Origin: an uncultured Opitutia bacterium
GTDB taxonomy: Bacteria; Verrucomicrobiota; Verrucomicrobiia; Opitutales; Opitutaceae
Assembly: GCA_903825285.1 (NCBI GenBank)
Contig: CAIJZY010000038.1
Coordinates: forward strand, 62,001-126,000
Direction: 5' to 3'
Length of the DNA stretch: 64,000 nt
In this document: in pieces, positions 1-64,000 of the stretch
Numbering within the stretch: the stretch's first letter is position 1
How the letters are laid out: every line of letters begins with the position of its first letter
Notes under the pieces: model-generated
Database searches by the model: none
The model's input: only the letters and a program-made list of their open reading frames with translations
Told to the model about the DNA's origin: nothing
Made by a program: the position numbers and the translations under genes

Positions 1-796
1 AGCCGCTGTTCGGCCCGGGCAGCAGCGCGTGGAACCGGCGCCCCACCCGCCAGGCCTTGCCGCCGTGGAAACCGGGCAGCACCCAGGCGAAGCCGGTGAG
101 CACGAGAAAACTCCAGCGGGCGACGGGATAGTTGCACACGTCGTCGAGCCGCGCCCCGCACCAGCCGAAGCGCAGGTAGCGGTCGCTCTTGTAGCCGACC
201 ATGCTGTCCATCGTGCTGATGATCTTGTAGAGCACCGCCCCGAGCGGGCCGAACGCCAGCGCGAACACCAGCGGGGAAAGGACGCCGTCCACGAGGTTCT
301 CGCTGAGGCTCTCCACCGCGCCGCGCCCGCAGGCGGCGAAATCCATCTGGTCCGTGTCGCGGCCGACGAGCATCCCGATGCCGCGCCGGGCGGCGCCGAC
401 GTCACCCCGCTCGATCGCGCGCGCGATCCGCTCGCCGTGGGCGATCAGGTCCCGCAGGGCGAAGCACGCCCACAGGATCACGCCCGCCATGACATCCAAA
501 GCCACCGGATGGATTGCGCGGGCCGCGACCAGGAGGGTGAAGCACACCGGCAGCACCGTCGCGGACAGGAGAATGAAGAGCAGGATGCCGCCGCCGTAGC
601 CGTTGAGGCCGAGCTTGAACAAGCCCCGCTCGATCGCGGCCAGCCAGCGGCCCAGCAGGCGGACCGGGTGGAGGGCGAACACCGGGTCGCCCACCAGCGC
701 GTCGAACAGGAGGCCGATCGCCGCCCACAGGACAAAGCGCGGCGCGGCGATGCCGACGAGGTCGGCCCAGGTGGCGGCAATCAGCGAGGTCGGCAC
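1..796 (-). CDS. cbiB: Adenosylcobinamide-phosphate synthase CbiB/CobD (partial, C-terminus off window)
   Basis: Membrane enzyme that joins the aminopropanol (phosphate) arm to adenosylcobyric acid. Translating the minus strand gives about 265 residues containing the family motif GDPVFALHPVRLLG near the N-terminus and, further on, YKIISTMDSMVGYKS followed by ARLDDVCNYPVAR, both hallmarks of CbiB. Several hydrophobic segments fit its membrane location. I chose the GTG at 796 because it begins the frame 19 bases after the stop of the cbiZ gene; no ATG fits better. About 40-50 C-terminal residues lie beyond the left edge. It is the last visible gene of the B12 operon, and with CbiZ it would rebuild the nucleotide loop on salvaged corrinoids. 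Family assignment is firm; the exact start is less so. Confidence 0.85.
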   Translation of the reverse strand, partial: MPTSLIAATWADLVGIAAPRFVLWAAIGLLFDALVGDPVFALHPVRLLGRWLAAIERGLFKLGLNGYGGGILLFILLSATVLPVCFTLLVAARAIHPVALDVMAGVILWACFALRDLIAHGERIARAIERGDVGAARRGIGMLVGRDTDQMDFAACGRGAVESLSENLVDGVLSPLVFALAFGPLGAVLYKIISTMDSMVGYKSDRYLRFGWCGARLDDVCNYPVARWSFLVLTGFAWVLPGFHGGKAWRVGRRFHALLPGPNSG

Positions 797-815
797 GGCG
801 GTGCGGGAAGCCCCG

Positions 816-2006
816 TCAGGCAGTCCACTTCGCCCGCCAGCCGAGGGCGACGGCCCGGTTGGCCGCGGCCATGGTCGCGGTCATCAGGGCCGCCGGCGTC
901 AGCTCGGGGCCGACCGGGAAATGCGGCACGAGCTCGCGGCGGAACGCCAGGAAATCCTCCGGTTTCGCCGCCAGCCCCGCCGCCATCAGGGCGGCCTGGT
1001 TGAGCAGCGCCTCGCCCGCCGAGGCGGGGCCGATCGTCCCGGCGAGCACGCGGTCCAGCACCGCGGCCAGCGCGTAGCCGGCGGCGGCGAGCTGGGGCTC
1101 GTAGAGGACCGGGTTCCAGTTGGCCTGCATGAGCTGGAACTCGCGCTCGGCCAGCAGGCCCTTCTGCGCGGCCTTGAAATTCTCCTCGGTCAGGCCGAAT
1201 CGGCCGAGGGCGTGCACGAGGGAGCGGGTGTAGCTGGGCTCGAGGCCGTTCTGCCAGCGCAGCGCCTCGAGGGTGGCCTCGCGCACCGCGCGGCCGATGA
1301 GCTCGCCGGCCTTGGTGTGCTTGCCGGTCCAGCTCCGGAGCGGGCCGCCGGACTGCGGCGCGGCGATCGCGTACTGGTCGGTGCCGGTGCCCGTGGCGGG
1401 ACGCGGCGAGCGGCGGCTGCCGATGGCGAGCTCGAGCAGGGCGGCGGTCTTGGCCTCGGTCATCGTCACGACCGCGCGCGCGAGCGCGGCGTCGCTGAGC
1501 GGGGAGGACAGCAGCAGCAGCGTGTTGATGGTGCCACCGGTGGTGCCCGGCGCGTGGGTGTCGGCGGCCGGCCCCGTCCGCTCCCAGGCGCCGTCGCGCT
1601 CGTCATACTCGGCGGCGTCGCCGGCGCTGCCCGCGTTGCCCGATACGCCGGCGGTCACGATCGCCGTGACGGCCAGGTCGGCCCAGCGGTGGGTGACGAT
1701 CCCGAGGTACTGCATGGCGGCGGCCGTGCCCGCGACCGCGGTGCGCGCCGGGTCCAAACCGAGCTCCGCGCAGACATGGCGGTGATAGCCGTCCTGGCCC
1801 ATCCCCACGATCAGCTCAAACCGCTCCTGGTGCTTCACCGGCTCGCAGCTCTGGTGGTTGACCAGGTGGGTGAGGTCGAGGCGCTGGCCACCGTTGACGT
1901 GACAGGTGCTGAGCACCTTCGCGGGGGCGCGCAACTCCGCGATCACGTGGCGGCCCCGGCGGCGCACCTCGACGAAGGGGGAGGAATAAACCGGGAGGTC
2001 GTTCAT
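816..2006 (-). CDS. cbiZ: Adenosylcobinamide amidohydrolase CbiZ
   Basis: CbiZ cleaves the aminopropanol side chain of adenosylcobinamide to give adenosylcobyric acid, so imported cobinamides or foreign cobamides can be rebuilt with the cell's own lower ligand. The 396-residue protein has the family signatures STCHVNGG near residue 50, VTAGVSGNAGSAGD near residue 115, GTINTLLLL near residue 160, GTGTDQYAIA, and a GKHTKAGELIG segment near residue 230. Roughly 120 residues after the recognisable core (from about residue 270) have no function I know. It sits 2 bases downstream of the adenosyltransferase gene and 19 bases upstream of cbiB, so it is an internal operon gene. Gene order supports a corrinoid-remodelling role. 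Confidence 0.87.
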   Translation of the reverse strand: MNDLPVYSSPFVEVRRRGRHVIAELRAPAKVLSTCHVNGGQRLDLTHLVNHQSCEPVKHQERFELIVGMGQDGYHRHVCAELGLDPARTAVAGTAAAMQYLGIVTHRWADLAVTAIVTAGVSGNAGSAGDAAEYDERDGAWERTGPAADTHAPGTTGGTINTLLLLSSPLSDAALARAVVTMTEAKTAALLELAIGSRRSPRPATGTGTDQYAIAAPQSGGPLRSWTGKHTKAGELIGRAVREATLEALRWQNGLEPSYTRSLVHALGRFGLTEENFKAAQKGLLAEREFQLMQANWNPVLYEPQLAAAGYALAAVLDRVLAGTIGPASAGEALLNQAALMAAGLAAKPEDFLAFRRELVPHFPVGPELTPAALMTATMAAANRAVALGWRAKWTA

Positions 2007-2008
2007 GG

Positions 2009-2617
2009 CTAAAATTCGATGCCCGCCTGCGCCTTCACGCCCGCGTCGAAGGGGTGCTTGAGCACGCGCATCTCGGTCGCGAGGTCGGCCGCCGCGATCA
2101 GCCCGGCCGGCGCGCCGCGGCCGGTGATCACCAGGTGCTTGCCCGGAGCGTGGCCGCGCCAGGCGGCGAGGACCTCGGCGAGCGGGAGATAATCGTAGGC
2201 CAGCGCGATGTTGAGCTCATCCAGCAGGACCAGGCGGATGGCGGGATCGCGCAGGTAGCCGGCGGCGAGGGCGAGCCCCTCGCGGCAGCGCGCGATGTCG
2301 GCCGCGCGGTTCTGCGTGTCCCAGGTGAAACCGTCGCCGACCTGGTGCCACTGCAGGAGCGGGCCGCGCAGGGTGCGCTCGATCGCGGCGTCGCCGGCCT
2401 TGATGAACTGGATGACGGCGCAGCGCCCGCCATGCCCGAGCATGCGCGCGACCAGGCCGAATGCCGCGGTGCTCTTCCCCTTGCCGTCGCCCGTGTGCAC
2501 GATCAGCAGGTCGCGCTGCTCCCGCGCGGCGGCGATCTTGGCGTGCATTTCCGCCTGCAGGACCTTCATGCGCTCGCGATGCTCCGCCTCGAGGGGTTCG
2601 TCGGGTGAGGGGTTCAT
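2009..2617 (-). CDS. cobO: Cob(I)alamin adenosyltransferase (CobA/CobO/BtuR type)
   Basis: Transfers the adenosyl group of ATP to cob(I)alamin or cobinamide, making the coenzyme form that CbiZ and CbiB need. The 202-residue product has the P-loop variant HTGDGKGKSTAAFG at about residues 39-52, a Walker-B-like VLLDELN near residue 140, and the late VITGRGAP motif, all typical of the BtuR/CobO family. Length is normal. The ATG at 2617 overlaps the stop of the upstream ABC ATPase gene (ATGA), indicating translational coupling; longer in-frame starts would run inside that gene and are unlikely. Confidence 0.92.
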   Translation of the reverse strand: MNPSPDEPLEAEHRERMKVLQAEMHAKIAAAREQRDLLIVHTGDGKGKSTAAFGLVARMLGHGGRCAVIQFIKAGDAAIERTLRGPLLQWHQVGDGFTWDTQNRAADIARCREGLALAAGYLRDPAIRLVLLDELNIALAYDYLPLAEVLAAWRGHAPGKHLVITGRGAPAGLIAAADLATEMRVLKHPFDAGVKAQAGIEF

Positions 2618-3327
2618 GGCAAGTCGAGCGTCAGACCCGGGACAGTGTGCGCCCGCACGGCAAACACGTCGAGCAGCAGTTCCGGCGTGAGGATGTCCGC
2701 GGGGGTTCCGAACGCGCGCAACGCCCGCTCCCGCAGCACCACCACGTGGTCGAGACCATGGGCCACGCGGAGGTCGTGCAGCGAGAACAGCACCGTCGCG
2801 CCCGCCGCCGCGAGCGTGCGCGCCAGGCGCAGCACCTCCAGGCCGTGGCGCGGGTCGAGCGCCGCCAGCGGCTCGTCCCACAGCTGCAGGGGCGCCTCCG
2901 TGACCAGGGCCCGCGCCAGCAGGACGCGCGCGCGCTCGCCGTCGGACAGGTGATTCACCGAGCGGTCAGCCAGCGCCGTGAGGTCGAGCCGGGCCAGCGC
3001 CTCATCCACGCCCTTCTCGTCGTCACCGTGGGCGTAGCGCCCCTGCGAGACGACCGACCGGACGGAAAAGCCGAATTCAAAGTGCGCGCCGTGGGGCACC
3101 CAGGCCGCGTACCGGGCGCGCTCAATAAAGGGGATCTTCGCGAGGTCGCGACCCTGCCACACGACCTGGCCGGAGGCCGGGAGGATGCCCGCGGCCACCT
3201 GGAGGAGCGTGGACTTGCCGGCGCCGTTGGGCCCGACCAGCCCGATCAGGCTGCCGCGCGGGAGCCCGAGGCTCACCGGCAGCAGGCGGCCGGTCACGGC
3301 GGCGGCGCGGATGTCGAGGGCGTTCAT
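2614..3327 (-). CDS. btuD: ABC transporter ATP-binding protein, corrinoid import (BtuD-like)
   Basis: Cytoplasmic ATPase of the corrinoid importer. The 237-residue protein shows Walker A GPNGAGKSTLLQ (about residues 32-43), an ABC signature written LSDGERARVLLARAL rather than the usual LSGGE, Walker B LQLWDEPLAALD, and the H-loop histidine in LFSLHDLRVAH. It belongs to the FecE/BtuD family of iron-siderophore, haem and B12 importers. Substrate is assigned from the operon (riboswitch, BtuB-like receptor, cobalamin enzymes), not from the ATPase itself. It overlaps both neighbours by 4 bases, btuC upstream and cobO downstream. Confidence 0.85.
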   Translation of the reverse strand: MNALDIRAAAVTGRLLPVSLGLPRGSLIGLVGPNGAGKSTLLQVAAGILPASGQVVWQGRDLAKIPFIERARYAAWVPHGAHFEFGFSVRSVVSQGRYAHGDDEKGVDEALARLDLTALADRSVNHLSDGERARVLLARALVTEAPLQLWDEPLAALDPRHGLEVLRLARTLAAAGATVLFSLHDLRVAHGLDHVVVLRERALRAFGTPADILTPELLLDVFAVRAHTVPGLTLDLP

Positions 3328-4304
3328 GGCAGTTTCCTCAGCAGCCAGAGGAAGAAGGGTCCGCCGACCAGGGACGTGACGATTCCGAGCCGGAGGCCGC
3401 CGGCGGCGCGGCCGACCAGGTCGCAGCCCAGCACAAAGGCCGCGCCCCCGACCAGCGTGAGCGGGACCAGCCGCCGGTGCTCCGGGCCGACGAGCAGGCG
3501 GAGGATGTGCGGCACGATCAGCCCGACGAAGCCCACGGCCCCGGCGACGGCCGTGGCGAGGGCGGTCAGCACGGTGGACAGCACGAGCAGGTGGCGCCGC
3601 AGCCGGCGGGTGTCGACCCCGAGGCTCTGCGCCTCGGGCACGCCCAGGCTCAGCAAGTCCATCTGCCGGCCCAGCGGCCAGAGCACGGCGGCGGCGACGA
3701 TGATCGGCAGCGCGATCTGCACGTGCTCCCACGTCCGGTCCTCCACCCCGCCCATGAGCCAGAAGAGAATCTGCGTGTTGCGCTCGTAGAGCCCGGTGTA
3801 CTGCGTGAGCACGTAGCTGGTCACGGCCCCGAGCAGGGCGTTCAGCGCGACGCCCGCCAGCAGCAGCCGCTCGGTGCTGGCGCCGCGCCGGGCGAGCACG
3901 ATCACCGCCGCGCTGGCCGCGAGCGCGCCCACGATGGCGCCCAGCGGCAGGAACCACAGCGAGGCCGACGCCCAGCCGGCGGCGATGGTGACCACCGCGC
4001 CGGCGGCCCCGCCGCCGCTGACACCGAGGAGGCCGGGGTTCGCCAGGTTGTTCCGGAAGAAGGCCTGCATCACGAGTCCGGCCGACGAGAGCGCGGCGCC
4101 CACCAGCATGCCGACGATGAGCCGCGGCATGCGGATCTGCCAGATGATGGTCGACGCGAGCGAGTCCTCCCCGCACAACCCGGCCCAGGTCCGGGCCGGC
4201 GACAGGGTCATGTCGCCGGACATCAAGGCCGCCACCGCCAGCACGGCAAGCAGGACCAGCAGGACGGGCAGCGCCCAGCGGACCAATCGGGCGGGCAGGA
4301 TCAC
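3324..4304 (-). CDS. btuC: ABC transporter permease, FecCD family (BtuC-like)
   Basis: Inner-membrane channel of the corrinoid importer. The 326 residues are almost entirely hydrophobic helices, as in the ten-helix FecCD/BtuC family. Family motifs include RMPRLIVGMLVGAALSSAG near residue 60, NPGLLGVSGGGAAG near residue 88, LLAGVALNALLGA, and the loop GFVGLIVPHILRLLVG near residue 265, which contacts the ATPase. The start is a GTG that overlaps the stop of the substrate-binding protein gene; the 3' end overlaps btuD. These overlaps suggest stoichiometric co-translation of the three transporter parts. Confidence 0.88.
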   Translation of the reverse strand: MILPARLVRWALPVLLVLLAVLAVAALMSGDMTLSPARTWAGLCGEDSLASTIIWQIRMPRLIVGMLVGAALSSAGLVMQAFFRNNLANPGLLGVSGGGAAGAVVTIAAGWASASLWFLPLGAIVGALAASAAVIVLARRGASTERLLLAGVALNALLGAVTSYVLTQYTGLYERNTQILFWLMGGVEDRTWEHVQIALPIIVAAAVLWPLGRQMDLLSLGVPEAQSLGVDTRRLRRHLLVLSTVLTALATAVAGAVGFVGLIVPHILRLLVGPEHRRLVPLTLVGGAAFVLGCDLVGRAAGGLRLGIVTSLVGGPFFLWLLRKLP

Positions 4305-5149
4305 TTGAACACCTCCGGGTGCAGGGCCCGCGCCACGATCTCGTAGCCGCGCACGCGATGGTGCGACACGCAGCTGATCAGGTACGGCGGCAGCACGGCC
4401 ACGCGGCCGGCGCGCACGACTTCCATGAACTGGTAGGGTGGCATCGCCCGGAACGGGGCCAGGGCCGACTTCGCGTCGGCGCCGGCCACGACGACGAAGT
4501 CCAGCTGCCAGGTGAGCATCTGCTCGGAGGGCTGCGGCGCGTGGCCCACCAGGTGAGCGCGGGTCGCAGCCAGGTTTTCGGCGCCCACGTGGTCACAGAG
4601 ATCCTGAAAGGTCGTCTCGGTGCCGGGAATCAGTCCGTAGGTCGACGGCGCAATCACGCGCGCCGGAGTCGCGCCCTTCAGGCGGGCCTGGAGCGCGCGC
4701 ACCCGCGCCGCGCAGCTCGCGATCAGCGCCTCTCCGCGCTGGTCCGCGCCGAGCACGCGGGCGACCCGGCGGATGTTGGCGTAGGTGTCCTCGAGGGTCA
4801 GGTAGTGGTCGAAAATCTCCACGTGCATGCCCGCCCGCCGCAGCTGCGTCACCAGCTCGGGCCGGCTGTAGTCCGCGCAGAGGACCACGGTGGGATTGTA
4901 TTTCAGGATGGATTCCGCGTCGCCGTTGGCCGGGAGGATCGGATATTTCCGGGCCTCGTCGGGCACCGCGGAAAAATCCGGATCACCCGCCAGCGGACTC
5001 AGGGCCGCGATCTGCGCCGGGGCGGCCAGCGCGACCAGGAGCTCGTCGGTGCCCACCGTCTGGGACACGACCCGCACCGGGGCCGGGCCCGCGCGCAGGG
5101 CCGCGCCGGCCAGGAACAGCCCGAGGGTGAGGCACGCGAGGGTTTTCAT
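4301..5149 (-). CDS. btuF: Corrinoid ABC transporter substrate-binding protein (BtuF-like)
   Basis: Periplasmic protein that hands corrinoid to the permease. The product (282 residues from the chosen start) begins with a signal peptide (MKTLACLTLGLFLAGAALRAG) and then has the PeriBP_2/BtuF fold signature: RVVSQTVGTDELLVAL, LSPLAGDPDFSAV, ESILKYNPTVVLCADYS, and a long central helix followed by a second lobe. I chose the ATG at 5149 because it places the signal peptide at the N-terminus; an in-frame ATG at 5194 would add 15 residues and begins 9 bases after the receptor gene, so it cannot be excluded. Binding specificity is inferred from context. Confidence 0.83.
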   Translation of the reverse strand: MKTLACLTLGLFLAGAALRAGPAPVRVVSQTVGTDELLVALAAPAQIAALSPLAGDPDFSAVPDEARKYPILPANGDAESILKYNPTVVLCADYSRPELVTQLRRAGMHVEIFDHYLTLEDTYANIRRVARVLGADQRGEALIASCAARVRALQARLKGATPARVIAPSTYGLIPGTETTFQDLCDHVGAENLAATRAHLVGHAPQPSEQMLTWQLDFVVVAGADAKSALAPFRAMPPYQFMEVVRAGRVAVLPPYLISCVSHHRVRGYEIVARALHPEVFK

Positions 5150-5202
5150 GGTCCGGCGGACGACGGCGGGGGATGCGACGCGAAGATAAGGCATGGCGCG
5201 AA

Positions 5203-7041
5203 CTAGAACTTCCACTCGAGGCCGCCGTAGACGCCGCGCGGCAGGGCCGGATAGCCCTCCGTTTCCTGATAGGCGCGGTTGAGCAGGTTCTCCACGCGGA
5301 CCTTCACGAGGAGATTCGGCCCGAGCACGTAGCTCGCATGCACGCGGACCGTCGTGTAGCCGGGCAGCGGCGTCAGCGTGTAGACGCCGTCCACGCGATC
5401 CACGACCGTATGGAATCCCGCGCCGACCACCCACGCCGGCGTGGGCCGCGCCTCCAGGTTGGCGTCGAGGGTGTGCCGCGGGCGGCGGACCAGGCGCTGG
5501 TGGCTGTCGTTGTCCAACGCATCAAGGTAGGTGTAGGCCGCGCGCACCGTCACGAGCGGCGAGAGCTTGCCGCTCAGGCTGAACTCGCCGCCGCGCGTCG
5601 TGGCATGGCCGACGTTGATCTCCTCGCCCGCGAACGTGACGTAGTCCACGATCTGGTACTCGAGCAGGTCGTTGAACCGGTTTTCAAAATAGGTCAGCCC
5701 GACCGTCATGGCCCCGCCGAGCAGACTCTGGTCAAGGCCCGCATCCCAACCGCGGGATTTTTCCGGGCGCAGCGACGGATTCGGGAGCATGTAGGGCGGC
5801 GCGCCGTAACGGTCCGCCGGCGTGGGGGCGTTGAAGCCCGTGCCATAGGTGGCGCGCAGCTTCGTGTCGCCGCCGTTCAGCAGGTAGGCCGCGCCCGCGC
5901 GGCCGGTGGTGGCCTTGCCCTCCGCGTCGAAATCGTCGTGGCGCAGGCCGGCGGTCACCTCGACCTGCGGCGCCGGGTGCAGGGTGGCCGAGACATATTC
6001 GGCGAGCGACCGGTCGGAGGTCATGCCGCCGGACTGGTAGTAGGACCGCTCGGCATTCACGCCGGCCACGAGCTCCACGCCCTGGGCCGCCTTCCACGTG
6101 TTCTGCCAGTCGGCGATCTGCCGCGTGTTGCGCGCATAATAGCCGTAGGGGTCGCCCTTGTCCCAATTGTACTCGTCCTGGTACCAGGCGGCGGTCAGCC
6201 GGGAGGTGAAGTTCTCGCCCGTGGTCGCCTCGCCGTAGACGGTCACGAGGTCCGTGAGACTCTGCACGTCGCCCGGATAGGGGCTGAGCGTGGAGCCCGG
6301 CTCCTCGTAGTGGCCGACCTGCCCGCGCATCGTGGCGCCGACGAGCAGGCCGGGGGCGGCCTTGGTCTCCACGCGCGCGGAGTAGTTGGAGTTCTTGTAG
6401 CGGTTGTAGTCCCGGTCATTGTCCGTCTGCGTGTGACCCAGCGAGAGGCTGTATCCGGTGTCCGTTCCTCCGCCCTGCGAGGTGACGCCGGCGCCGAAGC
6501 TGCCGAACGAGCCGGCCGTGGCGGAGAGTGTGTCGGACACCGCCCCGCAGCCGCGGGTGGTCTCGAGCAGGATCACGCCGCCCATGGCCGAGCTGCCGTA
6601 GAGCGTGCTCTGCGGCCCGCGCAGCACCTCGACCCGGTCGAGGCCCGCGAGATCGGCCCCGCCGAGGAAATTGCCGTAGGAGGCGTTGCTGGTGTTGAGG
6701 CGCACGCCGTCCACGATGAAGAGCGTCTGGTTGGAATTGGCGCCGCGCATGAAGACGGCGCTCGTGCTGCCGGTGGCGCCGGAGTTCACCACGGTCACGC
6801 CAGGGGACTCCGCCAGCGCGGTGCGGAGATCCGTCACTTGCGCGGCGTGCAGGTCGTCCAGCGGCAGCGACGTCACCGCGCTGGGCAGCAGCTTCGGGTC
6901 CTGCGGGGAGCGCGAGGCGGAGACGATGTAGGTGTCCAGCTTGACGGCTGGCGCCTGGCCGCGCACGGCAGCCAGGGTCGCCACGAGGGCGAACATGAGC
7001 AAAGACTGGCCCGCGAGGCGGGACAGCAGGGAATGATTCAT
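5203..7041 (-). CDS. btuB: TonB-dependent outer membrane receptor for corrinoids (BtuB-like)
   Basis: Outer-membrane beta-barrel that takes up corrinoids with TonB energy. The 612-residue protein has a signal peptide (about residues 1-29), a TonB-box-like DTYIVSASR stretch, and a plug domain with LRTALAESPGVTVVNSG, MRGANSNQTLFIVDGVRLN and VEVLRGPQSTLYGSSAMGG. The barrel ends in the aromatic terminal strand YGGLEWKF, the usual insertion signal. The length equals that of E. coli BtuB. It is the first gene after a cobalamin riboswitch, which makes corrinoid the substrate with good confidence. A short hairpin sits directly before its start codon. Confidence 0.9.
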   Translation of the reverse strand: MNHSLLSRLAGQSLLMFALVATLAAVRGQAPAVKLDTYIVSASRSPQDPKLLPSAVTSLPLDDLHAAQVTDLRTALAESPGVTVVNSGATGSTSAVFMRGANSNQTLFIVDGVRLNTSNASYGNFLGGADLAGLDRVEVLRGPQSTLYGSSAMGGVILLETTRGCGAVSDTLSATAGSFGSFGAGVTSQGGGTDTGYSLSLGHTQTDNDRDYNRYKNSNYSARVETKAAPGLLVGATMRGQVGHYEEPGSTLSPYPGDVQSLTDLVTVYGEATTGENFTSRLTAAWYQDEYNWDKGDPYGYYARNTRQIADWQNTWKAAQGVELVAGVNAERSYYQSGGMTSDRSLAEYVSATLHPAPQVEVTAGLRHDDFDAEGKATTGRAGAAYLLNGGDTKLRATYGTGFNAPTPADRYGAPPYMLPNPSLRPEKSRGWDAGLDQSLLGGAMTVGLTYFENRFNDLLEYQIVDYVTFAGEEINVGHATTRGGEFSLSGKLSPLVTVRAAYTYLDALDNDSHQRLVRRPRHTLDANLEARPTPAWVVGAGFHTVVDRVDGVYTLTPLPGYTTVRVHASYVLGPNLLVKVRVENLLNRAYQETEGYPALPRGVYGGLEWKF

Positions 7042-7044
7042 GGG

Positions 7045-7079
7045 AGGTCTGTCCTGTCAGTTAAGGTAAGAACAGACCT
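7045..7079 (-). promoter_or_regulatory. Hairpin next to the btuB start codon
   Basis: On the mRNA strand, 8 bases (AGGTCTGT) pair perfectly with ACAGACCT 19 bases later, ending 3 bases before the btuB ATG. The only purine-rich ribosome-binding candidate (ACAGGAC) lies in or beside this hairpin. It is well placed to be the translation-controlling part of the upstream riboswitch, but this is inferred from position only. Confidence 0.5.
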
Positions 7080-7217
7080 GCATCGCCGGACGGCTGCGGA
7101 GCCATGTTCTCACGCTTCATTTTGCGATGAAGTTTTCGCGATCGGCGCACGCAAAGACCGCCAAACGCGTGAGTATCCGGGGACGGATGTTCGGACTTCG
7201 CATTTCCCGTCGCCGGC

Positions 7218-7411
7218 GGCCTCGTGAGAAGCCCCCGACAACTGCCTCGCCACCGCCTTCACCGGTCCTGCGACCGATTGGCTCTCCCGCGCGTGACCGC
7301 GCGGTGGTGGTTTGTGATGCGTAACCGCAGCGCAACTGTGGCCGATTCTAACGGCCTTTCCCGTTGCCCCTGATGGTTGGAAAGAACGGCGAACAACCCA
7401 GACACGAGGCC
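7218..7411 (-). promoter_or_regulatory. Cobalamin riboswitch (aptamer)
   Basis: The leader of the B12 operon, read on the minus strand, has the layout of a class I cobalamin aptamer. A 9-bp closing helix pairs GGCCTCGTG (complement of 7403-7411) with CACGAGGCC (complement of 7218-7226), enclosing 194 nucleotides, the usual size. Inside are a GGTTG/CAACC helix, the conserved GGGAAAGG, the core AGAATCGGCC then CAGTTGCGCTGCGGTTAC (compare the common GAATCCGGCNCGGTCGCGCCACTGT), a perfect 7-bp hairpin at 7287-7304, and a B12-box-like AGCCAATCGGTCGCAGG. The position before a BtuB-like receptor fits. It should shut the operon down when cobalamin is plentiful. Confidence 0.85.
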
Positions 7412-7676
7412 AAACTTTCCCGTTCAGCAAACTCTATCATCGCGCATATTTTGGCCAAAACTTGCGCTCGTCGCGCGCCCTCGGCCCGGAGGCTTATTTT
7501 ACCACGAAGAGCGCGAAGGACACGAAGCCCAGGCGTCTGGCTTCGCGGCCTTGGCGGTAGCAATCTCCCGACCAGTTAAGGTCCCCTGCCAAGAACGCGG
7601 AAAAATGTGGTGCCAACAAGGCTTGGGCTTCGTGCCCTTCGTGCTCTTCGTGGTAAGAACCAAAATCCGCCCTGCC
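7412..7676. other. Intergenic stretch between riboswitch and the one-carbon block
   Basis: No credible gene. The part next to the aptamer (7412-7490) should carry the operon promoter; it is less GC-rich than its surroundings, but I cannot fix -35/-10 boxes. The rest is taken up by the inverted repeat described separately at 7498-7657. Confidence 0.5.
7498..7657. repeat. 34-bp inverted repeat, ACCACGAAG family
   Basis: Two arms, 7498-7531 and 7624-7657, are inverted copies that match at 31 of 34 positions by eye and are separated by 92 bases. The arms are built from repeated CGAAG units (ACCACGAAGAGC...CACGAAGCCC). A related pair occurs at 27008-27086 and a single arm at 53221-53256. The structure resembles a small non-autonomous palindromic element lying just after the stop of a gene. 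Confidence 0.75.
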
Positions 7677-9593
7677 CTATTTGCCCAGGCCGGCGCTGAG
7701 GACGTCGAGGGTGCCGAGACCGACGGCGGTGGACATCAGGTAGACGCCCGACCAGCCCTGCCGCACGAGTTCCTGGATCTGCTCCGCGGCGATGTCGCGG
7801 CCGACCTTGGCCTGGTCCTCCACCGTGGCGCGGGCCGCGATGCGCTGGAGCAGCTGCTCCGGGATCACCACGCCCGGCACCTGGGCCATGCGCTGCGCGT
7901 GCTCGAGGTTCGCCAGCACCATCACCCCGACCAGGAACGCACTCTGGCCGCGGTATTTCTCCAGCGCCCGCAGCGGCGCGGGATGAAACACCGGCTGGGT
8001 CATGATGTAATCCGCGCCCGCCGCGAGCTTCTGCTCCAGCCGGCTGAACTCGCGCGGCAGGTCCGGCGCCTCCGGCTCGACGCCGGCGCCGATCGTGAAA
8101 TGGGTGTGCGGCCGAGCGTGCTTGCCGAGCGGCACGCCGCCGAAGTCCACGCCGGCATTCAGGCAGGAGTGCGTCAGCCGGATCATCCCGATCGAGTCCA
8201 GGTCGAACACCGCCGACGAACGCGGGTAGGTCGGCGACATCTTCGGCGGGTCGCCCGTGACGAAGAGCACGTTGTGGATGCGGTTATGGTGATACCCCAC
8301 GAGCCGGCTCTGGATGCCCATGAGATTCAGGTCGCGGGCGGTGAAGTGCGGGATCAGCTCAATCGGGTCGCCCGACGCGGCCGTCCAGTTGAGCCGGGAC
8401 CGGATCACCTGGATGAAATCACCCGGCGAGATCAGCGGGATGCCGCGCGAGCCGTCCGTGAAGTCCACGGCGTCCACCAGCCCGGAAGCGGCCACGGCGG
8501 CCATGAAGTCCACCTTGGACTGGAGCACGCGCTCATCCGTGCCGCGCGGCGGCAGCGCCTCGAGGCTGACGACGAACTGCCCGGATTTCAGCTTGCGCGA
8601 GAACCCGCCGTTGGCGCGCTTCGCGTCATCCCCGACCGGGATGGCGGCGGGGGCCGCGGGCACGGCCACGGCGCGGTCGCCGACGCGGCGGGACTGGAGG
8701 TAGTTGCCCATCTCCTCGATGTGGGGCGGGTGCATCTCGCAGCAGCCGCCGAGCAGCCGCACGCCGAGATCGGAGAAGGTCCGGGCCAGCTTGCCCGCGA
8801 ACTCGGGGTTGACCGAGGTCATGAGCCGGCTGCCGATGCGCTGGAAGCCGCCCGCGTTCGGCATGACCACGAGCTGCACCGCGCCGGAGCGGACCGGCGG
8901 GGCGTCCTTGGCGGCGTCCACGAACGCGCTGGCGTCCCAGGGCGCGCAGCAGTTGACGCCCGCGACGGGCACGCCGAGCAGGGCCATGCGGTTGACGAAG
9001 GCGACGGGGTCGGGCTCGAGCGGCCCGCCGTTCTCGCCGCCGTGCGGGGACATCTCGGCGATGATCGGGGGCATGCCCGGCAGCGAGTGGATCAGCGCGA
9101 TCAGCAGCTCGAGCTGCGGCTGCGAGCTGAAGGTCTCCAGCAGCAGCGCGTCCGCGCCGGCGGCCGCGAGTGTCTCGACCTGCTCGCGGTAGCAGTCCGC
9201 CACGGCGGCAGCGGTGGTGAGCGGCGTGACGGTGGGGCCGACCGAGGCCAGCACGAAGTACGGGCCCGGGTCGCCCTGCACGGCGGAGAACTTCGCGATC
9301 GCGGACCGGGCGACCTGGACGCCGCCGCGATTGAGGGCCGCGACCCGGCCGTCGAGGCCGAACGGGCGCAACTGGACCCGGTTGGCGCCGAAGGTGTTGG
9401 TCTTGAGGCAGCGCGCGCCGGCGGCGAGGTACTCGGTGTGGACCCGCTGGACGAGTTCCGGCTGGTCGACGTTGAACGCCTCGTAGACGTGGTTGGATTC
9501 CGATAGGCGGCCCGTCAGCTTGAACAGGTAGGAGCCCATCGCCCCGTCGGCCAGGAGCGGCTGGGATTTCAGCGTAGCCAGGAAGTCCGCCAT
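7677..9593 (-). CDS. Bifunctional homocysteine S-methyltransferase / 5,10-methylenetetrahydrofolate reductase
   Basis: Two-domain enzyme of methionine synthesis. The N-terminal half (about residues 1-300) is a zinc homocysteine methyltransferase: LLADGAMGSYL at the start, GVNCCAP (zinc ligand near C215) and GGCCEMHPPH (C284, C285). The C-terminal half (about 330-620) is a MetF-type flavin reductase that makes 5-methyl-THF, with VSLEALPPRG, NVLFVTGDPP and an AGADYIMTQPVF segment. The layout matches the YitJ family and the 638-residue length is normal. I placed the start at the ATG at 9593, just ahead of the conserved N-terminus. It is the last gene of the one-carbon block and gives a second MTHFR beside the one at 12330-13943. 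The methyltransferase domain lacks a B12-binding module. Confidence 0.9.
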   Translation of the reverse strand: MADFLATLKSQPLLADGAMGSYLFKLTGRLSESNHVYEAFNVDQPELVQRVHTEYLAAGARCLKTNTFGANRVQLRPFGLDGRVAALNRGGVQVARSAIAKFSAVQGDPGPYFVLASVGPTVTPLTTAAAVADCYREQVETLAAAGADALLLETFSSQPQLELLIALIHSLPGMPPIIAEMSPHGGENGGPLEPDPVAFVNRMALLGVPVAGVNCCAPWDASAFVDAAKDAPPVRSGAVQLVVMPNAGGFQRIGSRLMTSVNPEFAGKLARTFSDLGVRLLGGCCEMHPPHIEEMGNYLQSRRVGDRAVAVPAAPAAIPVGDDAKRANGGFSRKLKSGQFVVSLEALPPRGTDERVLQSKVDFMAAVAASGLVDAVDFTDGSRGIPLISPGDFIQVIRSRLNWTAASGDPIELIPHFTARDLNLMGIQSRLVGYHHNRIHNVLFVTGDPPKMSPTYPRSSAVFDLDSIGMIRLTHSCLNAGVDFGGVPLGKHARPHTHFTIGAGVEPEAPDLPREFSRLEQKLAAGADYIMTQPVFHPAPLRALEKYRGQSAFLVGVMVLANLEHAQRMAQVPGVVIPEQLLQRIAARATVEDQAKVGRDIAAEQIQELVRQGWSGVYLMSTAVGLGTLDVLSAGLGK

Positions 9594-9639
9594 AATAATG
9601 CGCCGTTCACTACGGCGGCCCCGGAGTGAAGTCAAAGGC

Positions 9640-9687
9640 GCTGCGGGTCATGCGGGAGGCCCGGGGGGCGTCCCGCGTGACCGCAGC
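9640..9687. repeat. Long intergenic hairpin between fhs and the methyltransferase/MTHFR gene
   Basis: The two flanks of this 48-base segment pair over about 16 positions (GCTGCGG...CCGCAGC outside, GCGGGA...TCCCGC inside). No run of T follows on either strand, so it does not look like an intrinsic terminator. It may stabilise or attenuate the message between the two genes. A second small hairpin (9601-9617) lies just before the downstream start codon. Confidence 0.5.
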
Positions 9688-9712
9688 CTTGGGCGCGCGG
9701 CGGAACCGGCGC

Positions 9713-11398
9713 CTAGAACAGCCCGACGATCTGGCCCTGGTCGTCGAGGTCGATGACCTCGGCGGCGGGGACCTTCGGCAGGCCGGGCATGGTCATGATC
9801 TCGCCGGTGAGGCAGACGATGAAGCCGGCGCCGGCGGAGACGTTGACCTCGCGGATCTCGACGTCGAAGCCGGTGGGGCGGCCCCGCAGGTTCGGGTCGG
9901 TCGAGAACGAGTACTGCGTCTTCGCCATGCAGATCGGGAACTTCCCGTAGCCGGACTTCTGCAGGTCCTCGAACTTCGTCTTCACGCGGGCGCTGGCGAC
10001 GATGTCCTTCGCGCCGTAGATCTTCTGCGCGATGGTGCGGACCTTCTCCCAGAGCGGGAGGTCGTCCGGGTAGAGCAGCTTGAACTGCTTGCCGGGCTTC
10101 TCCGCGACCGTGACGACCGCGCGGGCGAGCGCCTCGGCGCCGGCGCCGCCGTCGGCCCAGTGCGTGGCCGGCACGGCCTGCACGCCGAGCTTGGCGCAGC
10201 GCTGCTGGATGACGGCAAACTCCTCGTCGGTGTCGGAGGTGAAGCGGTTGATGGCGACAACGGCGGGGACGCCGTAGCTGGCGATGTTCTCGAGGTGCTT
10301 CTCGAGGTTCGCGAGGCCCTTCTCGACGGCGGCGACGTTCGGGGCCTTGAGGTCCTTCTTGTCCACGCCGCCGTGCATCTTCAGCGCGCGCACGGTGGCG
10401 ACGATGACGATGGCGTCGGGCGCCAGGCCGGCGAAGCGGCACTTGATGTCGAGGAACTTCTCGGCGCCGAGGTCGGCGCCGAAGCCCGCCTCGGTGACGG
10501 TGTACTCGCCGAGGCTGAGGGCGAGCTTGGTGGCGAGCACGCTGTTGCAGCCGTGCGCGATGTTGGCGAACGGGCCGCCGTGCACGAACGCGGGGTTGTT
10601 CTCCAGCGTCTGCACGAGGTTGGGCGCGAGGGCGTCGCGCAGCAGCACGGCCATGGCGCCGTGGGCCTTGAGGTCGGCGGCGGTGACGGGCTTCTTCTCG
10701 CGCGTGTAGCCGACGACGATCCGGCCGAGGCGCTCGCGGAGCTCCTTGAGGTCCTGCGAGAGGCAGAAGATCGCCATGACCTCGGAGGCGACCGTGATGT
10801 CGAAGCCGGATTGGCGGCAGACGCCGTTGGCCACGCCACCCATGCCGACGACGATCTCGCGCAGGGCGCGGTCGTTCATGTCCATGACGCGCTTCCAGAC
10901 GATGCGGTTCGGGTCGAGCCCGAGCGCGTTGCCGTGGGTGAGGTGGTTGTCCACCATCGCGGACAGGAGATTGTGCGCGGAGGTGATGGCGTGGAAATCG
11001 CCCGTGAAGTGGAGGTTGATGTCCTCCATCGGCATGACCTGCGCGTAGCCGCCGCCGGCCGCGCCGCCCTTGACGCCGAAGCTCGGTCCGAGCGAAGGCT
11101 CGCGGAGGCAGATGATGGCGCGCTTGCCAATGCGGTTGAGCGCGTCGCCCAGCCCGACCGTCGTGGTGGTCTTGCCCTCGCCGGCCGGCGTGGGCGAGAT
11201 CGCGGTGACGAGGACGAGGCGGCCGCGGGGCTTCGCGAGCTGCTTCTGGTAGAAGCTGAGCCCCACCTTGGCCTTGTACTTGCCGTAGTGCTCCAGGTCG
11301 TCCGGCGGGATGTTCAGCCGGGCCGCGACCTTATCGATCGGCAGCATCTTTGCCTGGTGGGCAATTTCGATGTCAGAGGGGACAATCTTGGTGGCCAT
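9713..11398 (-). CDS. fhs: Formate-tetrahydrofolate ligase
   Basis: ATP-dependent enzyme that loads formate onto tetrahydrofolate to give 10-formyl-THF, the entry step of the folate one-carbon (methyl) branch. The 561-residue product shows the family signatures [18 protein letters not shown] (P-loop, about residues 70-87), [31 protein letters not shown], and near the C-terminus [20 protein letters not shown]. Length is normal. It starts with ATG at 11398 and lies 26 bases after the AcsE-like gene, so co-transcription is likely. Paired with MetF and AcsE homologues, it completes most of a Wood-Ljungdahl-style methyl branch; a FolD protein is not in the window. Confidence 0.95.
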
Positions 11399-11424
11399 GG
11401 TGGTAACGGTTTTAGGGGAAGGGG

Positions 11425-12294
11425 TCAGCTGGAGTAGTATTCCTGCACGCGCATGATGACGTCGAAGCCCTCGAGCTTCAGGCAGTCGGTCAGGCAGAGC
11501 ATGGCGGGATGATCGGGCGCCAGCACCTCGTACTTGCGCTTCACGGAGCCGATGACGTGGTCCATGCCGAGCGGCCCGGCCATGGTGAGGAACGCGCTCT
11601 CAAGCGGGCCCTTGGTGGGCGAGCCGTCGGCGCGCTTCGGCGGGAGCATCACGCTGAAATTGCTCAGGCCAACCGACATGTGGACGCCCTTCAGCGCCGG
11701 GTCGGCGTGGATGAGGTGGATCGCGCCCATCAGGCACTGGAACCGGCCGTCGGAGTCGGCGCCGATCGGCGAGATGGCCGGGTCGATGATGCAGTGGTTC
11801 ACCGGAATCCCATGCGTGCCGGCCTCGGCCACCAGCTCGCGCGCGGTCTGGTGGACCTCGGCGGCGGTGTGACAGGGCTGGCTGACGCCCTTGGCATCCA
11901 CGCGCTCGGACGCGAGGAGGATGGGCATGAACGGCATGATTTTCGTGAGCCCGAACATCTGGCGCCGCGTCTGGGCGATCGAATTCAGGACCGGCAGCAT
12001 TCCGCCGGCGCGCGCGCGGTCGTAGGCCTTGAGCCCCGCCTCGGCCATCACCGGGTCCGGCGTGTCGATCGAGAGCGGTTTGGCGGTGACGCCCTGGACC
12101 TGGCGCACCATCTCGGCGAGGAACTCGGCGGTACGCGGACCGACGTTGACGTCAATGTAGCCGGCGCCGCCGACGTCCTGGGACTTGGCGAGCTCCTTCA
12201 GGCCGACGAGGTCGTTCGCCTCGAAAAGCTTGTTGGTCGACGGAACCGAGTCGTTGATCGATTCGCCGATGATCGTGAGGTTGGGGATAGGCAT
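11425..12294 (-). CDS. Methyltetrahydrofolate:corrinoid methyltransferase, AcsE-like (pterin-binding family)
   Basis: Pterin-binding TIM-barrel protein of 289 residues. The sequence begins [13 protein letters not shown], continues with the YIDVNVGPR motif (compare ALDLNVGP in acetogen AcsE), [14 protein letters not shown], a stretch [12 protein letters not shown], and [17 protein letters not shown] (compare VLGLSNVSQN). These match the methyl-THF:corrinoid iron-sulfur protein methyltransferases rather than true dihydropteroate synthase. It would pass the methyl group of 5-methyl-THF to a corrinoid protein, or the reverse. No corrinoid partner or CO dehydrogenase/acetyl-CoA synthase gene is in the window, so the acceptor is unknown. 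It lies between the MetF-MetV gene (35 bases upstream) and fhs. Confidence 0.8.
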
Positions 12295-12329
12295 GGGTAG
12301 AGGGTGGCGTGGAGGAGGAAGGGGCGCGA

Positions 12330-13943
12330 TCAGCTTTTCGCCTTGGGCGGGGCGGCGGGCTCAGCCGGGGCGGCGGGCGCGGCGACATGGTGGTGGTCGC
12401 GTCCGAGAAAATTGTTCGCCCAGCCCGAGGAACCCATGAGGGCGGGGTTGGCGAAGACGGCCGGGCCGTCGAGCATGTGCCGGGACTCGCCGTAGTATTT
12501 CAGCCGGTCGTAACCGCGGGCCCAGATGCAATCCTTGTCATCCAGCTCGCACCGGCCGTCGAACGAACCGCCGCACGGGCCGTTGCGCTGCGTCTTGGAG
12601 CACGAGGCGCGCGGGCAGAAGTAGCCGGTGTCCGGCAGCGAGCAGTCGCCGCAGTCCTTGCAGCCGAACATCGCGGTCTTCGACAGGTGCTCGAGCGTGT
12701 GCAGCGCCTTGAGCGTCGTGGTGTGCTCGCCCTGCTCGAGCCGCTGGTAGGTCTGCTGGACCGCCGGGAACACGCCCTTGCCCGGCGTGAACGCCAGCCC
12801 GTGCATCAGGCGCGTGAAGCGGTAGGTCAGGTTGACCTCCTTCGGCTTGGCCGGGTCGTCGAGCGATTTCAGGTACTCGGAATTGAGCCGGCCGCCGTCG
12901 CCGAGCTTGGTCTCCGGGTCCTGCTCAAACAGGTAGAACTCGCCGTCCTTCGGGTACTGGATCTCCTTGGCGAACTCCTTCCAGTCGTTCGGGCCGTAGC
13001 TCTCGGCCAAGTCGATGATCTGGGCGAAGGACTCGGCCTTGTGGATGCCGCCGAGGTAGCCGGCGGCGAAGCCGAGGCCCTTGAACACCGCGAGCTGCCG
13101 GGCGGCGAGCTCGGTGAAGAAGGCCTTCCCCTTGTCCGGGCCGGCGCCGTACTTCTCGACCTGCGCGAGGAGCGCGTCGCTCACCACGCAGCCGGGAATC
13201 TTGTTCTGGTTGAACATCCGGGCCACGACCCGGTTCAGCACGTAGACGTTGCCGACGATCGGCGCGGAGAGGTTCATCCAGTCGAGAAAGAGCCGGATTT
13301 CCTGGAATTTCCGCATGTCGTAGCCGAGCTGCGGGACCACCCAGCCCGCGCCGCACTGGAGCTTGCGGGCCAGCTTGAAGTACTGCGGCATCAGCTCGCG
13401 CTCCTGGCGCTTGAACGGCGCCACGGCGCAGCCGATGAAGAAATTGGTCTTGGGCAGCTTGTCGGTCTTGCCGTTGGGCTTGGCGACCTCGAGCCCCTCG
13501 TTCATCGAGCGCAGCATCGAGATGAGGCTCACCGAATCCAAATCGAAGACCGGCTGCGCCGGCCCGTTGAAACCCGCCGTCGGATAATCGCCCGTCAGCG
13601 CGAGCAGGTTGTTGAACCCCTCCGCCGCATACCGCCAGGCCGCCGACTCCAGCCCGTTTCGGTTGAGATCCTTGCACGTCAGATGGATGACCAGCTCCTT
13701 GCCGCGCGGCTTGAGGATGTTCGCGATCCAGTCCGCCGGGATCATCGGGTTGCCGCCGGGATTGTCCGTGATCGACACCCACGCGATGCGCGAGTCCGCC
13801 GCCAAGCCCTCGCCCAGCTCCACGAGCTTCGGCCGCTGGTCAGGCTCGGGAATGCCGCGCGTCGTCACCAACTCGGCTCCGTAAATGAACCGGTTGGAGA
13901 TCAGCATCTCGCGAAAGGAGGAATCGGGGGTAGGTTCGATCAT
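12330..13943 (-). CDS. Methylenetetrahydrofolate reductase fused to a MetV-type cysteine-rich domain
   Basis: The first 320 residues are a MetF-type TIM barrel (VSITDNPGGNPM, VIHLTCKDLNRNGLES, ALTGDYP), reducing methylene-THF to methyl-THF. From about residue 420 comes a cysteine-rich module with CKDCGDC (428-434), C443, C448, C457, C465 and C472, the pattern of the MTHFR C-terminal/MetV domain that in acetogens is a separate zinc/Fe-S subunit. The tail is Ala/Pro-rich. The fusion suggests electrons reach the flavin from a ferredoxin- or hydrogenase-type partner rather than NAD(P)H directly, but that is inference. The start (ATG at 13943) puts the protein at 537 residues; no clear ribosome-binding site is seen. 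First gene of the one-carbon block. Confidence 0.85.
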   Translation of the reverse strand: MIEPTPDSSFREMLISNRFIYGAELVTTRGIPEPDQRPKLVELGEGLAADSRIAWVSITDNPGGNPMIPADWIANILKPRGKELVIHLTCKDLNRNGLESAAWRYAAEGFNNLLALTGDYPTAGFNGPAQPVFDLDSVSLISMLRSMNEGLEVAKPNGKTDKLPKTNFFIGCAVAPFKRQERELMPQYFKLARKLQCGAGWVVPQLGYDMRKFQEIRLFLDWMNLSAPIVGNVYVLNRVVARMFNQNKIPGCVVSDALLAQVEKYGAGPDKGKAFFTELAARQLAVFKGLGFAAGYLGGIHKAESFAQIIDLAESYGPNDWKEFAKEIQYPKDGEFYLFEQDPETKLGDGGRLNSEYLKSLDDPAKPKEVNLTYRFTRLMHGLAFTPGKGVFPAVQQTYQRLEQGEHTTTLKALHTLEHLSKTAMFGCKDCGDCSLPDTGYFCPRASCSKTQRNGPCGGSFDGRCELDDKDCIWARGYDRLKYYGESRHMLDGPAVFANPALMGSSGWANNFLGRDHHHVAAPAAPAEPAAPPKAKS

Positions 13944-14260
13944 AGGTCGTGACCACGCACCGACAGCCGACCGGATCGGGGTGGAAGGCTGGGGTAAGTG
14001 ATCACGAAACCGAGGGTACAGGATGCCCCTCCGGGGGTCTTGTGTTCTGGAACGTATCTTTGGTGTTTGGGTGCAGCCTTTTTTGTCCAAATCGGAGCCG
14101 TTGAAGGATGTTTTGGTAGAACGAGTTAGGCCGTACCCAAAACGCGCTTGGCACCGTTTCAATCCGCGGACAACCAATCCGCACATACTTTCACCCAAAT
14201 TATGCAAACCGCTCGGAGCGTTATGCTTGCGGCCGCTTGGTGGCCTTTTTTACCAAAACG

Positions 14261-14280
14261 TATATTAATGATTTAATATA
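14261..14280. promoter_or_regulatory. A+T-rich 20-bp palindrome, operator or promoter candidate
   Basis: A perfect inverted repeat: TATATTAA, four bases, TTAATATA. It lies about 320 bases upstream of the MetF-MetV start codon. Such a run without G or C pairs is striking in this high-GC sequence. It could bind a dimeric regulator or form the -10 area of a promoter. Confidence 0.45.
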
Positions 14281-14348
14281 AGCCTCTTACGTATTCCAAA
14301 ATACACCGCGGATGAATACCAGGGCAAAACGACCACTGACCGGATTTT

Positions 14349-14380
14349 TCCCCGCGGAGGGCACAGATGGCCACGGATAA
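14349..14380. repeat. Degenerate intergenic repeat (CGCGGAG... family)
   Basis: Short stretch of CGCGGAGGGCACAGATGGCC type, followed by ACGGATAA, near the 3' end of the AraC-type gene. It is similar in build to the stretch at 58321-58362, both being strings of short GGA-containing units outside genes. Weak evidence. Confidence 0.3.
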
Positions 14381-14392
14381 CTGGCTGGTTGC

Positions 14393-15187
14393 CTAAACGC
14401 GGGACTTGGTTTTCCGCGCGGCGGTTTTTGGCGGCGTCGGGGCGACGGCCGGCGGGGCGGGCTGGCCTTTGCCGGCGTCGCGGTACTGCTTCGGCGTGGT
14501 TTTTTTCAGGCTCTGGAAGACGTGCGTGAAATAGCTCTGGTCGCAAAAGCCGGAATCGAGCGCGATCGCGGCGACCGTCATCTCGGTCTTCACGAGCAGC
14601 TCGCAGGCCCGCTCGATGCGCGCCTCGCGGAGCAGCTCGGTGAACGACCGGCCGGTGCGTTCCTTGAGCAGGTCGGAGAGGTTGCGCGGCGAGACCCCGA
14701 CCTGGCGGGCGACCTGCTCGCGGGTAAGGACGCCGCCGGCGCCGGCGCGGATGAGCTCGAGCGCCTTGCGCACGGGCTGTGGGACGCTCAGCGCGCGGCA
14801 GCGCTCGACCGCGTCGAAGATGCGCAGCACGGCCTCGCGCAGCCAGCGCGACAGCTGCTCGTCGTCGGTGATCGCGGCGAGCTCGGTGAGGTGGCGGTAG
14901 CGCAGCCCGAGCACCTCGGACTGCGGGGCACCGGCCTCGACCGCCGCCCGCGACATCATGACCACCAGCTCGAGCAGAAGTCCCTTGAGCAGCTCGCTGC
15001 GCTCCGCACCCGCGGCGTAGATGTGAACCAGGATGAGATTGATGATGCGCGTGGCCTGTTTGCGGTCGCCGCGCTGGATCGACGCGAGGAGGGCCGGCTC
15101 CTCGTAGAGATAAAGCTCCCGGATCCGGTCGTAGGGATGGACCGGGTTGACCGCGACCGACGGAAAATCATTGGGCGTCTGGGCCAT
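14393..15187 (-). CDS. AraC-family transcriptional regulator
   Basis: 264-residue DNA-binding regulator. The C-terminal third carries two helix-turn-helix motifs: TREQVARQVGVSPRNLSDLLKE (first helix-turn-helix) and MTVAAIALDSGFCDQSYFTHVFQ followed by TPKQYR (second, AraC signature). The N-terminal part (about residues 25-135) is an all-helical region with ALLASIQRGDRKQATRIINLIL and LVVMMSRAAVEAGA, a segment I know from regulators that also carry a PocR ligand-binding domain; the PocR domain itself is absent. The tail is Ala/Pro/Lys-rich. It starts 15 bases after the GH2 gene and is probably co-transcribed with it. Its targets could be the GH2 gene or the neighbouring one-carbon operon. Confidence 0.85.
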   Translation of the reverse strand: MAQTPNDFPSVAVNPVHPYDRIRELYLYEEPALLASIQRGDRKQATRIINLILVHIYAAGAERSELLKGLLLELVVMMSRAAVEAGAPQSEVLGLRYRHLTELAAITDDEQLSRWLREAVLRIFDAVERCRALSVPQPVRKALELIRAGAGGVLTREQVARQVGVSPRNLSDLLKERTGRSFTELLREARIERACELLVKTEMTVAAIALDSGFCDQSYFTHVFQSLKKTTPKQYRDAGKGQPAPPAVAPTPPKTAARKTKSRV

Positions 15188-15201
15188 GCGGTGCCGGGCG
15201 C

Positions 15202-17076
15202 TTAGCGGCGGGTGCCGGAGGATTTCCTCGCGGGCCGCTCGATGGCCGCGGGCCGCTGCTGCGCGGCGCGGACGCGGCGGAGGTCGAATTTTCTCCGTCG
15301 GTCGAAATAAAAGATGCCGTTCTGTTCCTGGTACACGTCGGTGAGCTGGGTGTAGCAGTAGCCGAACATCCGGCGATTGTCCAAGAGCGCGGCGCAGAGC
15401 CGCTCGAACCGCGTGAAAAATACCTCGAGGCTCTTCGGCCGGTCGCCATAACCCCAGGACGCGTCGCCGGGCCGCGCGCGCGGATTCCACCAGATGCCGC
15501 CGAACTCGCTGACGAAGTACGGCTGGCCCGGCTGCCAGGGGACGGACTGGTGCATCAGCGTGTCCTTCACGAACGGCCGGTCGGCGAGCAGGCCGTCGTG
15601 GCGCCGCTTGAACGTCCCGGGGTTCTGGTCGTAGTCATGGCCGTCGTAGACATCCGACTCCGCGAGGCCGTGCGCATAGCCGGAGACGTCGAGCACCGGG
15701 CGCGTGGCATCGTAGAGCTTGGTGGCGAGAAACAGCCCGCGCATGAGGTCGTCGTGCACGGTGAAACGCTCGTCCTGGCGGCGCTGGGTCTCATTGAGCG
15801 GGCACCAGCCGACAATGCTGGGATGGTTGAAGTCGCGCTGCAGCGCCTCGATCCACTGGGTGAAGAGGGACGGCGGAAAATTATTTCCCCCATGATTGCC
15901 CGCGCGCTCGATGGCGCCGTCGGGCCGCTGCTGCCAGCCGCGCACGGGTTCGCCGCCGTTGAGCCCCCAGTCGCTGAACTCGCCCCAGACGAGGTAGCCG
16001 AGCCGGTCGGCATGATAGAGGAATCGTTCCTCAAACACCTTCTGATGGAGCCGCGCGCCGTTGAAGCCGGCAGCGAGCGAAAGCTTGATGTCGCGCACGA
16101 GCGCGGCGTCGGACGGCGCCGTCAGGATGCCGTCGGGATAATAGCCCTGGTCGAGCACGAGCCGCTGGAACACCGGCCGGCCGTTGAGCTTCACGGCGTA
16201 ATTCTCGAGGCTCACGCTGCGCAGGCCGGCGTAGCTCTCCACGCGGTCCACCACGCGGCCCTGCGCGTCCACCAGCTCGAGTTCGAGGTCGTAGAGGTGA
16301 GGGTCCTCGGGCGACCAGGGCCGCAGGCTTCCGGCCGGCACCGCCAGGTCGAGGCGCGGATAAAAGCCCTCGCCACAGGCGCAGCTGGCCTCGCCGAGCA
16401 GCTTCCGGCCGGAGCGCAGGCGCGCGCGGTAGGTCAGCCCGGATTGATTCCCCTGCACGGGCTGCTCGATCACGAAGCGGCGGTGCGCGAGGTCCGGCAG
16501 GATCTTCGGCCGCAGCAGGTGCGCGCGAAGCGGCACCGGCTCGAGCCAGACGGTCTGCCAGATCCCGGTGGTGCGCGTGTAGTGGCAGCCGGAGTTGGCG
16601 AAGGTCCAGGACTGCTTGCCGGACGGCATGGACTCGCGCGCGTGGTCGCGGGCGCGGACGATGAGCGTCACCTTTTTCCCGGGCACCGCGACCGCGGTGA
16701 GATCGCACGTGAACGGGGTCATGCCGCCGCGGTGGCGTCCGACCTCGGTGCCGTTCGCCCAGACAAACGTGTCGTAGTCGCTCGCCTGGAAATGCAGCAG
16801 GATCCGCCGCCCGCGCCAGGCCGCGGGGATGGCGACGTCGCGGCGGTACCACACGGCATTAAGGTAGTCGGTGTTCTCCACGCCCGAGAGCTTCGACTCC
16901 GGGCAGAACGGCACGACGATCGTGTCGTGCAGCGGCCGTTGCAGCAGCCCGCGGTCGAGCCCGCTGTCCCCCTGGTCGATTTCAAATTGCCAGCGACCGT
17001 TGAGGCAAAGCCAGTCGCGCCGCACCAGCTGCGGCCGGGGATACTCAGGGCGGGGCACGGGAAAAAGTCGGGCCAT
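15202..17076 (-). CDS. Glycoside hydrolase family 2 protein (beta-galactosidase/glucuronidase type)
   Basis: 624 residues with the GH2 domain order: jelly-roll sugar-binding domain (about 20-180, with NGRWQFEID and AVWYRRDVAIP), immunoglobulin-like domain (180-300), and TIM barrel (300-600). Catalytic residues are visible: the acid/base glutamate E429 in CPLNETQ and the nucleophile E524 in FVSEFGG. No signal peptide is evident at the chosen start (MARLFPVP, ATG at 17076), so it may act in the cytoplasm. Substrate cannot be told from sequence; galactosides, glucuronides or other beta-glycosides are all possible. It forms a likely two-gene unit with the AraC regulator and is divergent from the LMF-family gene. 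Confidence 0.87.
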   Translation of the reverse strand: MARLFPVPRPEYPRPQLVRRDWLCLNGRWQFEIDQGDSGLDRGLLQRPLHDTIVVPFCPESKLSGVENTDYLNAVWYRRDVAIPAAWRGRRILLHFQASDYDTFVWANGTEVGRHRGGMTPFTCDLTAVAVPGKKVTLIVRARDHARESMPSGKQSWTFANSGCHYTRTTGIWQTVWLEPVPLRAHLLRPKILPDLAHRRFVIEQPVQGNQSGLTYRARLRSGRKLLGEASCACGEGFYPRLDLAVPAGSLRPWSPEDPHLYDLELELVDAQGRVVDRVESYAGLRSVSLENYAVKLNGRPVFQRLVLDQGYYPDGILTAPSDAALVRDIKLSLAAGFNGARLHQKVFEERFLYHADRLGYLVWGEFSDWGLNGGEPVRGWQQRPDGAIERAGNHGGNNFPPSLFTQWIEALQRDFNHPSIVGWCPLNETQRRQDERFTVHDDLMRGLFLATKLYDATRPVLDVSGYAHGLAESDVYDGHDYDQNPGTFKRRHDGLLADRPFVKDTLMHQSVPWQPGQPYFVSEFGGIWWNPRARPGDASWGYGDRPKSLEVFFTRFERLCAALLDNRRMFGYCYTQLTDVYQEQNGIFYFDRRRKFDLRRVRAAQQRPAAIERPARKSSGTRR

Positions 17077-17216
17077 GGAACGGCCCAAGCCAAATTCCCC
17101 GCGCGCGCCAACGCGACCCCAAAGCGGCGAGCGCTGCATTGACGCTGGGGATGATTTTTCTCCAGCTACGAGACACTCGCCCTGTTTCTTGGGCCGATCC
17201 CGCCCGCACCCCACCC

Positions 17217-19325
17217 ATGACCGCCGCCGTATCCCCTTCCCGCGCCTGGCTGGCGAACGCCTGGCGCGAGACCAAGACCTTCTGCGGCCTGGGCGCCGGC
17301 ACGACCTTCCTGTGGCCGCGCTGGTTTGTGCTGCGCGCGATCGGCGTCGTCTACCTGATCATTTTCGGCGGCATCATTCATGAGAGTGCCGCGCTGGTCG
17401 GGCCGCATGGCATCGCGCCGCTGACGGGGCTCATCGCCCAGCTGCGCGCCGCGCCGCCCGGCGGGATCACCACGTTCCTCAAAACCCCGACCCTGTTCTG
17501 GTTCAACGCCTCGCCGGGAATGATTGCGGCCGTGCAGTGGGCCGGGCTGCTGGCCGCGGTGGCGCTCGTGCTCAACCTCTGGCCGCGGCTGGCGCTCGGC
17601 GTCTGCTGGGTCGCGCTGCTGTCGTTCGCGAACGGCTGGGTGATTTTCTCCGACCCGCAGGTCGACTGGCTTTTTCTCGAGACCACCCTCCTGTGCATCC
17701 CCTACGCGCCCGCCGGCTACCGTCCCGGGCTGGGCACGCATTCGCCGCCGCGGCCGATCGCGTTCTTCATGATGCGGTGGCTGCTCTTCCGCGTGATGTT
17801 CGAGAACGGCGTCTCAAAGCTGGTGCACGGCGACCCGCGGTGGTGGAACCTCACGGTCCTGGACGAACTGTACCAGAGCGCGCCGTGTCCCACGATCCTC
17901 GGCTACCTCGATCATCAGCTGCCGCACTGGTGGCACGTGGGCGAGATCCTGCTCACGTATGTCGCGGAGTTTGGCGCCCCGATCTGGATGATCTTCGGCG
18001 GCCGCCGCGCCCGCTGGTTCGCGGTCGGGAGCTGGACGCTGTTCCAGCTCGGCATCCAGGCGACGTGCAATTTCGGGTGGCTCAACACCTCGGCCATCGC
18101 GCTGGGCGCGCTGCTGCTGGATGACCAGATGCTGGCTGACGCCGCGCGCTTCCTCCGCCGGCCGAAGCTGGCGGCGCGCTTCGCCGCCGCGGGCACTCCG
18201 GTGGCGGTGCCCATCTCCCGAAATCCCGTCTCGCGTTACGGCCTGCCCGCCGCGCTGTGGATTCACTGGTATCTCACCATTGTTTTCTACCTCGTCCTGA
18301 GCTGCAAGATTCCCGAGAACGCCTTCTTCGAGACCGTGAACCGGCCGCTGCGCCATCTCTTCGGCGGCCTCGGCAGCGTGAATGCCTACGGGCTCTTCGC
18401 CTGGCTCGACCAGGAGCACAAGGTGGTCGAGTACTCGGGCTCCAACGACGGCGGCCGGACCTGGCGGATCTATGACCTGCGCTATTTTCCCCAGCGCGCG
18501 GATCGCGTGCCGGGTTTCATTGCCCCGTACTTCCCGCGCTTCGAGGCCTCGCTCCAGATCGAGCTCGCCACCCGTGACAAGGCCACGGCGCTCTTCGGCC
18601 TGGTGTCGCAGCGCCTGCTCGAGCGCAGCCCGGAGGTGATGCGGCTGTTCGCCAGCGATCCGTTCCCCGACCGGCCGCCGCAGATGATCCGGATCCAGGT
18701 GTTCCGGGTCTGGTTCACCGACCTGGCCACCCGGCGCGCCACCGGCAACTACTGGCGGCGCGAATACGTCGGCGACTACGGCCCGATGCGCTACCTCGAC
18801 CTGAACGGCAACGTGGCCGAGGCGACCACGCCGTTCGACCAGGTCTACGTGAAGGCCTCGTACGGCAATCCGCAGGCCCAGAGCTATCTCGGCTTTCTGT
18901 ACCTGAGCGGCGAAGAGGGCGTCGAACGCGACCCGAAGGAGGCCGCGAATTGGCTAGGCAAGGCTGCCGAGCAGGGCGTGCCAGGCGCGCAGCTCAACCT
19001 TTCCCTGCTCCTGGCGAACGGCGACGGGGTGCCGCGCGACCAGCCGGCCGCCGCGCGCTGGTGCCGGCGCGCCGCCGAGCAAGGGATGCCGGAGGCGCAG
19101 GACCGACTCGGCATCATGTATGCCGAGGGCGCGGGCCTGCCGCGCGACGGGGCCGCGGCGCTCGCCTGGTTTATGGTCGCCGCGCGCTCCGGCTCAACCG
19201 ACGGCGAGCAGCATCGCCGTTATCTTGAGGCTCACGTCGACCTGTCCGTCACGCTCGCCGCCCAGCGCAAGGCCCAGGAAATCCTCGCCGCCCTCGAGGC
19301 GACGAAGGCCAAGGCCGCCAAGTAG
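17217..19325 (+). CDS. Lipase maturation factor family membrane protein fused to Sel1-like repeats
   Basis: 702-residue predicted inner-membrane protein. Residues 1 to about 400 hold several hydrophobic segments and the lipase-maturation-factor (LMF1/2) signatures FSDPQVDWLFLETTLLC and RWLLFRVMFENGVSKLVHGDPRWW, then DELYQSAPCPTILGYLDHQLPHWWH. A soluble LMF region with repeated aromatic motifs follows to about 545. From residue 550 to 665 there are three Sel1-type helical repeats (GFLYLSGEEGVERDPKEAANW, LLLANGDGVPRDQPAAARWC, IMYAEGAGLPRDGAAALAWF). Eukaryotic LMF1 folds secreted lipases; the bacterial role is not established. Start: the ATG at 17217, in the conserved N-terminus. The Sel1 addition is unusual. 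Confidence 0.85.
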   Translation: MTAAVSPSRAWLANAWRETKTFCGLGAGTTFLWPRWFVLRAIGVVYLIIFGGIIHESAALVGPHGIAPLTGLIAQLRAAPPGGITTFLKTPTLFWFNASPGMIAAVQWAGLLAAVALVLNLWPRLALGVCWVALLSFANGWVIFSDPQVDWLFLETTLLCIPYAPAGYRPGLGTHSPPRPIAFFMMRWLLFRVMFENGVSKLVHGDPRWWNLTVLDELYQSAPCPTILGYLDHQLPHWWHVGEILLTYVAEFGAPIWMIFGGRRARWFAVGSWTLFQLGIQATCNFGWLNTSAIALGALLLDDQMLADAARFLRRPKLAARFAAAGTPVAVPISRNPVSRYGLPAALWIHWYLTIVFYLVLSCKIPENAFFETVNRPLRHLFGGLGSVNAYGLFAWLDQEHKVVEYSGSNDGGRTWRIYDLRYFPQRADRVPGFIAPYFPRFEASLQIELATRDKATALFGLVSQRLLERSPEVMRLFASDPFPDRPPQMIRIQVFRVWFTDLATRRATGNYWRREYVGDYGPMRYLDLNGNVAEATTPFDQVYVKASYGNPQAQSYLGFLYLSGEEGVERDPKEAANWLGKAAEQGVPGAQLNLSLLLANGDGVPRDQPAAARWCRRAAEQGMPEAQDRLGIMYAEGAGLPRDGAAALAWFMVAARSGSTDGEQHRRYLEAHVDLSVTLAAQRKAQEILAALEATKAKAAK

Positions 19326-19340
19326 GGCGATCCGTACCGG

Positions 19341-20354
19341 CTACAGCTCGATCATCGCCTTGATCACGCCGGTCTCCGGCCGCGTCCAGCCGGCGAACGC
19401 CGCGGGGACGTCGGCCAGGCGCGCGCGATGGGTGATCCACGGCTTGGTGTCGATGCGGCCCGACTCGATCAGCGCGATGACCCGGCGGAACTCGACCGCG
19501 GTGCTGTTGCGCGTGGCGAGGAGCGTGAGCTCCCGGCGGTGAAAATTGGGATCGTCGAAGCCGACCTCCCCCTGCACGAGGCTCGCGAACACGAGCCGTC
19601 CGCCCTGCGCGGGCCAGAGGAACGCCGCGCGCAGCGCCGCCATGCTGCCCGTCGCGTCGAACACGAGCGTCGGCAGTTCGCCGCCCAGCGCCGCGCGCAA
19701 CGCCGCCGGGGTCAGGCCGCGGGCCTCGAGCGTGTCCACCTTCAGCCAGTCCGCCGCGAAGGCGCGCCGCGCCGCGTTCACGTCGAGCACGGTCACCTTC
19801 GCCCCGGCCACGGCCGCGAACTGCGCCACCGCGAGCCCGATCGGGCCCGCGCCCACCACCACGACCGACTCCCCCGGCTCCGGGGCGCCGCGCGCGACGG
19901 CGTGCGCGCCGATGCCGAGCGTCTCGACCAGGGCCAGCTGCTCAAACGAGAGCTTGGCCGAGGCGTGCAGCTTCGCGGCGGGCACGATGATCTCGTCCCG
20001 CCAGCCGCCGTCCACATGCACGCCCAGCACCTGCAGTGTCTCGCAGCAGTTCGTCCGGCCCTGACGACACGCAATGCAGCGCCCGCAGCTGAGGTAGGGC
20101 TCCACCGCGCAATGGTCGCCGGGCCGCACGCTCGTGACGCCCGTCCCGACCGCGACCACCTCGACGCCCAGCTCATGACCCGGGACGCGCGGATAGGTGA
20201 AGAAGGGCTGGTTGCCCGCGTACGCGTGCAGGTCGGTGCCACAGACGCCGCTGCAGCACACCCGCACACGCGCCTCGCCGGGGCCGGGCGAGGATGGAAG
20301 GGGCGCGGGGGTGACGGCTAGTTCTCCGGGCTGCGTGAGGACGAGGGACTGCAT
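19341..20354 (-). CDS. Zinc-dependent alcohol dehydrogenase family protein (polyol/L-threonine dehydrogenase-like)
   Basis: 337-residue medium-chain dehydrogenase. Catalytic zinc residues are present: GVCGTDLHAYAG (Cys near 39), GHELGVEVV (His-Glu near 60). The four structural-zinc cysteines are seen in SCGRCIACRQGRTNC. The Rossmann motif VVVGAGPIGLAVAQ lies near residue 165. It likely oxidises a sugar alcohol or secondary alcohol with NAD(P)+. The gene is 11 bases downstream of an aldo/keto reductase on the same strand; together they could interconvert a sugar such as L-fucose or a polyol, but the substrate is not determined. Convergent with the LMF gene, 15 bases apart. Confidence 0.85.
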   Translation of the reverse strand: MQSLVLTQPGELAVTPAPLPSSPGPGEARVRVCCSGVCGTDLHAYAGNQPFFTYPRVPGHELGVEVVAVGTGVTSVRPGDHCAVEPYLSCGRCIACRQGRTNCCETLQVLGVHVDGGWRDEIIVPAAKLHASAKLSFEQLALVETLGIGAHAVARGAPEPGESVVVVGAGPIGLAVAQFAAVAGAKVTVLDVNAARRAFAADWLKVDTLEARGLTPAALRAALGGELPTLVFDATGSMAALRAAFLWPAQGGRLVFASLVQGEVGFDDPNFHRRELTLLATRNSTAVEFRRVIALIESGRIDTKPWITHRARLADVPAAFAGWTRPETGVIKAMIEL

Positions 20355-20365
20355 GGGGTGAAGGC

Positions 20366-21307
20366 TTAGTTGTTCTCCGGCCGGCCACTGAGCCAGGTGA
20401 CGCCCTGCGCCGGGGCCAGTAGCGACTGAACTCCGGCGAGCAGCGCGGAATCCGGTGCCTGCTCGGCGCAGGCAACGGCCTGCCGGACCTCCGCCTCATT
20501 GGCGAGTCCGACCAACGTGCAGTCCAGGTCGGGGCGGCTGAAGGCATACTGCATGGCGAGATCGGCCAGGTTTGCGCCGCGCTGCGTGCAGAAATCCACC
20601 GCTGCCGCGGCCGCCGCGCGCAGCACGGCGGGCGCGGGATGCCAATCCGGCACCGGCCGGCGCGAGAGCAGGCCCATCGCCAGCGGGGCCGCGTTGATCA
20701 CACCGACGCCGGCCTGGCGGAGCTCGGCGGCATAGGGCAGGAAGGTGCCGTCGTTGAGCGTGCTGTGGGCATAACTCAGCACGGTGTCGATGAGCGGCTG
20801 GGCGCGCTCGTGCACCGCCCGCAGTGTCGCCAGCGGCAGGCCGGTGATGCCGACGAAGCGGACCTTGCCGGAGTTCCGCAGGCGGTCGAGCGCGGGCAGC
20901 GTCTCGCCCCACATCTGGGCGAGCGAACCGAACTCCATGTCGTGAACCTGAATCAGGTCGAGGTGCCCGCAGCCCAGCCGCGCGAGGCTCTCGTCCACGC
21001 TCCGGACCACGCGCGCCGCGGAAAAATCGAAATGCCGCGCCTCGGCGCCATACCGCCCAACCTTGGTCGCGAGCACATAGCGCTCACGCGGCACGCCGCA
21101 CAGCGCCCGGCCCAGTGCCGTCTCCGCGGCGGTGGCGCCGTAGTAGGGCGCCGTGTCGAAGTAGTTGATGCCGGCGTCGAGCGCCGCGCGCACCGCGCCG
21201 TCGGCCTCGGCCTGGGACACCGGCCGGAACATGCTGCCGATGGGCGACCCGCCGAATCCGACTACGGAAACCTGAAGACCCGTGCGGCCTAGGGGGCGCA
21301 GCTGCAT
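20366..21307 (-). CDS. Aldo/keto reductase (aldose dehydrogenase-like)
   Basis: NAD(P)-dependent oxidoreductase of 313 residues with the aldo/keto reductase TIM barrel. Active-site residues are visible: Asp in FDTAPYYG, Tyr in the same motif, Lys in LATKVGRYG, His in LIQVHDME. The sequence is close in style to L-galactose, L-fucose or D-threo-aldose 1-dehydrogenases ([19 protein letters not shown] at the start). ATG at 21307 is chosen because it directly precedes this conserved N-terminus. It shares an operon with the zinc dehydrogenase downstream. Divergent from glyS. Confidence 0.85.
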
Positions 21308-21435
21308 GGGCGGTGAGCCTGCCCACCCGCCGCCGGCCCGCAATGCCGGAGTGTCCCGGCCAGACCCGGATGATTACCGCGACGCGAAAGCAGGGAATTG
21401 ACCGCGGGCGGGCGGGACGCCATCTGTGGCAGGCT

Positions 21436-22965
21436 ATGTCCGACTCTCCCGCGCCCGCCGCCGTCTCGATGGACAACATTGTCGCGCTCGCCAAGCGCCG
21501 CGGCTTCATTTTCCAGTCCTCCGAAATCTACGGCGGCCTCAACGGCTTCTTCGACTACGGCCCGCTCGGGTCCGAGCTGAAGAAGAACATCCGCGACTGC
21601 TGGTGGAACGACATGGTGCGCCGCCGCGACGACATCGTCGGGCTCGAGTCCTCGATCATCATGCACCCGAAGGTCTGGGAGGCGTCCGGCCACGTCGCCG
21701 GCTTCACCGACCCGCTGGTGGACTGCAAGGTGAGCAAGCAGCGCTACCGCGCGGACCAGCTGTTCTTCGCGGCCGTGGTGGTGGAGGGCAAAACCGTCGG
21801 CTACGTCTCCGCGCTCGAGAGCGAGAAGACCGTGGCCGAGCTCCAGGCCGCCGCCGAGTCGTTCAAGCGCAAGAAGGCGATCCAGGGCGCGCTCGCGCCG
21901 GTCGGGGCGAAGGACATGACCGAGGCGACGCCCGACGAGATCCCGCTGATCCCCTCCCCTGCCACCGGCGAGCCCGGCAGCCTGACGGCCCCGCGCTCGT
22001 TCAACATGATGTTCCAGACGAACGTCGGCGCGATGACCGACGCGAGCAGCGTCGCCTACCTGCGGCCCGAGACGGCGCAGGGCATGTTCGTGGACTTCAA
22101 GAACGTCGTGGACACCGGCCGCGTGAAGCTGCCCTTCGGCATCGCGCAAATCGGCAAGTCGTTCCGCAACGAGATCACGCCGCGCAACTTCATCTTCCGC
22201 TCGCGCGAGTTCGAGCAGATGGAGATGGAGTATTTCATCTCCGAGGACGCGGACTGGGCCAAGTGCCACCAGGAGTGGATCGAGTGGTGCCGCCAGTGGC
22301 TGCTCTCGATCGGCCTGCCGGCGTCGCACCTCTCGCTCTACGCCCACCCGAAGGAGAAGCTCGCGTTCTACTCGAAGGGCACGGTGGACATCATGTTCGC
22401 CTACCCGTTTGGCGTGCAGGAGCTCTGGGGCATCGCCGCGCGCGGCGACTACGACCTGAAGCAGCACGCGACCGCCAGCGGCAAGCCGATGGAATACTTC
22501 GACGAGGCGTCGAAGAAGAAATTCGTGCCGCACGTGATCGAGCCCGCCGTGGGCGTGGACCGCATCCTCCTCGCCGTGCTCTGCGCCGGCTACGCGGAGG
22601 AGGACGTGAAGGACGAGAAGGGCAACGTCGAGAAACGCACCGTGCTCCGGCTCTCGCCCCGCATCGCCCCGGTGAAGGTGGCGGTGCTGCCGCTGCTCAA
22701 GAACAAGGAACTGCTCACCGCCCGGGCCCGCGAGCTCTACAAGAAGCTCCAGCGCCACTACGCCGTGTTCTACGACGAGGCCGGCGCAATCGGCCGCCGC
22801 TACCGCCGCCAGGACGAGATCGGCACGCCGTGGTGCGTGACGATCGACTTCGACACAGTCGAGAAACCGGGCGACACCTTCACCCTGCGCGAGCGCGACT
22901 CCATGCAGCAGCGCCGCATCACCGAGGCCGAGCTCTTCGCCCTGCTGGAAGAGCAGGTTTACTAA
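21436..22965 (+). CDS. glyS: Glycyl-tRNA synthetase (single-chain class II type)
   Basis: Charges tRNA-Gly with glycine in the cytoplasm. The 509-residue protein is the eukaryote/archaeon-like alpha2 form: [25 protein letters not shown] near the N-terminus, motif 2 with [27 protein letters not shown], and motif 3 in [14 protein letters not shown], followed by an anticodon-binding domain ([16 protein letters not shown]...[24 protein letters not shown]). I start it at the ATG at 21436 rather than further upstream, since conserved sequence begins about 15 residues later. A separate glyQ is not needed. Confidence 0.95.
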
Positions 22966-22994
22966 GCATCCCTGTCCAAGCGGGTTTCCATCTT

Positions 22995-23020
22995 GTGGGA
23001 GCGAGCTTGCTCGCTCCCAC
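22995..23020. repeat. 26-bp perfect palindrome after glyS
   Basis: Two 12-base arms (GTGGGAGCGAGC and its exact complement) flank TT. It lies 30 bases after the glyS stop. The run of T that would mark an intrinsic terminator is absent. The same core sequence is known to me as a widespread bacterial intergenic palindrome of REP type, notably in pseudomonads. Confidence 0.8.
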
Positions 23021-23066
23021 CTTCCCAATTGCCCCCGGAAAACCGGCTGTTCTTGCTGGGCGCTGA

Positions 23067-24083
23067 ATGACCTCCCCCGGCTCCCAGCCCTCCACCCTGA
23101 CCTTTGAGCTCATCGAGGCGCCCGCCGCGCCCGTGATCGGCCCGGATCACCCGGATCTCGCGGGCAACCGCTACGGTTTCGAGGGCGGTTGCGTGGTGAA
23201 GGAGGCCGGCAGCTACCACCTGTTCACGGCGGAAATGGCGGACGATCCCTTTTGGGTGAAGATGAGGATCGGGCACTGGACGAGTCCCGACCGCCACCAC
23301 TGGCGGCGCGTGTCCACGCTCTACGAGACCGCCGGCCGGCTCACGCCGGGCGACGAGCGCTTCTCGCTCTGGGGCCCGATGGCGGTCTTCAACGACGACG
23401 AGCAGCGCTGGAACCTGTTCTATGTCGCCTATCGTCCCGGTGCCGGCGAGCTGGAAGGCCTGCACATGGACGGCAAGATCTGGCGCGCCGTTTCCGCCAC
23501 GCCGGGACGCGGCGGCATCGGTGGTCCGTACCGCGACGCGGGCATCATTCTCCAGCCGGACGCCCACTCGCAGCCCTGGGAGGGACAGCAGGGCACCGAC
23601 TCCTTTTTTCCGTGGCGGGTCGGCAGCCGCTGGTACGCCTTCTACGGCAGCCACCAGCACTGGCCCACCGGGCCGTGGCTCGTGGGCCTCGTGGCGGCGC
23701 CCGCGCTGGCGGGTCCGTGGACCCGCTGCACCGGGCTTAATCCCTCGCCCATCGAGCCGGTGTTCATCGAGAACCCGCTCGAGGCCGCGGTCGGCGGACG
23801 GTTCGTGGCGTTCTACGACAACTGCGCCGCCGGCGACACGTACGTGGCCGAGGGGCGCCACGTTGGCTATTCGGTATCCGATGACGGTGTTCCTTGGCCG
23901 AAGGGCCGCGACCTGGCCGTGCAGCCGGCCAGCGGAGCCGCGCAGTGGTCGGAGGACCTCCGCACGCCGCTCAGCCTGATCGCCGAGGCCGACGGCACCT
24001 TCACGATGTTCTACACCGGCCAGCTTCGCGGCCGTAAGTTCTGGCCGGTCGGCCTGGCGCGGCTGCGGCCGTGCTCCGCGTGA
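23067..24083 (+). CDS. Five-bladed beta-propeller glycosidase-like protein (GH43/GH32-like)
   Basis: 338 residues with the repeating pattern of a sugar-acting beta-propeller: an early GCVVKEAGSYHLFTAEM blade with FEGG, WTSPDRHHWRRV, WNLFYVAYRPG, GTDSFFPWRVGSRWYAFYGS, AAVGGRFVAFYDN and FTMFYTGQL. Such aromatic FY motifs recur in GH43, GH32 and related families. Catalytic residues cannot be assigned by eye, so activity is uncertain. There is no signal peptide. It stands alone, between the glyS palindrome and the nitronate monooxygenase-like gene. Start is ATG at 23067. Confidence 0.65.
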   Translation: MTSPGSQPSTLTFELIEAPAAPVIGPDHPDLAGNRYGFEGGCVVKEAGSYHLFTAEMADDPFWVKMRIGHWTSPDRHHWRRVSTLYETAGRLTPGDERFSLWGPMAVFNDDEQRWNLFYVAYRPGAGELEGLHMDGKIWRAVSATPGRGGIGGPYRDAGIILQPDAHSQPWEGQQGTDSFFPWRVGSRWYAFYGSHQHWPTGPWLVGLVAAPALAGPWTRCTGLNPSPIEPVFIENPLEAAVGGRFVAFYDNCAAGDTYVAEGRHVGYSVSDDGVPWPKGRDLAVQPASGAAQWSEDLRTPLSLIAEADGTFTMFYTGQLRGRKFWPVGLARLRPCSA

Positions 24084-24256
24084 GCCGGCGGCGGGTGTGC
24101 ACATTTTGTGGTGCGGGTCTCCGGCGCTAATACCTGCCGGCTGACAGGCATCGGGCTTCCTTTGCCCCGGCGCGCGCCGCATGGTGTCAGGTCGCTTCGG
24201 TCCATGCCGAGTGTTCCGTCCCTGCGGACGGCGCGCGCGGGCTGAGGCCTTCAATT

Positions 24257-25678
24257 ATGTCACATCCGGTCATCATTCAGGGCGGCATGGGGGTCGCGGT
24301 TTCCAACTGGAAGCTGGCGCGCGCGGTCTCGCGGCAGGGGGCGCTGGGCGTGGTGTCCGGCACCGCGCTGGCGAGCGTGCTCGCGCGGCGGCTGCAGGCG
24401 GGGGACCTCGCGGGCGAAATGCGCCGCGCCCTGTCCCATTTCCCGATCCCGGCGGTGGCGGAGCGCGTGCTCGCCCGGTTTTACGTGCCGGGCGGCAAAC
24501 CCGCGGCCGAGCCGTTCACGCTGACCGCGATGCCGAGCCTCCAGCCCGGGCCGGCCCTCACCGAGCTGACCGTCGCGGCAAACTTCGTCGAGGTCTTCCT
24601 CGCCAAGTCCGGCCATGACGGCGTGGTGGGCATCAACCTGCTCGAAAAGATCCAGCTGCCCACGCTGGCCTCGCTGTACGGCGCGATGCTGGCCGGCGTG
24701 GACTACGTGCTCATGGGCGCGGGCATCCCGCGCGCCATTCCCGGCGCGATGGACCGCCTCGCGGCGGGCGAGCCGGCCGAGCAGAAGCTCGAGGTCGCGG
24801 GCGCCGCGCCCGACCAGGACTTCTTCAGCCGGTTCGACCCGGCCGCCTTCTTCGGCGGCGGCGCCCCGCGCCTGAGCCGGCCGTTCTTCCTCGCGGTCGT
24901 GGCTTCCGCGACGCTGGCCATGACGCTGGCGCGCAAGTCCACCGGGCGCGTGGACGGCTTTGTGGTCGAGAGCGAGCTGGCCGGCGGGCACAACGCGCCG
25001 CCCCGCGGCGCGCTGACCCTGGACGCCCGCGGCGAGCCGATCTACGGCGTGCGTGACGTGCCGGACCTGGCCAAGATCCGCGAGCTCGGCCTGCCCTTCT
25101 GGCTCGCGGGCAGCCAGGCCCGCCCGGAAAAACTCACGGCGGCCCTGCAGCTCGGCGCCGCCGGCATCCAGGTCGGCACGGTGTTCGCGTTCTGCGACGA
25201 GTCCGGCATCGCGCCCGACCTCAAGCGCCGCGTGATCGCGGCCAGCCGCGCCGGCGCGGCCACCGTCTTCACGGATCCCGCCGCCTCGCCCACCGGGTTT
25301 CCCTTCAAGGTCGCGGAAATGTCCGGCACGATCTCCGACCCCGCCACCTACGCCGCGCGGGAAAAAATCTGCGACCTCGGCTACCTGCGCCAGCTCTACG
25401 TCACCGCCGACGGCACGGTCGGCTACCGCTGCGCCGGGGAGCCGGTGGAGTCCTTCCTGCGCAAGGGCGGAACCATCGAGGAAACCGTCGGCCGGAAATG
25501 TCTCTGCAACGGCCTGATGGCGACGGTGGAACTCGGGCAGCAGCGCGCCAGCGGACCGGAGCCGGCGCTGCTCACCGCGGGCAACGAGGTCGCCGAGCTC
25601 GCGCGCATCGTGCGCGCCGGCGAGGACCGCTACGGGGCGGAGGACGTCATCCGCTACCTGCGCGGCGCGGCGGCCTGA
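24257..25678 (+). CDS. Nitronate monooxygenase-like (2-nitropropane dioxygenase/FabK superfamily) flavoprotein
   Basis: 473-residue FMN-dependent TIM-barrel protein. It starts VIIQGGMGVAVSNWKLARAVS and continues with ALGVVSGTAL, ANFVEVFLAKSGHDGVVGINLLEK, VDYVLMGAGIPRAIPG, and the FMN-binding region QLGAAGIQVGTVFAFCDESG. The C-terminus holds a cysteine motif, GRKCLCNGLMATVEL, preceded by GYRCAGEPV, which is shared by a bacterial subgroup longer than classical nitronate monooxygenases. The substrate is not known; enoyl reductase-like roles (FabK/PfaD relatives) are possible. Convergent with the M28 peptidase, with only 3 bases between stop codons. Confidence 0.78.
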   Translation: MSHPVIIQGGMGVAVSNWKLARAVSRQGALGVVSGTALASVLARRLQAGDLAGEMRRALSHFPIPAVAERVLARFYVPGGKPAAEPFTLTAMPSLQPGPALTELTVAANFVEVFLAKSGHDGVVGINLLEKIQLPTLASLYGAMLAGVDYVLMGAGIPRAIPGAMDRLAAGEPAEQKLEVAGAAPDQDFFSRFDPAAFFGGGAPRLSRPFFLAVVASATLAMTLARKSTGRVDGFVVESELAGGHNAPPRGALTLDARGEPIYGVRDVPDLAKIRELGLPFWLAGSQARPEKLTAALQLGAAGIQVGTVFAFCDESGIAPDLKRRVIAASRAGAATVFTDPAASPTGFPFKVAEMSGTISDPATYAAREKICDLGYLRQLYVTADGTVGYRCAGEPVESFLRKGGTIEETVGRKCLCNGLMATVELGQQRASGPEPALLTAGNEVAELARIVRAGEDRYGAEDVIRYLRGAAA

Positions 25679-25681
25679 GCT

Positions 25682-26992
25682 TCAGCTGAAGCTCCACCCG
25701 CCGAAGAGATCCTCCCAGCACCGCGTCACCGCGGGCTGCTCGTGCTGCGGAATCCCCACTGGAAACGGCAGCCGCTCCGCCGCGGCCATGTCGGCCGCAA
25801 ACTCCGCCACGGCGTTCAGCGACGCCGCCATCACCTCGCCCGAGACGCGGCTGATATCGTCGTCGGGCCGATGGTGGAAAAACCGGCCGCTGGCACAATT
25901 CCACCGCATGAGCGTGAGCGCCGGCACGCCCGCGGCGACAAACGGAAAATGGTCCGCATACGGCAGCACCCCGGACTCGCGCCGCACCTGCTGGCCGTGG
26001 CGCCGGAAATATTCCGGCATCAGGGCATCCAGCTCCACCGGGCCGCTGCCCCAGAGCGTGTTCCAGCCCAGGAGCGAGCCGAAGCTGTCGAAATTAAACA
26101 GGCACCGGCCGTCCCGGGCCAGCTCCGCGCGATGGCGGCGCACGTACGCCGAGCTGCCGACCGAGAGCTGCTCCTCGGCGCCGAACGAAATGAGCCGGAT
26201 GGTCCGCCGCCGCGGCACCGGCGCCAGCACGCGGGCCAGCTCGATCAACCCGGCCGTGGCTGAGCCGTTGTCATCGGCGCCCACCGAGTCGGCCTGCGTG
26301 TCGTGATGCCCGCCGAGAAAAATAATGCCCGCCGCCGGGTCGCGGCCTGGCAGGTCGGCGATCACATTGGCCGACTCCGCCGGTCGCGGCCCGCCCACGA
26401 CGCGGAACCGGGCGCGGGTGGCGCCGCGCTCCCGCCAGCGCCATGCGTCGAGATATGCCACGTTCAGCGTCGGCACCGCGCCGCAGGCCTTCGCGTACAC
26501 CGGAAAAATCGCATCCGCCAGCGGCGACGCCCCGGGGTAGCGCACGTCCACCATCAGCACGCCCGCCGGGGCCGCCGCCACGAGCCGCCGGTAATTCTCG
26601 CGCGACTCGATGTGGCACCCGAGGTGCAGGACCACGCGGCCGCGCAGCAGCGGCGCCAGGTCGGCCTGCTGGTAGCCGGTGGGGCCGGCAAAGAACTCCA
26701 GCGGGGCCTCCACCCATTCGCCCGCGGTGCCCGGCGTGTTCGCGAACAGCGAGCAGCCCGCGTCGTGCCACGCGCCGTCATGGAACACCTGCAGCTGCTG
26801 CTCGCGCACGTCGCACCGCTGCACCGGGAACGCCTCGTGGTGCACCTTGGCGCCCTGCCGCTCGAATTCCGCGGCCACGTAGTCCGCCGCCTGGGCCTCG
26901 CCCGGGCTGCCCGCCAGCCGCACGCCGATCGTCTCGGTCAAATGCCGCAGGTGCCGAATAATTTCTGCCGGCTGGGTCTTCTGCATGCTCAT
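25682..26992 (-). CDS. M28 family zinc aminopeptidase/carboxypeptidase-like peptidase
   Basis: 436-residue co-catalytic zinc peptidase. Metal ligands are visible: His and Asp in FLGGHHDTQ, Asp in SVGADDNGSATAGLIELARVL, Glu pair in ISFGAEEQLSVGS, and a late His in LPYADHFPFVAAGVPAL. Between residues about 100 and 190 lies a protease-associated-type insert. There is no obvious signal peptide (MSMQKTQPAEI), so location is unclear. It likely trims peptides. Alone in orientation after the palindromic repeat, with pyc upstream on the same strand. Confidence 0.83.
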   Translation of the reverse strand: MSMQKTQPAEIIRHLRHLTETIGVRLAGSPGEAQAADYVAAEFERQGAKVHHEAFPVQRCDVREQQLQVFHDGAWHDAGCSLFANTPGTAGEWVEAPLEFFAGPTGYQQADLAPLLRGRVVLHLGCHIESRENYRRLVAAAPAGVLMVDVRYPGASPLADAIFPVYAKACGAVPTLNVAYLDAWRWRERGATRARFRVVGGPRPAESANVIADLPGRDPAAGIIFLGGHHDTQADSVGADDNGSATAGLIELARVLAPVPRRRTIRLISFGAEEQLSVGSSAYVRRHRAELARDGRCLFNFDSFGSLLGWNTLWGSGPVELDALMPEYFRRHGQQVRRESGVLPYADHFPFVAAGVPALTLMRWNCASGRFFHHRPDDDISRVSGEVMAASLNAVAEFAADMAAAERLPFPVGIPQHEQPAVTRCWEDLFGGWSFS

Positions 26993-27007
26993 GGGAGAAC
27001 TGCTGGG

Positions 27008-27086
27008 TTAACCCCGAAGGTCACGAAGCACACGAAGATTTCACCCGGCAAGCGGTCGTGCTTCGCGTTCTTCGTGGTGAAAATCC
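27008..27086. repeat. Inverted repeat, ACCACGAAG family, copy 2
   Basis: Left arm 27008-27041 (CCCCGAAGGTCACGAAGCACACGAAG) and right arm from about 27057 to 27086 (CGTGCTTCGCGTTCTTCGTGG) are imperfect inverted copies, separated by only about 15 bases. The CGAAG-rich unit is the same as in 7498-7657. It fills the gap between pyc and the M28 peptidase gene and overlaps the pyc stop region. Confidence 0.65.
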
Positions 27087-30000
27087 TAGCTCGCGGGCCG
27101 GAGCTTCACGATGAGGTCCTTCGCCTCGACGGTGTCGCCCACGGCGGCGTGCAGCTCGGCGATGACGCCGTCGGCCGGCGCGTAGATGGTGGTCTGCATC
27201 TTCATCGCCTCCATCATGAAGAGCTTGTCGCCCTTCGCGACCTTGGCGCCGACCGAGGCCGAGAGGACCACGATGAGGCCGGGGATCGGGGCGGCCACCT
27301 GCAGCGGGTCGGTCAACTCGCCCTTCGGGCGCGCCTTGGTGGTCGCCGTGACGCTCTTGTCCGCGACCTGCACCTCGCGCGTGATGCCGTTCAGCTCGTA
27401 CGTCACCATGCGGCGGCCGTCCTTGTCGACGTCGCCGATGTTGACGAGGCGGATGATCAGCACCTTGCCCTCCTCGATCTCGACGGAGATCTCCTCGCGC
27501 AGCCGGAGGCCGTAGAAGAACGCCGGGGTCGGCAGCACGCTCACGTCGCCGAAGTCCCGCTGGTGCTTCGCGAAGTCGGCGAACACCTGCGGGTACATGA
27601 GGTGGGAATAGAACTCGTCCTCGCTCGGCTCGCGGCGGAGCTTCTCGGCCAGCGCCTTCCGGAGTCCGGCCAGCTCGGCCGGCGCCGACTTCGGCTCGGC
27701 CGCGGTCGGGGCGGTTTTCTTCCGGGCGCGCCGCCGCTCGGCGGCGACCGCCGCCAGGTACCGGGCCTGCGCCTCCTTGAATTTCTTCTCGCCGAGGACG
27801 GCGCGCCACATGGCGACGGGCCAGCCGCCGTCCGGCCAGCCGAGGCCGCCGGTGAGCATGTCGATCACGCTCTCGGGGAACGGCGTGGCGCCGGGCTCGA
27901 GGTTGACCACGTCGGCGGGACGGATGCCGCGCGCGAAGAGGAACAGCGCCATGTCGCCAACGACCTTGGACGAGGGCGTGACCTTCACGATGTCGCCAAA
28001 GAGCTGGTTCACCTCGGCATAGGTGCGGGCGATCTCCGGCCAGCGGTGCGTCACGCCCATCGAGGCGGCCTGCTCCTTGAGGTTGGTGTACTGCCCGCCG
28101 GGCATCTCGTGGAGATAGACCTCCGCGCTGCCGGTCCGGGGCGCGGTGTCGAACGGCCGGTAGTACTCCCGCACGCCCTCCCAGTAGTCGGAGAACTTGT
28201 TCAGCGCGTCGAGGTCGAGGCCGGTGTCGCGCGGCGTGTGCTGCAGCGCGGCGACCACGCTGTTGAGGTTGGGCTGCGCGGTGCTGCCGGACATCGATGC
28301 GACGGCGAGGTCCACGACGTCCACGCCCGCGTCGGCGGCCCGCAGGACGGAGGCGGCGGCGACGCCGCTCGTGTCGTGCGTGTGGAAATGGATCGGCAGG
28401 TCGATCTCCTCCTTGAGCGCCTTCACCAGCCGGTGGGCGGCGTAGGGCCGGCAGAGCCCGGCCATGTCCTTGATCGCGAGGACGTGCGCGCCCATCCGCT
28501 CCAGCTCGCGGGCCAGCTTCACATAGTACTTCAGCGTGAACTTGTCGCGGCGGTCGTCGAGGATGTCGCCCGAGTAGCACAGCGCGGCCTCGCACACCGC
28601 GTGGGTGTCGTGCACCGCCTCCATCGCGACGCGGAGGTTCGGCAGGTAGTTCAGCGAGTCGAAGATCCGGAAGATATCCATGCCGCTCGCGGCGGCGTGG
28701 CGCACGAAGCCCGCGACGACCGCGTCGGGATAGTTGGTGTAGCCCACGGCGTTCGCGCCGCGCAGGAGCATCTGGAAGCAGATGTTCGGCACGCGGGCCC
28801 GGAGGTGGCGCAGGCGCTCCCAGGGGTCCTCGTTGAGGAAGCGCATGGCGGTGTCGAACGTCGCCCCGCCCCACATCTCCAGCGAGTACAGCTCGGGCGC
28901 GCGGCGCGCGATCCAGCCGGCGCAGGCCAGCAGGTCGTAGCTGCGGACGCGGGTCGCCATCAGCGACTGGTGGGCGTCGCGGAACGTGGTGTCGGTGACC
29001 AGCAGCCGCTTCTGCTCGCGCGTCCAGGCGGCGAACTTCTTCGCGCCCAGCTCGAGCAGCCGGTCGCGCGAGCCCGGGGGGGGCGCGCTGCGGTCGTCCT
29101 GGCCGGGCACCGTCACGGTGGGCAGCGGCTTGGCGGGACGGTAGCCCTTGGCGTGGGGGTTGCCGTTGACGACGACGTTGCCGAGGAAGTTCAGCAGCTT
29201 CGTCGCGCGGTCGCGGCGCGGCTTGAAGGCGAACAGCTCCGGCGACGTGTCGATCAGCGTGGTCGTCGCCTGGCCCGAGCGGAACAGCGGGTGCGCGATG
29301 ACATTCTCGAGGAAGGGGATGTTCGTCTTGACGCCGCGGATGCGGAACTCGCTCAGCACGCGGCGCGCGCGGTTCAGCGCGATCTCGTAGCTCTGGCCGC
29401 TGGTGATGACCTTCACGAGCATCGAGTCGTAGAACGGCGTGATGACGGCTCCGGCGTAGCCCATGCCGCCGTCGAGGCGCACGCCGAACCCGCCGGGCGA
29501 GCGGTAGGCGAGGATGCGGCCGTAGTCGGGCACGAACTTGTTCTCGGGGTCCTCCGTCGTGATGCGGCACTGGATGGCGTAGCCGTGGCAGGGCACGTCG
29601 GCCTGCGCCGGCATGCCGACCTCGGGCGAGTGCAGCGCGTGGCCCTGGGCGATGAGGAGCTGGGCGCGGACGAGGTCGAGGCCGGTGACGACCTCGGTCA
29701 CGGTGTGCTCGACCTGGATGCGCGGGTTCATCTCGATGAAGAACCACTCGTGGCGGTCGAGGTCGTAGAGGAATTCAATCGTGCCGGCGTTGTCGTAGCG
29801 CACTTCGCCCGCGATGCGCGCGGCGGCGGCGCAGAGCTCGGCGATCACGGGCCGGGGCAGGCCGAAGCTGGGGGCGACCTCGACGACCTTCTGGTGGCGC
29901 CGCTGCACGGAGCAGTCGCGCTCGTGGAGGTGGATGACGTTGCCGTGCTTGTCCCCGAGCACCTGCACCTCGATGTGCTTGGCGTTCGCGATGTACTTTT

Positions 30001-30643
30001 CGAGGAAGACGGCGGGGTTGCCGAACGCGCGCTCGGCCTCGGCCTGGGCCTCGTCGAGCAGCGCGCTCAGGTCGCCGGCCTTGTGCACGACGCGCATGCC
30101 GCGGCCGCCGCCGCCGAACGCGGCCTTGATGATGAGGGGAAAGCCGATCTCCTTCGCGATCTTGAGCGCCGCGGCGCGGTCGGTGACCGGCTCCTCGGTG
30201 CCGGGCAGCACGGGCACGCGGAGCTTCTTGGCCAGCGCCCGGGCCGCGGTCTTGTCGCCCATCATCTCCAGCAGCTCGGGCCGGGGCCCGACCCAGATGA
30301 TGCCGGCGGCCTCGCAGGCGCGCGCGAAGGCGGCGTTTTCCGAGAGGAAACCATAGCCGGGATGGATCGCCTGCACGCCCTTCTCCTTCGCGACCCCGAC
30401 GATGCTCTCGATGTCGAGGTACGCCGCCACCGGGCCCTTGCCATGGCCGATCTGGTAAGCCTCGTCGGCCTTGTAGCGGTGAATGCAGAAGCGGTCCTCC
30501 TCGGCGTAGACCGCCACGGTGCGGAGCCCGAGCTCGGTGCCGGCGCGGAAGATCCGGACCGCGATCTCGCCGCGGTTGGCCGCCATCAGCTTCTGCAGGG
30601 GACGAATTTCCGGAGTGGCGGGGCGGGAGGTGGGGGAAGTCAC
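27086..30643 (-). CDS. pyc: Pyruvate carboxylase
   Basis: Biotin enzyme that turns pyruvate and bicarbonate into oxaloacetate, refilling the TCA cycle. The 1185 residues hold, in order: biotin carboxylase (MAANRGEIAVRIFRAGTEL; AFGGGGRGMRVV; EMNPRIQVEHTVTE), carboxyltransferase (TDTTFRDAHQSLMATRVR; MWGGATFDTAMRFL; HFHTHDTSG), and a C-terminal biotinyl domain with MMEAMKMQTT, the lysine near residue 1148. A linker with Lys/Ala/Pro (ARKKTAPTAAEPKSAP) precedes the last third. I chose the GTG at 30643 because the ATG at 30587 would remove the first beta-strand (KLMAANRG) of the ATP-grasp region. Single-chain alpha4 type. Confidence 0.93.
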   Translation of the reverse strand: MTSPTSRPATPEIRPLQKLMAANRGEIAVRIFRAGTELGLRTVAVYAEEDRFCIHRYKADEAYQIGHGKGPVAAYLDIESIVGVAKEKGVQAIHPGYGFLSENAAFARACEAAGIIWVGPRPELLEMMGDKTAARALAKKLRVPVLPGTEEPVTDRAAALKIAKEIGFPLIIKAAFGGGGRGMRVVHKAGDLSALLDEAQAEAERAFGNPAVFLEKYIANAKHIEVQVLGDKHGNVIHLHERDCSVQRRHQKVVEVAPSFGLPRPVIAELCAAAARIAGEVRYDNAGTIEFLYDLDRHEWFFIEMNPRIQVEHTVTEVVTGLDLVRAQLLIAQGHALHSPEVGMPAQADVPCHGYAIQCRITTEDPENKFVPDYGRILAYRSPGGFGVRLDGGMGYAGAVITPFYDSMLVKVITSGQSYEIALNRARRVLSEFRIRGVKTNIPFLENVIAHPLFRSGQATTTLIDTSPELFAFKPRRDRATKLLNFLGNVVVNGNPHAKGYRPAKPLPTVTVPGQDDRSAPPPGSRDRLLELGAKKFAAWTREQKRLLVTDTTFRDAHQSLMATRVRSYDLLACAGWIARRAPELYSLEMWGGATFDTAMRFLNEDPWERLRHLRARVPNICFQMLLRGANAVGYTNYPDAVVAGFVRHAAASGMDIFRIFDSLNYLPNLRVAMEAVHDTHAVCEAALCYSGDILDDRRDKFTLKYYVKLARELERMGAHVLAIKDMAGLCRPYAAHRLVKALKEEIDLPIHFHTHDTSGVAAASVLRAADAGVDVVDLAVASMSGSTAQPNLNSVVAALQHTPRDTGLDLDALNKFSDYWEGVREYYRPFDTAPRTGSAEVYLHEMPGGQYTNLKEQAASMGVTHRWPEIARTYAEVNQLFGDIVKVTPSSKVVGDMALFLFARGIRPADVVNLEPGATPFPESVIDMLTGGLGWPDGGWPVAMWRAVLGEKKFKEAQARYLAAVAAERRRARKKTAPTAAEPKSAPAELAGLRKALAEKLRREPSEDEFYSHLMYPQVFADFAKHQRDFGDVSVLPTPAFFYGLRLREEISVEIEEGKVLIIRLVNIGDVDKDGRRMVTYELNGITREVQVADKSVTATTKARPKGELTDPLQVAAPIPGLIVVLSASVGAKVAKGDKLFMMEAMKMQTTIYAPADGVIAELHAAVGDTVEAKDLIVKLRPAS

Positions 30644-30710
30644 GGCAGGGATATCGAGGTTCGCTTGTAGGGTGCGGGACGGGCCCCGCCAAGGAGAACC
30701 GTGAGATAAT

Positions 30711-31025
30711 TCATTCGGCCGGGGCGGGCCGGGCCCGCTCCCCCTCGCAGGCCGGCGAGCCGCGGGCCAGGTCCCGGCAGACCTGCGGCCGCCGGTCGTA
30801 GACCGTGCAGAAGAACTCCGCGCCGCCATCCGGAGCCGCGCGGATCTCCAGCGCGGCGCAGCTCCCGGCCTTCATCCGCATGAACGCGCGGTTCCCAAGG
30901 AAGTGCGCCAGCCGAGGCGCGTCCACGCCGAGCCGCGACCAATCGTCGCCGGTCACGCGCACGAATGCCGTGGCGGGAGAGCGGCAGCAGGCGCCGCAGC
31001 GCAGGCATTCCGGGGGCGGGTTCAC
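30711..31025 (-). CDS. YkgJ-family cysteine-cluster protein
   Basis: Small protein of 104 residues with the CxxCxxCC cluster (CLRCGACC at the N-terminus) and two or three further cysteines (GSCAALE, EFFCTVYDRRPQVC, SPACEG), the pattern of the YkgJ/UPF0153 zinc- or iron-chelating family, whose role is unknown. It starts with GTG at 31025 because the conserved cysteine motif follows after six residues and no ATG is available. It lies 67 bases before pyc and is divergent from the haem-domain gene. Confidence 0.75.
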   Translation of the reverse strand: MNPPPECLRCGACCRSPATAFVRVTGDDWSRLGVDAPRLAHFLGNRAFMRMKAGSCAALEIRAAPDGGAEFFCTVYDRRPQVCRDLARGSPACEGERARPAPAE

Positions 31026-31139
31026 GGGAGGGGCGGGCCGCGGTATCTTGCCGCCGCCGGGGCCGGGGCGCAATAGGACGGCCGCAAAAAGAAATTGCCG
31101 CGGCTGCGCGCCGGACTGACAACCCGTTGCTCCACCCTG

Positions 31140-31601
31140 ATGAAAATCAAGCTCCTGCTCGCCCTCGCCGCCCTGCTGCTCGTGATCCAGGTCTTCCGGC
31201 CCGCCAAGAACCTGGCCGCCGCGGAGCCCTTCACCGGGCCGAACGAGATCACGGTGCTGCACCCAGCCTCGCCCGAGGTGAAGCAGATCCTCGCGGTGGC
31301 CTGCTACGATTGTCATTCGAACCGCACGCGCTACCCGTGGTACGCGGAGGTGCAGCCGGTCAGCTGGTGGCTCGCAAATCACATCCGGGACGGCAAGCGG
31401 CACCTGAATTTCTCCGAGTTCGGCACCTACAACGCCAAGCGCCAGGCCAAGAAGCTCGACGAGATCGTGGACGAGGTGAAGGACCACGGCATGCCGCTGT
31501 CCTCCTACACGCTGGTGCACGCCGACGCCCGCCTGACCGAGGCGCAGATCGCGGCGCTGTGCCGCTGGGTGGAGTCGGCCCAGGCCCCGAAGTCCAAGTA
31601 G
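31140..31601 (+). CDS. Haem-binding domain protein (c-type, CxxCH)
   Basis: 153-residue exported protein. An N-terminal hydrophobic segment (MKIKLLLALAALLLVIQVF) should act as signal anchor. The motif CYDCHSN near residue 58 is a single covalent haem c site, followed by RYPWYAEVQPVSWWLANHI, the signature of the small Haem_bd domain (PF14376-like) found in Bacteroidota, Planctomycetota and Verrucomicrobiota. It is likely an electron-transfer or haem-carrying periplasmic protein; a partner is not visible. Start is ATG at 31140. Confidence 0.85.
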   Translation: MKIKLLLALAALLLVIQVFRPAKNLAAAEPFTGPNEITVLHPASPEVKQILAVACYDCHSNRTRYPWYAEVQPVSWWLANHIRDGKRHLNFSEFGTYNAKRQAKKLDEIVDEVKDHGMPLSSYTLVHADARLTEAQIAALCRWVESAQAPKSK

Positions 31602-31608
31602 GTCACCT

Positions 31609-31685
31609 TGTAGGGCGGGGTCGCTGACCCCGCCTAACTTCGGCGTTCGAACCAAACAAGGCGGGATCGGCGACCCCGCCCTACA
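31609..31685. repeat. Inverted repeat pair, GTAGGGCGGGGTC family
   Basis: Arms 31609-31634 and 31660-31685 are inverted copies matching at 24 of 26 positions. Each arm also contains an internal GGCGGGG...CCCCGCC self-complementarity, so a complex hairpin can form. It lies in the gap between the haem-domain gene and the Gfo/Idh/MocA gene. A weak solo relative may be present near 30668-30696. No run of T follows, so a terminator role is unproven. Confidence 0.7.
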
Positions 31686-31728
31686 TTTCGCGTTACACCC
31701 CGGGTGTGATCCGGCATGCTGGCGGTTC

Positions 31729-32802
31729 ATGAGTGCCTCCGAACTCCGCTACGCGGTCATCGGAATGGGCGGCGTCGCCCATTTTCACCTGAATCAGATT
31801 TCCGTGCTGCCCGGCGTGGCCGTCGTCGGACTCTGCGACCCCACCGACCCCAAGGGTTGGCGCGTGCCCGCGGCACAGGCCGGCGTGCCGCGGTTCCAGG
31901 ATGCGGAAAAGATGCTCCGGGAAACCAAGCCGGACCTGGTCTCGATCTGCACGCCGAACAAGTTTCACCACGCCCTGACGCTGCTCGCGCTCCGGCACGG
32001 GGCCCACGTCGCCTGCGAGAAGCCGATGGCCATGACCGTGGCCGAGGCCGAGGCGATGGAGGCCGCGCGCGCCGCCGCGGGCCGGCTGGGCGGCATCAAT
32101 TTTTCCTATCGCAACAACGCCGCCTTCCGCTTCGCGCGCGAGCTGATCGCCGCCGGCGAGCTGGGCCGGGTCCTGCGCGTGAACACGGTCTACCTGCAGA
32201 GCTTCCTTGGCGCTGAGGCCACGCCCTATTCGTGGCGCAATGACCTCACGCTTGCCGGCTTCGGCGCGCTGGGCGACCTCGGCGTGCACATGATCGACGG
32301 CGTGCGGTTTGTCACGGGCCTCGACTACCAGCGGGTGGTCGGACTGGCGCAGACGCTGATACCGGAAAAGACCGACGCGACCGGCGGGCGCCACCCGGTC
32401 ACCACCGACACCAACGCCGCGTTTCTCGCCGAGCTGACCGGGGGTGTCGTCGGGGTGTTCGAGACCACGCAGGTCGCCCCGGGCTACGGGAATTTTTTCC
32501 GGATCGAGGTTTCCGGCGAGCGCGGGACGCTGGCGGTGCATTCGGATCATCCCGAGGAAATCTGGCTCCGGGCGGGCGCGACCCTGACCCGCTACGCGAC
32601 CTGGCACACGGACCTGCCGCTGCAGCGCCTGCCCACGGATTTCGTCAGCCGCGGCACCCCGCCCTCTCCGGGCGCCATCGTGCCCGCCATCCGCGGTGAA
32701 AAGATTGATTTCCCGACTTTTGCCGACGGCCTCAAGGCGCAGCGTGTGCTCGGCGCCCTCCTCGACTCCATGAAGTCGGGGTCATGGCAGCGGCTGGGTT
32801 AG
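31729..32802 (+). CDS. Gfo/Idh/MocA family oxidoreductase
   Basis: 357-residue NAD(P)-dependent sugar or inositol oxidoreductase. The N-terminal Rossmann fold starts YAVIGMGGVAHFHLNQI; the family motif CEKPMAMTVAEAEAM (catalytic Lys in EKP) follows near residue 98, then GDLGVHMIDGVRFVTG, containing the D/H of the active site. The C-terminal half is the mixed alpha/beta domain. The substrate is not inferable. It stands alone after a palindromic repeat and is followed by an intrinsic-terminator-like hairpin. No signal peptide is seen. Confidence 0.85.
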   Translation: MSASELRYAVIGMGGVAHFHLNQISVLPGVAVVGLCDPTDPKGWRVPAAQAGVPRFQDAEKMLRETKPDLVSICTPNKFHHALTLLALRHGAHVACEKPMAMTVAEAEAMEAARAAAGRLGGINFSYRNNAAFRFARELIAAGELGRVLRVNTVYLQSFLGAEATPYSWRNDLTLAGFGALGDLGVHMIDGVRFVTGLDYQRVVGLAQTLIPEKTDATGGRHPVTTDTNAAFLAELTGGVVGVFETTQVAPGYGNFFRIEVSGERGTLAVHSDHPEEIWLRAGATLTRYATWHTDLPLQRLPTDFVSRGTPPSPGAIVPAIRGEKIDFPTFADGLKAQRVLGALLDSMKSGSWQRLG

Positions 32803-32844
32803 GCGGTCCGGCGCGACGACGGCGCGGGTTTTCCGGTTACAGGC

Positions 32845-32868
32845 CGGCGCGAAATTGCGCGTTTTTTC
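32845..32868 (+). terminator. Possible intrinsic terminator of the Gfo/Idh/MocA gene
   Basis: A short GC-rich stem (GCGC, loop GAAATT, GCGC) followed by GTTTTTTCC, 43 bases after the stop codon. The T-run is unusual for this GC-rich sequence, which supports the call, but the stem is only 4-5 bp. Confidence 0.45.
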
Positions 32869-32934
32869 CGGTGCGTGGATTGAAACGGTCCGGCCCTGGC
32901 CGCGTCATCCTGCCTACTACCCATCCCACGCGCC

Positions 32935-33642
32935 ATGAAACATGACCCCGCTTACAAGATCATTGCCGCCGTCATCCTGACGGGCGTTGCCGTCTCGCTG
33001 TTCGCCCCCGCCAGCCACGCCGCGGAGGCCACGACGAAACCGAAACACACCAAGACCCGCTCGGGCACCTATCAGGACAGCAACGGCGGCAGCGGCACCG
33101 TCAACTCGACCGTCACCCAGGGCGGCGGCGAGCGGACCCGGAACACAACGCTGACCAACCAGTCCGGCCAGACCGCCACGCATGCGGCGGACCGCACCTG
33201 GGACAAATCCACGGGTACCGGCACGGTCTCCACCTCAACGACCGGCTTCAACGGGCGTTCGACCTCGCGGCAGGGCACGCTGACGAAGAACGCCGATGGC
33301 TCCGTCTCCGGCCAAGGCACCCTCACCGGACCCAAGGGCCAGACATCCACCTACGCCGACAACACGGTCAAAACCGACACCGGCCGCGCCACGACTGGCA
33401 CGATCACGGGGCCTAAGGGCCAGAGCAGCACTTTCACCAACGACGTGGATCACACCGCCCCCGGCGCGGTGACACGCACCTCCACGCTGACCGGTCCGAA
33501 GGGCCAGACGACGGAGCGCGAGGTTTCCCGGCAGGTTAACCCCGACGGCTCCGGCACGCGGGTGATCCAGGTCACGAAGCCCGACGGCACCACCGAGAGC
33601 CGCACGGAGACCTTCCAGGCCTCGTCCGCCCCGGCGTCCTAA
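32935..33642 (+). CDS. Secreted Thr/Ser/Gly-rich repeat protein of unknown function
   Basis: 235-residue exported protein. Signal peptide at about 1-29 (IIAAVILTGVAVSLFAPASHA). The mature part is very rich in Thr, Ser and Gly and poor in hydrophobic residues, so it is probably disordered or a low-complexity beta structure. A unit of the form (L/I)TGPKGQ(T/S) appears three times, near residues 135, 155 and 186, each followed by a short variable Thr/Ser stretch. I do not know a function; a cell-surface or stress-related role would be a guess. A GGATTGAAACGGT motif lies 47 bases upstream of the start. Confidence 0.75.
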   Translation: MKHDPAYKIIAAVILTGVAVSLFAPASHAAEATTKPKHTKTRSGTYQDSNGGSGTVNSTVTQGGGERTRNTTLTNQSGQTATHAADRTWDKSTGTGTVSTSTTGFNGRSTSRQGTLTKNADGSVSGQGTLTGPKGQTSTYADNTVKTDTGRATTGTITGPKGQSSTFTNDVDHTAPGAVTRTSTLTGPKGQTTEREVSRQVNPDGSGTRVIQVTKPDGTTESRTETFQASSAPAS

Positions 33643-33655
33643 GCGCTTCATTCGT

Positions 33656-34744
33656 TCAGCCGACCACCAGTGCGCGAAGCCGGGTGGCGTAGTGGCGAAA
33701 ATTCGGCCACGAGACGTCATCCGGCACGTGGTGGTCGAGATCGGGAATGTATCGCCCACTTTCCAACGCGGGCCGGATACGCTCCAGCTCCGCATCAATC
33801 GCGGCCGGTCCCAGCGCCAGCGCGCGCTTGTCGATCCCGCCCATCAGCGCCAGCCCGGGATATTTTCTGCGGTACTCGTTCACGTCGGCGCCGGCCGCGA
33901 CCTCCATCGGAAACAAAAAATTCACGCCGGCCTCCAGCATCGGCGGCACGATGAGGTCGGGCTGGCCGTCGGTGTCGACGGAGATCACCGGGATGTGGTG
34001 CTCGTGGGCAAACGCCGCAATGCGCCGGTAGCACGGCGCCATGAACTCGCGCCAGTGGGCCGGCGAGATGAGCGGCCCCTGCTTGCCGCACATGTCCTCC
34101 CAGAGATGGATCATGTCCACCCGCACTTCGCGCACGACGGCGCTGAAGACCTCCAGGTACAGCCCGGTCATGTGGTCCATGATCTCGTGCACCCAGTCCG
34201 GGTCCGTGCAGAACGCCGCGAGGCATTCCTCGTCGCCGAGCAGCCACCGCAGCGAGCCGAAGACCCCGGTGTCGGGAAAGCTGCCCAGCTGGACCGGGAT
34301 CCCCGCGGCGGTCCACTCGCGGGCGCGCTCGCGCCACTCGCCGCTGAGACGCCCCATGTCCCGCGGATTCAGTCGCTCCGCCCGGTAGCGGTCCCAGTCG
34401 TCGCGGGTCTTCACCGGCCATTCGATGAATTCCGACATGCTCTCCACGGCCTTGAGGTTGCGGCGCCGGATGCCCCAGCTGTCGATGAACGTGATGGACT
34501 CCGCGTCCTCACCGACGGTGGCGGTGAAGTCCGGCTGCGGTCCGCACTGCACGGGCAGGGCCTGCGGCCGCGGCTCGACGCCGAAATGCCGGCGCACGTC
34601 GGCAAACGACGCGAACTCCTTGGGCAGTCCCTCGTGCTGCCAGCGAGCCCAGGTGCTGCCCCACACATCCCAGTAGAGCCAGAAGGGCGGCCGATCCGTG
34701 GGCTGGCCGCCCACCGTGGCCAGGAAACGTTCGCGGGGGGTCAT
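33656..34744 (-). CDS. Uroporphyrinogen decarboxylase-like protein (COG0407/MtaA-type barrel)
   Basis: 362 residues of the UroD/methyltransferase TIM-barrel family (MTPRERFLATVGGQPTDRPPFWLYWDVWG at the start; VDMIHLWEDMCGKQGPLISPAHWREFMAPCYRRI; PVISVDTDGQPDLIVPPMLEAGVNFLFPMEVAAG; ALMGGIDKRALALG). The zinc motif of corrinoid methyltransferases (HxC...C) is not present at the expected place (ISVDTDGQ), and neither are haem-pathway features. Function is therefore open. It follows the sugar-type ABC permease on the same strand by 19 bases, which suggests a role with the transported compound. Confidence 0.7.
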   Translation of the reverse strand: MTPRERFLATVGGQPTDRPPFWLYWDVWGSTWARWQHEGLPKEFASFADVRRHFGVEPRPQALPVQCGPQPDFTATVGEDAESITFIDSWGIRRRNLKAVESMSEFIEWPVKTRDDWDRYRAERLNPRDMGRLSGEWRERAREWTAAGIPVQLGSFPDTGVFGSLRWLLGDEECLAAFCTDPDWVHEIMDHMTGLYLEVFSAVVREVRVDMIHLWEDMCGKQGPLISPAHWREFMAPCYRRIAAFAHEHHIPVISVDTDGQPDLIVPPMLEAGVNFLFPMEVAAGADVNEYRRKYPGLALMGGIDKRALALGPAAIDAELERIRPALESGRYIPDLDHHVPDDVSWPNFRHYATRLRALVVG

Positions 34745-34763
34745 TATTGGGATGCTTATCCGC

Positions 34764-35615
34764 TCAGCCCTTCAGCGCGCCGACGGCCACGCCCTTCACG
34801 ATCTGGCGCTGGAGCAGCAGGTAGATGGCAAGGATCGGGAGGATGACCAGCACCAGCCCGGCGAAGAGCATGCCGTAGTCGGTGTGGAATTGCGCGGTGA
34901 TGGACAGGTTGGCCAGGCCGAGCGGCAGCGTGCGCGAGGCGCGGGTGACGTCGCCGCCGGTGAGCATGAAGGCAAAGAAGTATTCCTTCCACACGCCGAT
35001 GAACTGGAAGATGGCAACCGTCACCAGCCCGGGCCGAGCCAATGGCAGCAGCACGCGCCAGAACGCCGCGAACTCCCCGCAGCCGTCGATCACCGCCGCC
35101 TCGTAGAGCGAGCGCGGCAGCGAGCGGAAGAAGCCCGCCAGGATGAAGATCGCGAACGGCAGGCCGTTGGCCGTGTAGACCAGGATCAGGCCGAGCCGCG
35201 AGTTGAGCAGGCCGAGCGCGCGCATCTCGAAAAACAGCGGGATGACCGCGAGCTGCGCCGGGATCATGAGGCCCGCGAGAAACAGCCAGAACACCGCGCG
35301 GCCCGCCGGATGCGTGAAACGCGCCAAGGCATAGGCCGCCATCGCGCCAAGCCCGACGATGAGGCCGACCGAGACGGTCGTGACGAGCACGCTGGTCGCG
35401 AAGTAGTCGCCAAACCGCGCCTCGTGCCAGGCCTGCGTGTAGTTCTCGGTGTGGAGTTCGGCCAGCGCCGGCAGCGCAAACGTGTCCCGGAAAATCTCCG
35501 TGTCCGACTTCAGCGACGAGTAGGCGATCCACACCATCGGGAACACGACCCAGGCCGCGTAGCCGAGCAGCACGGCCAGGATCAGTGTCTGCGGGATTTT
35601 GCTCGGGGTCCGCAT
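34764..35615 (-). CDS. Carbohydrate ABC transporter permease (MalG-like)
   Basis: 283-residue inner-membrane permease with about six helices. The cytoplasmic EAA loop is visible as LYEAAVIDGCGEFAAFWRVLLPLARPGL, and the N-terminus LILAVLLGYAAWVVFPMVWIAYSSLK is typical of MalG/UgpE proteins. It starts 3 bases downstream of the fused binding protein-permease gene (ATG at 35615), so the two subunits are made together. A transporter ATPase is not in the neighbourhood; a shared ATPase (MsiK-like) elsewhere is the usual solution. Confidence 0.85.
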   Translation of the reverse strand: MRTPSKIPQTLILAVLLGYAAWVVFPMVWIAYSSLKSDTEIFRDTFALPALAELHTENYTQAWHEARFGDYFATSVLVTTVSVGLIVGLGAMAAYALARFTHPAGRAVFWLFLAGLMIPAQLAVIPLFFEMRALGLLNSRLGLILVYTANGLPFAIFILAGFFRSLPRSLYEAAVIDGCGEFAAFWRVLLPLARPGLVTVAIFQFIGVWKEYFFAFMLTGGDVTRASRTLPLGLANLSITAQFHTDYGMLFAGLVLVILPILAIYLLLQRQIVKGVAVGALKG

Positions 35616-35617
35616 GG

Positions 35618-37942
35618 TCAGGTCTCCACGGTTTCGCGGCGCAGCACGCGCATCACCGCGGCGCAGGTCGCGAGGACGAGGACAAAGAGCATCACCGCGA
35701 TCGCCGTGGCGCGGCCGATGGCGAACTCCGTGAACATGGTGGCGACGAGCAGCGTGCCGAGCGTGTGCGCGGTGGTCGTCGGGTCCTGCGAGGTCAGCAG
35801 CCAGATCATCTCGAAGGCGTTCAGGCCGGCGATGACCAGGAAGACGGCGCTCACCACCAGGATCTCCCAGATCAGCGGGAGGGTGATCAGGAAAAACTGC
35901 CGGCGGCGCGTGGCCCCGTCGATCTCCGCCGCCTCGTACAGCTGCGGGTCGATGCTCTCCATGGCGGCGAGGTAGAGGATCAGGTTGAAGCCGCAGGCCA
36001 TCCACAGGTACACGGGGATGAGCGCCCAGTAGAGGTGGTTCTGGGCCAGCCAGGGATAGCCGTCGAACGACTGGAGCCAGGCGTTGTCGAGCGCGCGCCC
36101 GAGGGCGACGAGCCCGGCGTTGACGAGTCCGCCGTGCGGCTCGTAGGCGCCGAGCCAGAGGAGCGTGGCGGCGACGCCGCCGAGGAGATTGGGAAAGAGG
36201 AAGACCGCGCGGAAGACGTGGGCGCCCCACACGCCGCGGTGGATGAACGCCGCGAGGAGCAGCGCGAGCGGCACCACGACCAGCGCAGGCACGATCATCA
36301 GGAAGGCGTTGTTCGCCAGCGCGGACCAGAAGACGTCGCTCTCGAAGAGCAGCCACTTGAAGTTGTACAGCCCGGCCCACTGGCGGGGATTGAGCCCGTC
36401 CCACCGCGTGAACGCCCAGCCGAAGGCGGCGAGCCCGGGCGCCAGCACGAGCGCCGCGTACAGGAAGAAGGCCGGGCCCACGAAGCCCAGCGCCACCGGC
36501 CCGCGCAGGCGGCCCAGCGTGCCGCCATCCGGGGCGGGATGTCCCGCGGCACGTCCCCGGCGGCGCCACGCGCCGTGGCCGAACCAGCCGGCCAGCGCGG
36601 CCAGCGCGAGCAGGAGAATCGTGCCGGCCACGGGATGACGGAAGCTGACCCAGTCGGGCCGGGTCGCGCGCTGCCGCTCGCCCGCGGCCGCGTTCTCGAG
36701 CCGGAGGGCGAACTCGCGCGGGGTGATCTCGCCCTGCATGAGCCGCAGGCGCGCGTCGGTCAGCGCCTGCCGGATGGCCGGCGCCTGCGAGAGGTCGGCC
36801 GCGGTGTTGATGGCCGCCTTGCTGGTGCTGATGATCGCCGCGGTGTCGCGCATGAGGGCGGAAAACGCCTCCGGGGGCACGCCGCTCACCGCCACGGGCG
36901 AGTCCATGGTGCGAACCCACGCGGCGGCGCGCGACCGCGAGGTGAGGAAGCGCAGGAAGTCGACCGTGGCGTGCTCGCGGACCGGGTTGCCGGTGGCGAA
37001 CACGAAGAAATAATCCGAGCCGACCTGCAGCAGCGTCGGTTCGCCGGCGCCGTCCGCGTAGACCGGGAGCCGCATGGCCCCGAGCTCGAAGCCCGCCGGG
37101 AAGCGGCCCTTCATCTCGCTCACCATCCAGGAGCCCGAGATGTTCATCGCCGCCCGGCCCTCCAGCAGCTCGCGCTGCGCGGCGGTGTGCGTCATGCCCT
37201 GCCAGCCGGGCGCGAAATACCGCGCGAGCCGCTGCCAGGTTTCCACCGCGCGCAGGAACCGCGGATCAAGGTGCACGCCCGGCACCGAGTCGCGGTACGC
37301 GAGCCAGGCGTCCGCGCCGGCGAGGTTGCACCAGGCCGCGCGGAGGAAGCTGTCGGTGTAGCGCAGGTAGACGCCCGGCACCGCCAGCGGCGCGCGGCCG
37401 AGCCGGCGGATCCGCTCGCAGAGCGCGAAGAACTCGTCCCAGGTGCGCGGCTCGGCCAGGTGATGCTCGCGGAAAAACTGCTTGTCGTAGAACACGGTCC
37501 AGCAGGCGTAGCTGAAGGGCACGCCGTAGGTGCCGCCGGGCTGGCGCCACGCATCCAGCGCCCCGGGCAGGAACGAGTCGCCCCAGTTCCGGTCGCCCTC
37601 CCAGTTTTTCTCCCGCGCGAAGTACGGCGCGAGGTTGAGGAGCCGGCCGGCCCGGATCAGCTGCGGCCACTGGATGTCCGCCACGGCCGCAGCGTCAGGA
37701 AGGTCGCCGTCAATGAGCCGGATACGGAGCTGGTCCGCGATGCGCGGGTCGCCGTAGAGCCGGATCCGCACGTCGGGCCGCTGCTGCTCAAACAGGCGCG
37801 CCGTGTCCTCGTAGAACGCGACGCCGTAACCGCCGGCGAACACCGGGATGTCGAGCTGCGTGACCGCCGCCAGGCGCGCCGCCAGCCCGGCCAGCAAGGC
37901 CACGGCCAGGAGCCCCCGCCAGACCTGCGGCCGCCGGGTCAT
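35618..37942 (-). CDS. Extracellular solute-binding protein fused to MalF-like ABC permease
   Basis: 774-residue fusion. Residues 1-23 form a signal peptide or anchor; up to about 430 it is a family 1 solute-binding protein (LDIPVFAGGYGVAFYEDTARLFEQQ, FYDKQFFREHHLAEPRTWDEFF, AAMNISGSWMVSEMKGRFP). A transmembrane helix near 445-465 leads into a permease (about 477-774) with the EAA motif LYEAAEIDGATRRRQFFLITLPLIWE. Normally these are two genes; here the binding protein is tethered to the permease. The ATG overlaps the stop of the threonine ammonia-lyase gene (ATGA). The substrate is probably a sugar or sugar derivative. Confidence 0.85.
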   Translation of the reverse strand: MTRRPQVWRGLLAVALLAGLAARLAAVTQLDIPVFAGGYGVAFYEDTARLFEQQRPDVRIRLYGDPRIADQLRIRLIDGDLPDAAAVADIQWPQLIRAGRLLNLAPYFAREKNWEGDRNWGDSFLPGALDAWRQPGGTYGVPFSYACWTVFYDKQFFREHHLAEPRTWDEFFALCERIRRLGRAPLAVPGVYLRYTDSFLRAAWCNLAGADAWLAYRDSVPGVHLDPRFLRAVETWQRLARYFAPGWQGMTHTAAQRELLEGRAAMNISGSWMVSEMKGRFPAGFELGAMRLPVYADGAGEPTLLQVGSDYFFVFATGNPVREHATVDFLRFLTSRSRAAAWVRTMDSPVAVSGVPPEAFSALMRDTAAIISTSKAAINTAADLSQAPAIRQALTDARLRLMQGEITPREFALRLENAAAGERQRATRPDWVSFRHPVAGTILLLALAALAGWFGHGAWRRRGRAAGHPAPDGGTLGRLRGPVALGFVGPAFFLYAALVLAPGLAAFGWAFTRWDGLNPRQWAGLYNFKWLLFESDVFWSALANNAFLMIVPALVVVPLALLLAAFIHRGVWGAHVFRAVFLFPNLLGGVAATLLWLGAYEPHGGLVNAGLVALGRALDNAWLQSFDGYPWLAQNHLYWALIPVYLWMACGFNLILYLAAMESIDPQLYEAAEIDGATRRRQFFLITLPLIWEILVVSAVFLVIAGLNAFEMIWLLTSQDPTTTAHTLGTLLVATMFTEFAIGRATAIAVMLFVLVLATCAAVMRVLRRETVET

Positions 37943-39153
37943 TTCGCCACGACGAGCGGGAAGCCGTGCCGCTGCAGGGCGTGGTGCAGCGCGGTGATGT
38001 GGGCGTGATCGCGCGTCTCGACCGTGCAGTCCACGTGCACCGCGTAGACGTCGGGACCGCTGAACGCGCGGTCGTGGGCGATGTCCTTGATGCTGGCGCC
38101 GGCCTCGGCGATCACGCGGCACAGCTGGGCGAGCCCGCCGGGCCGGTCGCTGATCTTCGCCGTGAAGCGCGTCAGGCGGCCGTCGTTGACGAGGCCCTTC
38201 TCGATCACGCGGCTGAGGATGGCGGGGTCGATGTTGCCGCCGCCCACGACGAGCACGACCTTCTTGCCGCGCAGTTTCGGCAGCCGCCCGGTCATCATCG
38301 CCGCCAGCGGCGTGGCCGCGGCGCCCTCGACGACGGTCTTTTCCAGCTCGAGCATGCGGAGGATGGCGAGGGCGATCCCGTCCTCCCCCACGCTCACCAC
38401 TTCGTCCACATGCTTCCGCGCGAGGGCGAAGGCGTTGGCGCCGACGGTGAGGGTGGCGAGGCCGTCCGCCAGCGTGGCCCGGCGCGGCCGGAGCACGGGA
38501 TGATGGGCGCGGAGCGCCGCGGCCAGGTTGCCGGTGGCGACGCTCTCGACGCCGATGACCTTCACCCGCGGGCGGACGCTCTTCACCGCAAGGGAGAGGC
38601 CGGCAATCAGGCCGGCGCCGCCCACGGGGCAGACGATTGCATCGACATCCGGGACCTGCCGCAGGATCTCAAGCCCGAGGGTGCCCTGGCCGGCGATGAT
38701 GTCGGGGGCGTCGAAGCCGTGGATGTAGGTCAACTGCTCCGTCTCAACGAGGCGGTCGGCCTCGGCACGAGCCTCGGCAAAGTCCTGCCCGCGCACCAGC
38801 ACCCGGGCGCCGAGCCGCTGGCAGGTGGTGATCTTGATGAGCGGCGCGTAGTCGGGCATGACCACCGTCACGGGAATCCCGAGCAGCCGGCCGTGATAGG
38901 CGAGGCCGAGCGCATGGTTGCCGGCGCTGGCCGCGATCACGCCGTGGCGCCGGGCGCCGGGCGAGAGCCGGAGCAGCGCGTTGCGCGCGCCGCGCTCCTT
39001 GAACGACCCGGTGCGCTGAAAATTGTCCAACTTGCATGCGATGCGCGCGCCGGTGATTTCCGACAGCGGGATCGAGGACGAGCAGGGTGTGACGATGATG
39101 CCGCTGGCGATGCGGCGCTGGGCGGCGCGGATGTCCCTCAAGGTAACAGGCAT
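37939..39153 (-). CDS. Threonine ammonia-lyase with ACT domain
   Basis: PLP enzyme converting threonine (or serine) to 2-oxobutanoate (or pyruvate) and ammonia. 404 residues: the PLP lysine in RTGSFKERGARNALL, ASAGNHALGLA, GQGTLGLEIL, the glycine-rich phosphate loop PVGGAGLIAGLSLAVK, and a C-terminal ACT domain (about 325-404, TAKISDRPGGLAQLCRVIAEAGASIKDIAHDR). One ACT domain and this length match the TdcB/IlvA type. The start (MPVTLRDIRAAQRRI) is at 39153. It is the first gene of the ABC/UroD-like operon, or its upstream neighbour. Confidence 0.88.
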   Translation of the reverse strand: MPVTLRDIRAAQRRIASGIIVTPCSSSIPLSEITGARIACKLDNFQRTGSFKERGARNALLRLSPGARRHGVIAASAGNHALGLAYHGRLLGIPVTVVMPDYAPLIKITTCQRLGARVLVRGQDFAEARAEADRLVETEQLTYIHGFDAPDIIAGQGTLGLEILRQVPDVDAIVCPVGGAGLIAGLSLAVKSVRPRVKVIGVESVATGNLAAALRAHHPVLRPRRATLADGLATLTVGANAFALARKHVDEVVSVGEDGIALAILRMLELEKTVVEGAAATPLAAMMTGRLPKLRGKKVVLVVGGGNIDPAILSRVIEKGLVNDGRLTRFTAKISDRPGGLAQLCRVIAEAGASIKDIAHDRAFSGPDVYAVHVDCTVETRDHAHITALHHALQRHGFPLVVAK

Positions 39154-39202
39154 GCCGACGGTGTAGCCCGCCGGCCGGCGCGTGGGAACCAGAAAGATGG
39201 TT

Positions 39203-39625
39203 TCAGTTCTTCGCCTTGAGCTCCTTGATCCTCGCCCGGAAGGCCGCGCGCATCGCCGCGCGCTCGTCCTCGTCGAGGCGGCCGTCGTGGTTCGTGTCAA
39301 ACCGCGCGAGCAGCGCCTGCCTTGCCGCTGCCCGCTCGGTTTTGTCCAGCCGGCCGTCGCCGTTGCGGTCGAACCGCCGGACGAGCGCGGCCCGGAAGGC
39401 GCCACCGGCGCCACCGCCCTGCTTTTCGTTCAGCATGGACTCATGCGCCGCTGCCAGCTCGTCCGCGTCCAGCCGGCCGTCATGGTTGCGGTCGTAGCGC
39501 TGGATCAGGGCCGCCTGCTCCGGGGTCAGGGTGGAAACCGGGGCCGGTTTGGGGGCTTCCGCCCGGCCCGCGGCATGGAATAGCGTTGCCGCTAGGAGGG
39601 CCAGAGATAGTAACGTTTTTTTCAT
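39203..39625 (-). CDS. EF-hand domain exported protein
   Basis: 140 residues. A signal peptide (MKKTLLSLALLAATLFHAAG, then AEA) is followed by three EF-hand loops of DxNxDGxLDxxE form: YDRNHDGRLDADEL, FDRNGDGRLDKTER and FDTNHDGRLDEDER, joined by helices rich in Arg/Ala. Likely a periplasmic calcium-binding protein. Proteins of this kind are common in Verrucomicrobiota and Planctomycetota; the specific role is unknown. It lies 50 bases upstream of the threonine ammonia-lyase start. Confidence 0.83.
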   Translation of the reverse strand: MKKTLLSLALLAATLFHAAGRAEAPKPAPVSTLTPEQAALIQRYDRNHDGRLDADELAAAHESMLNEKQGGGAGGAFRAALVRRFDRNGDGRLDKTERAAARQALLARFDTNHDGRLDEDERAAMRAAFRARIKELKAKN

Positions 39626-39710
39626 GGGCGACTGTGCTCACATCCTTCTTCCGCGACCGGCTCCGGGCATGACGCCCGGGTGGGCCCGGGGTTACGCCTG
39701 AGCCGCCGCC

Positions 39711-40064
39711 ATGTTCCAGGTCACCTTTTCCGAGCAGAGCATGCGCGAGCTCAACCAGCTGGACAAGCTGGCGCAGCTGGAGCTGATCGATCCCATCAGC
39801 TCACTGAAGCCCGCCGATCTGGCAAACCCGCGCGAGCCGCTCGGCCGGTTCCACCGGGGCGAGCGGGAATACTACCGGATCCGGTCGGGTGACTACCGGT
39901 TTTACTTCGAGGTGAAGGGCGAGACGCTCCACACCCACTACATCCTCCACAAGAACTCCCTCGAGGACTTCCTCCTGCGCAACAAGCTGCCGGTGTCCGA
40001 GCAGCAGCTGGTCGAACAGGACTCCAAATTCTGGAAATACCTGGAGAGCCTGACGAAAAAATGA
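39711..40064 (+). CDS. RelE/ParE-like protein (Txe/YoeB fold), partnerless
   Basis: 117 residues. It begins FQVTFSEQSMRELNQLDKLAQLELIDPISSL and contains REYYRIRSGDYRFYFEVKGETL, matching the RelE/ParE toxin core in which an Arg and Tyr contact RNA. The C-terminus (DSKFWKYLESLTKK) is longer than usual. No antitoxin gene is adjacent, and its stop overlaps the start of pssA (ATGA). So it may be a co-opted or domesticated member. Start ATG at 39711. Confidence 0.75.
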   Translation: MFQVTFSEQSMRELNQLDKLAQLELIDPISSLKPADLANPREPLGRFHRGEREYYRIRSGDYRFYFEVKGETLHTHYILHKNSLEDFLLRNKLPVSEQQLVEQDSKFWKYLESLTKK

Positions 40065-40948
40065 ACTTCCGCCTTCCCTCCCGGCACGATGACCTCGCCG
40101 CGCGCGAGGACCCCTACAACGTCACGCAGGCCAGCCGGATTTACTTCCTGCCGAACCTGATGACCGCGGGCAACCTGTTCTGCGGCTTCGTGGCGGTGAT
40201 CCACTGCATCCAGGCCCGCTTGGCGGAAACCGTTCCCACGGGTGAGTACCTGAACAAGTCCTCCGCCGACCATTACACCCAGGCGGTCTGGTTCATCTTC
40301 GGCGCCGCCGCCTTTGACACCCTCGATGGCCGGCTGGCGCGCATGGGCGGACGCGAGTCGCTGTTCGGCGCCGAGTTCGACTCGCTGGCGGACGTGATCT
40401 CCTTCGGCATCGCGCCGGCGCTGATGGTCTTCTTCCTGATCCTCTCGCCGACCCAGGGCTACGAGATCTTCCGCAGCATCGGCTGGTTCATTGGGTTCAT
40501 CTACCTCCTGTGCGCCGCGGTGCGGCTGGCTCGTTTCAACGTCATCACGAATCCCCTGCTCCACCGCGACAAGAAGGACACCAACAAGGACTTTGTCGGC
40601 CTGCCCGTGCCCGCGGCGGCCGCCACGGTGGCCTCCCTGGTGCTTTTCCTCCTCCATCTCGCGGCCATGGACAAAACCCTGCGGCTGTGGGCGTTCGCGC
40701 TGCCGCCGCTCATGCTGCTGATCGCGATCCTGATGGTGAGCACCGTGCGTTATCCGAGCGGCAAAGGCGTGGACCTGCAGACCCGCACCCGCCTGCAGCC
40801 GTTTGTGCTTTTCCTGGCCTTTGTGGCGCTGGTGGTGGTCTTCAAGGAGGTCGCGCTGCTCTGCGCCTGCCTCGGCTACATTTTCTTCGGCCTGATCCGC
40901 CAGTGGCGTCGGCCGGCCCGGCCCAAGCCGAATGCAAATCCCGCCTGA
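40061..40948 (+). CDS. pssA: CDP-diacylglycerol-serine O-phosphatidyltransferase
   Basis: Makes phosphatidylserine, precursor of phosphatidylethanolamine, in the inner membrane. 295 residues with about eight hydrophobic helices; the CDP-alcohol phosphotransferase motif is seen as FDTLDGRLARMGGRESLFG followed by AEFDSLADVISFG, giving the DG..AR........G...D...D pattern. Its ATG overlaps the RelE-like gene by 4 bases, so the two are translated together. Length is longer than the Bacillus type, with a C-terminal loop rich in Lys/Pro. Confidence 0.93.
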   Translation: MNFRLPSRHDDLAAREDPYNVTQASRIYFLPNLMTAGNLFCGFVAVIHCIQARLAETVPTGEYLNKSSADHYTQAVWFIFGAAAFDTLDGRLARMGGRESLFGAEFDSLADVISFGIAPALMVFFLILSPTQGYEIFRSIGWFIGFIYLLCAAVRLARFNVITNPLLHRDKKDTNKDFVGLPVPAAAATVASLVLFLLHLAAMDKTLRLWAFALPPLMLLIAILMVSTVRYPSGKGVDLQTRTRLQPFVLFLAFVALVVVFKEVALLCACLGYIFFGLIRQWRRPARPKPNANPA

Positions 40949-41189
40949 GAATGGCGTGTGAACAACCTGCTGATGAAACACCAACAACCTTGGTCCTGCG
41001 CATAACTCCTAGGTTGTGAGCCTTTCAACGATGGCTTCCCCACAGCAAAAATCCGCCCGCTTTCAGAGGGAGAAAACGGAGTTGTTGGTGTTGCTCGCAG
41101 CCCATAATAATACTGCTTTAATTACTTATTGATCCCTTATTCTATTAGACTTTGTTAGCTTCCCCGAAGCCGCCCCGCGCCCCGTCCTC
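40949..41189. other. Intergenic region upstream of dnaN with a long-range inverted repeat
   Basis: 241 bases without a gene, A+T-rich in its last third (41101-41160), which is likely the dnaN promoter. A 12-base inverted repeat (AACACCAACAAC at 40977-40988, GTTGTTGGTGTT at 41081-41092) brackets 92 bases. I searched for DnaA boxes (TTATCCACA) and saw none. Confidence 0.6.
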
Positions 41190-42314
41190 ATGAAATTCAA
41201 AATTAACCGCGATCATTTCGCCAACGGCCTGGCCCAAGTGCTCAACGTCGTCGGCTCCAAGGCCACGATGCCGATTCTGAGCAACGTGCTGATTGAAGCG
41301 GAGAAGGACCAGATTTCGCTCACGACGACCAACCTCGACCTCGGCATCCGCTGCAAGATCAAGGCCGAGGTGAAGGAAAAGGGCTCGGTCACGCTGCCGG
41401 TCAAGCGCCTCGCCACCATCGTGCGCGAGCTGCCGAACGTGGATGTGACCTTTGACGCGGCCCCCAACCATCAGGTGAAGCTCAGTTCCGGCGGGTCCAA
41501 CTTCCGCATCATGGGCATCGGCAAGGAGGAATTCCCGCCGCTGCCGGAATTCGGCGACGAGAAGGCCTACACGCTCGAGCAGGGCGAGCTCACCGCGATG
41601 CTGAAGAGTGTCGCGTACGCGCAGTCGAGCGACGAGACGCGCTACATCCTCAACGGCGTCTATTTCAACTTCAAGGACAGCAAGCTCTCGCTCGTGGCCA
41701 CGGATGGCCGGCGCCTCGCGCTGGTCTCCAAGGAGATGGAAGTGCCGGCCGCGTCAGCCGGGGCCATCATCCTGCCGGCGAAGACCGTCTCCGAGCTCAT
41801 GCGGCTCCTGGACAAGGGCGAGAAGCTCAAGATCAACTTCAACGAGCGGCGCGCGGCGTTCCAGATCAGCACGGACAAGGACACCAGCGGCCTGATCGAG
41901 AACGTCTACCTCTACTCGAAGGTCGTCGAGGGCAACTACCCGAACTACCACCAGGTCATCCCGAAGGAGACGCACCAGCGCATCAAGCTGGAGCGCGAGC
42001 TGTTCCTGCAGTGCGTGCACCGCGCCGCGCTGGTCTGCTCGGAGAAGTCCAACTCGGTGAAGATCAAGCTGAGCAGCAACCTGCTCGAGATCACCGCCCA
42101 GAGCCCGGATTTCGGCGAGGCGCACGAGTCGATGGCCATCGGCTACAGCGGCCCGGAGCTGCAGGTCGCGTTCAACCCGACCTTCGTGATGGATCCGCTG
42201 CGCGCGCTGACCAAGGACGAGATTTTCTTCGAGCTGAAGGATGAGGTGAGTCCGGGCGTCTTCAAGACCCTCGAGAGCTTCATCTGCGTGATCATGCCGG
42301 TGCGGCTGAGCTAG
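41190..42314 (+). CDS. dnaN: DNA polymerase III beta subunit (sliding clamp)
   Basis: Ring clamp that holds the polymerase on DNA. 374 residues, three similar domains: [37 protein letters not shown] in domain 1, [27 protein letters not shown] in domain 2, and [31 protein letters not shown] at the end, with the terminal MPVRL that forms the protein-binding pocket. Start ATG at 41190, as in the family. It follows pssA and precedes a conserved membrane protein gene; no dnaA, recF or gyrB is near, as in other Verrucomicrobiota. Confidence 0.96.
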
Positions 42315-42390
42315 TTGCTCGCCGCGGCCGCCACTTTCTGCCGATAAACCCCCTCTCCCCTTCCGCCGGCCCCCGCCGGCGGCCTTGGTC

Positions 42391-43269
42391 GTGGAAATTC
42401 CCTATCTCATCCTCGGTGCCATCCTCGTCTCGCTGCTGCTGGCGCAGGCCAACCAGCGCGTGGCCTCGCCGCTGCTGTCGATCGCCGACCGCTGGCTGCG
42501 CTGGCTGGTGTTCGCCTTCGGCGGGGCGCAGGTCTGCCAGGACTTCCAGCTGCTCGACCGGCCGTACTGGGTGCTCGTCACCGTCTTCTTCCTGGCCTGG
42601 TTCCTCGGCGAGACGCTGCTGAACTGGCTCAGCATCCACGCCCTCAGCGTGAGCCCGCTGCCGCTGTTCCCGCGCTACGCCGCCAACCAGGGCGGCGACG
42701 AGTGGCCGACGCAGCCGCGGGCGCTGCGGGTCCGCGACTGGCTCCGCGCGAACGGCTTCAAGCAGGCGCAGGCGATGAAGGCCGAGATCGGCGGCGGGAT
42801 CTATCTGCGCGTCTCGGTCTACCAGAACCCCGACGCCACGCTGCGCGCCCAGGTGACCTTCATCCCGCAGGCCAGCGGGGCGGTCACGGTCTGCTTCTCC
42901 CTGACCTCGCTGACCGCTCCGGGCAGCCGCTACGTGACGGACAACCTCTACGTGCCGTTCGCTGGGTTTTACCCCGAGCACTGGTTCGTGGAGCGCCGAC
43001 CGCTCTGCCGCTCGCTGCCGCGGCTGCTGGCCCTGCACCGCGCGCGGCTGGCCGCGTCCGGCGAGCAGCCCACGCCGTTCACGGTGGATCCCCTCACCGA
43101 CCTCAACGTGACCCAGGGCGAGCTGGACCGGCTCAACACCGAGCTGGGCTTCCTGCACTCGCAGCCCGACCGCGAGGACCTCGGCAAGATCACCCACGAG
43201 GGCCGGTACCGCGTCTGGAAGGAAATCTGGATGCTCAACTACCTTGGGCGGTCCGCGCGGTATCTCTGA
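42391..43269 (+). CDS. Conserved membrane-anchored protein of unknown function
   Basis: About 292 residues. Hydrophobic segments at about 2-16 (EIPYLILGAILVSLL) and 50-70 (YWVLVTVFFLAWFLGETLLNWLSI) anchor it; the rest is soluble with VTFIPQASGAVTVCFSLTSLTAPGS and many Arg/Leu residues. I do not recognise a domain. The start is uncertain: GTG at 42391 is taken, but TTG at 42385 is equally possible, and there is no ATG or clear ribosome-binding site. It lies between dnaN and moeA, all on the plus strand. Confidence 0.6.
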   Translation: MEIPYLILGAILVSLLLAQANQRVASPLLSIADRWLRWLVFAFGGAQVCQDFQLLDRPYWVLVTVFFLAWFLGETLLNWLSIHALSVSPLPLFPRYAANQGGDEWPTQPRALRVRDWLRANGFKQAQAMKAEIGGGIYLRVSVYQNPDATLRAQVTFIPQASGAVTVCFSLTSLTAPGSRYVTDNLYVPFAGFYPEHWFVERRPLCRSLPRLLALHRARLAASGEQPTPFTVDPLTDLNVTQGELDRLNTELGFLHSQPDREDLGKITHEGRYRVWKEIWMLNYLGRSARYL

Positions 43270-43337
43270 ACCGCCGCCGCGTCGCGGACGGAGAGAAGCC
43301 TCGTCTTTTCAGGCCCGCGTCCCACGCTGCGCGAAAA

Positions 43338-44546
43338 ATGAACACCCCGGCCGAGGCGGATAAGCTCATGCGCGCCAGCCTGCCGGTGTTCGGCAGCGAG
43401 GACTGCGCGCTGGGTGAAGCCCATGGCCGTGTGCTGCGCGTCGACCTGCGGAGCGACCGGGACCTGCCGCCCTTTGACCGGGTGACCCTGGATGGCTACG
43501 CGCTGCGCGCCGCCGCGGTCGCCGCCGGCCGGCGCACGTTCTCCATCCAGGCATTGCAGGCGGCGGGCATGCGGCCGTTCCAGCTGGGATCCGCCCCGGA
43601 GGCCTGCATCGAGGTCGGCACCGGCGCGGTGCTGCCCGAGGGGGCGGATTGCGTGGTGCCCTACGAGGACACCGAGGCCGCCGCCGGCCGCATGCAGTTG
43701 CGGACCGGTGCGGTGATCCCGGCGCCGGGCCACGGCGTGCATCGCCGCGGCACCGATCATCGCAAGGGCGGGGTCATCGTGCCCGCGGGCGTGCTCCTGA
43801 CCGGTCGCGAGATCGCCGCCGCGGCCGCGGTGGGCGCGGCCAGCCTGAAGGTGGCGCAACTGCCGAAGATCGCAGTGGTGGCGACCGGGGATGAGCTGGT
43901 GGAGGTGGGCCAGGCGGTCGCGCCCCACCAGGTGCGACGGAGCAACGACCACGCACTGCGGGCGGCGCTGGTGCTGGCGGGCTATCCGCGCGTCGAGCGC
44001 TTTCACCTCCACGACATGCGGCACGAGGTCGAACACATGCTCTGGCACATCATCGCCGAGTTCGACGTGGTGCTGGTCTGCGGAGGCGTCTCGAAGGGCA
44101 AGTTCGACTTCCTGCCGGCGGAGCTCGACGCGCAGGGGGTGAGGAAGGTGTTCCAGGGCGTCGCGCAGCGGCCCGGCAAGCCAATGTGGTTCGGCGTCAA
44201 TCCCGAGGGCAAGCCGGTCTTCGCGCTGCCCGGCAATCCCGTTTCCGCCTACACCTGCCTGCACCGCTACGTGCTGCCGGCGCTCGACCAGGCCAGCGGC
44301 CGGATCCCGCGGCCGGTCGAGACCGTGCAGCTGGCGGCGCCCGTAAGCTTTCAACCCAAAGTGGCTTACCTGCTGCCAGTGAAGGTGTCGGCCGGCCCCA
44401 GCGGGACCCGGCACGCCACGCCCGACCCCAGCAACACGTCGGGTGACTTCGCCGGGTTGGTGGGCACCGACGGGTTTGTCGAACTGCCCGCGGACCAGGC
44501 GGAATTTCCGGCGGGTTACGCCGCGACCTATTGGCCCTGGGTTTGA
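43338..44546 (+). CDS. moeA: Molybdopterin molybdenumtransferase MoeA
   Basis: Inserts molybdate into adenylylated molybdopterin. 402 residues: LPPFDRVTLDGYALR near residue 45, GAVLPEGADCVVPYEDTE, VHRRGTDHRKGGVI, the MoCF-binding domain VVLVCGGVSKGKFDFLPAELD and the late GKPMWFGVNPEGKPVFALPGNPVSAYTC. These follow the MoeA/gephyrin E domain order. The standard DM.. is replaced by VTLDGYALR, still with the DG-Y core. Start ATG at 43338, 68 bases after the preceding gene. No other cofactor gene is in the window. Confidence 0.9.
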   Translation: MNTPAEADKLMRASLPVFGSEDCALGEAHGRVLRVDLRSDRDLPPFDRVTLDGYALRAAAVAAGRRTFSIQALQAAGMRPFQLGSAPEACIEVGTGAVLPEGADCVVPYEDTEAAAGRMQLRTGAVIPAPGHGVHRRGTDHRKGGVIVPAGVLLTGREIAAAAAVGAASLKVAQLPKIAVVATGDELVEVGQAVAPHQVRRSNDHALRAALVLAGYPRVERFHLHDMRHEVEHMLWHIIAEFDVVLVCGGVSKGKFDFLPAELDAQGVRKVFQGVAQRPGKPMWFGVNPEGKPVFALPGNPVSAYTCLHRYVLPALDQASGRIPRPVETVQLAAPVSFQPKVAYLLPVKVSAGPSGTRHATPDPSNTSGDFAGLVGTDGFVELPADQAEFPAGYAATYWPWV

Positions 44547-44602
44547 GCGGCGGCGCGCAGAATTGGTCTGGTCTCGGCCGGGGTGGGTGTTAGTTTTTTC
44601 CC

Positions 44603-44917
44603 ATGCTGTTCTACGCCGCCGCGGCCACGACGATGGACAAGTTAAAGCAGGTGCCACCCCAGTTCTGGTGGAAGGTGGGCATTGTCGTGCTCGCGATCGT
44701 GCTGGTCGTCGTCGTTCTCCAGAAGATCGCCGGCATGAACAAGGTGGTGCTGGCGGTGATCGCCTTCGTGGTCTTCACCGTCGTCGGCATCAACTGGATC
44801 TACGAGCGCAATGAGCCCGCGTTCCTCACCCCGCTGGTCGACAAGATCGCGCCCTTCCTTCCCAGCAAGGGCAGCTACAACGCCAAGCAGCAGACCTCGC
44901 CCACGCCCAAGCGCTAA
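44603..44917 (+). CDS. Small two-helix membrane protein
   Basis: 104 residues (or 94 if started at the internal ATG at 44633, [11 protein letters not shown]). Two hydrophobic helices, [18 protein letters not shown] and [18 protein letters not shown], are separated by a short basic loop; a soluble tail follows that ends in a Thr/Pro/Lys-rich segment. No recognised domain. Lies between moeA and gnd on the same strand. Confidence 0.65.
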
Positions 44918-44981
44918 ACGAACGGTCCGGCAAAAACAGGGTGGTTTTCGGGCCGGCACGGGCTTACCAAGGGGTTCACTT

Positions 44982-46484
44982 ATGCCTAAAGCCCGCTCCG
45001 ACATCGGACTCATCGGCCTCGCCGTGATGGGTCAGAATCTCGCGCTGAACATCGCCGACCACGGCTTCCAGATCTCGGTCTTCAACCGGACCACGGAAAA
45101 AACCGACAAGTTTGTCGCGGACCACCCCGGCACGCCGGGCGGGCTGGTCGGCACGAAGACGCTGCCGGAGTTCGTGGCGTCACTCGCGCGGCCACGGAAG
45201 ATGATCATCCTCGTCCAGGCCGGCAAGGCGACCGACGCCGTCATCGACGGGCTCGTGCCGCTGCTCGAGGCGGGCGACATCGTGATCGACGGCGGCAACG
45301 CGCTCTGGACCGACACCATCCGCCGCGAGAAGGCGCTGCGCGAAAAAAATCTCCGCTTCATCGGCTCCGGCGTGTCCGGCGGCGAGGAGGGCGCGCGCTT
45401 CGGCCCGTCGCTCATGCCCGGCGGCGAGTTCGAGGCCTGGCTGGAACTGAAGCCCATCTGGGAGGCGGTCGCCGCCAAGGTGGATGCGAAGACCGGCAAG
45501 CCGATCCCCGGCGCCGCGCCCGGCAAGCCCGTCACCGGCGGCGTGCCCTGCACGACCTACATCGGCGCCAACGGCGCGGGCCACTACGTGAAGATGGTCC
45601 ACAACGGCATCGAGTACGGCGACATGCAGATGATCTGTGAGGCCTATGCGCTGATGAAGGGCCTGCTCGGCCTCAAGCCCGCCGAGATGGGCGGGATTTT
45701 CACGGGTTGGAACACCGGCATCCTCGACAGCTTCCTGATCGAGATCACCGCCGACATCCTGAAGCAGAAGGACCCGGCGACGAAGAAGCCGTTCGTCGAC
45801 ATCGTCCTCGACACCGCGGGCCAGAAGGGCACCGGCAAATGGACCTCGACCAACGCCCTCGACATGGGCGTGCCGGCGCCGACGGTGGCCGAGGCGGTGT
45901 TTGCCCGCTGCCTCTCCGCGATCAAGGAGGAGCGCGTCGCCGCCGCGAAGATCCTGAAGGGTCCCGCCAAGAAATACCGCGGCTCGAAAAAGGCGCTGCT
46001 CGCCGCGATCCACGATGCGCTCTACTGCTCGAAGATCTGCTCGTACGCCCAGGGCTTCCAGCTCATGCGCACCGCGCAGCAGGAGTTCGGCTGGCAGCTC
46101 AACTTCGGCGAGATCGCCCAGATCTGGCGCGGCGGCTGCATCATCCGCGCCGCGTTCCTGCAGAAGATCACCGAGGCCTACGCGCGCCAGCCCGGCCTGG
46201 CGAACCTGCTGCTCGACCCGTACTTCAACCAGACGGTGAAGAAGGCGCAGGCCAACTGGCGCAAGGTCGTCTCGCTCGCCGCCGAGTGTGGCGTGGCCGC
46301 GCCGACGTTCAGCTCCGCCCTCTCCTACTACGACGGCTACCGCTCCGCCCGCCTGCCGGCGAACCTGCTCCAGGCGCAGCGCGACTACTTCGGCGCCCAC
46401 ACCTACGAGCGCACCGACCAGCCGCGCGGGAAGTTCTTCCACCTCGACTGGCCCGAGCCGACCCGCCCGCAAAGCGCCGTTTAA
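44982..46484 (+). CDS. gnd: 6-phosphogluconate dehydrogenase (decarboxylating)
   Basis: Oxidative pentose phosphate enzyme giving ribulose 5-phosphate and NADPH. 500 residues: N-terminal Rossmann fold [39 protein letters not shown], the catalytic Lys in [27 protein letters not shown], then [27 protein letters not shown] and a C-terminal [22 protein letters not shown]. The insert [17 protein letters not shown] before the active site is found in some bacterial forms. Start ATG at 44982. Convergent with gmk. Confidence 0.95.
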
Positions 46485-46501
46485 GCCGCGGGGTTCACCC
46501 G

Positions 46502-47110
46502 TCAGCTGACGCCACCAGCGCGGGCGCGGGCTTTTTCGAGGATCGCGAGGAGCGAGGCGAAATCCTCGTCGCGCGTGCGGCTCTCAATGCGGAAGTCGAA
46601 CTTTCCCGCCTCGCGGAGCTCGCGGTCGGCCGTGCGCATGCGGGCGGCGATCTCCGCCTCGTCGTCCTGCGCGCGCAGGCGCATCCGCGCCACCAGCCGG
46701 TCATGGTCCACCACGATGAACACGGTCGTCATGCGCAGCGCCAGCACGGGATTCTCCGCCGCGGCGCGGCGGAAGCTCTCCACCCCCTGCACATCCACGC
46801 TGATGACCAGGCTCTGCCCCCGCGCCATCGGCTCGAACACGCTGGAGGCCAGCGTGCCGTAGCGCTTCTGGCCGTGCACCCAGGCCCACTCCAGGAACGC
46901 GCGGGAAGCGATCTTGGCGTCGAACTCCTCGGGCGTGAAAAAATGATAGTGGACGCCGTTCACCTCGCCCGGCCGCGGCTGGCGCGTGGTGGTGGTGATC
47001 ACGCGCTCGAAACCCGGGACCTCCCGCACAAGCCGGTCGCAGAGCGTGCTCTTGCCGGATCCGGCGGGGCCGGCAAGGACGAGCAACACAGGCGGTTCCG
47101 CGGTCGCCAT
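46502..47110 (-). CDS. gmk: Guanylate kinase
   Basis: Phosphorylates GMP to GDP. 202 residues with P-loop LAGPAGSGKSTLCDRL, the GMP-binding VITTTTRQPRPGEVNGVHYHFFTPEEF, and the lid region RLRAQDDEAEIAARM. All conserved residues of the Gmk family are present. It sits 3 bases downstream of a membrane protein gene and so is the second gene in a leftward pair. The unusual RLRAQDDE replaces the typical RGTD lid; function is probably retained. Confidence 0.92.
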   Translation of the reverse strand: MATAEPPVLLVLAGPAGSGKSTLCDRLVREVPGFERVITTTTRQPRPGEVNGVHYHFFTPEEFDAKIASRAFLEWAWVHGQKRYGTLASSVFEPMARGQSLVISVDVQGVESFRRAAAENPVLALRMTTVFIVVDHDRLVARMRLRAQDDEAEIAARMRTADRELREAGKFDFRIESRTRDEDFASLLAILEKARARAGGVS

Positions 47111-47112
47111 GG

Positions 47113-47652
47113 TCAGTAGGTGAAGGCCACGCCGATCAGCACCAGGCCGTAGGCGGCCAGCGCGGACCCGAAAAGCTGCGTGCGGACCGGCCGGAAAAAG
47201 AGCCAGTCAAAGAAGTCCCGCAGCCGGTACGGCTGCACCCCGAGCCACAGCGCTACGGCGATCCAGGCAAACATGGGCCCGACCATCACCAGCCGCTGCG
47301 GCTTGGCGTACTCCATGAACGCCGCCCCGCGCAGGTGCCAGGCCACCAGCAGCGAGAGCACGGCCAGGCCACGCACGGCGAGGAAGTCGGGCACGCACTG
47401 GAACGCCAGCACCGCCACGACGCCAAACCCCACCGTGAACAGCACGGGGTGGTCAAAGTTGTCCGCCGGCGACGAGTTCCAGGTGATCCAGAGGAACCAC
47501 GCGGCCGCGCCGCCGAACAAGAGATAGGCGGCGGCGGCGGACCGGGGCATCGCCTTCAGGGACGAGGTGACCAGCGAGTGGTTGGTCGCCAGCAGGCCCC
47601 CGAGCACGGCGCAGCCAAGGCCGGGCAGGAGCGTGGCGAGGAAAAGCGACAT
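47113..47652 (-). CDS. Multi-pass membrane protein of unknown function
   Basis: 179 residues, mostly hydrophobic, with about five membrane helices (SLFLATLLPGLGCAVLGGLLA, AAYLLFGGAAAWFLWITW, HPVLFTVGFGVVAVLAFQCV, PMFAWIAVALWLGV, FGSALAAYGLVLIGVAF). I recognise no domain. It stops just before gmk starts and starts 43 bases after the miaB gene stops, all leftward, so it may belong to a miaB-gmk operon. Confidence 0.65.
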   Translation of the reverse strand: MSLFLATLLPGLGCAVLGGLLATNHSLVTSSLKAMPRSAAAAYLLFGGAAAWFLWITWNSSPADNFDHPVLFTVGFGVVAVLAFQCVPDFLAVRGLAVLSLLVAWHLRGAAFMEYAKPQRLVMVGPMFAWIAVALWLGVQPYRLRDFFDWLFFRPVRTQLFGSALAAYGLVLIGVAFTY

Positions 47653-47694
47653 GATAGGAATGACGGCGTTGGCGCGGCTGGTGACGAGAACAAA

Positions 47695-49077
47695 CTATGA
47701 CTGCGCCGCCGGCGCCGGGTGCCCGATTCCGGCGAGCACCAGCTCGCCATACAGGGTGCTGACGCTGGCCCGGGTGATTTTCAGCGGCACCAGCGACCCG
47801 AGCAGCCGGGAATCGGCCTCGAACACGCACACGCGGTTGCCGCGCGTGCGGCCCGTGAAGCGCTGGCCGGTCTGGTCCGGGCCCTCCACCAGCACCTCCT
47901 CCACCGCGCCGATCAGCGTCGCCGTGCGGCGCTCGGAATTCCGGCGGAGGACATCGAGCAGGACCTGGTTGCGTGCCTCCTTCGTCTCCTCGGGCACCTG
48001 GTCGGCCAGGTTGGCCGCCGGCGTGCCGGTGCGCACGGAGTATTTGAAGATGTAGGCCATGTCGTAGTTGCAGGCCTCGAACAGCTCCCGGGTCTGGGTG
48101 AAATCCTCGTCCGTCTCGCCAGGGAAGCCGACGATCACATCCGTCGAGAAATACATGTCGGGCCGCACCGCCCGCAGGGCGTCGACGATCTCGCGGTACC
48201 GCGCGCGGGTGTACGGCCGGTTCATCGCCCGGAGGATGTGGTCGCTCCCGGACTGCATTGGCAGGTGCACATAGCCGCAGAGCTTGGGCAGCCGGCCGTA
48301 GGCCTCGACCAGGTCCTGCTTGAAGCCGCGGGGATGGGGCGAGGTGAAGCGGATGCGCTCAATGCCCTCCAGCGCATGCACCCGCTCCAGCAGCTGCACG
48401 AACGGCGTCACCCCGCCGGTGTGCACATAGTCGCGCCGGCCGTAGCTCGTGACGATCTGGCCGAGCAGCGTGACCTCGCGCACGCCGCGCTCGGCCAAGG
48501 CGCGGCACTCCGCGACGATCTCGTCCATTGGCCGCGAGCGCTCGTCGCCGCGCGTCTTCGGCACGATGCAAAACGAGCAGTCCATGTTGCACCCCTGCTG
48601 GATCGAGACGAAGGCGCTGACCTGGCGGTCCGCCAGGTCGTGGTCGCGGATGGTGTTCTGCGAGCCGGCTTCCTCCGCCAGGTCGACGATGGTCTCACCC
48701 ACCGGCACCCCGGCGGCGCGCGCGGCCTGGAGGTTGTCGAGGTAGCCCGGGACCTGGTGAAACTTCTGCGTGCCGACGATCAGGTCGACATCCGGCAGCT
48801 GGTCCAGCAGGGCGGCGCCGCGGTTCTGCGCCATGCACCCGAGGATCCCGAGCACGAAATCCGGCTGTTTCCGCTTCCGCGCCAGCAGGTTCGTGGCCTT
48901 GCTGATCGCCTTCTGCTCGGCGGCGTCGCGCACGGAACAGGTGTTGAGCAGGAGGATGTCGCAGTCATGCTCATCCGCCACGATCCGATACCCGCGGGCG
49001 CGCAGCAGGGCGGCGACCGCTTCGCTGTCGCGCTCATTCATCTGGCAGCCGTAAGTTTTGATGTGGACGCGATTCAC
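47695..49077 (-). CDS. miaB: tRNA-2-methylthio-N6-dimethylallyladenosine synthase MiaB
   Basis: Radical SAM methylthiotransferase that adds a 2-methylthio group at A37 of tRNAs. About 460 residues: N-terminal UPF0004 domain with three cluster cysteines C11 (TYGCQMNERDSE), C47 (LLNTCSVRDAAE) and C81 (LGILGCMAQ); radical SAM cluster CNMDCSFC at C163, C167, C170; C-terminal TRAM domain. The start is GTG at 49077, since the sequence directly upstream is not conserved. It diverges from the lytic transglycosylase gene by 108 bases. Confidence 0.92.
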   Translation of the reverse strand: MNRVHIKTYGCQMNERDSEAVAALLRARGYRIVADEHDCDILLLNTCSVRDAAEQKAISKATNLLARKRKQPDFVLGILGCMAQNRGAALLDQLPDVDLIVGTQKFHQVPGYLDNLQAARAAGVPVGETIVDLAEEAGSQNTIRDHDLADRQVSAFVSIQQGCNMDCSFCIVPKTRGDERSRPMDEIVAECRALAERGVREVTLLGQIVTSYGRRDYVHTGGVTPFVQLLERVHALEGIERIRFTSPHPRGFKQDLVEAYGRLPKLCGYVHLPMQSGSDHILRAMNRPYTRARYREIVDALRAVRPDMYFSTDVIVGFPGETDEDFTQTRELFEACNYDMAYIFKYSVRTGTPAANLADQVPEETKEARNQVLLDVLRRNSERRTATLIGAVEEVLVEGPDQTGQRFTGRTRGNRVCVFEADSRLLGSLVPLKITRASVSTLYGELVLAGIGHPAPAAQS

Positions 49078-49185
49078 GGCGGGAGCGGCTCTGATTAAAC
49101 GGCCTTCCGAGGGGGTCAAACGGTAAACTCCCCGGGCTGGCCTCCGCGCGGGCAACCTGCTGGTCTCGCCCGGGTCTGATTCGTC

Positions 49186-50124
49186 ATGCGCCGTCCCGCC
49201 CTGTTTTTTTCCCTCGCGCTCGCCGCCGGCCTGGCGGCGGAGCCGCCGCCCGCCCCGCCCTCGTCCGATGAGCTGTACCAGGCGGGGAAGCAGCTGTTCG
49301 ACGAGTATGCGCCGCCCGAGGTCAAGGCGCAGTACGAGTTTCCGTCGCACGAGGAATGGGACGCCTTTGCCGCGCGGCTCCAGCAGGCGCTGGATCAGAA
49401 CGACCTGTCGGTGCTGGCCAGCGCGGAACCGGAGACGCGGGCGGCGATGAAGGCGATGCGCACGCTGCCCGGCTACGGCGATTATGCGGACTGGCTCGCG
49501 GTGCGGCTGGATTACATCGAAGCTGCCCGGCAAGTGAGTCGGACGCGGCCGACGCCACCGGTCGTCGGACGCCCAGGTCCGTCCGCGGGCCACCCCGAGC
49601 CAGCCATTCCCTACTATGATTTGTGGCTCGAGCGCCTGCGGACGCGGCCGATTCCGGCCCGGGCGGAGCAACTGATGCCGCTGTTGCGCGAAGCCTTCGC
49701 CGCCGAGGGTGTGCCGCCCGAGCTGGCCTGGCTGGCCGAGGCCGAGTCCACGCTCGATCCCGCCGCCCGCAGCCCGTCCGGCGCGAAGGGATTGTTCCAG
49801 CTGATGCCCGTGACGGCGCGCAGCCTCGGCCTGAGCACGTTCCTACCCGACGACCGCACGGATGCCGGAAAATCCGCGCACGCCGCCGCGCGGTACCTGC
49901 GGACGCTGCACGACCAGTTTGGAGACTGGCCGCTGGCGCTGGCGGCCTACAACGCCGGCGAGGGCCGGGTGCGGCGCCTGTTGGACTCCCGTCGGGTCCG
50001 GACCTTTGCCGAGGTTTCCTCCGCGCTGCCGGCGGAGACCCGCATGTATGTCCCCAAGGTCTGTGCGATCATTGCCGTGCGTTCGGGAGTCACGCCGGCG
50101 CAGATGGCCGTTCCGCGCGCCTGA
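49186..50124 (+). CDS. Lytic transglycosylase (SLT/MltD-like catalytic domain)
   Basis: Cleaves peptidoglycan glycan strands. 312 residues with a signal peptide (about 1-18, LFFSLALAAGLAAEP), a linker domain, and from residue 170 the SLT domain: GVPPELAWLAEAESTLDPAARSPSGAKGLFQLMPVTARSLGL with catalytic E187, then LALAAYNAGEGRVRRLL. There are no LysM repeats, unlike MltD. It precedes the rhomboid-family gene by 6 bases and is divergent from miaB, so it starts a new rightward unit. Confidence 0.88.
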   Translation: MRRPALFFSLALAAGLAAEPPPAPPSSDELYQAGKQLFDEYAPPEVKAQYEFPSHEEWDAFAARLQQALDQNDLSVLASAEPETRAAMKAMRTLPGYGDYADWLAVRLDYIEAARQVSRTRPTPPVVGRPGPSAGHPEPAIPYYDLWLERLRTRPIPARAEQLMPLLREAFAAEGVPPELAWLAEAESTLDPAARSPSGAKGLFQLMPVTARSLGLSTFLPDDRTDAGKSAHAAARYLRTLHDQFGDWPLALAAYNAGEGRVRRLLDSRRVRTFAEVSSALPAETRMYVPKVCAIIAVRSGVTPAQMAVPRA

Positions 50125-50130
50125 GCGATC

Positions 50131-50727
50131 ATGACGGCATCACCCAAAGTGCTCCCCGCCTACTGGACCAACAGGTTTCCCTGGGGCACGGCACTGGCCG
50201 CCGGACTCGCGCTGCTGGTCTTCACGAGCCGGAGTCTCGAGGCGCGGATGGTCTTTGAGCGCACCCGCATCCTCCAGGGCGAAGTTTGGCGGCTCTGGAC
50301 GGGCAACTGGGTTCATTTCAGCCCAAGCCACCTGCTGTGGAATCTGGCCGTGCTGATTCCCGCCGGAGCGTGGGCGGAGCAGCTCGCCCCGGATCGCACC
50401 CGCCGGTTCTTTCTCTTTGCGCCGTTCATCATCGGTGGAACGCTGCTGCTGGTGGATCCCTCGCTGGCGCGCTACGGCGGGTTGTCGGGCTTGGCGGCCG
50501 GCCTGCTGGTGCTGCTGGCGCTCGAGCAGATTTCACACGGGTTGCCCGACCGGTGGTTCTGGTGGGCGGTGCTTGCGCTGCTTGGGCTAAAGGTGGCCGT
50601 GGAATTCTCCGCTGGCCGAACCCTGCTGGCGCGATTCTCCGACCCAGCCCTTCATCCTGCGCCCCTGGCGCACGTCGCGGGCATCTTCGCGGCGATGCTG
50701 GGGCGGTTCCGCCGACGCCGGATTTAG
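50131..50727 (+). CDS. Rhombosortase-like rhomboid protease
   Basis: 198-residue integral membrane serine protease. An early GEVWRLWTGNWVHFSPSHLLWNLAVLIPAG carries the H...H...N pattern; the catalytic serine is in ARYGGLSG (S119) and the histidine in PLAHVAG (H181). About six helices are predicted. The small size and the H-F-S-x-S-H-L-x-x-N pattern match rhombosortase, which cleaves GlyGly-CTERM signals on exported proteins. No protein in the window has a clear GlyGly-CTERM tail. It follows the lytic transglycosylase gene directly and is followed after 38 bases by an unrelated gene. Confidence 0.78.
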   Translation: MTASPKVLPAYWTNRFPWGTALAAGLALLVFTSRSLEARMVFERTRILQGEVWRLWTGNWVHFSPSHLLWNLAVLIPAGAWAEQLAPDRTRRFFLFAPFIIGGTLLLVDPSLARYGGLSGLAAGLLVLLALEQISHGLPDRWFWWAVLALLGLKVAVEFSAGRTLLARFSDPALHPAPLAHVAGIFAAMLGRFRRRRI

Positions 50728-50765
50728 CGTCGCCAGCCGCCCGGGTGGTGGTTTGCTCGGACGCC

Positions 50766-52094
50766 ATGGGATTTTTTGACCGCTTCTCCGGCAAGTCGCG
50801 CCCCGAGCCCACGCCCCCAACCTCGGCCGAGACGGCCGCCGCGGCCTCGGCGGGTGGCGTCCTGCCCCAGCTGATCACGGCCCGCGAGCGGCTGGAGGCC
50901 AAGGACCTGCCCGGCGCCATGGCGATCTACGAGCAGGTGCTGGCCGCCGCCGGCGACCGGGCGGACGTGCTCGTGACCATCTCCGCCGACCTCGGCATCA
51001 ACGGCCATATCCGCGAGATCGTCGAGCTGGTGGCCCCGCGCTACGACGCCGAGCGGCACGGGCCCGCGACCGGACTCAACCTGCTGCAGGCCTACCTGGC
51101 GCTGCACCACGTGGACGCCGCGCAGCACGTGCTCGACATCCTCTTTGCACTGCAGCGGCCCGAGCTCGAGGAACGCCTGCACGGGTTCTCCAACGCGATC
51201 GCCGAGCTGATCCACCAGGATGCGGCCCCGGTGCCCACGGCCGACGCGGCGGCCGCCGAGGCGCCCAAGATCAACTTCATCACGATCAGCAAGCCGATCT
51301 GGTTCTACGGCCTCGAGCCGCTGGCCGCGCAGATCCTGCCTCCGAAGGAGGGCCGCCTGCGCCGGGTGGCGTTCACGCAGCTGGCGCTCCTGGGCGTGGA
51401 GAACCTCGGCGAGGTCATGACGCAGCCCGAGACCGAGCCGGGTCGCCTCGCGCGGGCGCTGCCGCTGTGGCTGGCCGAGACCTTCTACTTCTCGCCGCAC
51501 TACTCGCCCCTCGCGGTGATCGCGGTGATGAACCAGAAGCACTACGCGCTGCTCGGGACGGAGTGGACGACGGACAATCTGCGCCAGCTCGTGGACACGA
51601 CGGAAGGCGGACTTGATTACATCTTCACCGGCGCGCTGCGGCCGGTAGGCACCGAGTACGAGGCCGTGCTGCGGGTGTGGGAGGTGAAGAAGCTCCGCGA
51701 GCGGAAGACGCTGACCCTCCACTGGGGTCCCGCCACCGCCGACCGCGAGCTTACCCAACTGCACGAGCAGATCCGGATGTTCATGGAGTGGACCCCGGAA
51801 AAATCCGGCCTGACCTACTCCCCGCCGTCGCGCCCGTCCGCCTGGCTGGGACAGCTCAGCGCGGCGCTCACCCTTTTCCTTGGCGACAAAGGCATGCTGC
51901 CCCGGGAACAGATGACGCTGCCCAACGCGGTGCTCGATGCCGCCGCGGAGCAGGCGGCGACCAACGAGGCGAGCTCGCTCGGCTGGCTGACCCTGCTGGC
52001 CGCGGGGCGGCGCCATGGGCTCGTCGGCAACCTGGCCGACGTGCAGGTCCGGTCCACGGACCTCGTGCGGCGGGCGCAGGAACTCCTGCGCTGA
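50766..52094 (+). CDS. Conserved protein of unknown function, TPR-like N-terminal helices
   Basis: 442 residues. The N-terminal part (MGFFDRFSGKSRPEPTPP then ARERLEAKDLPGAMAIYEQVLAAAGDRADVLVTISADLGINGH) looks like a tetratricopeptide-type helical repeat, and the rest carries VRRAQELL at the end plus mixed segments (PAAEAPKINFITISKPIWFYGLEPLAAQILPP). No known enzyme motif. It is not exported. Start ATG at 50766. It lies between the rhombosortase gene and the DAHP synthase gene. Confidence 0.6.
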   Translation: MGFFDRFSGKSRPEPTPPTSAETAAAASAGGVLPQLITARERLEAKDLPGAMAIYEQVLAAAGDRADVLVTISADLGINGHIREIVELVAPRYDAERHGPATGLNLLQAYLALHHVDAAQHVLDILFALQRPELEERLHGFSNAIAELIHQDAAPVPTADAAAAEAPKINFITISKPIWFYGLEPLAAQILPPKEGRLRRVAFTQLALLGVENLGEVMTQPETEPGRLARALPLWLAETFYFSPHYSPLAVIAVMNQKHYALLGTEWTTDNLRQLVDTTEGGLDYIFTGALRPVGTEYEAVLRVWEVKKLRERKTLTLHWGPATADRELTQLHEQIRMFMEWTPEKSGLTYSPPSRPSAWLGQLSAALTLFLGDKGMLPREQMTLPNAVLDAAAEQAATNEASSLGWLTLLAAGRRHGLVGNLADVQVRSTDLVRRAQELLR

Positions 52095-52157
52095 GGCCGG
52101 GCGACACGCTCGGAAAAGATGGCGGCCCGACCGGTTGCCCATACGCTTCCCCGTCCC

Positions 52158-53216
52158 ATGCACTCACCCACCGCCGACCTGCGCATCCGCGCCACCAAGC
52201 CGCTCATTGCCCCGGCGGTGCTGGAGGACGACCTGCCGCTGGACGACGCCCGCGCGGCGCTGGTGGCGCGCACCCGGCGCGAGGTGGAGGCGATCGTCAC
52301 GGGCGCCGACCCGCGGCTCCTGGTGGTGGTCGGACCCTGCTCGATCCACGATCCCGCGGCCGCGGTGGAGTACGCGCAGCGGGTGAAGGAGCTGATCCCG
52401 CTGTACGCGGGCGAGCTGCTGCTGGTGATGCGGGTGTACTTTGAAAAGCCCCGCACTGTCGTGGGCTGGAAGGGGCTGATCAACGATCCGTACCTGGACG
52501 GCAGCTTCCAGATCAACGCCGGCCTGCGCATCGCGCGGAAGCTGATGATCGACGTGACCGGGCTGGGCGTGCCGGTGGCGACCGAGTTTCTCGACACGAC
52601 GCTGGGCCAGTACTACGCGGATCTCGTCTCCTGGGGCGCGATCGGCGCGCGCACGGTCGAGAGCCAGGTGCACCGCGAGCTGGCCTCGGGACTTTCCATG
52701 CCGGTTGGATTCAAGAACCGCACGGATGGCGACATCCAGGTGGCGGTGGACGCCATCCGCTCCGCCGGGCATCCGCACTGGTTTCCGTCGCTGACCCGTG
52801 AGGGCGCTCCCGCCGTGATGGGCACGTCAGGCAACGAGCACGCGCACCTCGTGCTGCGCGGCGGCAGCCAGGGCCCGAACTTCTCGGCGGCGCAGGTCCA
52901 GGCCGCCGCGGCGCTGCTGCGGAAGAACCAGCTGCCGCCGTACCTCATGGTGGACTGCAGCCATGCGAACAGCGCGAAGGACCCGGAGCGCCAGTCGGAG
53001 GTCGTGACCGACCTGGCGGCGCAGCTGGCGGCCGGCGAGTCCGCGCTCGCGGCGGTGATGATCGAAAGCAATCTCCTCGGCGGGTTGCAGGATTATCAGG
53101 CCAGCCCGCTGGTCTATGGACGCAGCATCACCGACGGCTGCCTCGCATGGGAAAAGACGCTGCCCCTTTTCGCCCAGCTCGCCGCCGCCGTGAAACAGCG
53201 CCGGAACCGCGGTTGA
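52158..53216 (+). CDS. 3-deoxy-7-phosphoheptulonate synthase (AroG/AroF/AroH type)
   Basis: First enzyme of the shikimate pathway, joining phosphoenolpyruvate and erythrose 4-phosphate. 352 residues of class I type: VVVGPCSIHDPAAAVEYA, VMRVYFEKPRTVVGWKGLINDPYLDGSFQINAGLR, the signature VESQVHRELASGLSMPVGFKNRTDG, and MVDCSHANSAKDPERQ, with the metal ligands C (GPCSIHD), H (DCSHANS), E and D. Start ATG at 52158. It is the last plus-strand gene before the rlmN gene on the opposite strand. Confidence 0.93.
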   Translation: MHSPTADLRIRATKPLIAPAVLEDDLPLDDARAALVARTRREVEAIVTGADPRLLVVVGPCSIHDPAAAVEYAQRVKELIPLYAGELLLVMRVYFEKPRTVVGWKGLINDPYLDGSFQINAGLRIARKLMIDVTGLGVPVATEFLDTTLGQYYADLVSWGAIGARTVESQVHRELASGLSMPVGFKNRTDGDIQVAVDAIRSAGHPHWFPSLTREGAPAVMGTSGNEHAHLVLRGGSQGPNFSAAQVQAAAALLRKNQLPPYLMVDCSHANSAKDPERQSEVVTDLAAQLAAGESALAAVMIESNLLGGLQDYQASPLVYGRSITDGCLAWEKTLPLFAQLAAAVKQRRNRG

Positions 53217-53220
53217 GGCT

Positions 53221-53256
53221 GGTTGCACCGCCAAGGTCGCGAAGCACGCGAAGGTC
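53221..53256. repeat. Solo arm of the ACCACGAAG repeat family
   Basis: The stretch CACCGCCAAGGTCGCGAAGC with further CGCGAAGG units resembles the left arm at 27008-27041. No inverted partner is nearby. It lies between the convergent DAHP synthase and rlmN genes. Confidence 0.5.
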
Positions 53257-53271
53257 AGGCGGCGGTGGAAA

Positions 53272-54324
53272 TCAGCTCTGCGTGGAGGCCAGCTGGCCGC
53301 AGCCGGCGGCGATGTCGATGCCGCGGCGCTGGCGCACGCTGCTCGGAATTTTGAACTCCGACTTGAGGATGTGCTGGAACTGCCGCGCGGCCTCGGTCCG
53401 CGTGGGTGTGCCGGCGTAGCCGGAGGTCGGGTTCAGCGGGATCAGGTTGACCTGCGCAGGCAATCCCTGGAGCAGGCGCCCGACGGCGCGGGCCTGGTCG
53501 GCGGAGTCGTTCTGCCCCTCGATCAGCGTCCACTCGTAAAAGATCCGGCGGCCCGTGGCGGTGCTGTAGTCGCGGCACGCGGCCATGAGCTCGTCGAGCC
53601 GCCATTTCTTCGCCGCGGGCACGAGGGCGGCGCGCCCGGCCTGCGTGGCGGCATGAAGCGAGACGGCGAGGTGCAGCGGGCGCTGCTCGCGTGCCAGGCG
53701 GCGGATGCCCGGCACGACCCCGACCGTGCTGAGCGTGATGCGCCCGGCGCCGAGTGCCAAGCCGGCCTCGTCACGCAGGATGTCCACGGCGTGCATCACC
53801 GCGTCATAGTTGTGCAGCGGCTCGCCCATGCCCATCAGGACGACGTTGCGCAGGCGGTGCGGCTCGCGGGCGGTGCGCAGGGCCCGGGCGACATGCACCG
53901 CCTGGGCGACAATCTCGCCGGGCGTGAGATGCCGCGTGTAGCCCATCTGCCCGGTGGCGCAGAACACGCAGCCCATCGCGCAGCCGACCTGGCTGGAGAT
54001 GCAGGCGGTCACGCGGCCGGTGAAGCGCATCAGCACGGTCTCGATCCGGGCGCCGTCCCCCAGGGTGAGCAGGTATTTGCGCGTGAATCCGTCGTTCGAG
54101 TCAGTCTCGAGCGCCGTGGGCAGCACACCGAGGCAGGACTCCGCCTTGAGGCGGGAGCGCACCCGCGCCGGCAGCTCCGTCATCTCCTCGAACGAGCCGA
54201 CGAGCTGGAGGTAGAGATAGTTCCACAGCAGCGCCGCGTGGAAGGGGTTCACATCCCAGCGCACCAGCTGGAGACGAAGCTCCTCGCGCGTGAGGTCGTA
54301 GAGGTTGACGGGCGTGGCGCGCAC
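53272..54324 (-). CDS. rlmN: 23S rRNA (adenine2503-C2)-methyltransferase RlmN
   Basis: Radical SAM methyltransferase acting on 23S rRNA A2503 and on tRNA. 350 residues: cluster motif CAMGCVFCATGQMGY near residue 114, GMGEPLHNYDAV, LAVSLHAATQAGRAALVPAAKKW, LIPLNPTSGYAG, and the C-terminal methylated-cysteine motif RRGIDIAAGCGQLA. Start GTG at 54324. The protein is complete with all cysteines. Divergent from the aldo/keto reductase downstream. Confidence 0.93.
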   Translation of the reverse strand: MRATPVNLYDLTREELRLQLVRWDVNPFHAALLWNYLYLQLVGSFEEMTELPARVRSRLKAESCLGVLPTALETDSNDGFTRKYLLTLGDGARIETVLMRFTGRVTACISSQVGCAMGCVFCATGQMGYTRHLTPGEIVAQAVHVARALRTAREPHRLRNVVLMGMGEPLHNYDAVMHAVDILRDEAGLALGAGRITLSTVGVVPGIRRLAREQRPLHLAVSLHAATQAGRAALVPAAKKWRLDELMAACRDYSTATGRRIFYEWTLIEGQNDSADQARAVGRLLQGLPAQVNLIPLNPTSGYAGTPTRTEAARQFQHILKSEFKIPSSVRQRRGIDIAAGCGQLASTQS

Positions 54325-54443
54325 TCCGCGGACATAGGCCCTGCGTGGTTAAAGGACAGATTTTTCCGCGACGACCCGACAGGCCCGGACGGTTTGAGGA
54401 GATGAGACGTTGCGACCGCACCGGGAGCGGATAACGTGGTGAA

Positions 54444-55421
54444 ATGAAATACCGGTCCCTCGGACGCAGCGACATCAAGGTCTCGGAAGTCAGCCTCGGC
54501 TGCTGGACGATGGGCGGGCTCAACTGGGTCAATGGCACGCCCAACGGCTGGGCGAACGTCAATGAGGATGAGATCACCGCCGCCATCAAGCGCGCGGTGG
54601 AGGGCGGCGTGAACCATTTCGACAACGCCGACGTGTACGGCAACGGGAAGGCGGAGCGCATGCTGCGGCGCGTGCTGGCGCGGCTGGGGTTGAAGTCCAC
54701 GGACTTCGTGATCGCGACGAAGGTCGGACATTTTCCGGGCACGGCGGAGCACGCCTACGACCCGCTGCACATCCGGCACCAGTGCGAGCAGTCGCTCAAG
54801 AACCTCGGGCGCGACTACATTGACCTGTATTACCTTCACCACGGCGACTTCGGGCCGAAGGCCGAGTGGCTGCAGGGGGCGGCGGACACGCTCGATGCCC
54901 TGGTGCGGGAGGGGAAGATCCGCCTGAAGGGCCAGAGCGCGTACAACGAGGCGGACTTCGCGCGGGCGGTTCCGGTGGTGAAGCCCGCCGTGCTGCAGTC
55001 CTGGGCGAACGCCCTGGCCACCGACTTCATCCGTCCCGGCGGCGTGGTGCCGAAGCTGCTGGAGCAGCACGGCATGTCCTATGTCGCATTCAGCCCGCTG
55101 GCCCAGGGACTGATGCTCGACAAGTTCGACCCGGAGAAACCGCCGCAGTTCGAGGAGGGCGACCACCGGCGGAACAGCGGTCGCTTCACCCCTGAGAAGC
55201 TGCGGGCGCTGAAACCCCGGCTCGCGCAGCTCAAGGCCCGCTTCGGCGCGACCATCGAGGACCTCTCGGCCGTGGCGCAGCGCTACCTGCTCAATCACCC
55301 AAACATGGCGTGCGTCATCCCGGGCTTCCGCAACGAGCGCCAGGTTGCCTGCAACCTGGCGGCCGTCGGCCGCGAGCTGAGCTCGGCGGACATGGCCTTC
55401 ATCGAAAAGGTGCTCGGATAA
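54444..55421 (+). CDS. Aldo/keto reductase
   Basis: 325-residue NADP-dependent oxidoreductase. MKYRSLGRSDIKVSEVSLGCWTMG at the start; catalytic Asp and Tyr in HFDNADVYGNGKAERML, Lys in FVIATKVGHF, His in DLYYLHHGD. Later segments are QSAYNEADFARAV and AFSPLAQGLMLDKFD. Substrate unknown; likely a sugar or aromatic aldehyde. Starts with ATG at 54444, divergent from rlmN; convergent with the PHP phosphatase, with 3 bases between stops. Confidence 0.87.
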   Translation: MKYRSLGRSDIKVSEVSLGCWTMGGLNWVNGTPNGWANVNEDEITAAIKRAVEGGVNHFDNADVYGNGKAERMLRRVLARLGLKSTDFVIATKVGHFPGTAEHAYDPLHIRHQCEQSLKNLGRDYIDLYYLHHGDFGPKAEWLQGAADTLDALVREGKIRLKGQSAYNEADFARAVPVVKPAVLQSWANALATDFIRPGGVVPKLLEQHGMSYVAFSPLAQGLMLDKFDPEKPPQFEEGDHRRNSGRFTPEKLRALKPRLAQLKARFGATIEDLSAVAQRYLLNHPNMACVIPGFRNERQVACNLAAVGRELSSADMAFIEKVLG

Positions 55422-55424
55422 CTG

Positions 55425-56243
55425 CTAGGCCAGCGAGGCAAGCGCGTCGGTGATCGTCACGTTCTGGCGCTTGCGCTCGAGGAAGAAGCTGACCTCGGAG
55501 TAGCCGGCGGCCTGGAGCACGCGCAGGGCCGTGGCGTAGTCCGCGCCGACGCGGCGCACGGAGTGGGCGTCGGCGCCGATGACCACGGGGATGCCGCGGG
55601 CGCGCATCAGGCCGAGCATGGTGGCGCCCGGGTTCATCTCCGGAATGGCCTTCTGCAGCCCGCTGGTGTTCAGCTCCATTGCCACGCCGGTCGTGGCGAT
55701 GCGATCCAGCGCGCGTTCGATGTAAGGACGGATGCGTGTGAAGTCCCACTCCGACGGGGCCTCGTTCTTCACGAGGTCGGGATGGGCGAGCGTGTCGTAG
55801 AGCCCGGTCTCGGCGGACTCGGCGAGGTGCTGGAAATACGTCTGCTGGTAGTCGAACCAGTCGCCGCGGAAAAATCGCGCCCGGTACTCCGGCACCTGCA
55901 TGTGCACCGAGCCGAGGACGTGGTGCAGCGGGTAGCGGGCGTGGAGCAGTTCCAGCCAGGATTCGACGCCGGGAAAGAAATCGCTCTCCAGGCCGAGGCG
56001 CACGTCCACCCGCCCGGCAAACTCGGCCCGGGCCGCGCCCACCATTTCAGCGTAACGGTCGAATTCGCCCGGCGCCATCCGCACGCCGGCGGAGATGCCA
56101 TCCGGCAGCGGGCAGTGGCAGGTGAAGATGATGCCCTTCAGCCCGCGCGCGGCGGCCGCGGCGGCGTATTCCACGGGCTCGCCGGTGGCGTGCTTGCAGA
56201 GCGGCGTGTGGGAATGGGACTCGTAGAGCAGCGGGACAGGCAC
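55425..56243 (-). CDS. PHP-domain phosphatase, histidinol-phosphatase (HisK) type
   Basis: 272 residues with the PHP metal-site motifs: ESHSHTPLC at the N-terminus, FTCHCPLPDG, GLESDFFPG, VLGSVHMQ, LAHPDLVKNEAP and VIGADAHSVRRVG. The order fits the HisK histidinol phosphatase of histidine synthesis, but other phosphoesterases share the fold. I chose the GTG at 56243 (VPVPLLYESHSH) as start; there is no in-frame ATG near. Translation starts 9 bases after the GH88 stop, so the two are probably one operon. Confidence 0.8.
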   Translation of the reverse strand: MPVPLLYESHSHTPLCKHATGEPVEYAAAAAARGLKGIIFTCHCPLPDGISAGVRMAPGEFDRYAEMVGAARAEFAGRVDVRLGLESDFFPGVESWLELLHARYPLHHVLGSVHMQVPEYRARFFRGDWFDYQQTYFQHLAESAETGLYDTLAHPDLVKNEAPSEWDFTRIRPYIERALDRIATTGVAMELNTSGLQKAIPEMNPGATMLGLMRARGIPVVIGADAHSVRRVGADYATALRVLQAAGYSEVSFFLERKRQNVTITDALASLA

Positions 56244-56251
56244 GGCCGGGC

Positions 56252-57622
56252 TCAGAAGAAGGTGTAGTAGCGGCCCGCGGCCATGCGCGCGATGAGCAGC
56301 GCGAGTTCCATCGCGTGGTAGTCGCCCCACATCGAGGACTCGCCGCACGGGACCTGGCGGCCCTTCGGGATGTAATCCCAGCCGTTCGGGCGGTGGTAGA
56401 CGCTGTGGAGGATGAGACCCTGGTGCTTCCGGTCCGTGGAAAGGTAGGGCTCGGCGAAGAGCGTGCCCGCGACCGTCAGACCGGCCTGCAGGTAGCGGCG
56501 GCCGGCGGCCGGCTCACCGTGGGCGGCGAGGTAGTTGCCGAGGCGGATGAGACCCTGCGCGGCGATCGCGGCGGCGGAGCTGTCCACCGGCTCGTACGGG
56601 TTGAACGGGTCGGCCGGGCGGCTCTGGTAGTGGCCCAGCGCGTGGGTCTGCAGCGCGGCGGTGTCCCAGTACGGGATGCCGTCCTTCGCGGTGTAGCCGT
56701 CGATGAAGTAGTCGCTCGTGGCGCGGGCGGTCTTCAGGTAGAGGTCGGTGACCGCGCGCCGGCCGCCGGCGAGGTCGAGGGCGGAGCCCTTCACGGTGTC
56801 GAGGAACTCCAGCTGCTCGGCGTAGCCCGTGATGATCCAGGCGGCGCCGCGCGTCCAGGTGGTGAACGGCGAGAAGCCCTGCTGGCTCGACGGGCAGCGG
56901 TAGTTGCCGTCGTTGCGGTTGAAGATGGACTCGTGCACGACGCGCCCGCGGACGTCATAGGCGTCGCGGCCCTCGCCGAAGTAGACGTTGAAGCGCGCGG
57001 TGGTCCGGGCGTGCTCGATGGCGCGGAGCAGGAGGTTGGCCGGCTTGTCGCCCTCGCCCATCAGGACGTGGCCGAGCTGGTCGGCGACCACGAGCGAGCG
57101 CATGGAGCGGATGGTGTCGGAGAAGAGCGAGTGCGGGCCGTTGAAGGAATAGACATAGCCCGTGCCGTACGCGGTGGGCGCCCAGCGTGCGGCCTGGACG
57201 GCGCCGGAGACCTTGAGCGCGAGCTCCGTGTAGTTCAGCTCGTCGCGGTTAAACGGGATCCGGCCTTCCAGCATCAGCCGGCGCAGGTTGCCGTAGGTGG
57301 AGATGTTGTTGAACCCGTGGTCGTGCACGCCGATGTGCGAGACGTGCGAGGCCATGTGCCGCAGGGTCTTCTCGCGCCCGAGGCGGAGCGAGTCCTCGTC
57401 GCCGGTCGCGTCGAAGTGCAGGAACGCCATGCCGAACTGGAAGCCCTGGGTCCACTCGGTCCAGCCGCGGGAGGTGTAGCGGCCGCGGACGGTGAAGACC
57501 GGCGTGCCCTTGGCGGAGTCCCAGCTGGCGTCGATCGAGCGGATCTTCTGGCCCGCGAGCTCGAAGAGCCGGGCGACCTTTTTCTGCAGCTTGGCGGGAG
57601 TGAGCGTGGCGTCGATTTTCAT
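56252..57622 (-). CDS. Unsaturated glucuronyl hydrolase (glycoside hydrolase family 88)
   Basis: 456 residues. It removes unsaturated uronic acids made by polysaccharide lyases. Family motifs: EWTQGFQFGMAFLHFDATGD, SHIGVHDHGFNNISTYG, FTTWTRGAAWIITGYAEQLEFLDTV, PYWDTAALQTHALGHYQSRPADPFNPYEPVDSSAAAIAAQGL, VPCGESSMWGDYHAMELALLIARM, with the catalytic Asp in HDHGF. No signal peptide, so it is probably cytoplasmic or periplasmic in another export mode. Start ATG at 57622. Divergent from the marC gene by 105 bases. Confidence 0.85.
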   Translation of the reverse strand: MKIDATLTPAKLQKKVARLFELAGQKIRSIDASWDSAKGTPVFTVRGRYTSRGWTEWTQGFQFGMAFLHFDATGDEDSLRLGREKTLRHMASHVSHIGVHDHGFNNISTYGNLRRLMLEGRIPFNRDELNYTELALKVSGAVQAARWAPTAYGTGYVYSFNGPHSLFSDTIRSMRSLVVADQLGHVLMGEGDKPANLLLRAIEHARTTARFNVYFGEGRDAYDVRGRVVHESIFNRNDGNYRCPSSQQGFSPFTTWTRGAAWIITGYAEQLEFLDTVKGSALDLAGGRRAVTDLYLKTARATSDYFIDGYTAKDGIPYWDTAALQTHALGHYQSRPADPFNPYEPVDSSAAAIAAQGLIRLGNYLAAHGEPAAGRRYLQAGLTVAGTLFAEPYLSTDRKHQGLILHSVYHRPNGWDYIPKGRQVPCGESSMWGDYHAMELALLIARMAAGRYYTFF

Positions 57623-57727
57623 GGAGGAATCGCGGTGACGTTGCCGGCTCGCGCGGGGTGAAACAAGGGCGAACTGGCGGCCGGGCCGGGCTTGCGCCGG
57701 CGGCGCGGACCGGGGAGGATTCCGGTC

Positions 57728-58309
57728 ATGCCGGAGTTCCTCCACGACTTCATCAAGGCCTTCATTCCGCTGTTTGTCGCCATCGACCCGATCGGGCTGG
57801 CGGCGGTGTACCTGGCGATGGGCGTCGGCGTGCCGACCGAGCGCCGGAAGACGATCGCCAACCAGGCCGCGTGGACCGGCGGGCTGGTGGCGCTGCTGTT
57901 CCTCTTCCTTGGGCAGGAGATCTTCAAGGCGCTGGGCATCTCCGTGAGTGACTTCCAGATCGCGGGCGGACTCATCCTCTTCATCCTCGCGGCGCGCGAC
58001 CTGACCCACTCGGCGGCCGAGGAGCCGGCGAAGCTGGCCGACGACTTCGGCGTCGTGCCGCTCGGCATGCCGCTGATCGCCGGCCCCGCCTCCATCACCA
58101 CGCTCATCGTCCTGGCGCAGACCCTCGGCTGGGTGGTGGCGCTCGCCGCACTCGTGGTGAACCTGATCATCGTCGTGCTGGCCTTCGCCTACAGCGACTG
58201 GATCGCCGCCAAGATCCGCGCGACCGGCATGCGGGCGATCTCCAAGATCATCTCGATGCTGCTCGCCGCGATCGCGGTGAACATGATCCGCCACGGCTGG
58301 ATCCATTAA
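57728..58309 (+). CDS. MarC-family integral membrane protein
   Basis: 193 residues with six predicted helices (FIKAFIPLFVAIDPIGLAAVYLAM; GGLVALLFLFLGQEIFKALG; IAGGLILFILAARDLTH; MPLIAGPASITTLIVLAQTLGW; ALVVNLIIVVLAFAYSDWI; ISMLLAAIAVNMIRHGW). The signatures match the MarC/UPF0056 family, whose transport function is not established. The start at 57728 is chosen as the ATG before the conserved first helix. Confidence 0.85.
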   Translation: MPEFLHDFIKAFIPLFVAIDPIGLAAVYLAMGVGVPTERRKTIANQAAWTGGLVALLFLFLGQEIFKALGISVSDFQIAGGLILFILAARDLTHSAAEEPAKLADDFGVVPLGMPLIAGPASITTLIVLAQTLGWVVALAALVVNLIIVVLAFAYSDWIAAKIRATGMRAISKIISMLLAAIAVNMIRHGWIH

Positions 58310-58320
58310 GGCGCGGGCGG

Positions 58321-58362
58321 ATTAATCGCGGAGACGCGGATGGACGGAGGCGCGGAGAAAGC
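58321..58362. repeat. Degenerate intergenic repeat (CGCGGAG family)
   Basis: Between the convergent marC and M20 genes there is a string of short related units (CGCGGAGACGCGGATGGACG and GAGGCGCGGAG), like the stretch at 14349-14380. Units are short and the call is only moderately supported. Confidence 0.4.
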
Positions 58363-58398
58363 CATTTTCTGCCCCGGACCTCCTGACCACCGCCGAAC

Positions 58399-59646
58399 TC
58401 AGCCGGCGAAGGTCGTGAGCAGGTCGGCGTAGGTCTTGGCGGCAGCCACGAGGTCCTTGACACGGGCGCGCTCGTCCACGGCGTGCTCGTTCTGGCCGCC
58501 AGGGCCGTAGCCGAGCGTCGGGATCTTTAGGTGGTGCGCGAAGAAGTGCATGTCGTTGAACCCGGTGGAGACGTTGAACGTCGTCGGCGTCCGCCGCACG
58601 CGGGTCACGCTCCGCGCCATCGCGGCAAAGAACGGATGCTTGGGCGCGTGGTAGCACGGGTGGTTCTCGGAGACCTTCGCCACCGTGATCCGGCAGCCCG
58701 GGATGCGGCGCGCGGCGGCGGCCAGGAAGGCGCGCGTCTCCCGCTCGGCGGTGGCGGCGGTCTCGAGCACGATCACGCGGCGGTCGATCGAGAAGCGCGC
58801 CAGCGCCGGCACGGTGTTGATCTTGCCGCCCTCGCCGGAGCTGAAGGTGCCGCCGAGGTTGATGGTCGGGTACATGACCTTGCCCTCGGGCGTGACAAAG
58901 GTGCGGCGCTCGAGCTTCCGCTGGTAATCGCCGAGGAGGAGGACCAGCGCCGACATTTTCTCGAGGGCGTTGACGCCGCGCTCAGGCATCGAGCCGTGGG
59001 CGGCGCGGCCGTGAACCGTGACCTCGAGCCAGACCACGCCGTTGTGGCCGCAGCAGACGGTGCTGCCCTCGCCGCCCTCCATGACAATCGCGTAGTCGGG
59101 GCGGATCGCCGCCTGCGTCACCAGCCAGCCCGCGCCGAGGGCGGAGTCGGTCTCCTCGTCGGCCGTGAACGACACCTCGACATTCATCCGCGGCGCCGTG
59201 CCGGTGGCGCGCAGGGCGCGCAGCGCCAGCAGGCAGCTCGCGATGGAGCCCTTCATGTCCGACGTGCCGCGGCCGTAGATCCAGCCGCCGTCCACCAGGC
59301 CGCTGAAGGCGCTGCCGTGGCGCCACTGGCCCGAGACCGGGACCACGTCGTAGTGGGCGTTGAAATGCACCGTCTTCCTCGCGCCGGCGACAGCCAGCTG
59401 GCCCAGGACGTTGTAGCGCGGGTGGTCGAGCTGGTCCGAGGGCAGGTAGCGTCGCATCCAGGTCCGCGGGACCGGGTGCCGCGTCGCAACCAGGCCGCTG
59501 GCGCGGAGCTCGCGCGTGAGCAGCGCGGTGATGGCGTCGTAATTCTCCCCCGGCGGGTTGACGGTCGGGATGCAGACCAGCCGGTGCAGCAGCGCGGTCA
59601 GGTCGGAGGCATGGCGGTCCAGGTAGGCGGCCGGGGACATGGGCAT
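58399..59646 (-). CDS. M20-family metallopeptidase (ArgE/DapE/carboxypeptidase type)
   Basis: 415 residues. Zinc-site motifs: VHFNAHYDVVPV (H, D), WIYGRGTSDMKGSIA (D), SFTADEETDSALGAGW (catalytic E, ligand E), YAIVMEGGEGS, and a late His (NEHAVDE). Between is the dimerisation domain with TVHGRAAHGSMPERGVNALEKM. Substrate (acyl-amino acid, dipeptide, succinyl-DAP) cannot be decided. ATG at 59646 taken; 59640 is also in frame. Convergent with marC. Confidence 0.85.
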   Translation of the reverse strand: MPMSPAAYLDRHASDLTALLHRLVCIPTVNPPGENYDAITALLTRELRASGLVATRHPVPRTWMRRYLPSDQLDHPRYNVLGQLAVAGARKTVHFNAHYDVVPVSGQWRHGSAFSGLVDGGWIYGRGTSDMKGSIASCLLALRALRATGTAPRMNVEVSFTADEETDSALGAGWLVTQAAIRPDYAIVMEGGEGSTVCCGHNGVVWLEVTVHGRAAHGSMPERGVNALEKMSALVLLLGDYQRKLERRTFVTPEGKVMYPTINLGGTFSSGEGGKINTVPALARFSIDRRVIVLETAATAERETRAFLAAAARRIPGCRITVAKVSENHPCYHAPKHPFFAAMARSVTRVRRTPTTFNVSTGFNDMHFFAHHLKIPTLGYGPGGQNEHAVDERARVKDLVAAAKTYADLLTTFAG

Positions 59647-59702
59647 AACCCAGCCTATCCGCCGGCCGGCCCCAGCCAAAGCCCAAAAACACCCAGCGGG
59701 CC

Positions 59703-60461
59703 TCAGCGGTAGTTCAGCCAGAGGAGGCGGAGCAGCGTGAGGGCGACGACGGTGAGGAAGACCGGTCGGACGAAGTGCGCGCCGCGGGAGACCACCCGCC
59801 GGGCGCCGAGCCGGGCGCCCAGCACCTGGCCAACGGCCATCGCCAGGCCGGCGCCGAAGTGGACGCAGCCGGCGCTGGCGAACAGCGCGACGGAGACGAG
59901 GTTGCTGGTCAGGTTCATCACCTTGGTGTGGGCGGTGGCCTTCGCGAAGTTCTGGCCCAGCAACGCAATGAAGGCCGCGGCCCAGAACGAGCCAACCCCG
60001 GGGCCGAAGAAGCCGTCGTAGAATCCGAGGGTCAGGCCAAACCCGAGATAAAACCAGCCGGGCCGCAGGCGCGGCGGATGGTCCTGTGCGCCGAGCGTGG
60101 GCCGGAAAAAGGCGTAGAGCAGGATCGCGGCGAGCAGCCAGGGCACCAGCCGGCCCAGCAGGTGTGGATCGCAGCGCTGCACGGCCAGCGTGCCGAGCGC
60201 GGCCCCCACGAGCGTCGCGGCGATCCCCACGCGGCAGGCGCGCAGGTCCACCAGCCCGTTGCGGACATAGTGCCACGTCGCCACCGAGGTCCCGCACGCG
60301 GACTGGAATTTGTTGGTGCCGAGCGCGAGCGGCACCGGCAGCCCGAGGTTCAGCAGCGCGGGCAGCGCAATCAGCCCGCCGCCGCCCGCGATGGCGTCCA
60401 CCCACCCCGCCGTCAGCCCGACGGCGAGGAGCACGGGATAGGTCCAGGGCGCGAAATCCAC
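59703..60461 (-). CDS. TauE/SafE family membrane permease
   Basis: 252 residues, about eight helices. It starts PWTYPVLLAVGLTAGWVDAIAGGGGLIALPALLNLGLP, the typical TauE/SafE glycine-rich loop, and repeats it in GFGLTLGFYDGFFGPGVGSFWAAAFIALLG. Members export sulfite, sulfonates or other organic anions; the substrate here is unknown. Start ATG at 60461. The gene is 56 bases upstream of the M20 gene on the same strand. Confidence 0.87.
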   Translation of the reverse strand: MDFAPWTYPVLLAVGLTAGWVDAIAGGGGLIALPALLNLGLPVPLALGTNKFQSACGTSVATWHYVRNGLVDLRACRVGIAATLVGAALGTLAVQRCDPHLLGRLVPWLLAAILLYAFFRPTLGAQDHPPRLRPGWFYLGFGLTLGFYDGFFGPGVGSFWAAAFIALLGQNFAKATAHTKVMNLTSNLVSVALFASAGCVHFGAGLAMAVGQVLGARLGARRVVSRGAHFVRPVFLTVVALTLLRLLWLNYR

Positions 60462-60562
60462 GCGGCGAGCATCGGGAAAACCTCCGGGAACGAAAGCTCG
60501 GAAATTTTTCGAAAGGCCAATCCGGGCTTTTGTCCGCCGGCGAAACGCGGTTGGCTGCAGCC

Positions 60563-61054
60563 ATGCAATCCGAGGCGGAGGAGATCATCGCCCGGCTCGG
60601 GCTGGAGCCCCTGCCGCAGGAGGGAGGTTTTTTCCGGCCGACCTGGGTGAGCGCCGCGCGGCTGGCGGATGGTCGGCCGGCGGGCTCGGCGATCTGGTTT
60701 CTGCTGACGCCGGCGCAGTTTTCCGCCTGGCACCGGCTGCGTGGCGAGGAGTTGTGGCATTTCCACGCGGGCGACCCGGTGGAGCACGTGCAGCTCAATC
60801 CGGCGGACCGGAAGCTCAGCCTCATGATCCTCGGCGCGGACCTGGCCGCCGGCCAGCGGCCGCAGCTCGCCGTGCCGGCGGGAGCCTGGCAGGGGGCGCG
60901 GCTGCAGGCCGGAGCGGTTCGGCGGGGCTGGGCCCTGCTGAGCTGCACCCTGGCCCCGGCGTGGGACGAGGGGGATTTCACCCTGGGCCGGCGCGACGAG
61001 CTGGCGCGGGAGTTTCCCGCGGCGGCGGATTGGATCGCGGCGCTGACCAGATGA
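60563..61054 (+). CDS. Cupin_5/DUF985 family protein
   Basis: 163 residues. The cupin fold is shown by LEPLPQEGGFFRPTW, SAIWFLLTPAQFSAWHRLRGEELWHFHAGDPVEHVQL, where the paired histidines of a cupin metal site are replaced partly, and GWALLSCTLAPAWDEGDFTLGRRDELAREFP. This family (predicted cupin, COG3542) has no assigned function. Start ATG at 60563, divergent from the TauE/SafE gene. pdxH follows after 39 bases. Confidence 0.82.
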   Translation: MQSEAEEIIARLGLEPLPQEGGFFRPTWVSAARLADGRPAGSAIWFLLTPAQFSAWHRLRGEELWHFHAGDPVEHVQLNPADRKLSLMILGADLAAGQRPQLAVPAGAWQGARLQAGAVRRGWALLSCTLAPAWDEGDFTLGRRDELAREFPAAADWIAALTR

Positions 61055-61093
61055 TTTTTGACAGGGTTGCTCCCCGCGCCCACCCTGCCCCGC

Positions 61094-61732
61094 ATGCCGC
61101 TCGCCGATCTCAGGAAAGACTACTCGCTGGCCGGACTCGCCGAGAAGGATCTCGCGCGGGACCCGTTCCGGCAGTTTGAGCGGTGGTTCCAGGAGGCGGA
61201 GGCCTCGAAGCTCGTCGAGCCGAACGCGATGGTGCTGGCGACGGCGAACCGCGAGGGCCGGCCCTCGGCGCGCACGGTGCTGCTGAAGGGCGTCGATGGC
61301 CGCGGCTTCGTGTTCTACACGAACTACGAGAGCCGCAAGGGCCGCGAGCTCGACGGCAACCCGCGCGCCTCGCTGGTGTTTCCGTGGTTTCCCTTCGAGC
61401 GGCAGGTGATCGTCGAGGGCCCGGTGGCCAAGGTGACCCGCGAGGAGTCGGAGGCGTATTTTCACAGTCGGCCGCTGCCGAGCCAGCTGGCGACGTGGGC
61501 GTCGGCGCAGAGCAGCATCCTGCCCGGCCGCAAGGCGCTGGAGGACGCGATGAAGGTGGCGGAGAAAAAATACGCCGGCCAGGTCGTGCCGCTGCCGCCC
61601 TACTGGGGCGGATTCCGCGTCGCGCCCGAAACCGTGGAGTTCTGGCAGGGCCGGCGCAGCCGGCTGCACGACCGGCTCCGCTATCGCCGGGCTACCGACG
61701 GCAGCTGGTCCGTGGAACGTCTCGCCCCATGA
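61094..61732 (+). CDS. pdxH: Pyridoxine/pyridoxamine 5'-phosphate oxidase
   Basis: FMN enzyme that makes pyridoxal 5'-phosphate. 212 residues: MPLADLRKDYSLAGLAEKDLARDPFRQFERWF, PNAMVLATANREGRPSARTVLLKGVDGRGFVFYTNYESRKGRELDGNPRASLVFPWFPFERQVIVEG, and the terminal SRLHDRLRYRR..WSVERLAP, matching the family. Length is normal. The stop overlaps the start of a sensor kinase gene (ATGA). Confidence 0.95.
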   Translation: MPLADLRKDYSLAGLAEKDLARDPFRQFERWFQEAEASKLVEPNAMVLATANREGRPSARTVLLKGVDGRGFVFYTNYESRKGRELDGNPRASLVFPWFPFERQVIVEGPVAKVTREESEAYFHSRPLPSQLATWASAQSSILPGRKALEDAMKVAEKKYAGQVVPLPPYWGGFRVAPETVEFWQGRRSRLHDRLRYRRATDGSWSVERLAP

Positions 61733-63282
61733 AACCGGCCTGGCGCCCCGCCGCCCCCGGCCTGCCTGACTCGCTCCTGGCGGCCGCGCTCCGCGCCGAG
61801 GATGAGGGCGTGTACCTCGCACGCTTCACCCGGGGCGCGGAGGGATTGGAGATCGTCTTTGCGAACGAGACGCTGGGCACGATGGTCGGGCGCACGGCCG
61901 CCGCGCTGCAGGGCCACGGGCCGGCCTGGCTGCACGCGGACCGCGCCGACGTCCAGCGGCTCGCGCGCTGGCGGCGCACGGCGCGTGCCGGGCATCCGCT
62001 CACCGGTGAGGGCTACCTGCTGCGCCAGGATGGATCCACGCTGCATGCGGCCTGGACCGTGAGTGTCATCCCCGCGACCCGCGGACGCGTGACGCACGTG
62101 GTGGCCTCCTACCGGGACACGACCGAGAAGCGCCGCCTGCAGGAGGCGCTCATGCATGCGCAGCGGCTGGATGCCGTCGGCCGCCTGGCGGGCGGCGTGG
62201 CACACGACTTCAACAACCTCCTGTCCGTGATCAACGGCTACTGCCAGATCCTCGCCGGCCAGGTGGCGGACCAGCCGCGGATTCTGAAGGAGGTGGAGGA
62301 GATCCACCGGGCCGGCCAGAAGGCCGCCGCCCTGACGCGCCAGCTGCTTGCCTTCGGGCGCCGGCAGCCGCTGAAGACCCGCGTCATCAATATCAACCGC
62401 TTCGTGCGCAGCCAGGCCGAGATCCTCGCGCGCCTCCTCGGCACCGCCGGCCAGCTGGAACTCGCCCTCGATCCCAACGTCGGCCAGGTGCGCATCGACC
62501 CGGCCCAGCTCCAGCAAATCCTGCTCAACCTCACGCTCAACGCCCGCGACGCGCTGCGCCGGCGCGGGGTGGTCCTCATCCGCACGGCGCGCCGGCGGGT
62601 CAAGGCCGGCCTCAACCGCCGGTTCACCGACAACGCCCCCGGCGACTACGTCGGCCTCAGCGTGGTGGACAACGGCACCGGCATGAGCCCGGAGACGCAG
62701 CGCCAGCTGTTCGAGCCGTTCTTCACCACCAAGCCCGAGGGCCAGGGCACGGGGCTCGGCCTCTCGCTCGTCCACGGCGTGGTCCAGCAGAGCGGCGGCT
62801 TCATCACGGTGCGGAGCGAGCTGGGACGGGGTTCGACGTTCGAGGTGATGCTGCCCGAGACGCGGCTGCGCGAGAGCGCCGCCGACCGCCGCGCGGGCAT
62901 CGATCCGCTGCCGGCCGCGCGCGGCCATGAACAGGTGCTGCTGGTGGAGGAGGACGAGGTTGTGCGCAAGATGCTCACCGGGCTCCTGACCGCGTACGGC
63001 TACCGCGTGCTGGCGGTGAAGTCGCCCGCCGCCGCGCCCCGCGAGATCCGCCGACTCCCCCATCCCGTCGAGCTGCTCATCACCAGTTTTGCCCATGGCG
63101 GCGACCAGGTGGCCCGCGCGCTCCACGGCGCCACCCCGGGCCTGCGACTTCTGGTGACCACCGCGCGCGAGACCACGGCCACGCCAGCCTGGCTGAAGCG
63201 GGTCCGCTGGGCGCACCTGCCCAAACCCTATGCGCTGAGCGAGCTCCTGAAGGCGGCACGGGCGCTGCTGGACGCCGCCTGA
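61729..63282 (+). CDS. Hybrid sensor histidine kinase with PAS domain and degenerate receiver
   Basis: 517 residues. PAS-like N-terminus (about 25-135), coiled linker, then HisKA (LAGGVAHDFNNLL, phospho-acceptor H159), HATPase domain (N-box LTLNARDAL near 271; G1 DNGTGM near 314; G2 GTGLGLSL near 340), and a receiver-like domain (about 401-517). In the receiver the acidic pair EED is kept, but the phospho-acceptor position of beta-strand 3 reads LLITSF (S453) instead of Asp. No transmembrane segment is seen, so it is a soluble kinase. It is coupled to pdxH by a 4-base overlap. Confidence 0.87.
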   Translation: MKPAWRPAAPGLPDSLLAAALRAEDEGVYLARFTRGAEGLEIVFANETLGTMVGRTAAALQGHGPAWLHADRADVQRLARWRRTARAGHPLTGEGYLLRQDGSTLHAAWTVSVIPATRGRVTHVVASYRDTTEKRRLQEALMHAQRLDAVGRLAGGVAHDFNNLLSVINGYCQILAGQVADQPRILKEVEEIHRAGQKAAALTRQLLAFGRRQPLKTRVININRFVRSQAEILARLLGTAGQLELALDPNVGQVRIDPAQLQQILLNLTLNARDALRRRGVVLIRTARRRVKAGLNRRFTDNAPGDYVGLSVVDNGTGMSPETQRQLFEPFFTTKPEGQGTGLGLSLVHGVVQQSGGFITVRSELGRGSTFEVMLPETRLRESAADRRAGIDPLPAARGHEQVLLVEEDEVVRKMLTGLLTAYGYRVLAVKSPAAAPREIRRLPHPVELLITSFAHGGDQVARALHGATPGLRLLVTTARETTATPAWLKRVRWAHLPKPYALSELLKAARALLDAA

Positions 63283-63342
63283 GCGCGCCGGCGGCAAAGT
63301 GAAATCGCCTCCGGGCTTTCAACTTTCCTCCGGGCGCCTTCA

Positions 63343-64000
63343 ATGGAATCCATGACCCTGGAAATCCTCCCGCACCGCATCGCGCGCGCCGCCGAGAACA
63401 TGGCGCTGGATTTCCTCCTGCTGCAGCGGTACCCGCGCCCCGAGGCGCCGCGCTTCCGCCACTACGGCTGGCATGGTCCGGCCTTCACCTTCGGCTACGC
63501 GCAGAAGATCGCCTTCGTGCGCGGGTCACTGCCGCCGGGCGGTCCCTGGGACCTCTGCCGCCGTCCGACGGGCGGCGGGATCGTGGACCACCGCGATGAC
63601 TGGACCTATGCGCTCGTGATTCCCCGCGGCCTGCCGCTGGAGGAACTGCGGGCGACGCAGAGCTACCGCGAGGTGCATGAATGCCTGGCGGCCGCGCTGC
63701 GGGAACAGGGCGTGCCGGCGGTGACCAAGCAGGTTTGCGAGCCGCCGGCGGACGGCGCCGGCTGCGGACCCAGCGGCGTCTGCTTCCAGCGGGCCGAGCT
63801 GTATGACGTCGTGCTCGAGCGCAGCGGCGAGAAGATCGCGGGCGCCGCGCAGAAGCGCAACAAGCACGGCCTGCTGTGCCAGGGCTCGCTCTGGCGTCCG
63901 GCGGTGGGCGCGGTGATCGACTGGGACCGGCTGCATGACGACTTTACCGGCCGGCTCGCGGCGGCGCTGCAGCTGCCGGCCCAGCCCACGCCGTGGCCCG
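63343..64000 (+). CDS. Lipoate-protein ligase A family protein (partial, C-terminus off window)
   Basis: Translation gives about 219 residues before the window ends. ENMALDFLLLQRY, RHYGWHGPAFTFGYAQK, the ligase signature RRPTGGGIVDHRDDWTYALVI and the catalytic-lysine motif EKIAGAAQKRNKHGLLCQGSLW match the LplA/LipM biotin/lipoate transferase superfamily. It may attach or transfer lipoate or octanoate to dehydrogenase E2 domains. ATG at 63343 is taken; the ATG at 63352 is also possible. Follows the sensor kinase by 60 bases. Confidence 0.85.
   Translation, partial: MESMTLEILPHRIARAAENMALDFLLLQRYPRPEAPRFRHYGWHGPAFTFGYAQKIAFVRGSLPPGGPWDLCRRPTGGGIVDHRDDWTYALVIPRGLPLEELRATQSYREVHECLAAALREQGVPAVTKQVCEPPADGAGCGPSGVCFQRAELYDVVLERSGEKIAGAAQKRNKHGLLCQGSLWRPAVGAVIDWDRLHDDFTGRLAAALQLPAQPTPWP

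What the first reader, a model, noticed from the sequence alone, without database searches (positions are those of the whole stretch)
7677..13943. Methyl-branch one-carbon cluster with two MTHFRs and an AcsE-like methyltransferase beside the B12 operon
MetF-MetV fusion, an AcsE-like methyl-THF:corrinoid methyltransferase and Fhs form most of a Wood-Ljungdahl methyl branch, followed by a second MTHFR in a homocysteine methyltransferase fusion. No CO dehydrogenase, acetyl-CoA synthase or corrinoid protein is in the window. The methyl acceptor is therefore unknown and two MTHFRs in one block hint at different electron donors or directions (for example oxidative methyl use versus methionine synthesis).
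Basis: partly seen in the sequence, partly recalled or inferred. Interest (0 to 1): 0.7.

Follow-up and report, generated by a model that had tools for sequence, protein, structure and literature searches.

The report
Shared hub for many methyl-removing enzymes

Summary
In detail: MetF-MetV fusion, AcsE-like methyltransferase, Fhs and a homocysteine-methyltransferase/MTHFR fusion, beside B12 genes. The interpretation changes in two points. (1) The missing corrinoid partner is 7 kb outside the window on the same contig: one MtgC-like corrinoid protein, one RACo activator, DUF1638, a stand-alone homocysteine methyltransferase and ten URO-D-family genes. In 10 of 29 named relatives both halves face each other within the fetched DNA. 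(2) The AcsE homologue is neither a CODH/ACS enzyme nor a dihydropteroate synthase; it is best read as methyltransferase II of a corrinoid demethylation system, feeding tetrahydrofolate, then MetF-MetV, FolD, Fhs, formate dehydrogenase and respiration. The surprise is the fan-in: 29 non-HemE URO-D matches here and about 25 to 54 in relatives, with one activator per genome counted and one corrinoid protein found here. Two paralogues flank an L-rhamnose mutarotase next to a rhamnose transporter; the mutarotase stays with these paralogues in four other genomes, so some substrates are probably O-methylated deoxy sugars. Parts are known; the many-to-one architecture, host and sugar context are a new variant. 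G056 has hub and array but no AcsE homologue. No biochemistry.

The parts
12330..13907 (-). MetF-MetV fusion (methylene-THF reductase with C-terminal MetV cysteine-rich domain)
   Evidence: PF02219 and PF12225; sequence with a C-x2-C-x2-C cluster and further cysteines; within 400 bp of the AcsE-like gene in 26 of 29 named loci
11425..12294 (-). AcsE-like methyltransferase, read here as MT II (methyl-corrinoid protein:THF methyltransferase)
   Evidence: PF00809 and PRK07535; IGExIN, IDP and GLSN shared with the solved methyl-THF:corrinoid methyltransferases printed; own clade, apart from E. coli FolP
9713..11398 (-). Fhs, formate-tetrahydrofolate ligase
   Evidence: PF01268 914 bits; PRK13505 931 bits, cut-off 652
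7677..9593 (-). homocysteine S-methyltransferase / MTHFR fusion
   Evidence: PF02574 and PF02219; NCC and GGCC motifs (zinc-ligand role recalled) present
5203..7041 (-). TonB-dependent receptor, BtuB-like
   Evidence: TIGR01779 232 bits, below its cut-off of 599.7
4301..5149 (-). periplasmic binding protein of the putative corrinoid ABC transporter
   Evidence: PF01497 on the longer frame 4301-5434
3324..4304 (-). putative permease of the corrinoid ABC transporter
   Evidence: gene call and position only; not scanned
2614..3327 (-). ATPase of the putative corrinoid ABC transporter
   Evidence: PF00005 on the longer frame 2614-4176
2009..2617 (-). CobA/BtuR corrinoid adenosyltransferase
   Evidence: TIGR00708 197 bits, over its cut-off
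816..2006 (-). CbiZ adenosylcobinamide amidohydrolase (corrinoid salvage)
   Evidence: PF01955 188 bits
2..796 (-). CbiB (cut by the window edge)
   Evidence: PF03186; TIGR00380 168 bits, over its cut-off
14393..15187 (-). AraC-family regulator upstream of the operon, candidate regulator
   Evidence: PF12833; a homologue at 64% identity or more lies by the block in 8 of 29 named loci
15202..17058 (-). glycoside hydrolase family 2 protein (nearest NCBIfam model: beta-glucuronidase, below cut-off), conserved neighbour
   Evidence: PF02837/PF00703/PF02836, PRK10150 139 bits, cut-off 544; homologues at 77-82% in the cluster region of seven other genomes
33656..34744 (-). one of the dispersed URO-D-family paralogues (candidate MT I)
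   Evidence: PF01208 51.7 bits at G000:C38:95689-96228; gene

Best explanation
The block is the common downstream end of a corrinoid-dependent demethylation system. Many URO-D-family methyltransferases (MT I, each with its own substrate) move a methyl group from an O-methylated compound to one shared corrinoid protein, which the RACo protein keeps in the Co(I) state. The AcsE-like protein (MT II) passes the methyl group from the corrinoid protein to tetrahydrofolate. MetF-MetV oxidises methyl-THF to methylene-THF, FolD makes formyl-THF, Fhs releases formate with gain of ATP, and a formate dehydrogenase and oxygen respiration finish the oxidation. Part of the methyl groups can go to homocysteine (stand-alone and fused homocysteine methyltransferases). 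At least some MT I substrates are probably O-methylated sugars such as methyl-rhamnose. Shown by sequence: the genes, intact motifs, linkage, co-occurrence, absence of CODH/ACS hits, presence of FolD, formate dehydrogenase and oxidases. Inferred: direction of flux, the sharing of one corrinoid protein by the MT Is, and the substrates.
For: Corrinoid protein, RACo, DUF1638, homocysteine methyltransferase and ten URO-D genes lie 0.2-18 kb left of the window on the same contig. In nine of nine fetched loci of the distant AcsE homologues of the family (32-36% identity) the corrinoid protein, RACo and a URO-D gene lie in the same 16-20 kb, in eight also MetF-MetV. In L112 corrinoid protein, MetF-MetV, AcsE, Fhs, homocysteine methyltransferase and URO-D follow in this order, RACo and DUF1638 diverging. 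RACo is in 20 of 20 genomes with the AcsE homologue (E below 1e-30) and 12 of 75 without. Three same-genus genomes without the AcsE gene have no RACo and one URO-D each. FolD; formate dehydrogenase 785 bits, cut-off 666; aa3-type and cbb3-type oxidases over their cut-offs. RhaT-URO-D-RhaM-URO-D, RhaM with the same URO-D orthologue in four other genomes.
Against: No biochemistry, no expression data. Twelve of 75 genomes have RACo without a close AcsE homologue. No URO-D gene was seen in 17 of 29 named close loci; seven of these (L095, L099, L103, L106, L110, L111, L113) have full 10 kb flanks. In G031 the AcsE block and RACo are on different contigs, the AcsE gene 43 kb inside a 258 kb contig. 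L107 lacks MetF-MetV and Fhs beside AcsE, L111 lacks MetF-MetV; G005 has none beside its distant AcsE. Of four other homologues at 40-57%, L118 and L119 have corrinoid protein and RACo nearby, L117 (21 kb) and L120 (4.5 kb) show neither. Most URO-D paralogues lie among unrelated genes. The genome is a 62-contig draft, 95.98% complete, so further corrinoid proteins may be missing.
Confidence: 0.75

Rival explanations
1. The block is mainly for methionine: methyl groups, made from formate by Fhs and MetF-MetV or harvested by the corrinoid protein, go to homocysteine through the two homocysteine methyltransferases, a split methionine synthase.
For: Two homocysteine methyltransferases in the cluster, both with the NC and GGCC motifs. 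Dual use of a corrinoid module for demethylation and methionine synthesis is reported in Ruegeria (PMC12478193, abstract, opening and outline seen).
Against: The genome already has a complete MetH split over two adjacent genes with activation domain. The homocysteine methyltransferase/MTHFR fusion is seen in 14 of 29 close loci (flanks limited), MetF-MetV in 26 and Fhs in 28. It does not explain the large URO-D family.
Confidence: 0.14
2. The URO-D proteins methylate acceptors (as MtaA methylates coenzyme M), with the AcsE-like protein charging the corrinoid protein from methyl-THF: a biosynthetic methylation system fed by formate.
For: Such methyl transfers are reversible in principle, and some URO-D members methylate an acceptor (recalled). 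Two scored paralogues show weak similarity to the MtaA/CmuA models, 41 and 47 bits, far below cut-offs.
Against: Telling neighbours are uptake and breakdown genes: RhaT, RhaM, aldolases, sugar-acid dehydratase, glycoside hydrolases, and a LigM/DesA-like demethylase beside a second MetF-MetV.
Confidence: 0.07
3. A rival on substrates only, compatible with the main mechanism: the MT Is act mostly on methoxylated aromatics from lignin and humics, as known O-demethylases do, not on sugars.
For: URO-D, MetF-MetV and a LigM/DesA-like gene are contiguous on contig C10. UroD-family MtvB, OdmB and VdmB act on methoxylated aromatics (PMC13222342, passages).
Against: In the own genome sugar-type neighbours occur at C32 (RhaT, RhaM), C21 (sugar transporter) and C3 (GH2-type), against one aromatic-type neighbour at C10. 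No ring-cleavage gene was recognised among 71 neighbours of 21 of the 29 paralogues, but only 25 of 83 matched families were printed.
Confidence: 0.3

Closest known systems
Bacterial corrinoid O-demethylase systems (MtvABC, Odm, Vdm) and the CdmBCA chloromethane system
   Same: URO-D-family MT I, separate corrinoid protein, THF-methylating MT II, ATP-dependent activator (PMC13222342 and PMC8630106, passages seen)
   Different: One corrinoid protein found with 29 mostly dispersed MT I candidates; no CODH/ACS hit; Verrucomicrobiota host with oxygen-reducing oxidases; adjoining MetF-MetV, Fhs and homocysteine methyltransferases; sugar-linked paralogues. Large UroD sets as such are not unique: 20 CdmB paralogues are named in the methods of PMC13222342
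Type 1 mlp gene clusters
   Same: Several URO-D-family proteins with a corrinoid protein and a RACo-type activator (PMC10418091, section 9 part 1)
   Different: The first clusters described there lack an H4folate methyltransferase and the genera are given as obligate anaerobes; here an H4folate-type methyltransferase is linked to the system and the host has oxygen-reducing oxidases
MtgC/MtgD system of aerobic marine bacteria
   Same: Corrinoid-dependent demethylation in aerobic bacteria with a link to methionine (PMC12478193, abstract, opening and outline)
   Different: Substrate there is glycine betaine; no URO-D array is mentioned in the abstract; presence of MtgB/MttB in this genome was not tested
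AcsE of the Wood-Ljungdahl pathway
   Same: Same superfamily and shared motifs
   Different: Own clade; no PF03599 or PF03063 match in the genome

Membership tests
Corrinoid demethylation system (MT I, corrinoid protein, MT II, activator) | MT I of the URO-D family linked to the corrinoid protein | tested here: met
   ten PF01208 matches on C38 left of the window, one of them below the cut-off; 30 in the genome including HemE
Corrinoid demethylation system (MT I, corrinoid protein, MT II, activator) | small corrinoid protein with DxHxxG motif | tested here: met
   PF02607 and PF02310, motif DLHDIG
Corrinoid demethylation system (MT I, corrinoid protein, MT II, activator) | RACo-type reductive activator | tested here: met
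   PF14574 217 bits and PF17651 164 bits
Corrinoid demethylation system (MT I, corrinoid protein, MT II, activator) | THF-type MT II of the pterin-binding family linked to the system | tested here: met
   window 11425-12294; with corrinoid protein, RACo and URO-D in nine of nine distant loci of the family; but absent in G056
Corrinoid demethylation system (MT I, corrinoid protein, MT II, activator) | demethylation of a substrate and methyl-THF formation | not testable with these tools
   needs assays
Wood-Ljungdahl AcsE | partner corrinoid iron-sulfur protein and CODH/ACS in the genome | tested here: not met
   PF03599 0 matches; PF03063 0 matches in the own genome; AcsB not searched by its own model
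Wood-Ljungdahl AcsE | score over the CODH_ACS_meth cut-off | tested here: not met
   50 bits, cut-off 370
Dihydropteroate synthase | matches DHPS models and groups with FolP | tested here: not met
   no DHPS model among the NCBIfam hits at E 0.001; FolP is the outlier of the tree, on a very long branch
Type 1 mlp gene cluster | Mlp2 and Mlp3 subfamily members, no H4folate methylase | tested here: inconclusive
   H4folate-type methyltransferase present, unlike the clusters described first in that paper; Mlp subfamily placement not tested
Split methionine synthase | separate homocysteine, folate and corrinoid modules acting together in place of MetH | tested here: inconclusive
   the modules are in the cluster, but a complete two-gene MetH is elsewhere

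The most novel reading that the evidence does not exclude
Freshwater Verrucomicrobiota run a hub-and-spoke methyl harvest: about 25 to 54 highly diverged corrinoid methyltransferases, many of them for O-methylated sugars of algal and plant polysaccharides, all charge one corrinoid protein, and one shared oxidative branch turns the methyl groups into formate, ATP and NADH in oxygen-respiring cells. Corrinoid-dependent O-demethylation of sugars would be a new reaction for the URO-D family as far as my paper searches show.
Probability: 0.45. Interest if true: 0.82.

Novelty: new variant of a known kind. Interest (0 to 1): 0.63.

Why it matters
O-methyl groups occur on sugars of algal, cyanobacterial and plant polysaccharides and stand in the way of their use (general knowledge, not tested here). 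A whole paralogue family with one shared corrinoid hub would give oxygen-respiring lake bacteria a way to strip many of them, would give a use to the B12 uptake and salvage genes next door, and would supply dozens of unassigned enzymes with a testable partner and acceptor.

Tried and rejected
Wood-Ljungdahl membership was considered and rejected: no PF03599 or PF03063 match in the own genome. Dihydropteroate synthase was rejected; the PDB chain 4o0q, titled DHPS, was kept with the methyltransferases because its further entries 4o1e and 4o1f serve as THF and methyl-THF templates for an MT II in PMC13222342 (passages).

A general sugar theme for all paralogues was tested by scanning 71 neighbours of 21 paralogues (the eight in L006 were left out, and neighbours cut by a stretch end were dropped). 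It is not shown: no family occurs in more than two neighbours (GFO/IDH/MocA oxidoreductases, AraC regulators, a transporter component, GNAT). The sugar reading rests on single operons. The motif E-x14-E-x20-H (recalled for aromatic O-demethylases) was scanned in 32 proteins, the 30 URO-D matches including HemE and two divergent cluster proteins: 2 of 32 have it, at unlike positions; HxC occurs in 17 of 32. This says little about substrate.

RACo matches marked with an internal TGA: in the own genome the match runs onto the gene's terminal stop, so the gene is not broken; the other genomes were not checked. Gene calling trained on the longest frames picked antisense frames in this GC-rich window and was redone on known genes. 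No cobalamin riboswitch was found in the window, L006, L088, L124 or L127 at Rfam gathering thresholds. MetF-MetV gave no PDB sequence match at E 0.001.

Searches for earlier reports: searches returned 0 papers; of the papers listed no title or abstract start describes a URO-D array or corrinoid sugar demethylation in Verrucomicrobiota. Lists were cut at 12 to 20 rows, and only open-licence papers are held. In passages of PMC10444878 O-methylation of sugars is mentioned once, without a demethylase.
Full report
What is in the window. On the minus strand the window holds, in order of transcription, an AraC-type regulator, a MetF-MetV fusion, an AcsE-like methyltransferase, Fhs, a homocysteine methyltransferase/MTHFR fusion, a BtuB-like TonB receptor, an ABC transporter, CobA, CbiZ and CbiB. 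The permease of the transporter was placed by gene call and position only.

What lies just outside. The window is G000:C38:62001-126000 of a 62-contig genome of 3.74 Mb. Between 43.8 and 61.8 kb on the same contig lie ten URO-D genes by Pfam (one below the cut-off), one RACo activator, DUF1638, one corrinoid protein related to MtgC and MtbC (below those models' cut-offs), and a stand-alone homocysteine methyltransferase. The corrinoid protein has the DLHDIG motif and ends 6.8 kb from the window. A further protein of that run without a Pfam match (L006:12707-13792) was modelled from nine sequences (mean pLDDT 72, pTM 0.76); its only two PDB fold matches at E 0.001 or better are uroporphyrinogen decarboxylase 3gw0 and the methyltransferase 4ay8. 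One more protein there (L006:3642-4913) matched nothing in Pfam or the PDB sequences.

The two halves belong together. In 10 of 29 named close loci (L090-L094, L096, L098, L100, L109, L116) the orthologue of the last URO-D gene of that run faces the Fhs or homocysteine methyltransferase/MTHFR gene, without the B12 operon between them; URO-D genes are seen in 12 of 29, a corrinoid protein in 4 of 29 (flanks are at most 10 kb and many contigs end earlier). In L112 the corrinoid protein, MetF-MetV, AcsE, Fhs, homocysteine methyltransferase and URO-D follow in this order, with RACo and DUF1638 diverging; in L107 the corrinoid protein precedes the AcsE gene. Nine of nine loci around distant AcsE homologues of the family (32-36% identity; L079 to L087) have corrinoid protein, RACo and a URO-D gene in the same 16-20 kb, eight of nine also MetF-MetV. 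Against: 17 of 29 close loci show no URO-D gene, seven of them with full 10 kb flanks; in G031 the AcsE block and RACo lie on different contigs; L107 and L111 lack part of the block; and of four homologues outside this group (40-57%), L118 and L119 have corrinoid protein and RACo nearby while L117 and L120 do not.

Co-occurrence. Among 95 genomes (own genus, family and order, own genome included) 20 have an AcsE homologue at E below 1e-30, 11 of them at 64% identity or more. RACo is in 20 of these 20 and in 12 of the other 75 (Fisher p 1.3e-12; the genomes are related, so the p value is only a guide). G056 does have a corrinoid protein, RACo, DUF1638 and URO-D genes together, so the hub can exist without this MT II. 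Three same-genus genomes without AcsE (G003, G007, G009; G007 is 83% complete) have no RACo and a single URO-D, HemE by score.

The size of the URO-D family. The own genome has 30 URO-D matches, one below the cut-off and one HemE by score (396 bits). Counted without the cap, six close relatives have 26, 46, 46, 28, 55 and 39, and G056 has 25; these counts include HemE (except probably G056, whose best match is 214 bits) and may include fragments. Each of these genomes has one RACo. In the own genome three proteins have a B12-binding domain: MetH, the corrinoid protein and a mutase-related protein; corrinoid proteins in the relatives were not counted. Median pairwise identity among 32 own proteins (the 30 matches plus two divergent cluster proteins) is 20%, highest 66%, so this is an old, diversified family, not a recent tandem duplication.

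What the AcsE-like protein is. Its best solved relatives are Carboxydothermus AcsE (57 bits), the 4o0q/4o1e/4o1f chain (54 bits) and Moorella AcsE (45 bits); IGExIN, IDP and GLSN are shared with all of them (species names recalled). In a tree of 47 rows it sits in a Verrucomicrobiota group of eight rows with support 99/98; the three PDB rows group apart and E. coli FolP is an outlier on a very long branch, so deep placement is unsure. It scores 50 bits with the CODH_ACS_meth model, cut-off 370. No PF03599 or PF03063 match exists in the genome. It is therefore read as MT II.

Direction. The genome has FolD, a formate dehydrogenase alpha subunit with a NuoG-like N-terminus (785 bits, cut-off 666), an aa3-type oxidase (695, cut-off 671) and a cbb3-type oxidase (1205, cut-off 1080). 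Together with Fhs and MetF-MetV this gives a full route from methyl-THF to CO2 with oxygen as acceptor. The direction is an inference. Part of the methyl groups may go to methionine; a complete two-gene MetH elsewhere makes that unlikely to be the main role.

Substrates. On contig C32 the order is RhaT, URO-D, RhaM, URO-D. Places in four other genomes were picked because of a similar pair or score, and all four hold the orthologue of the first URO-D (77-85%) with RhaM (82-86%) next to it or, in G001, one gene away: G049 and G011 as URO-D, RhaM, URO-D; G031 as URO-D, RhaM without the second URO-D; G001 with RhaT, URO-D, URO-D, RhaM. RhaT is beside the pair only in the own genome and G001; in G002 and G011 a RhaT homologue lies by other URO-D genes. 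In G049 a class II aldolase and in G011 a DHDPS-family aldolase adjoin; in G001 and G049 other URO-D genes lie next to a GH57/GH38-like hydrolase, and in G011 one lies between an altronate/galactarate dehydratase and RhaT. On contig C10 a URO-D gene lies with a second MetF-MetV and a LigM/DesA-like protein (432 bits to 5x1i; DesA model 563, cut-off 800; LigM model 522, cut-off 580). Most other paralogues have no telling neighbour. So sugars are likely for some, aromatics for some, and open for most.

Host. Named relatives at 79-92% AcsE identity are MAGs labelled Opitutae, Opitutaceae, Cephaloticoccus, Verrucomicrobia or Akkermansiaceae; one at 76% is labelled Lentisphaerae. That several come from lakes was read from isolate names. 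[quoted passage not shown] 'uroporphyrinogen' and 'tetrahydrofolate' do not occur in that paper's held text.

Comparison. The parts match known MT I, corrinoid protein, MT II, activator systems (PMC13222342 and PMC8630106, passages). Type 1 mlp clusters share URO-D proteins, corrinoid protein and activator, but the first ones described lack the H4folate methyltransferase (PMC10418091, section 9 part 1). Aerobic corrinoid demethylation has a precedent in Ruegeria (PMC12478193, abstract). Large UroD sets are not unique (20 CdmB paralogues are named in PMC13222342). What differs here is the single corrinoid protein and activator found, the host with oxygen-reducing oxidases, and the sugar-linked members.

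Noticed in passing
L127:2870-6922 (G000:C10, about 104.9-108.9 kb): URO-D gene, second MetF-MetV fusion and a LigM/DesA-like THF-dependent O-demethylase in one run: a corrinoid-type and a THF-type demethylase gene side by side.
   Followed up: partly
L153 (G056:C1:6045001-6065000): G056 has corrinoid protein, RACo, DUF1638 and URO-D genes together and 25 URO-D matches in the genome, but no AcsE homologue at E 0.001; its methyl acceptor is unexplained.
   Followed up: no
L007:4173-8034 (G000:C9): Methionine synthase MetH is split into two adjacent genes, homocysteine domain (375 aa) and folate/B12/activation domains (902 aa).
   Followed up: partly
L006:3642-4913: 423-residue protein inside the URO-D run with no match in Pfam or PDB sequences.
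   Followed up: partly
L006:7596-8261: DUF1638 gene diverging from the corrinoid protein gene and next to RACo, kept in several relatives (L072, L073, L080, L093, L094, L112, L153); another copy in L144 near the RhaM-linked URO-D pair. Role unknown.
   Followed up: partly
L088:6076-7743: 555-residue protein with three TonB C-terminal domain stretches in one chain.
   Followed up: no
L126:5464-6219, L122:170-946, L152:11109-11870: PhyH-like dioxygenase genes (by sequence start or tblastn; one PhyH Pfam match among the 71 neighbours) in the neighbourhood of URO-D genes; the one in L126 also adjoins a sugar MFS transporter.
   Followed up: no
window 1-7041: The B12 salvage and uptake operon sits between two blocks that face each other in 10 of 29 named relatives, and no cobalamin riboswitch was found at Rfam thresholds.
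   Followed up: partly
L130:3733-9574: A URO-D gene lies among what look like sulfate assimilation genes (named by sequence start; one PAPS_reduct match occurs among the 71 neighbours, member not named).
   Followed up: no
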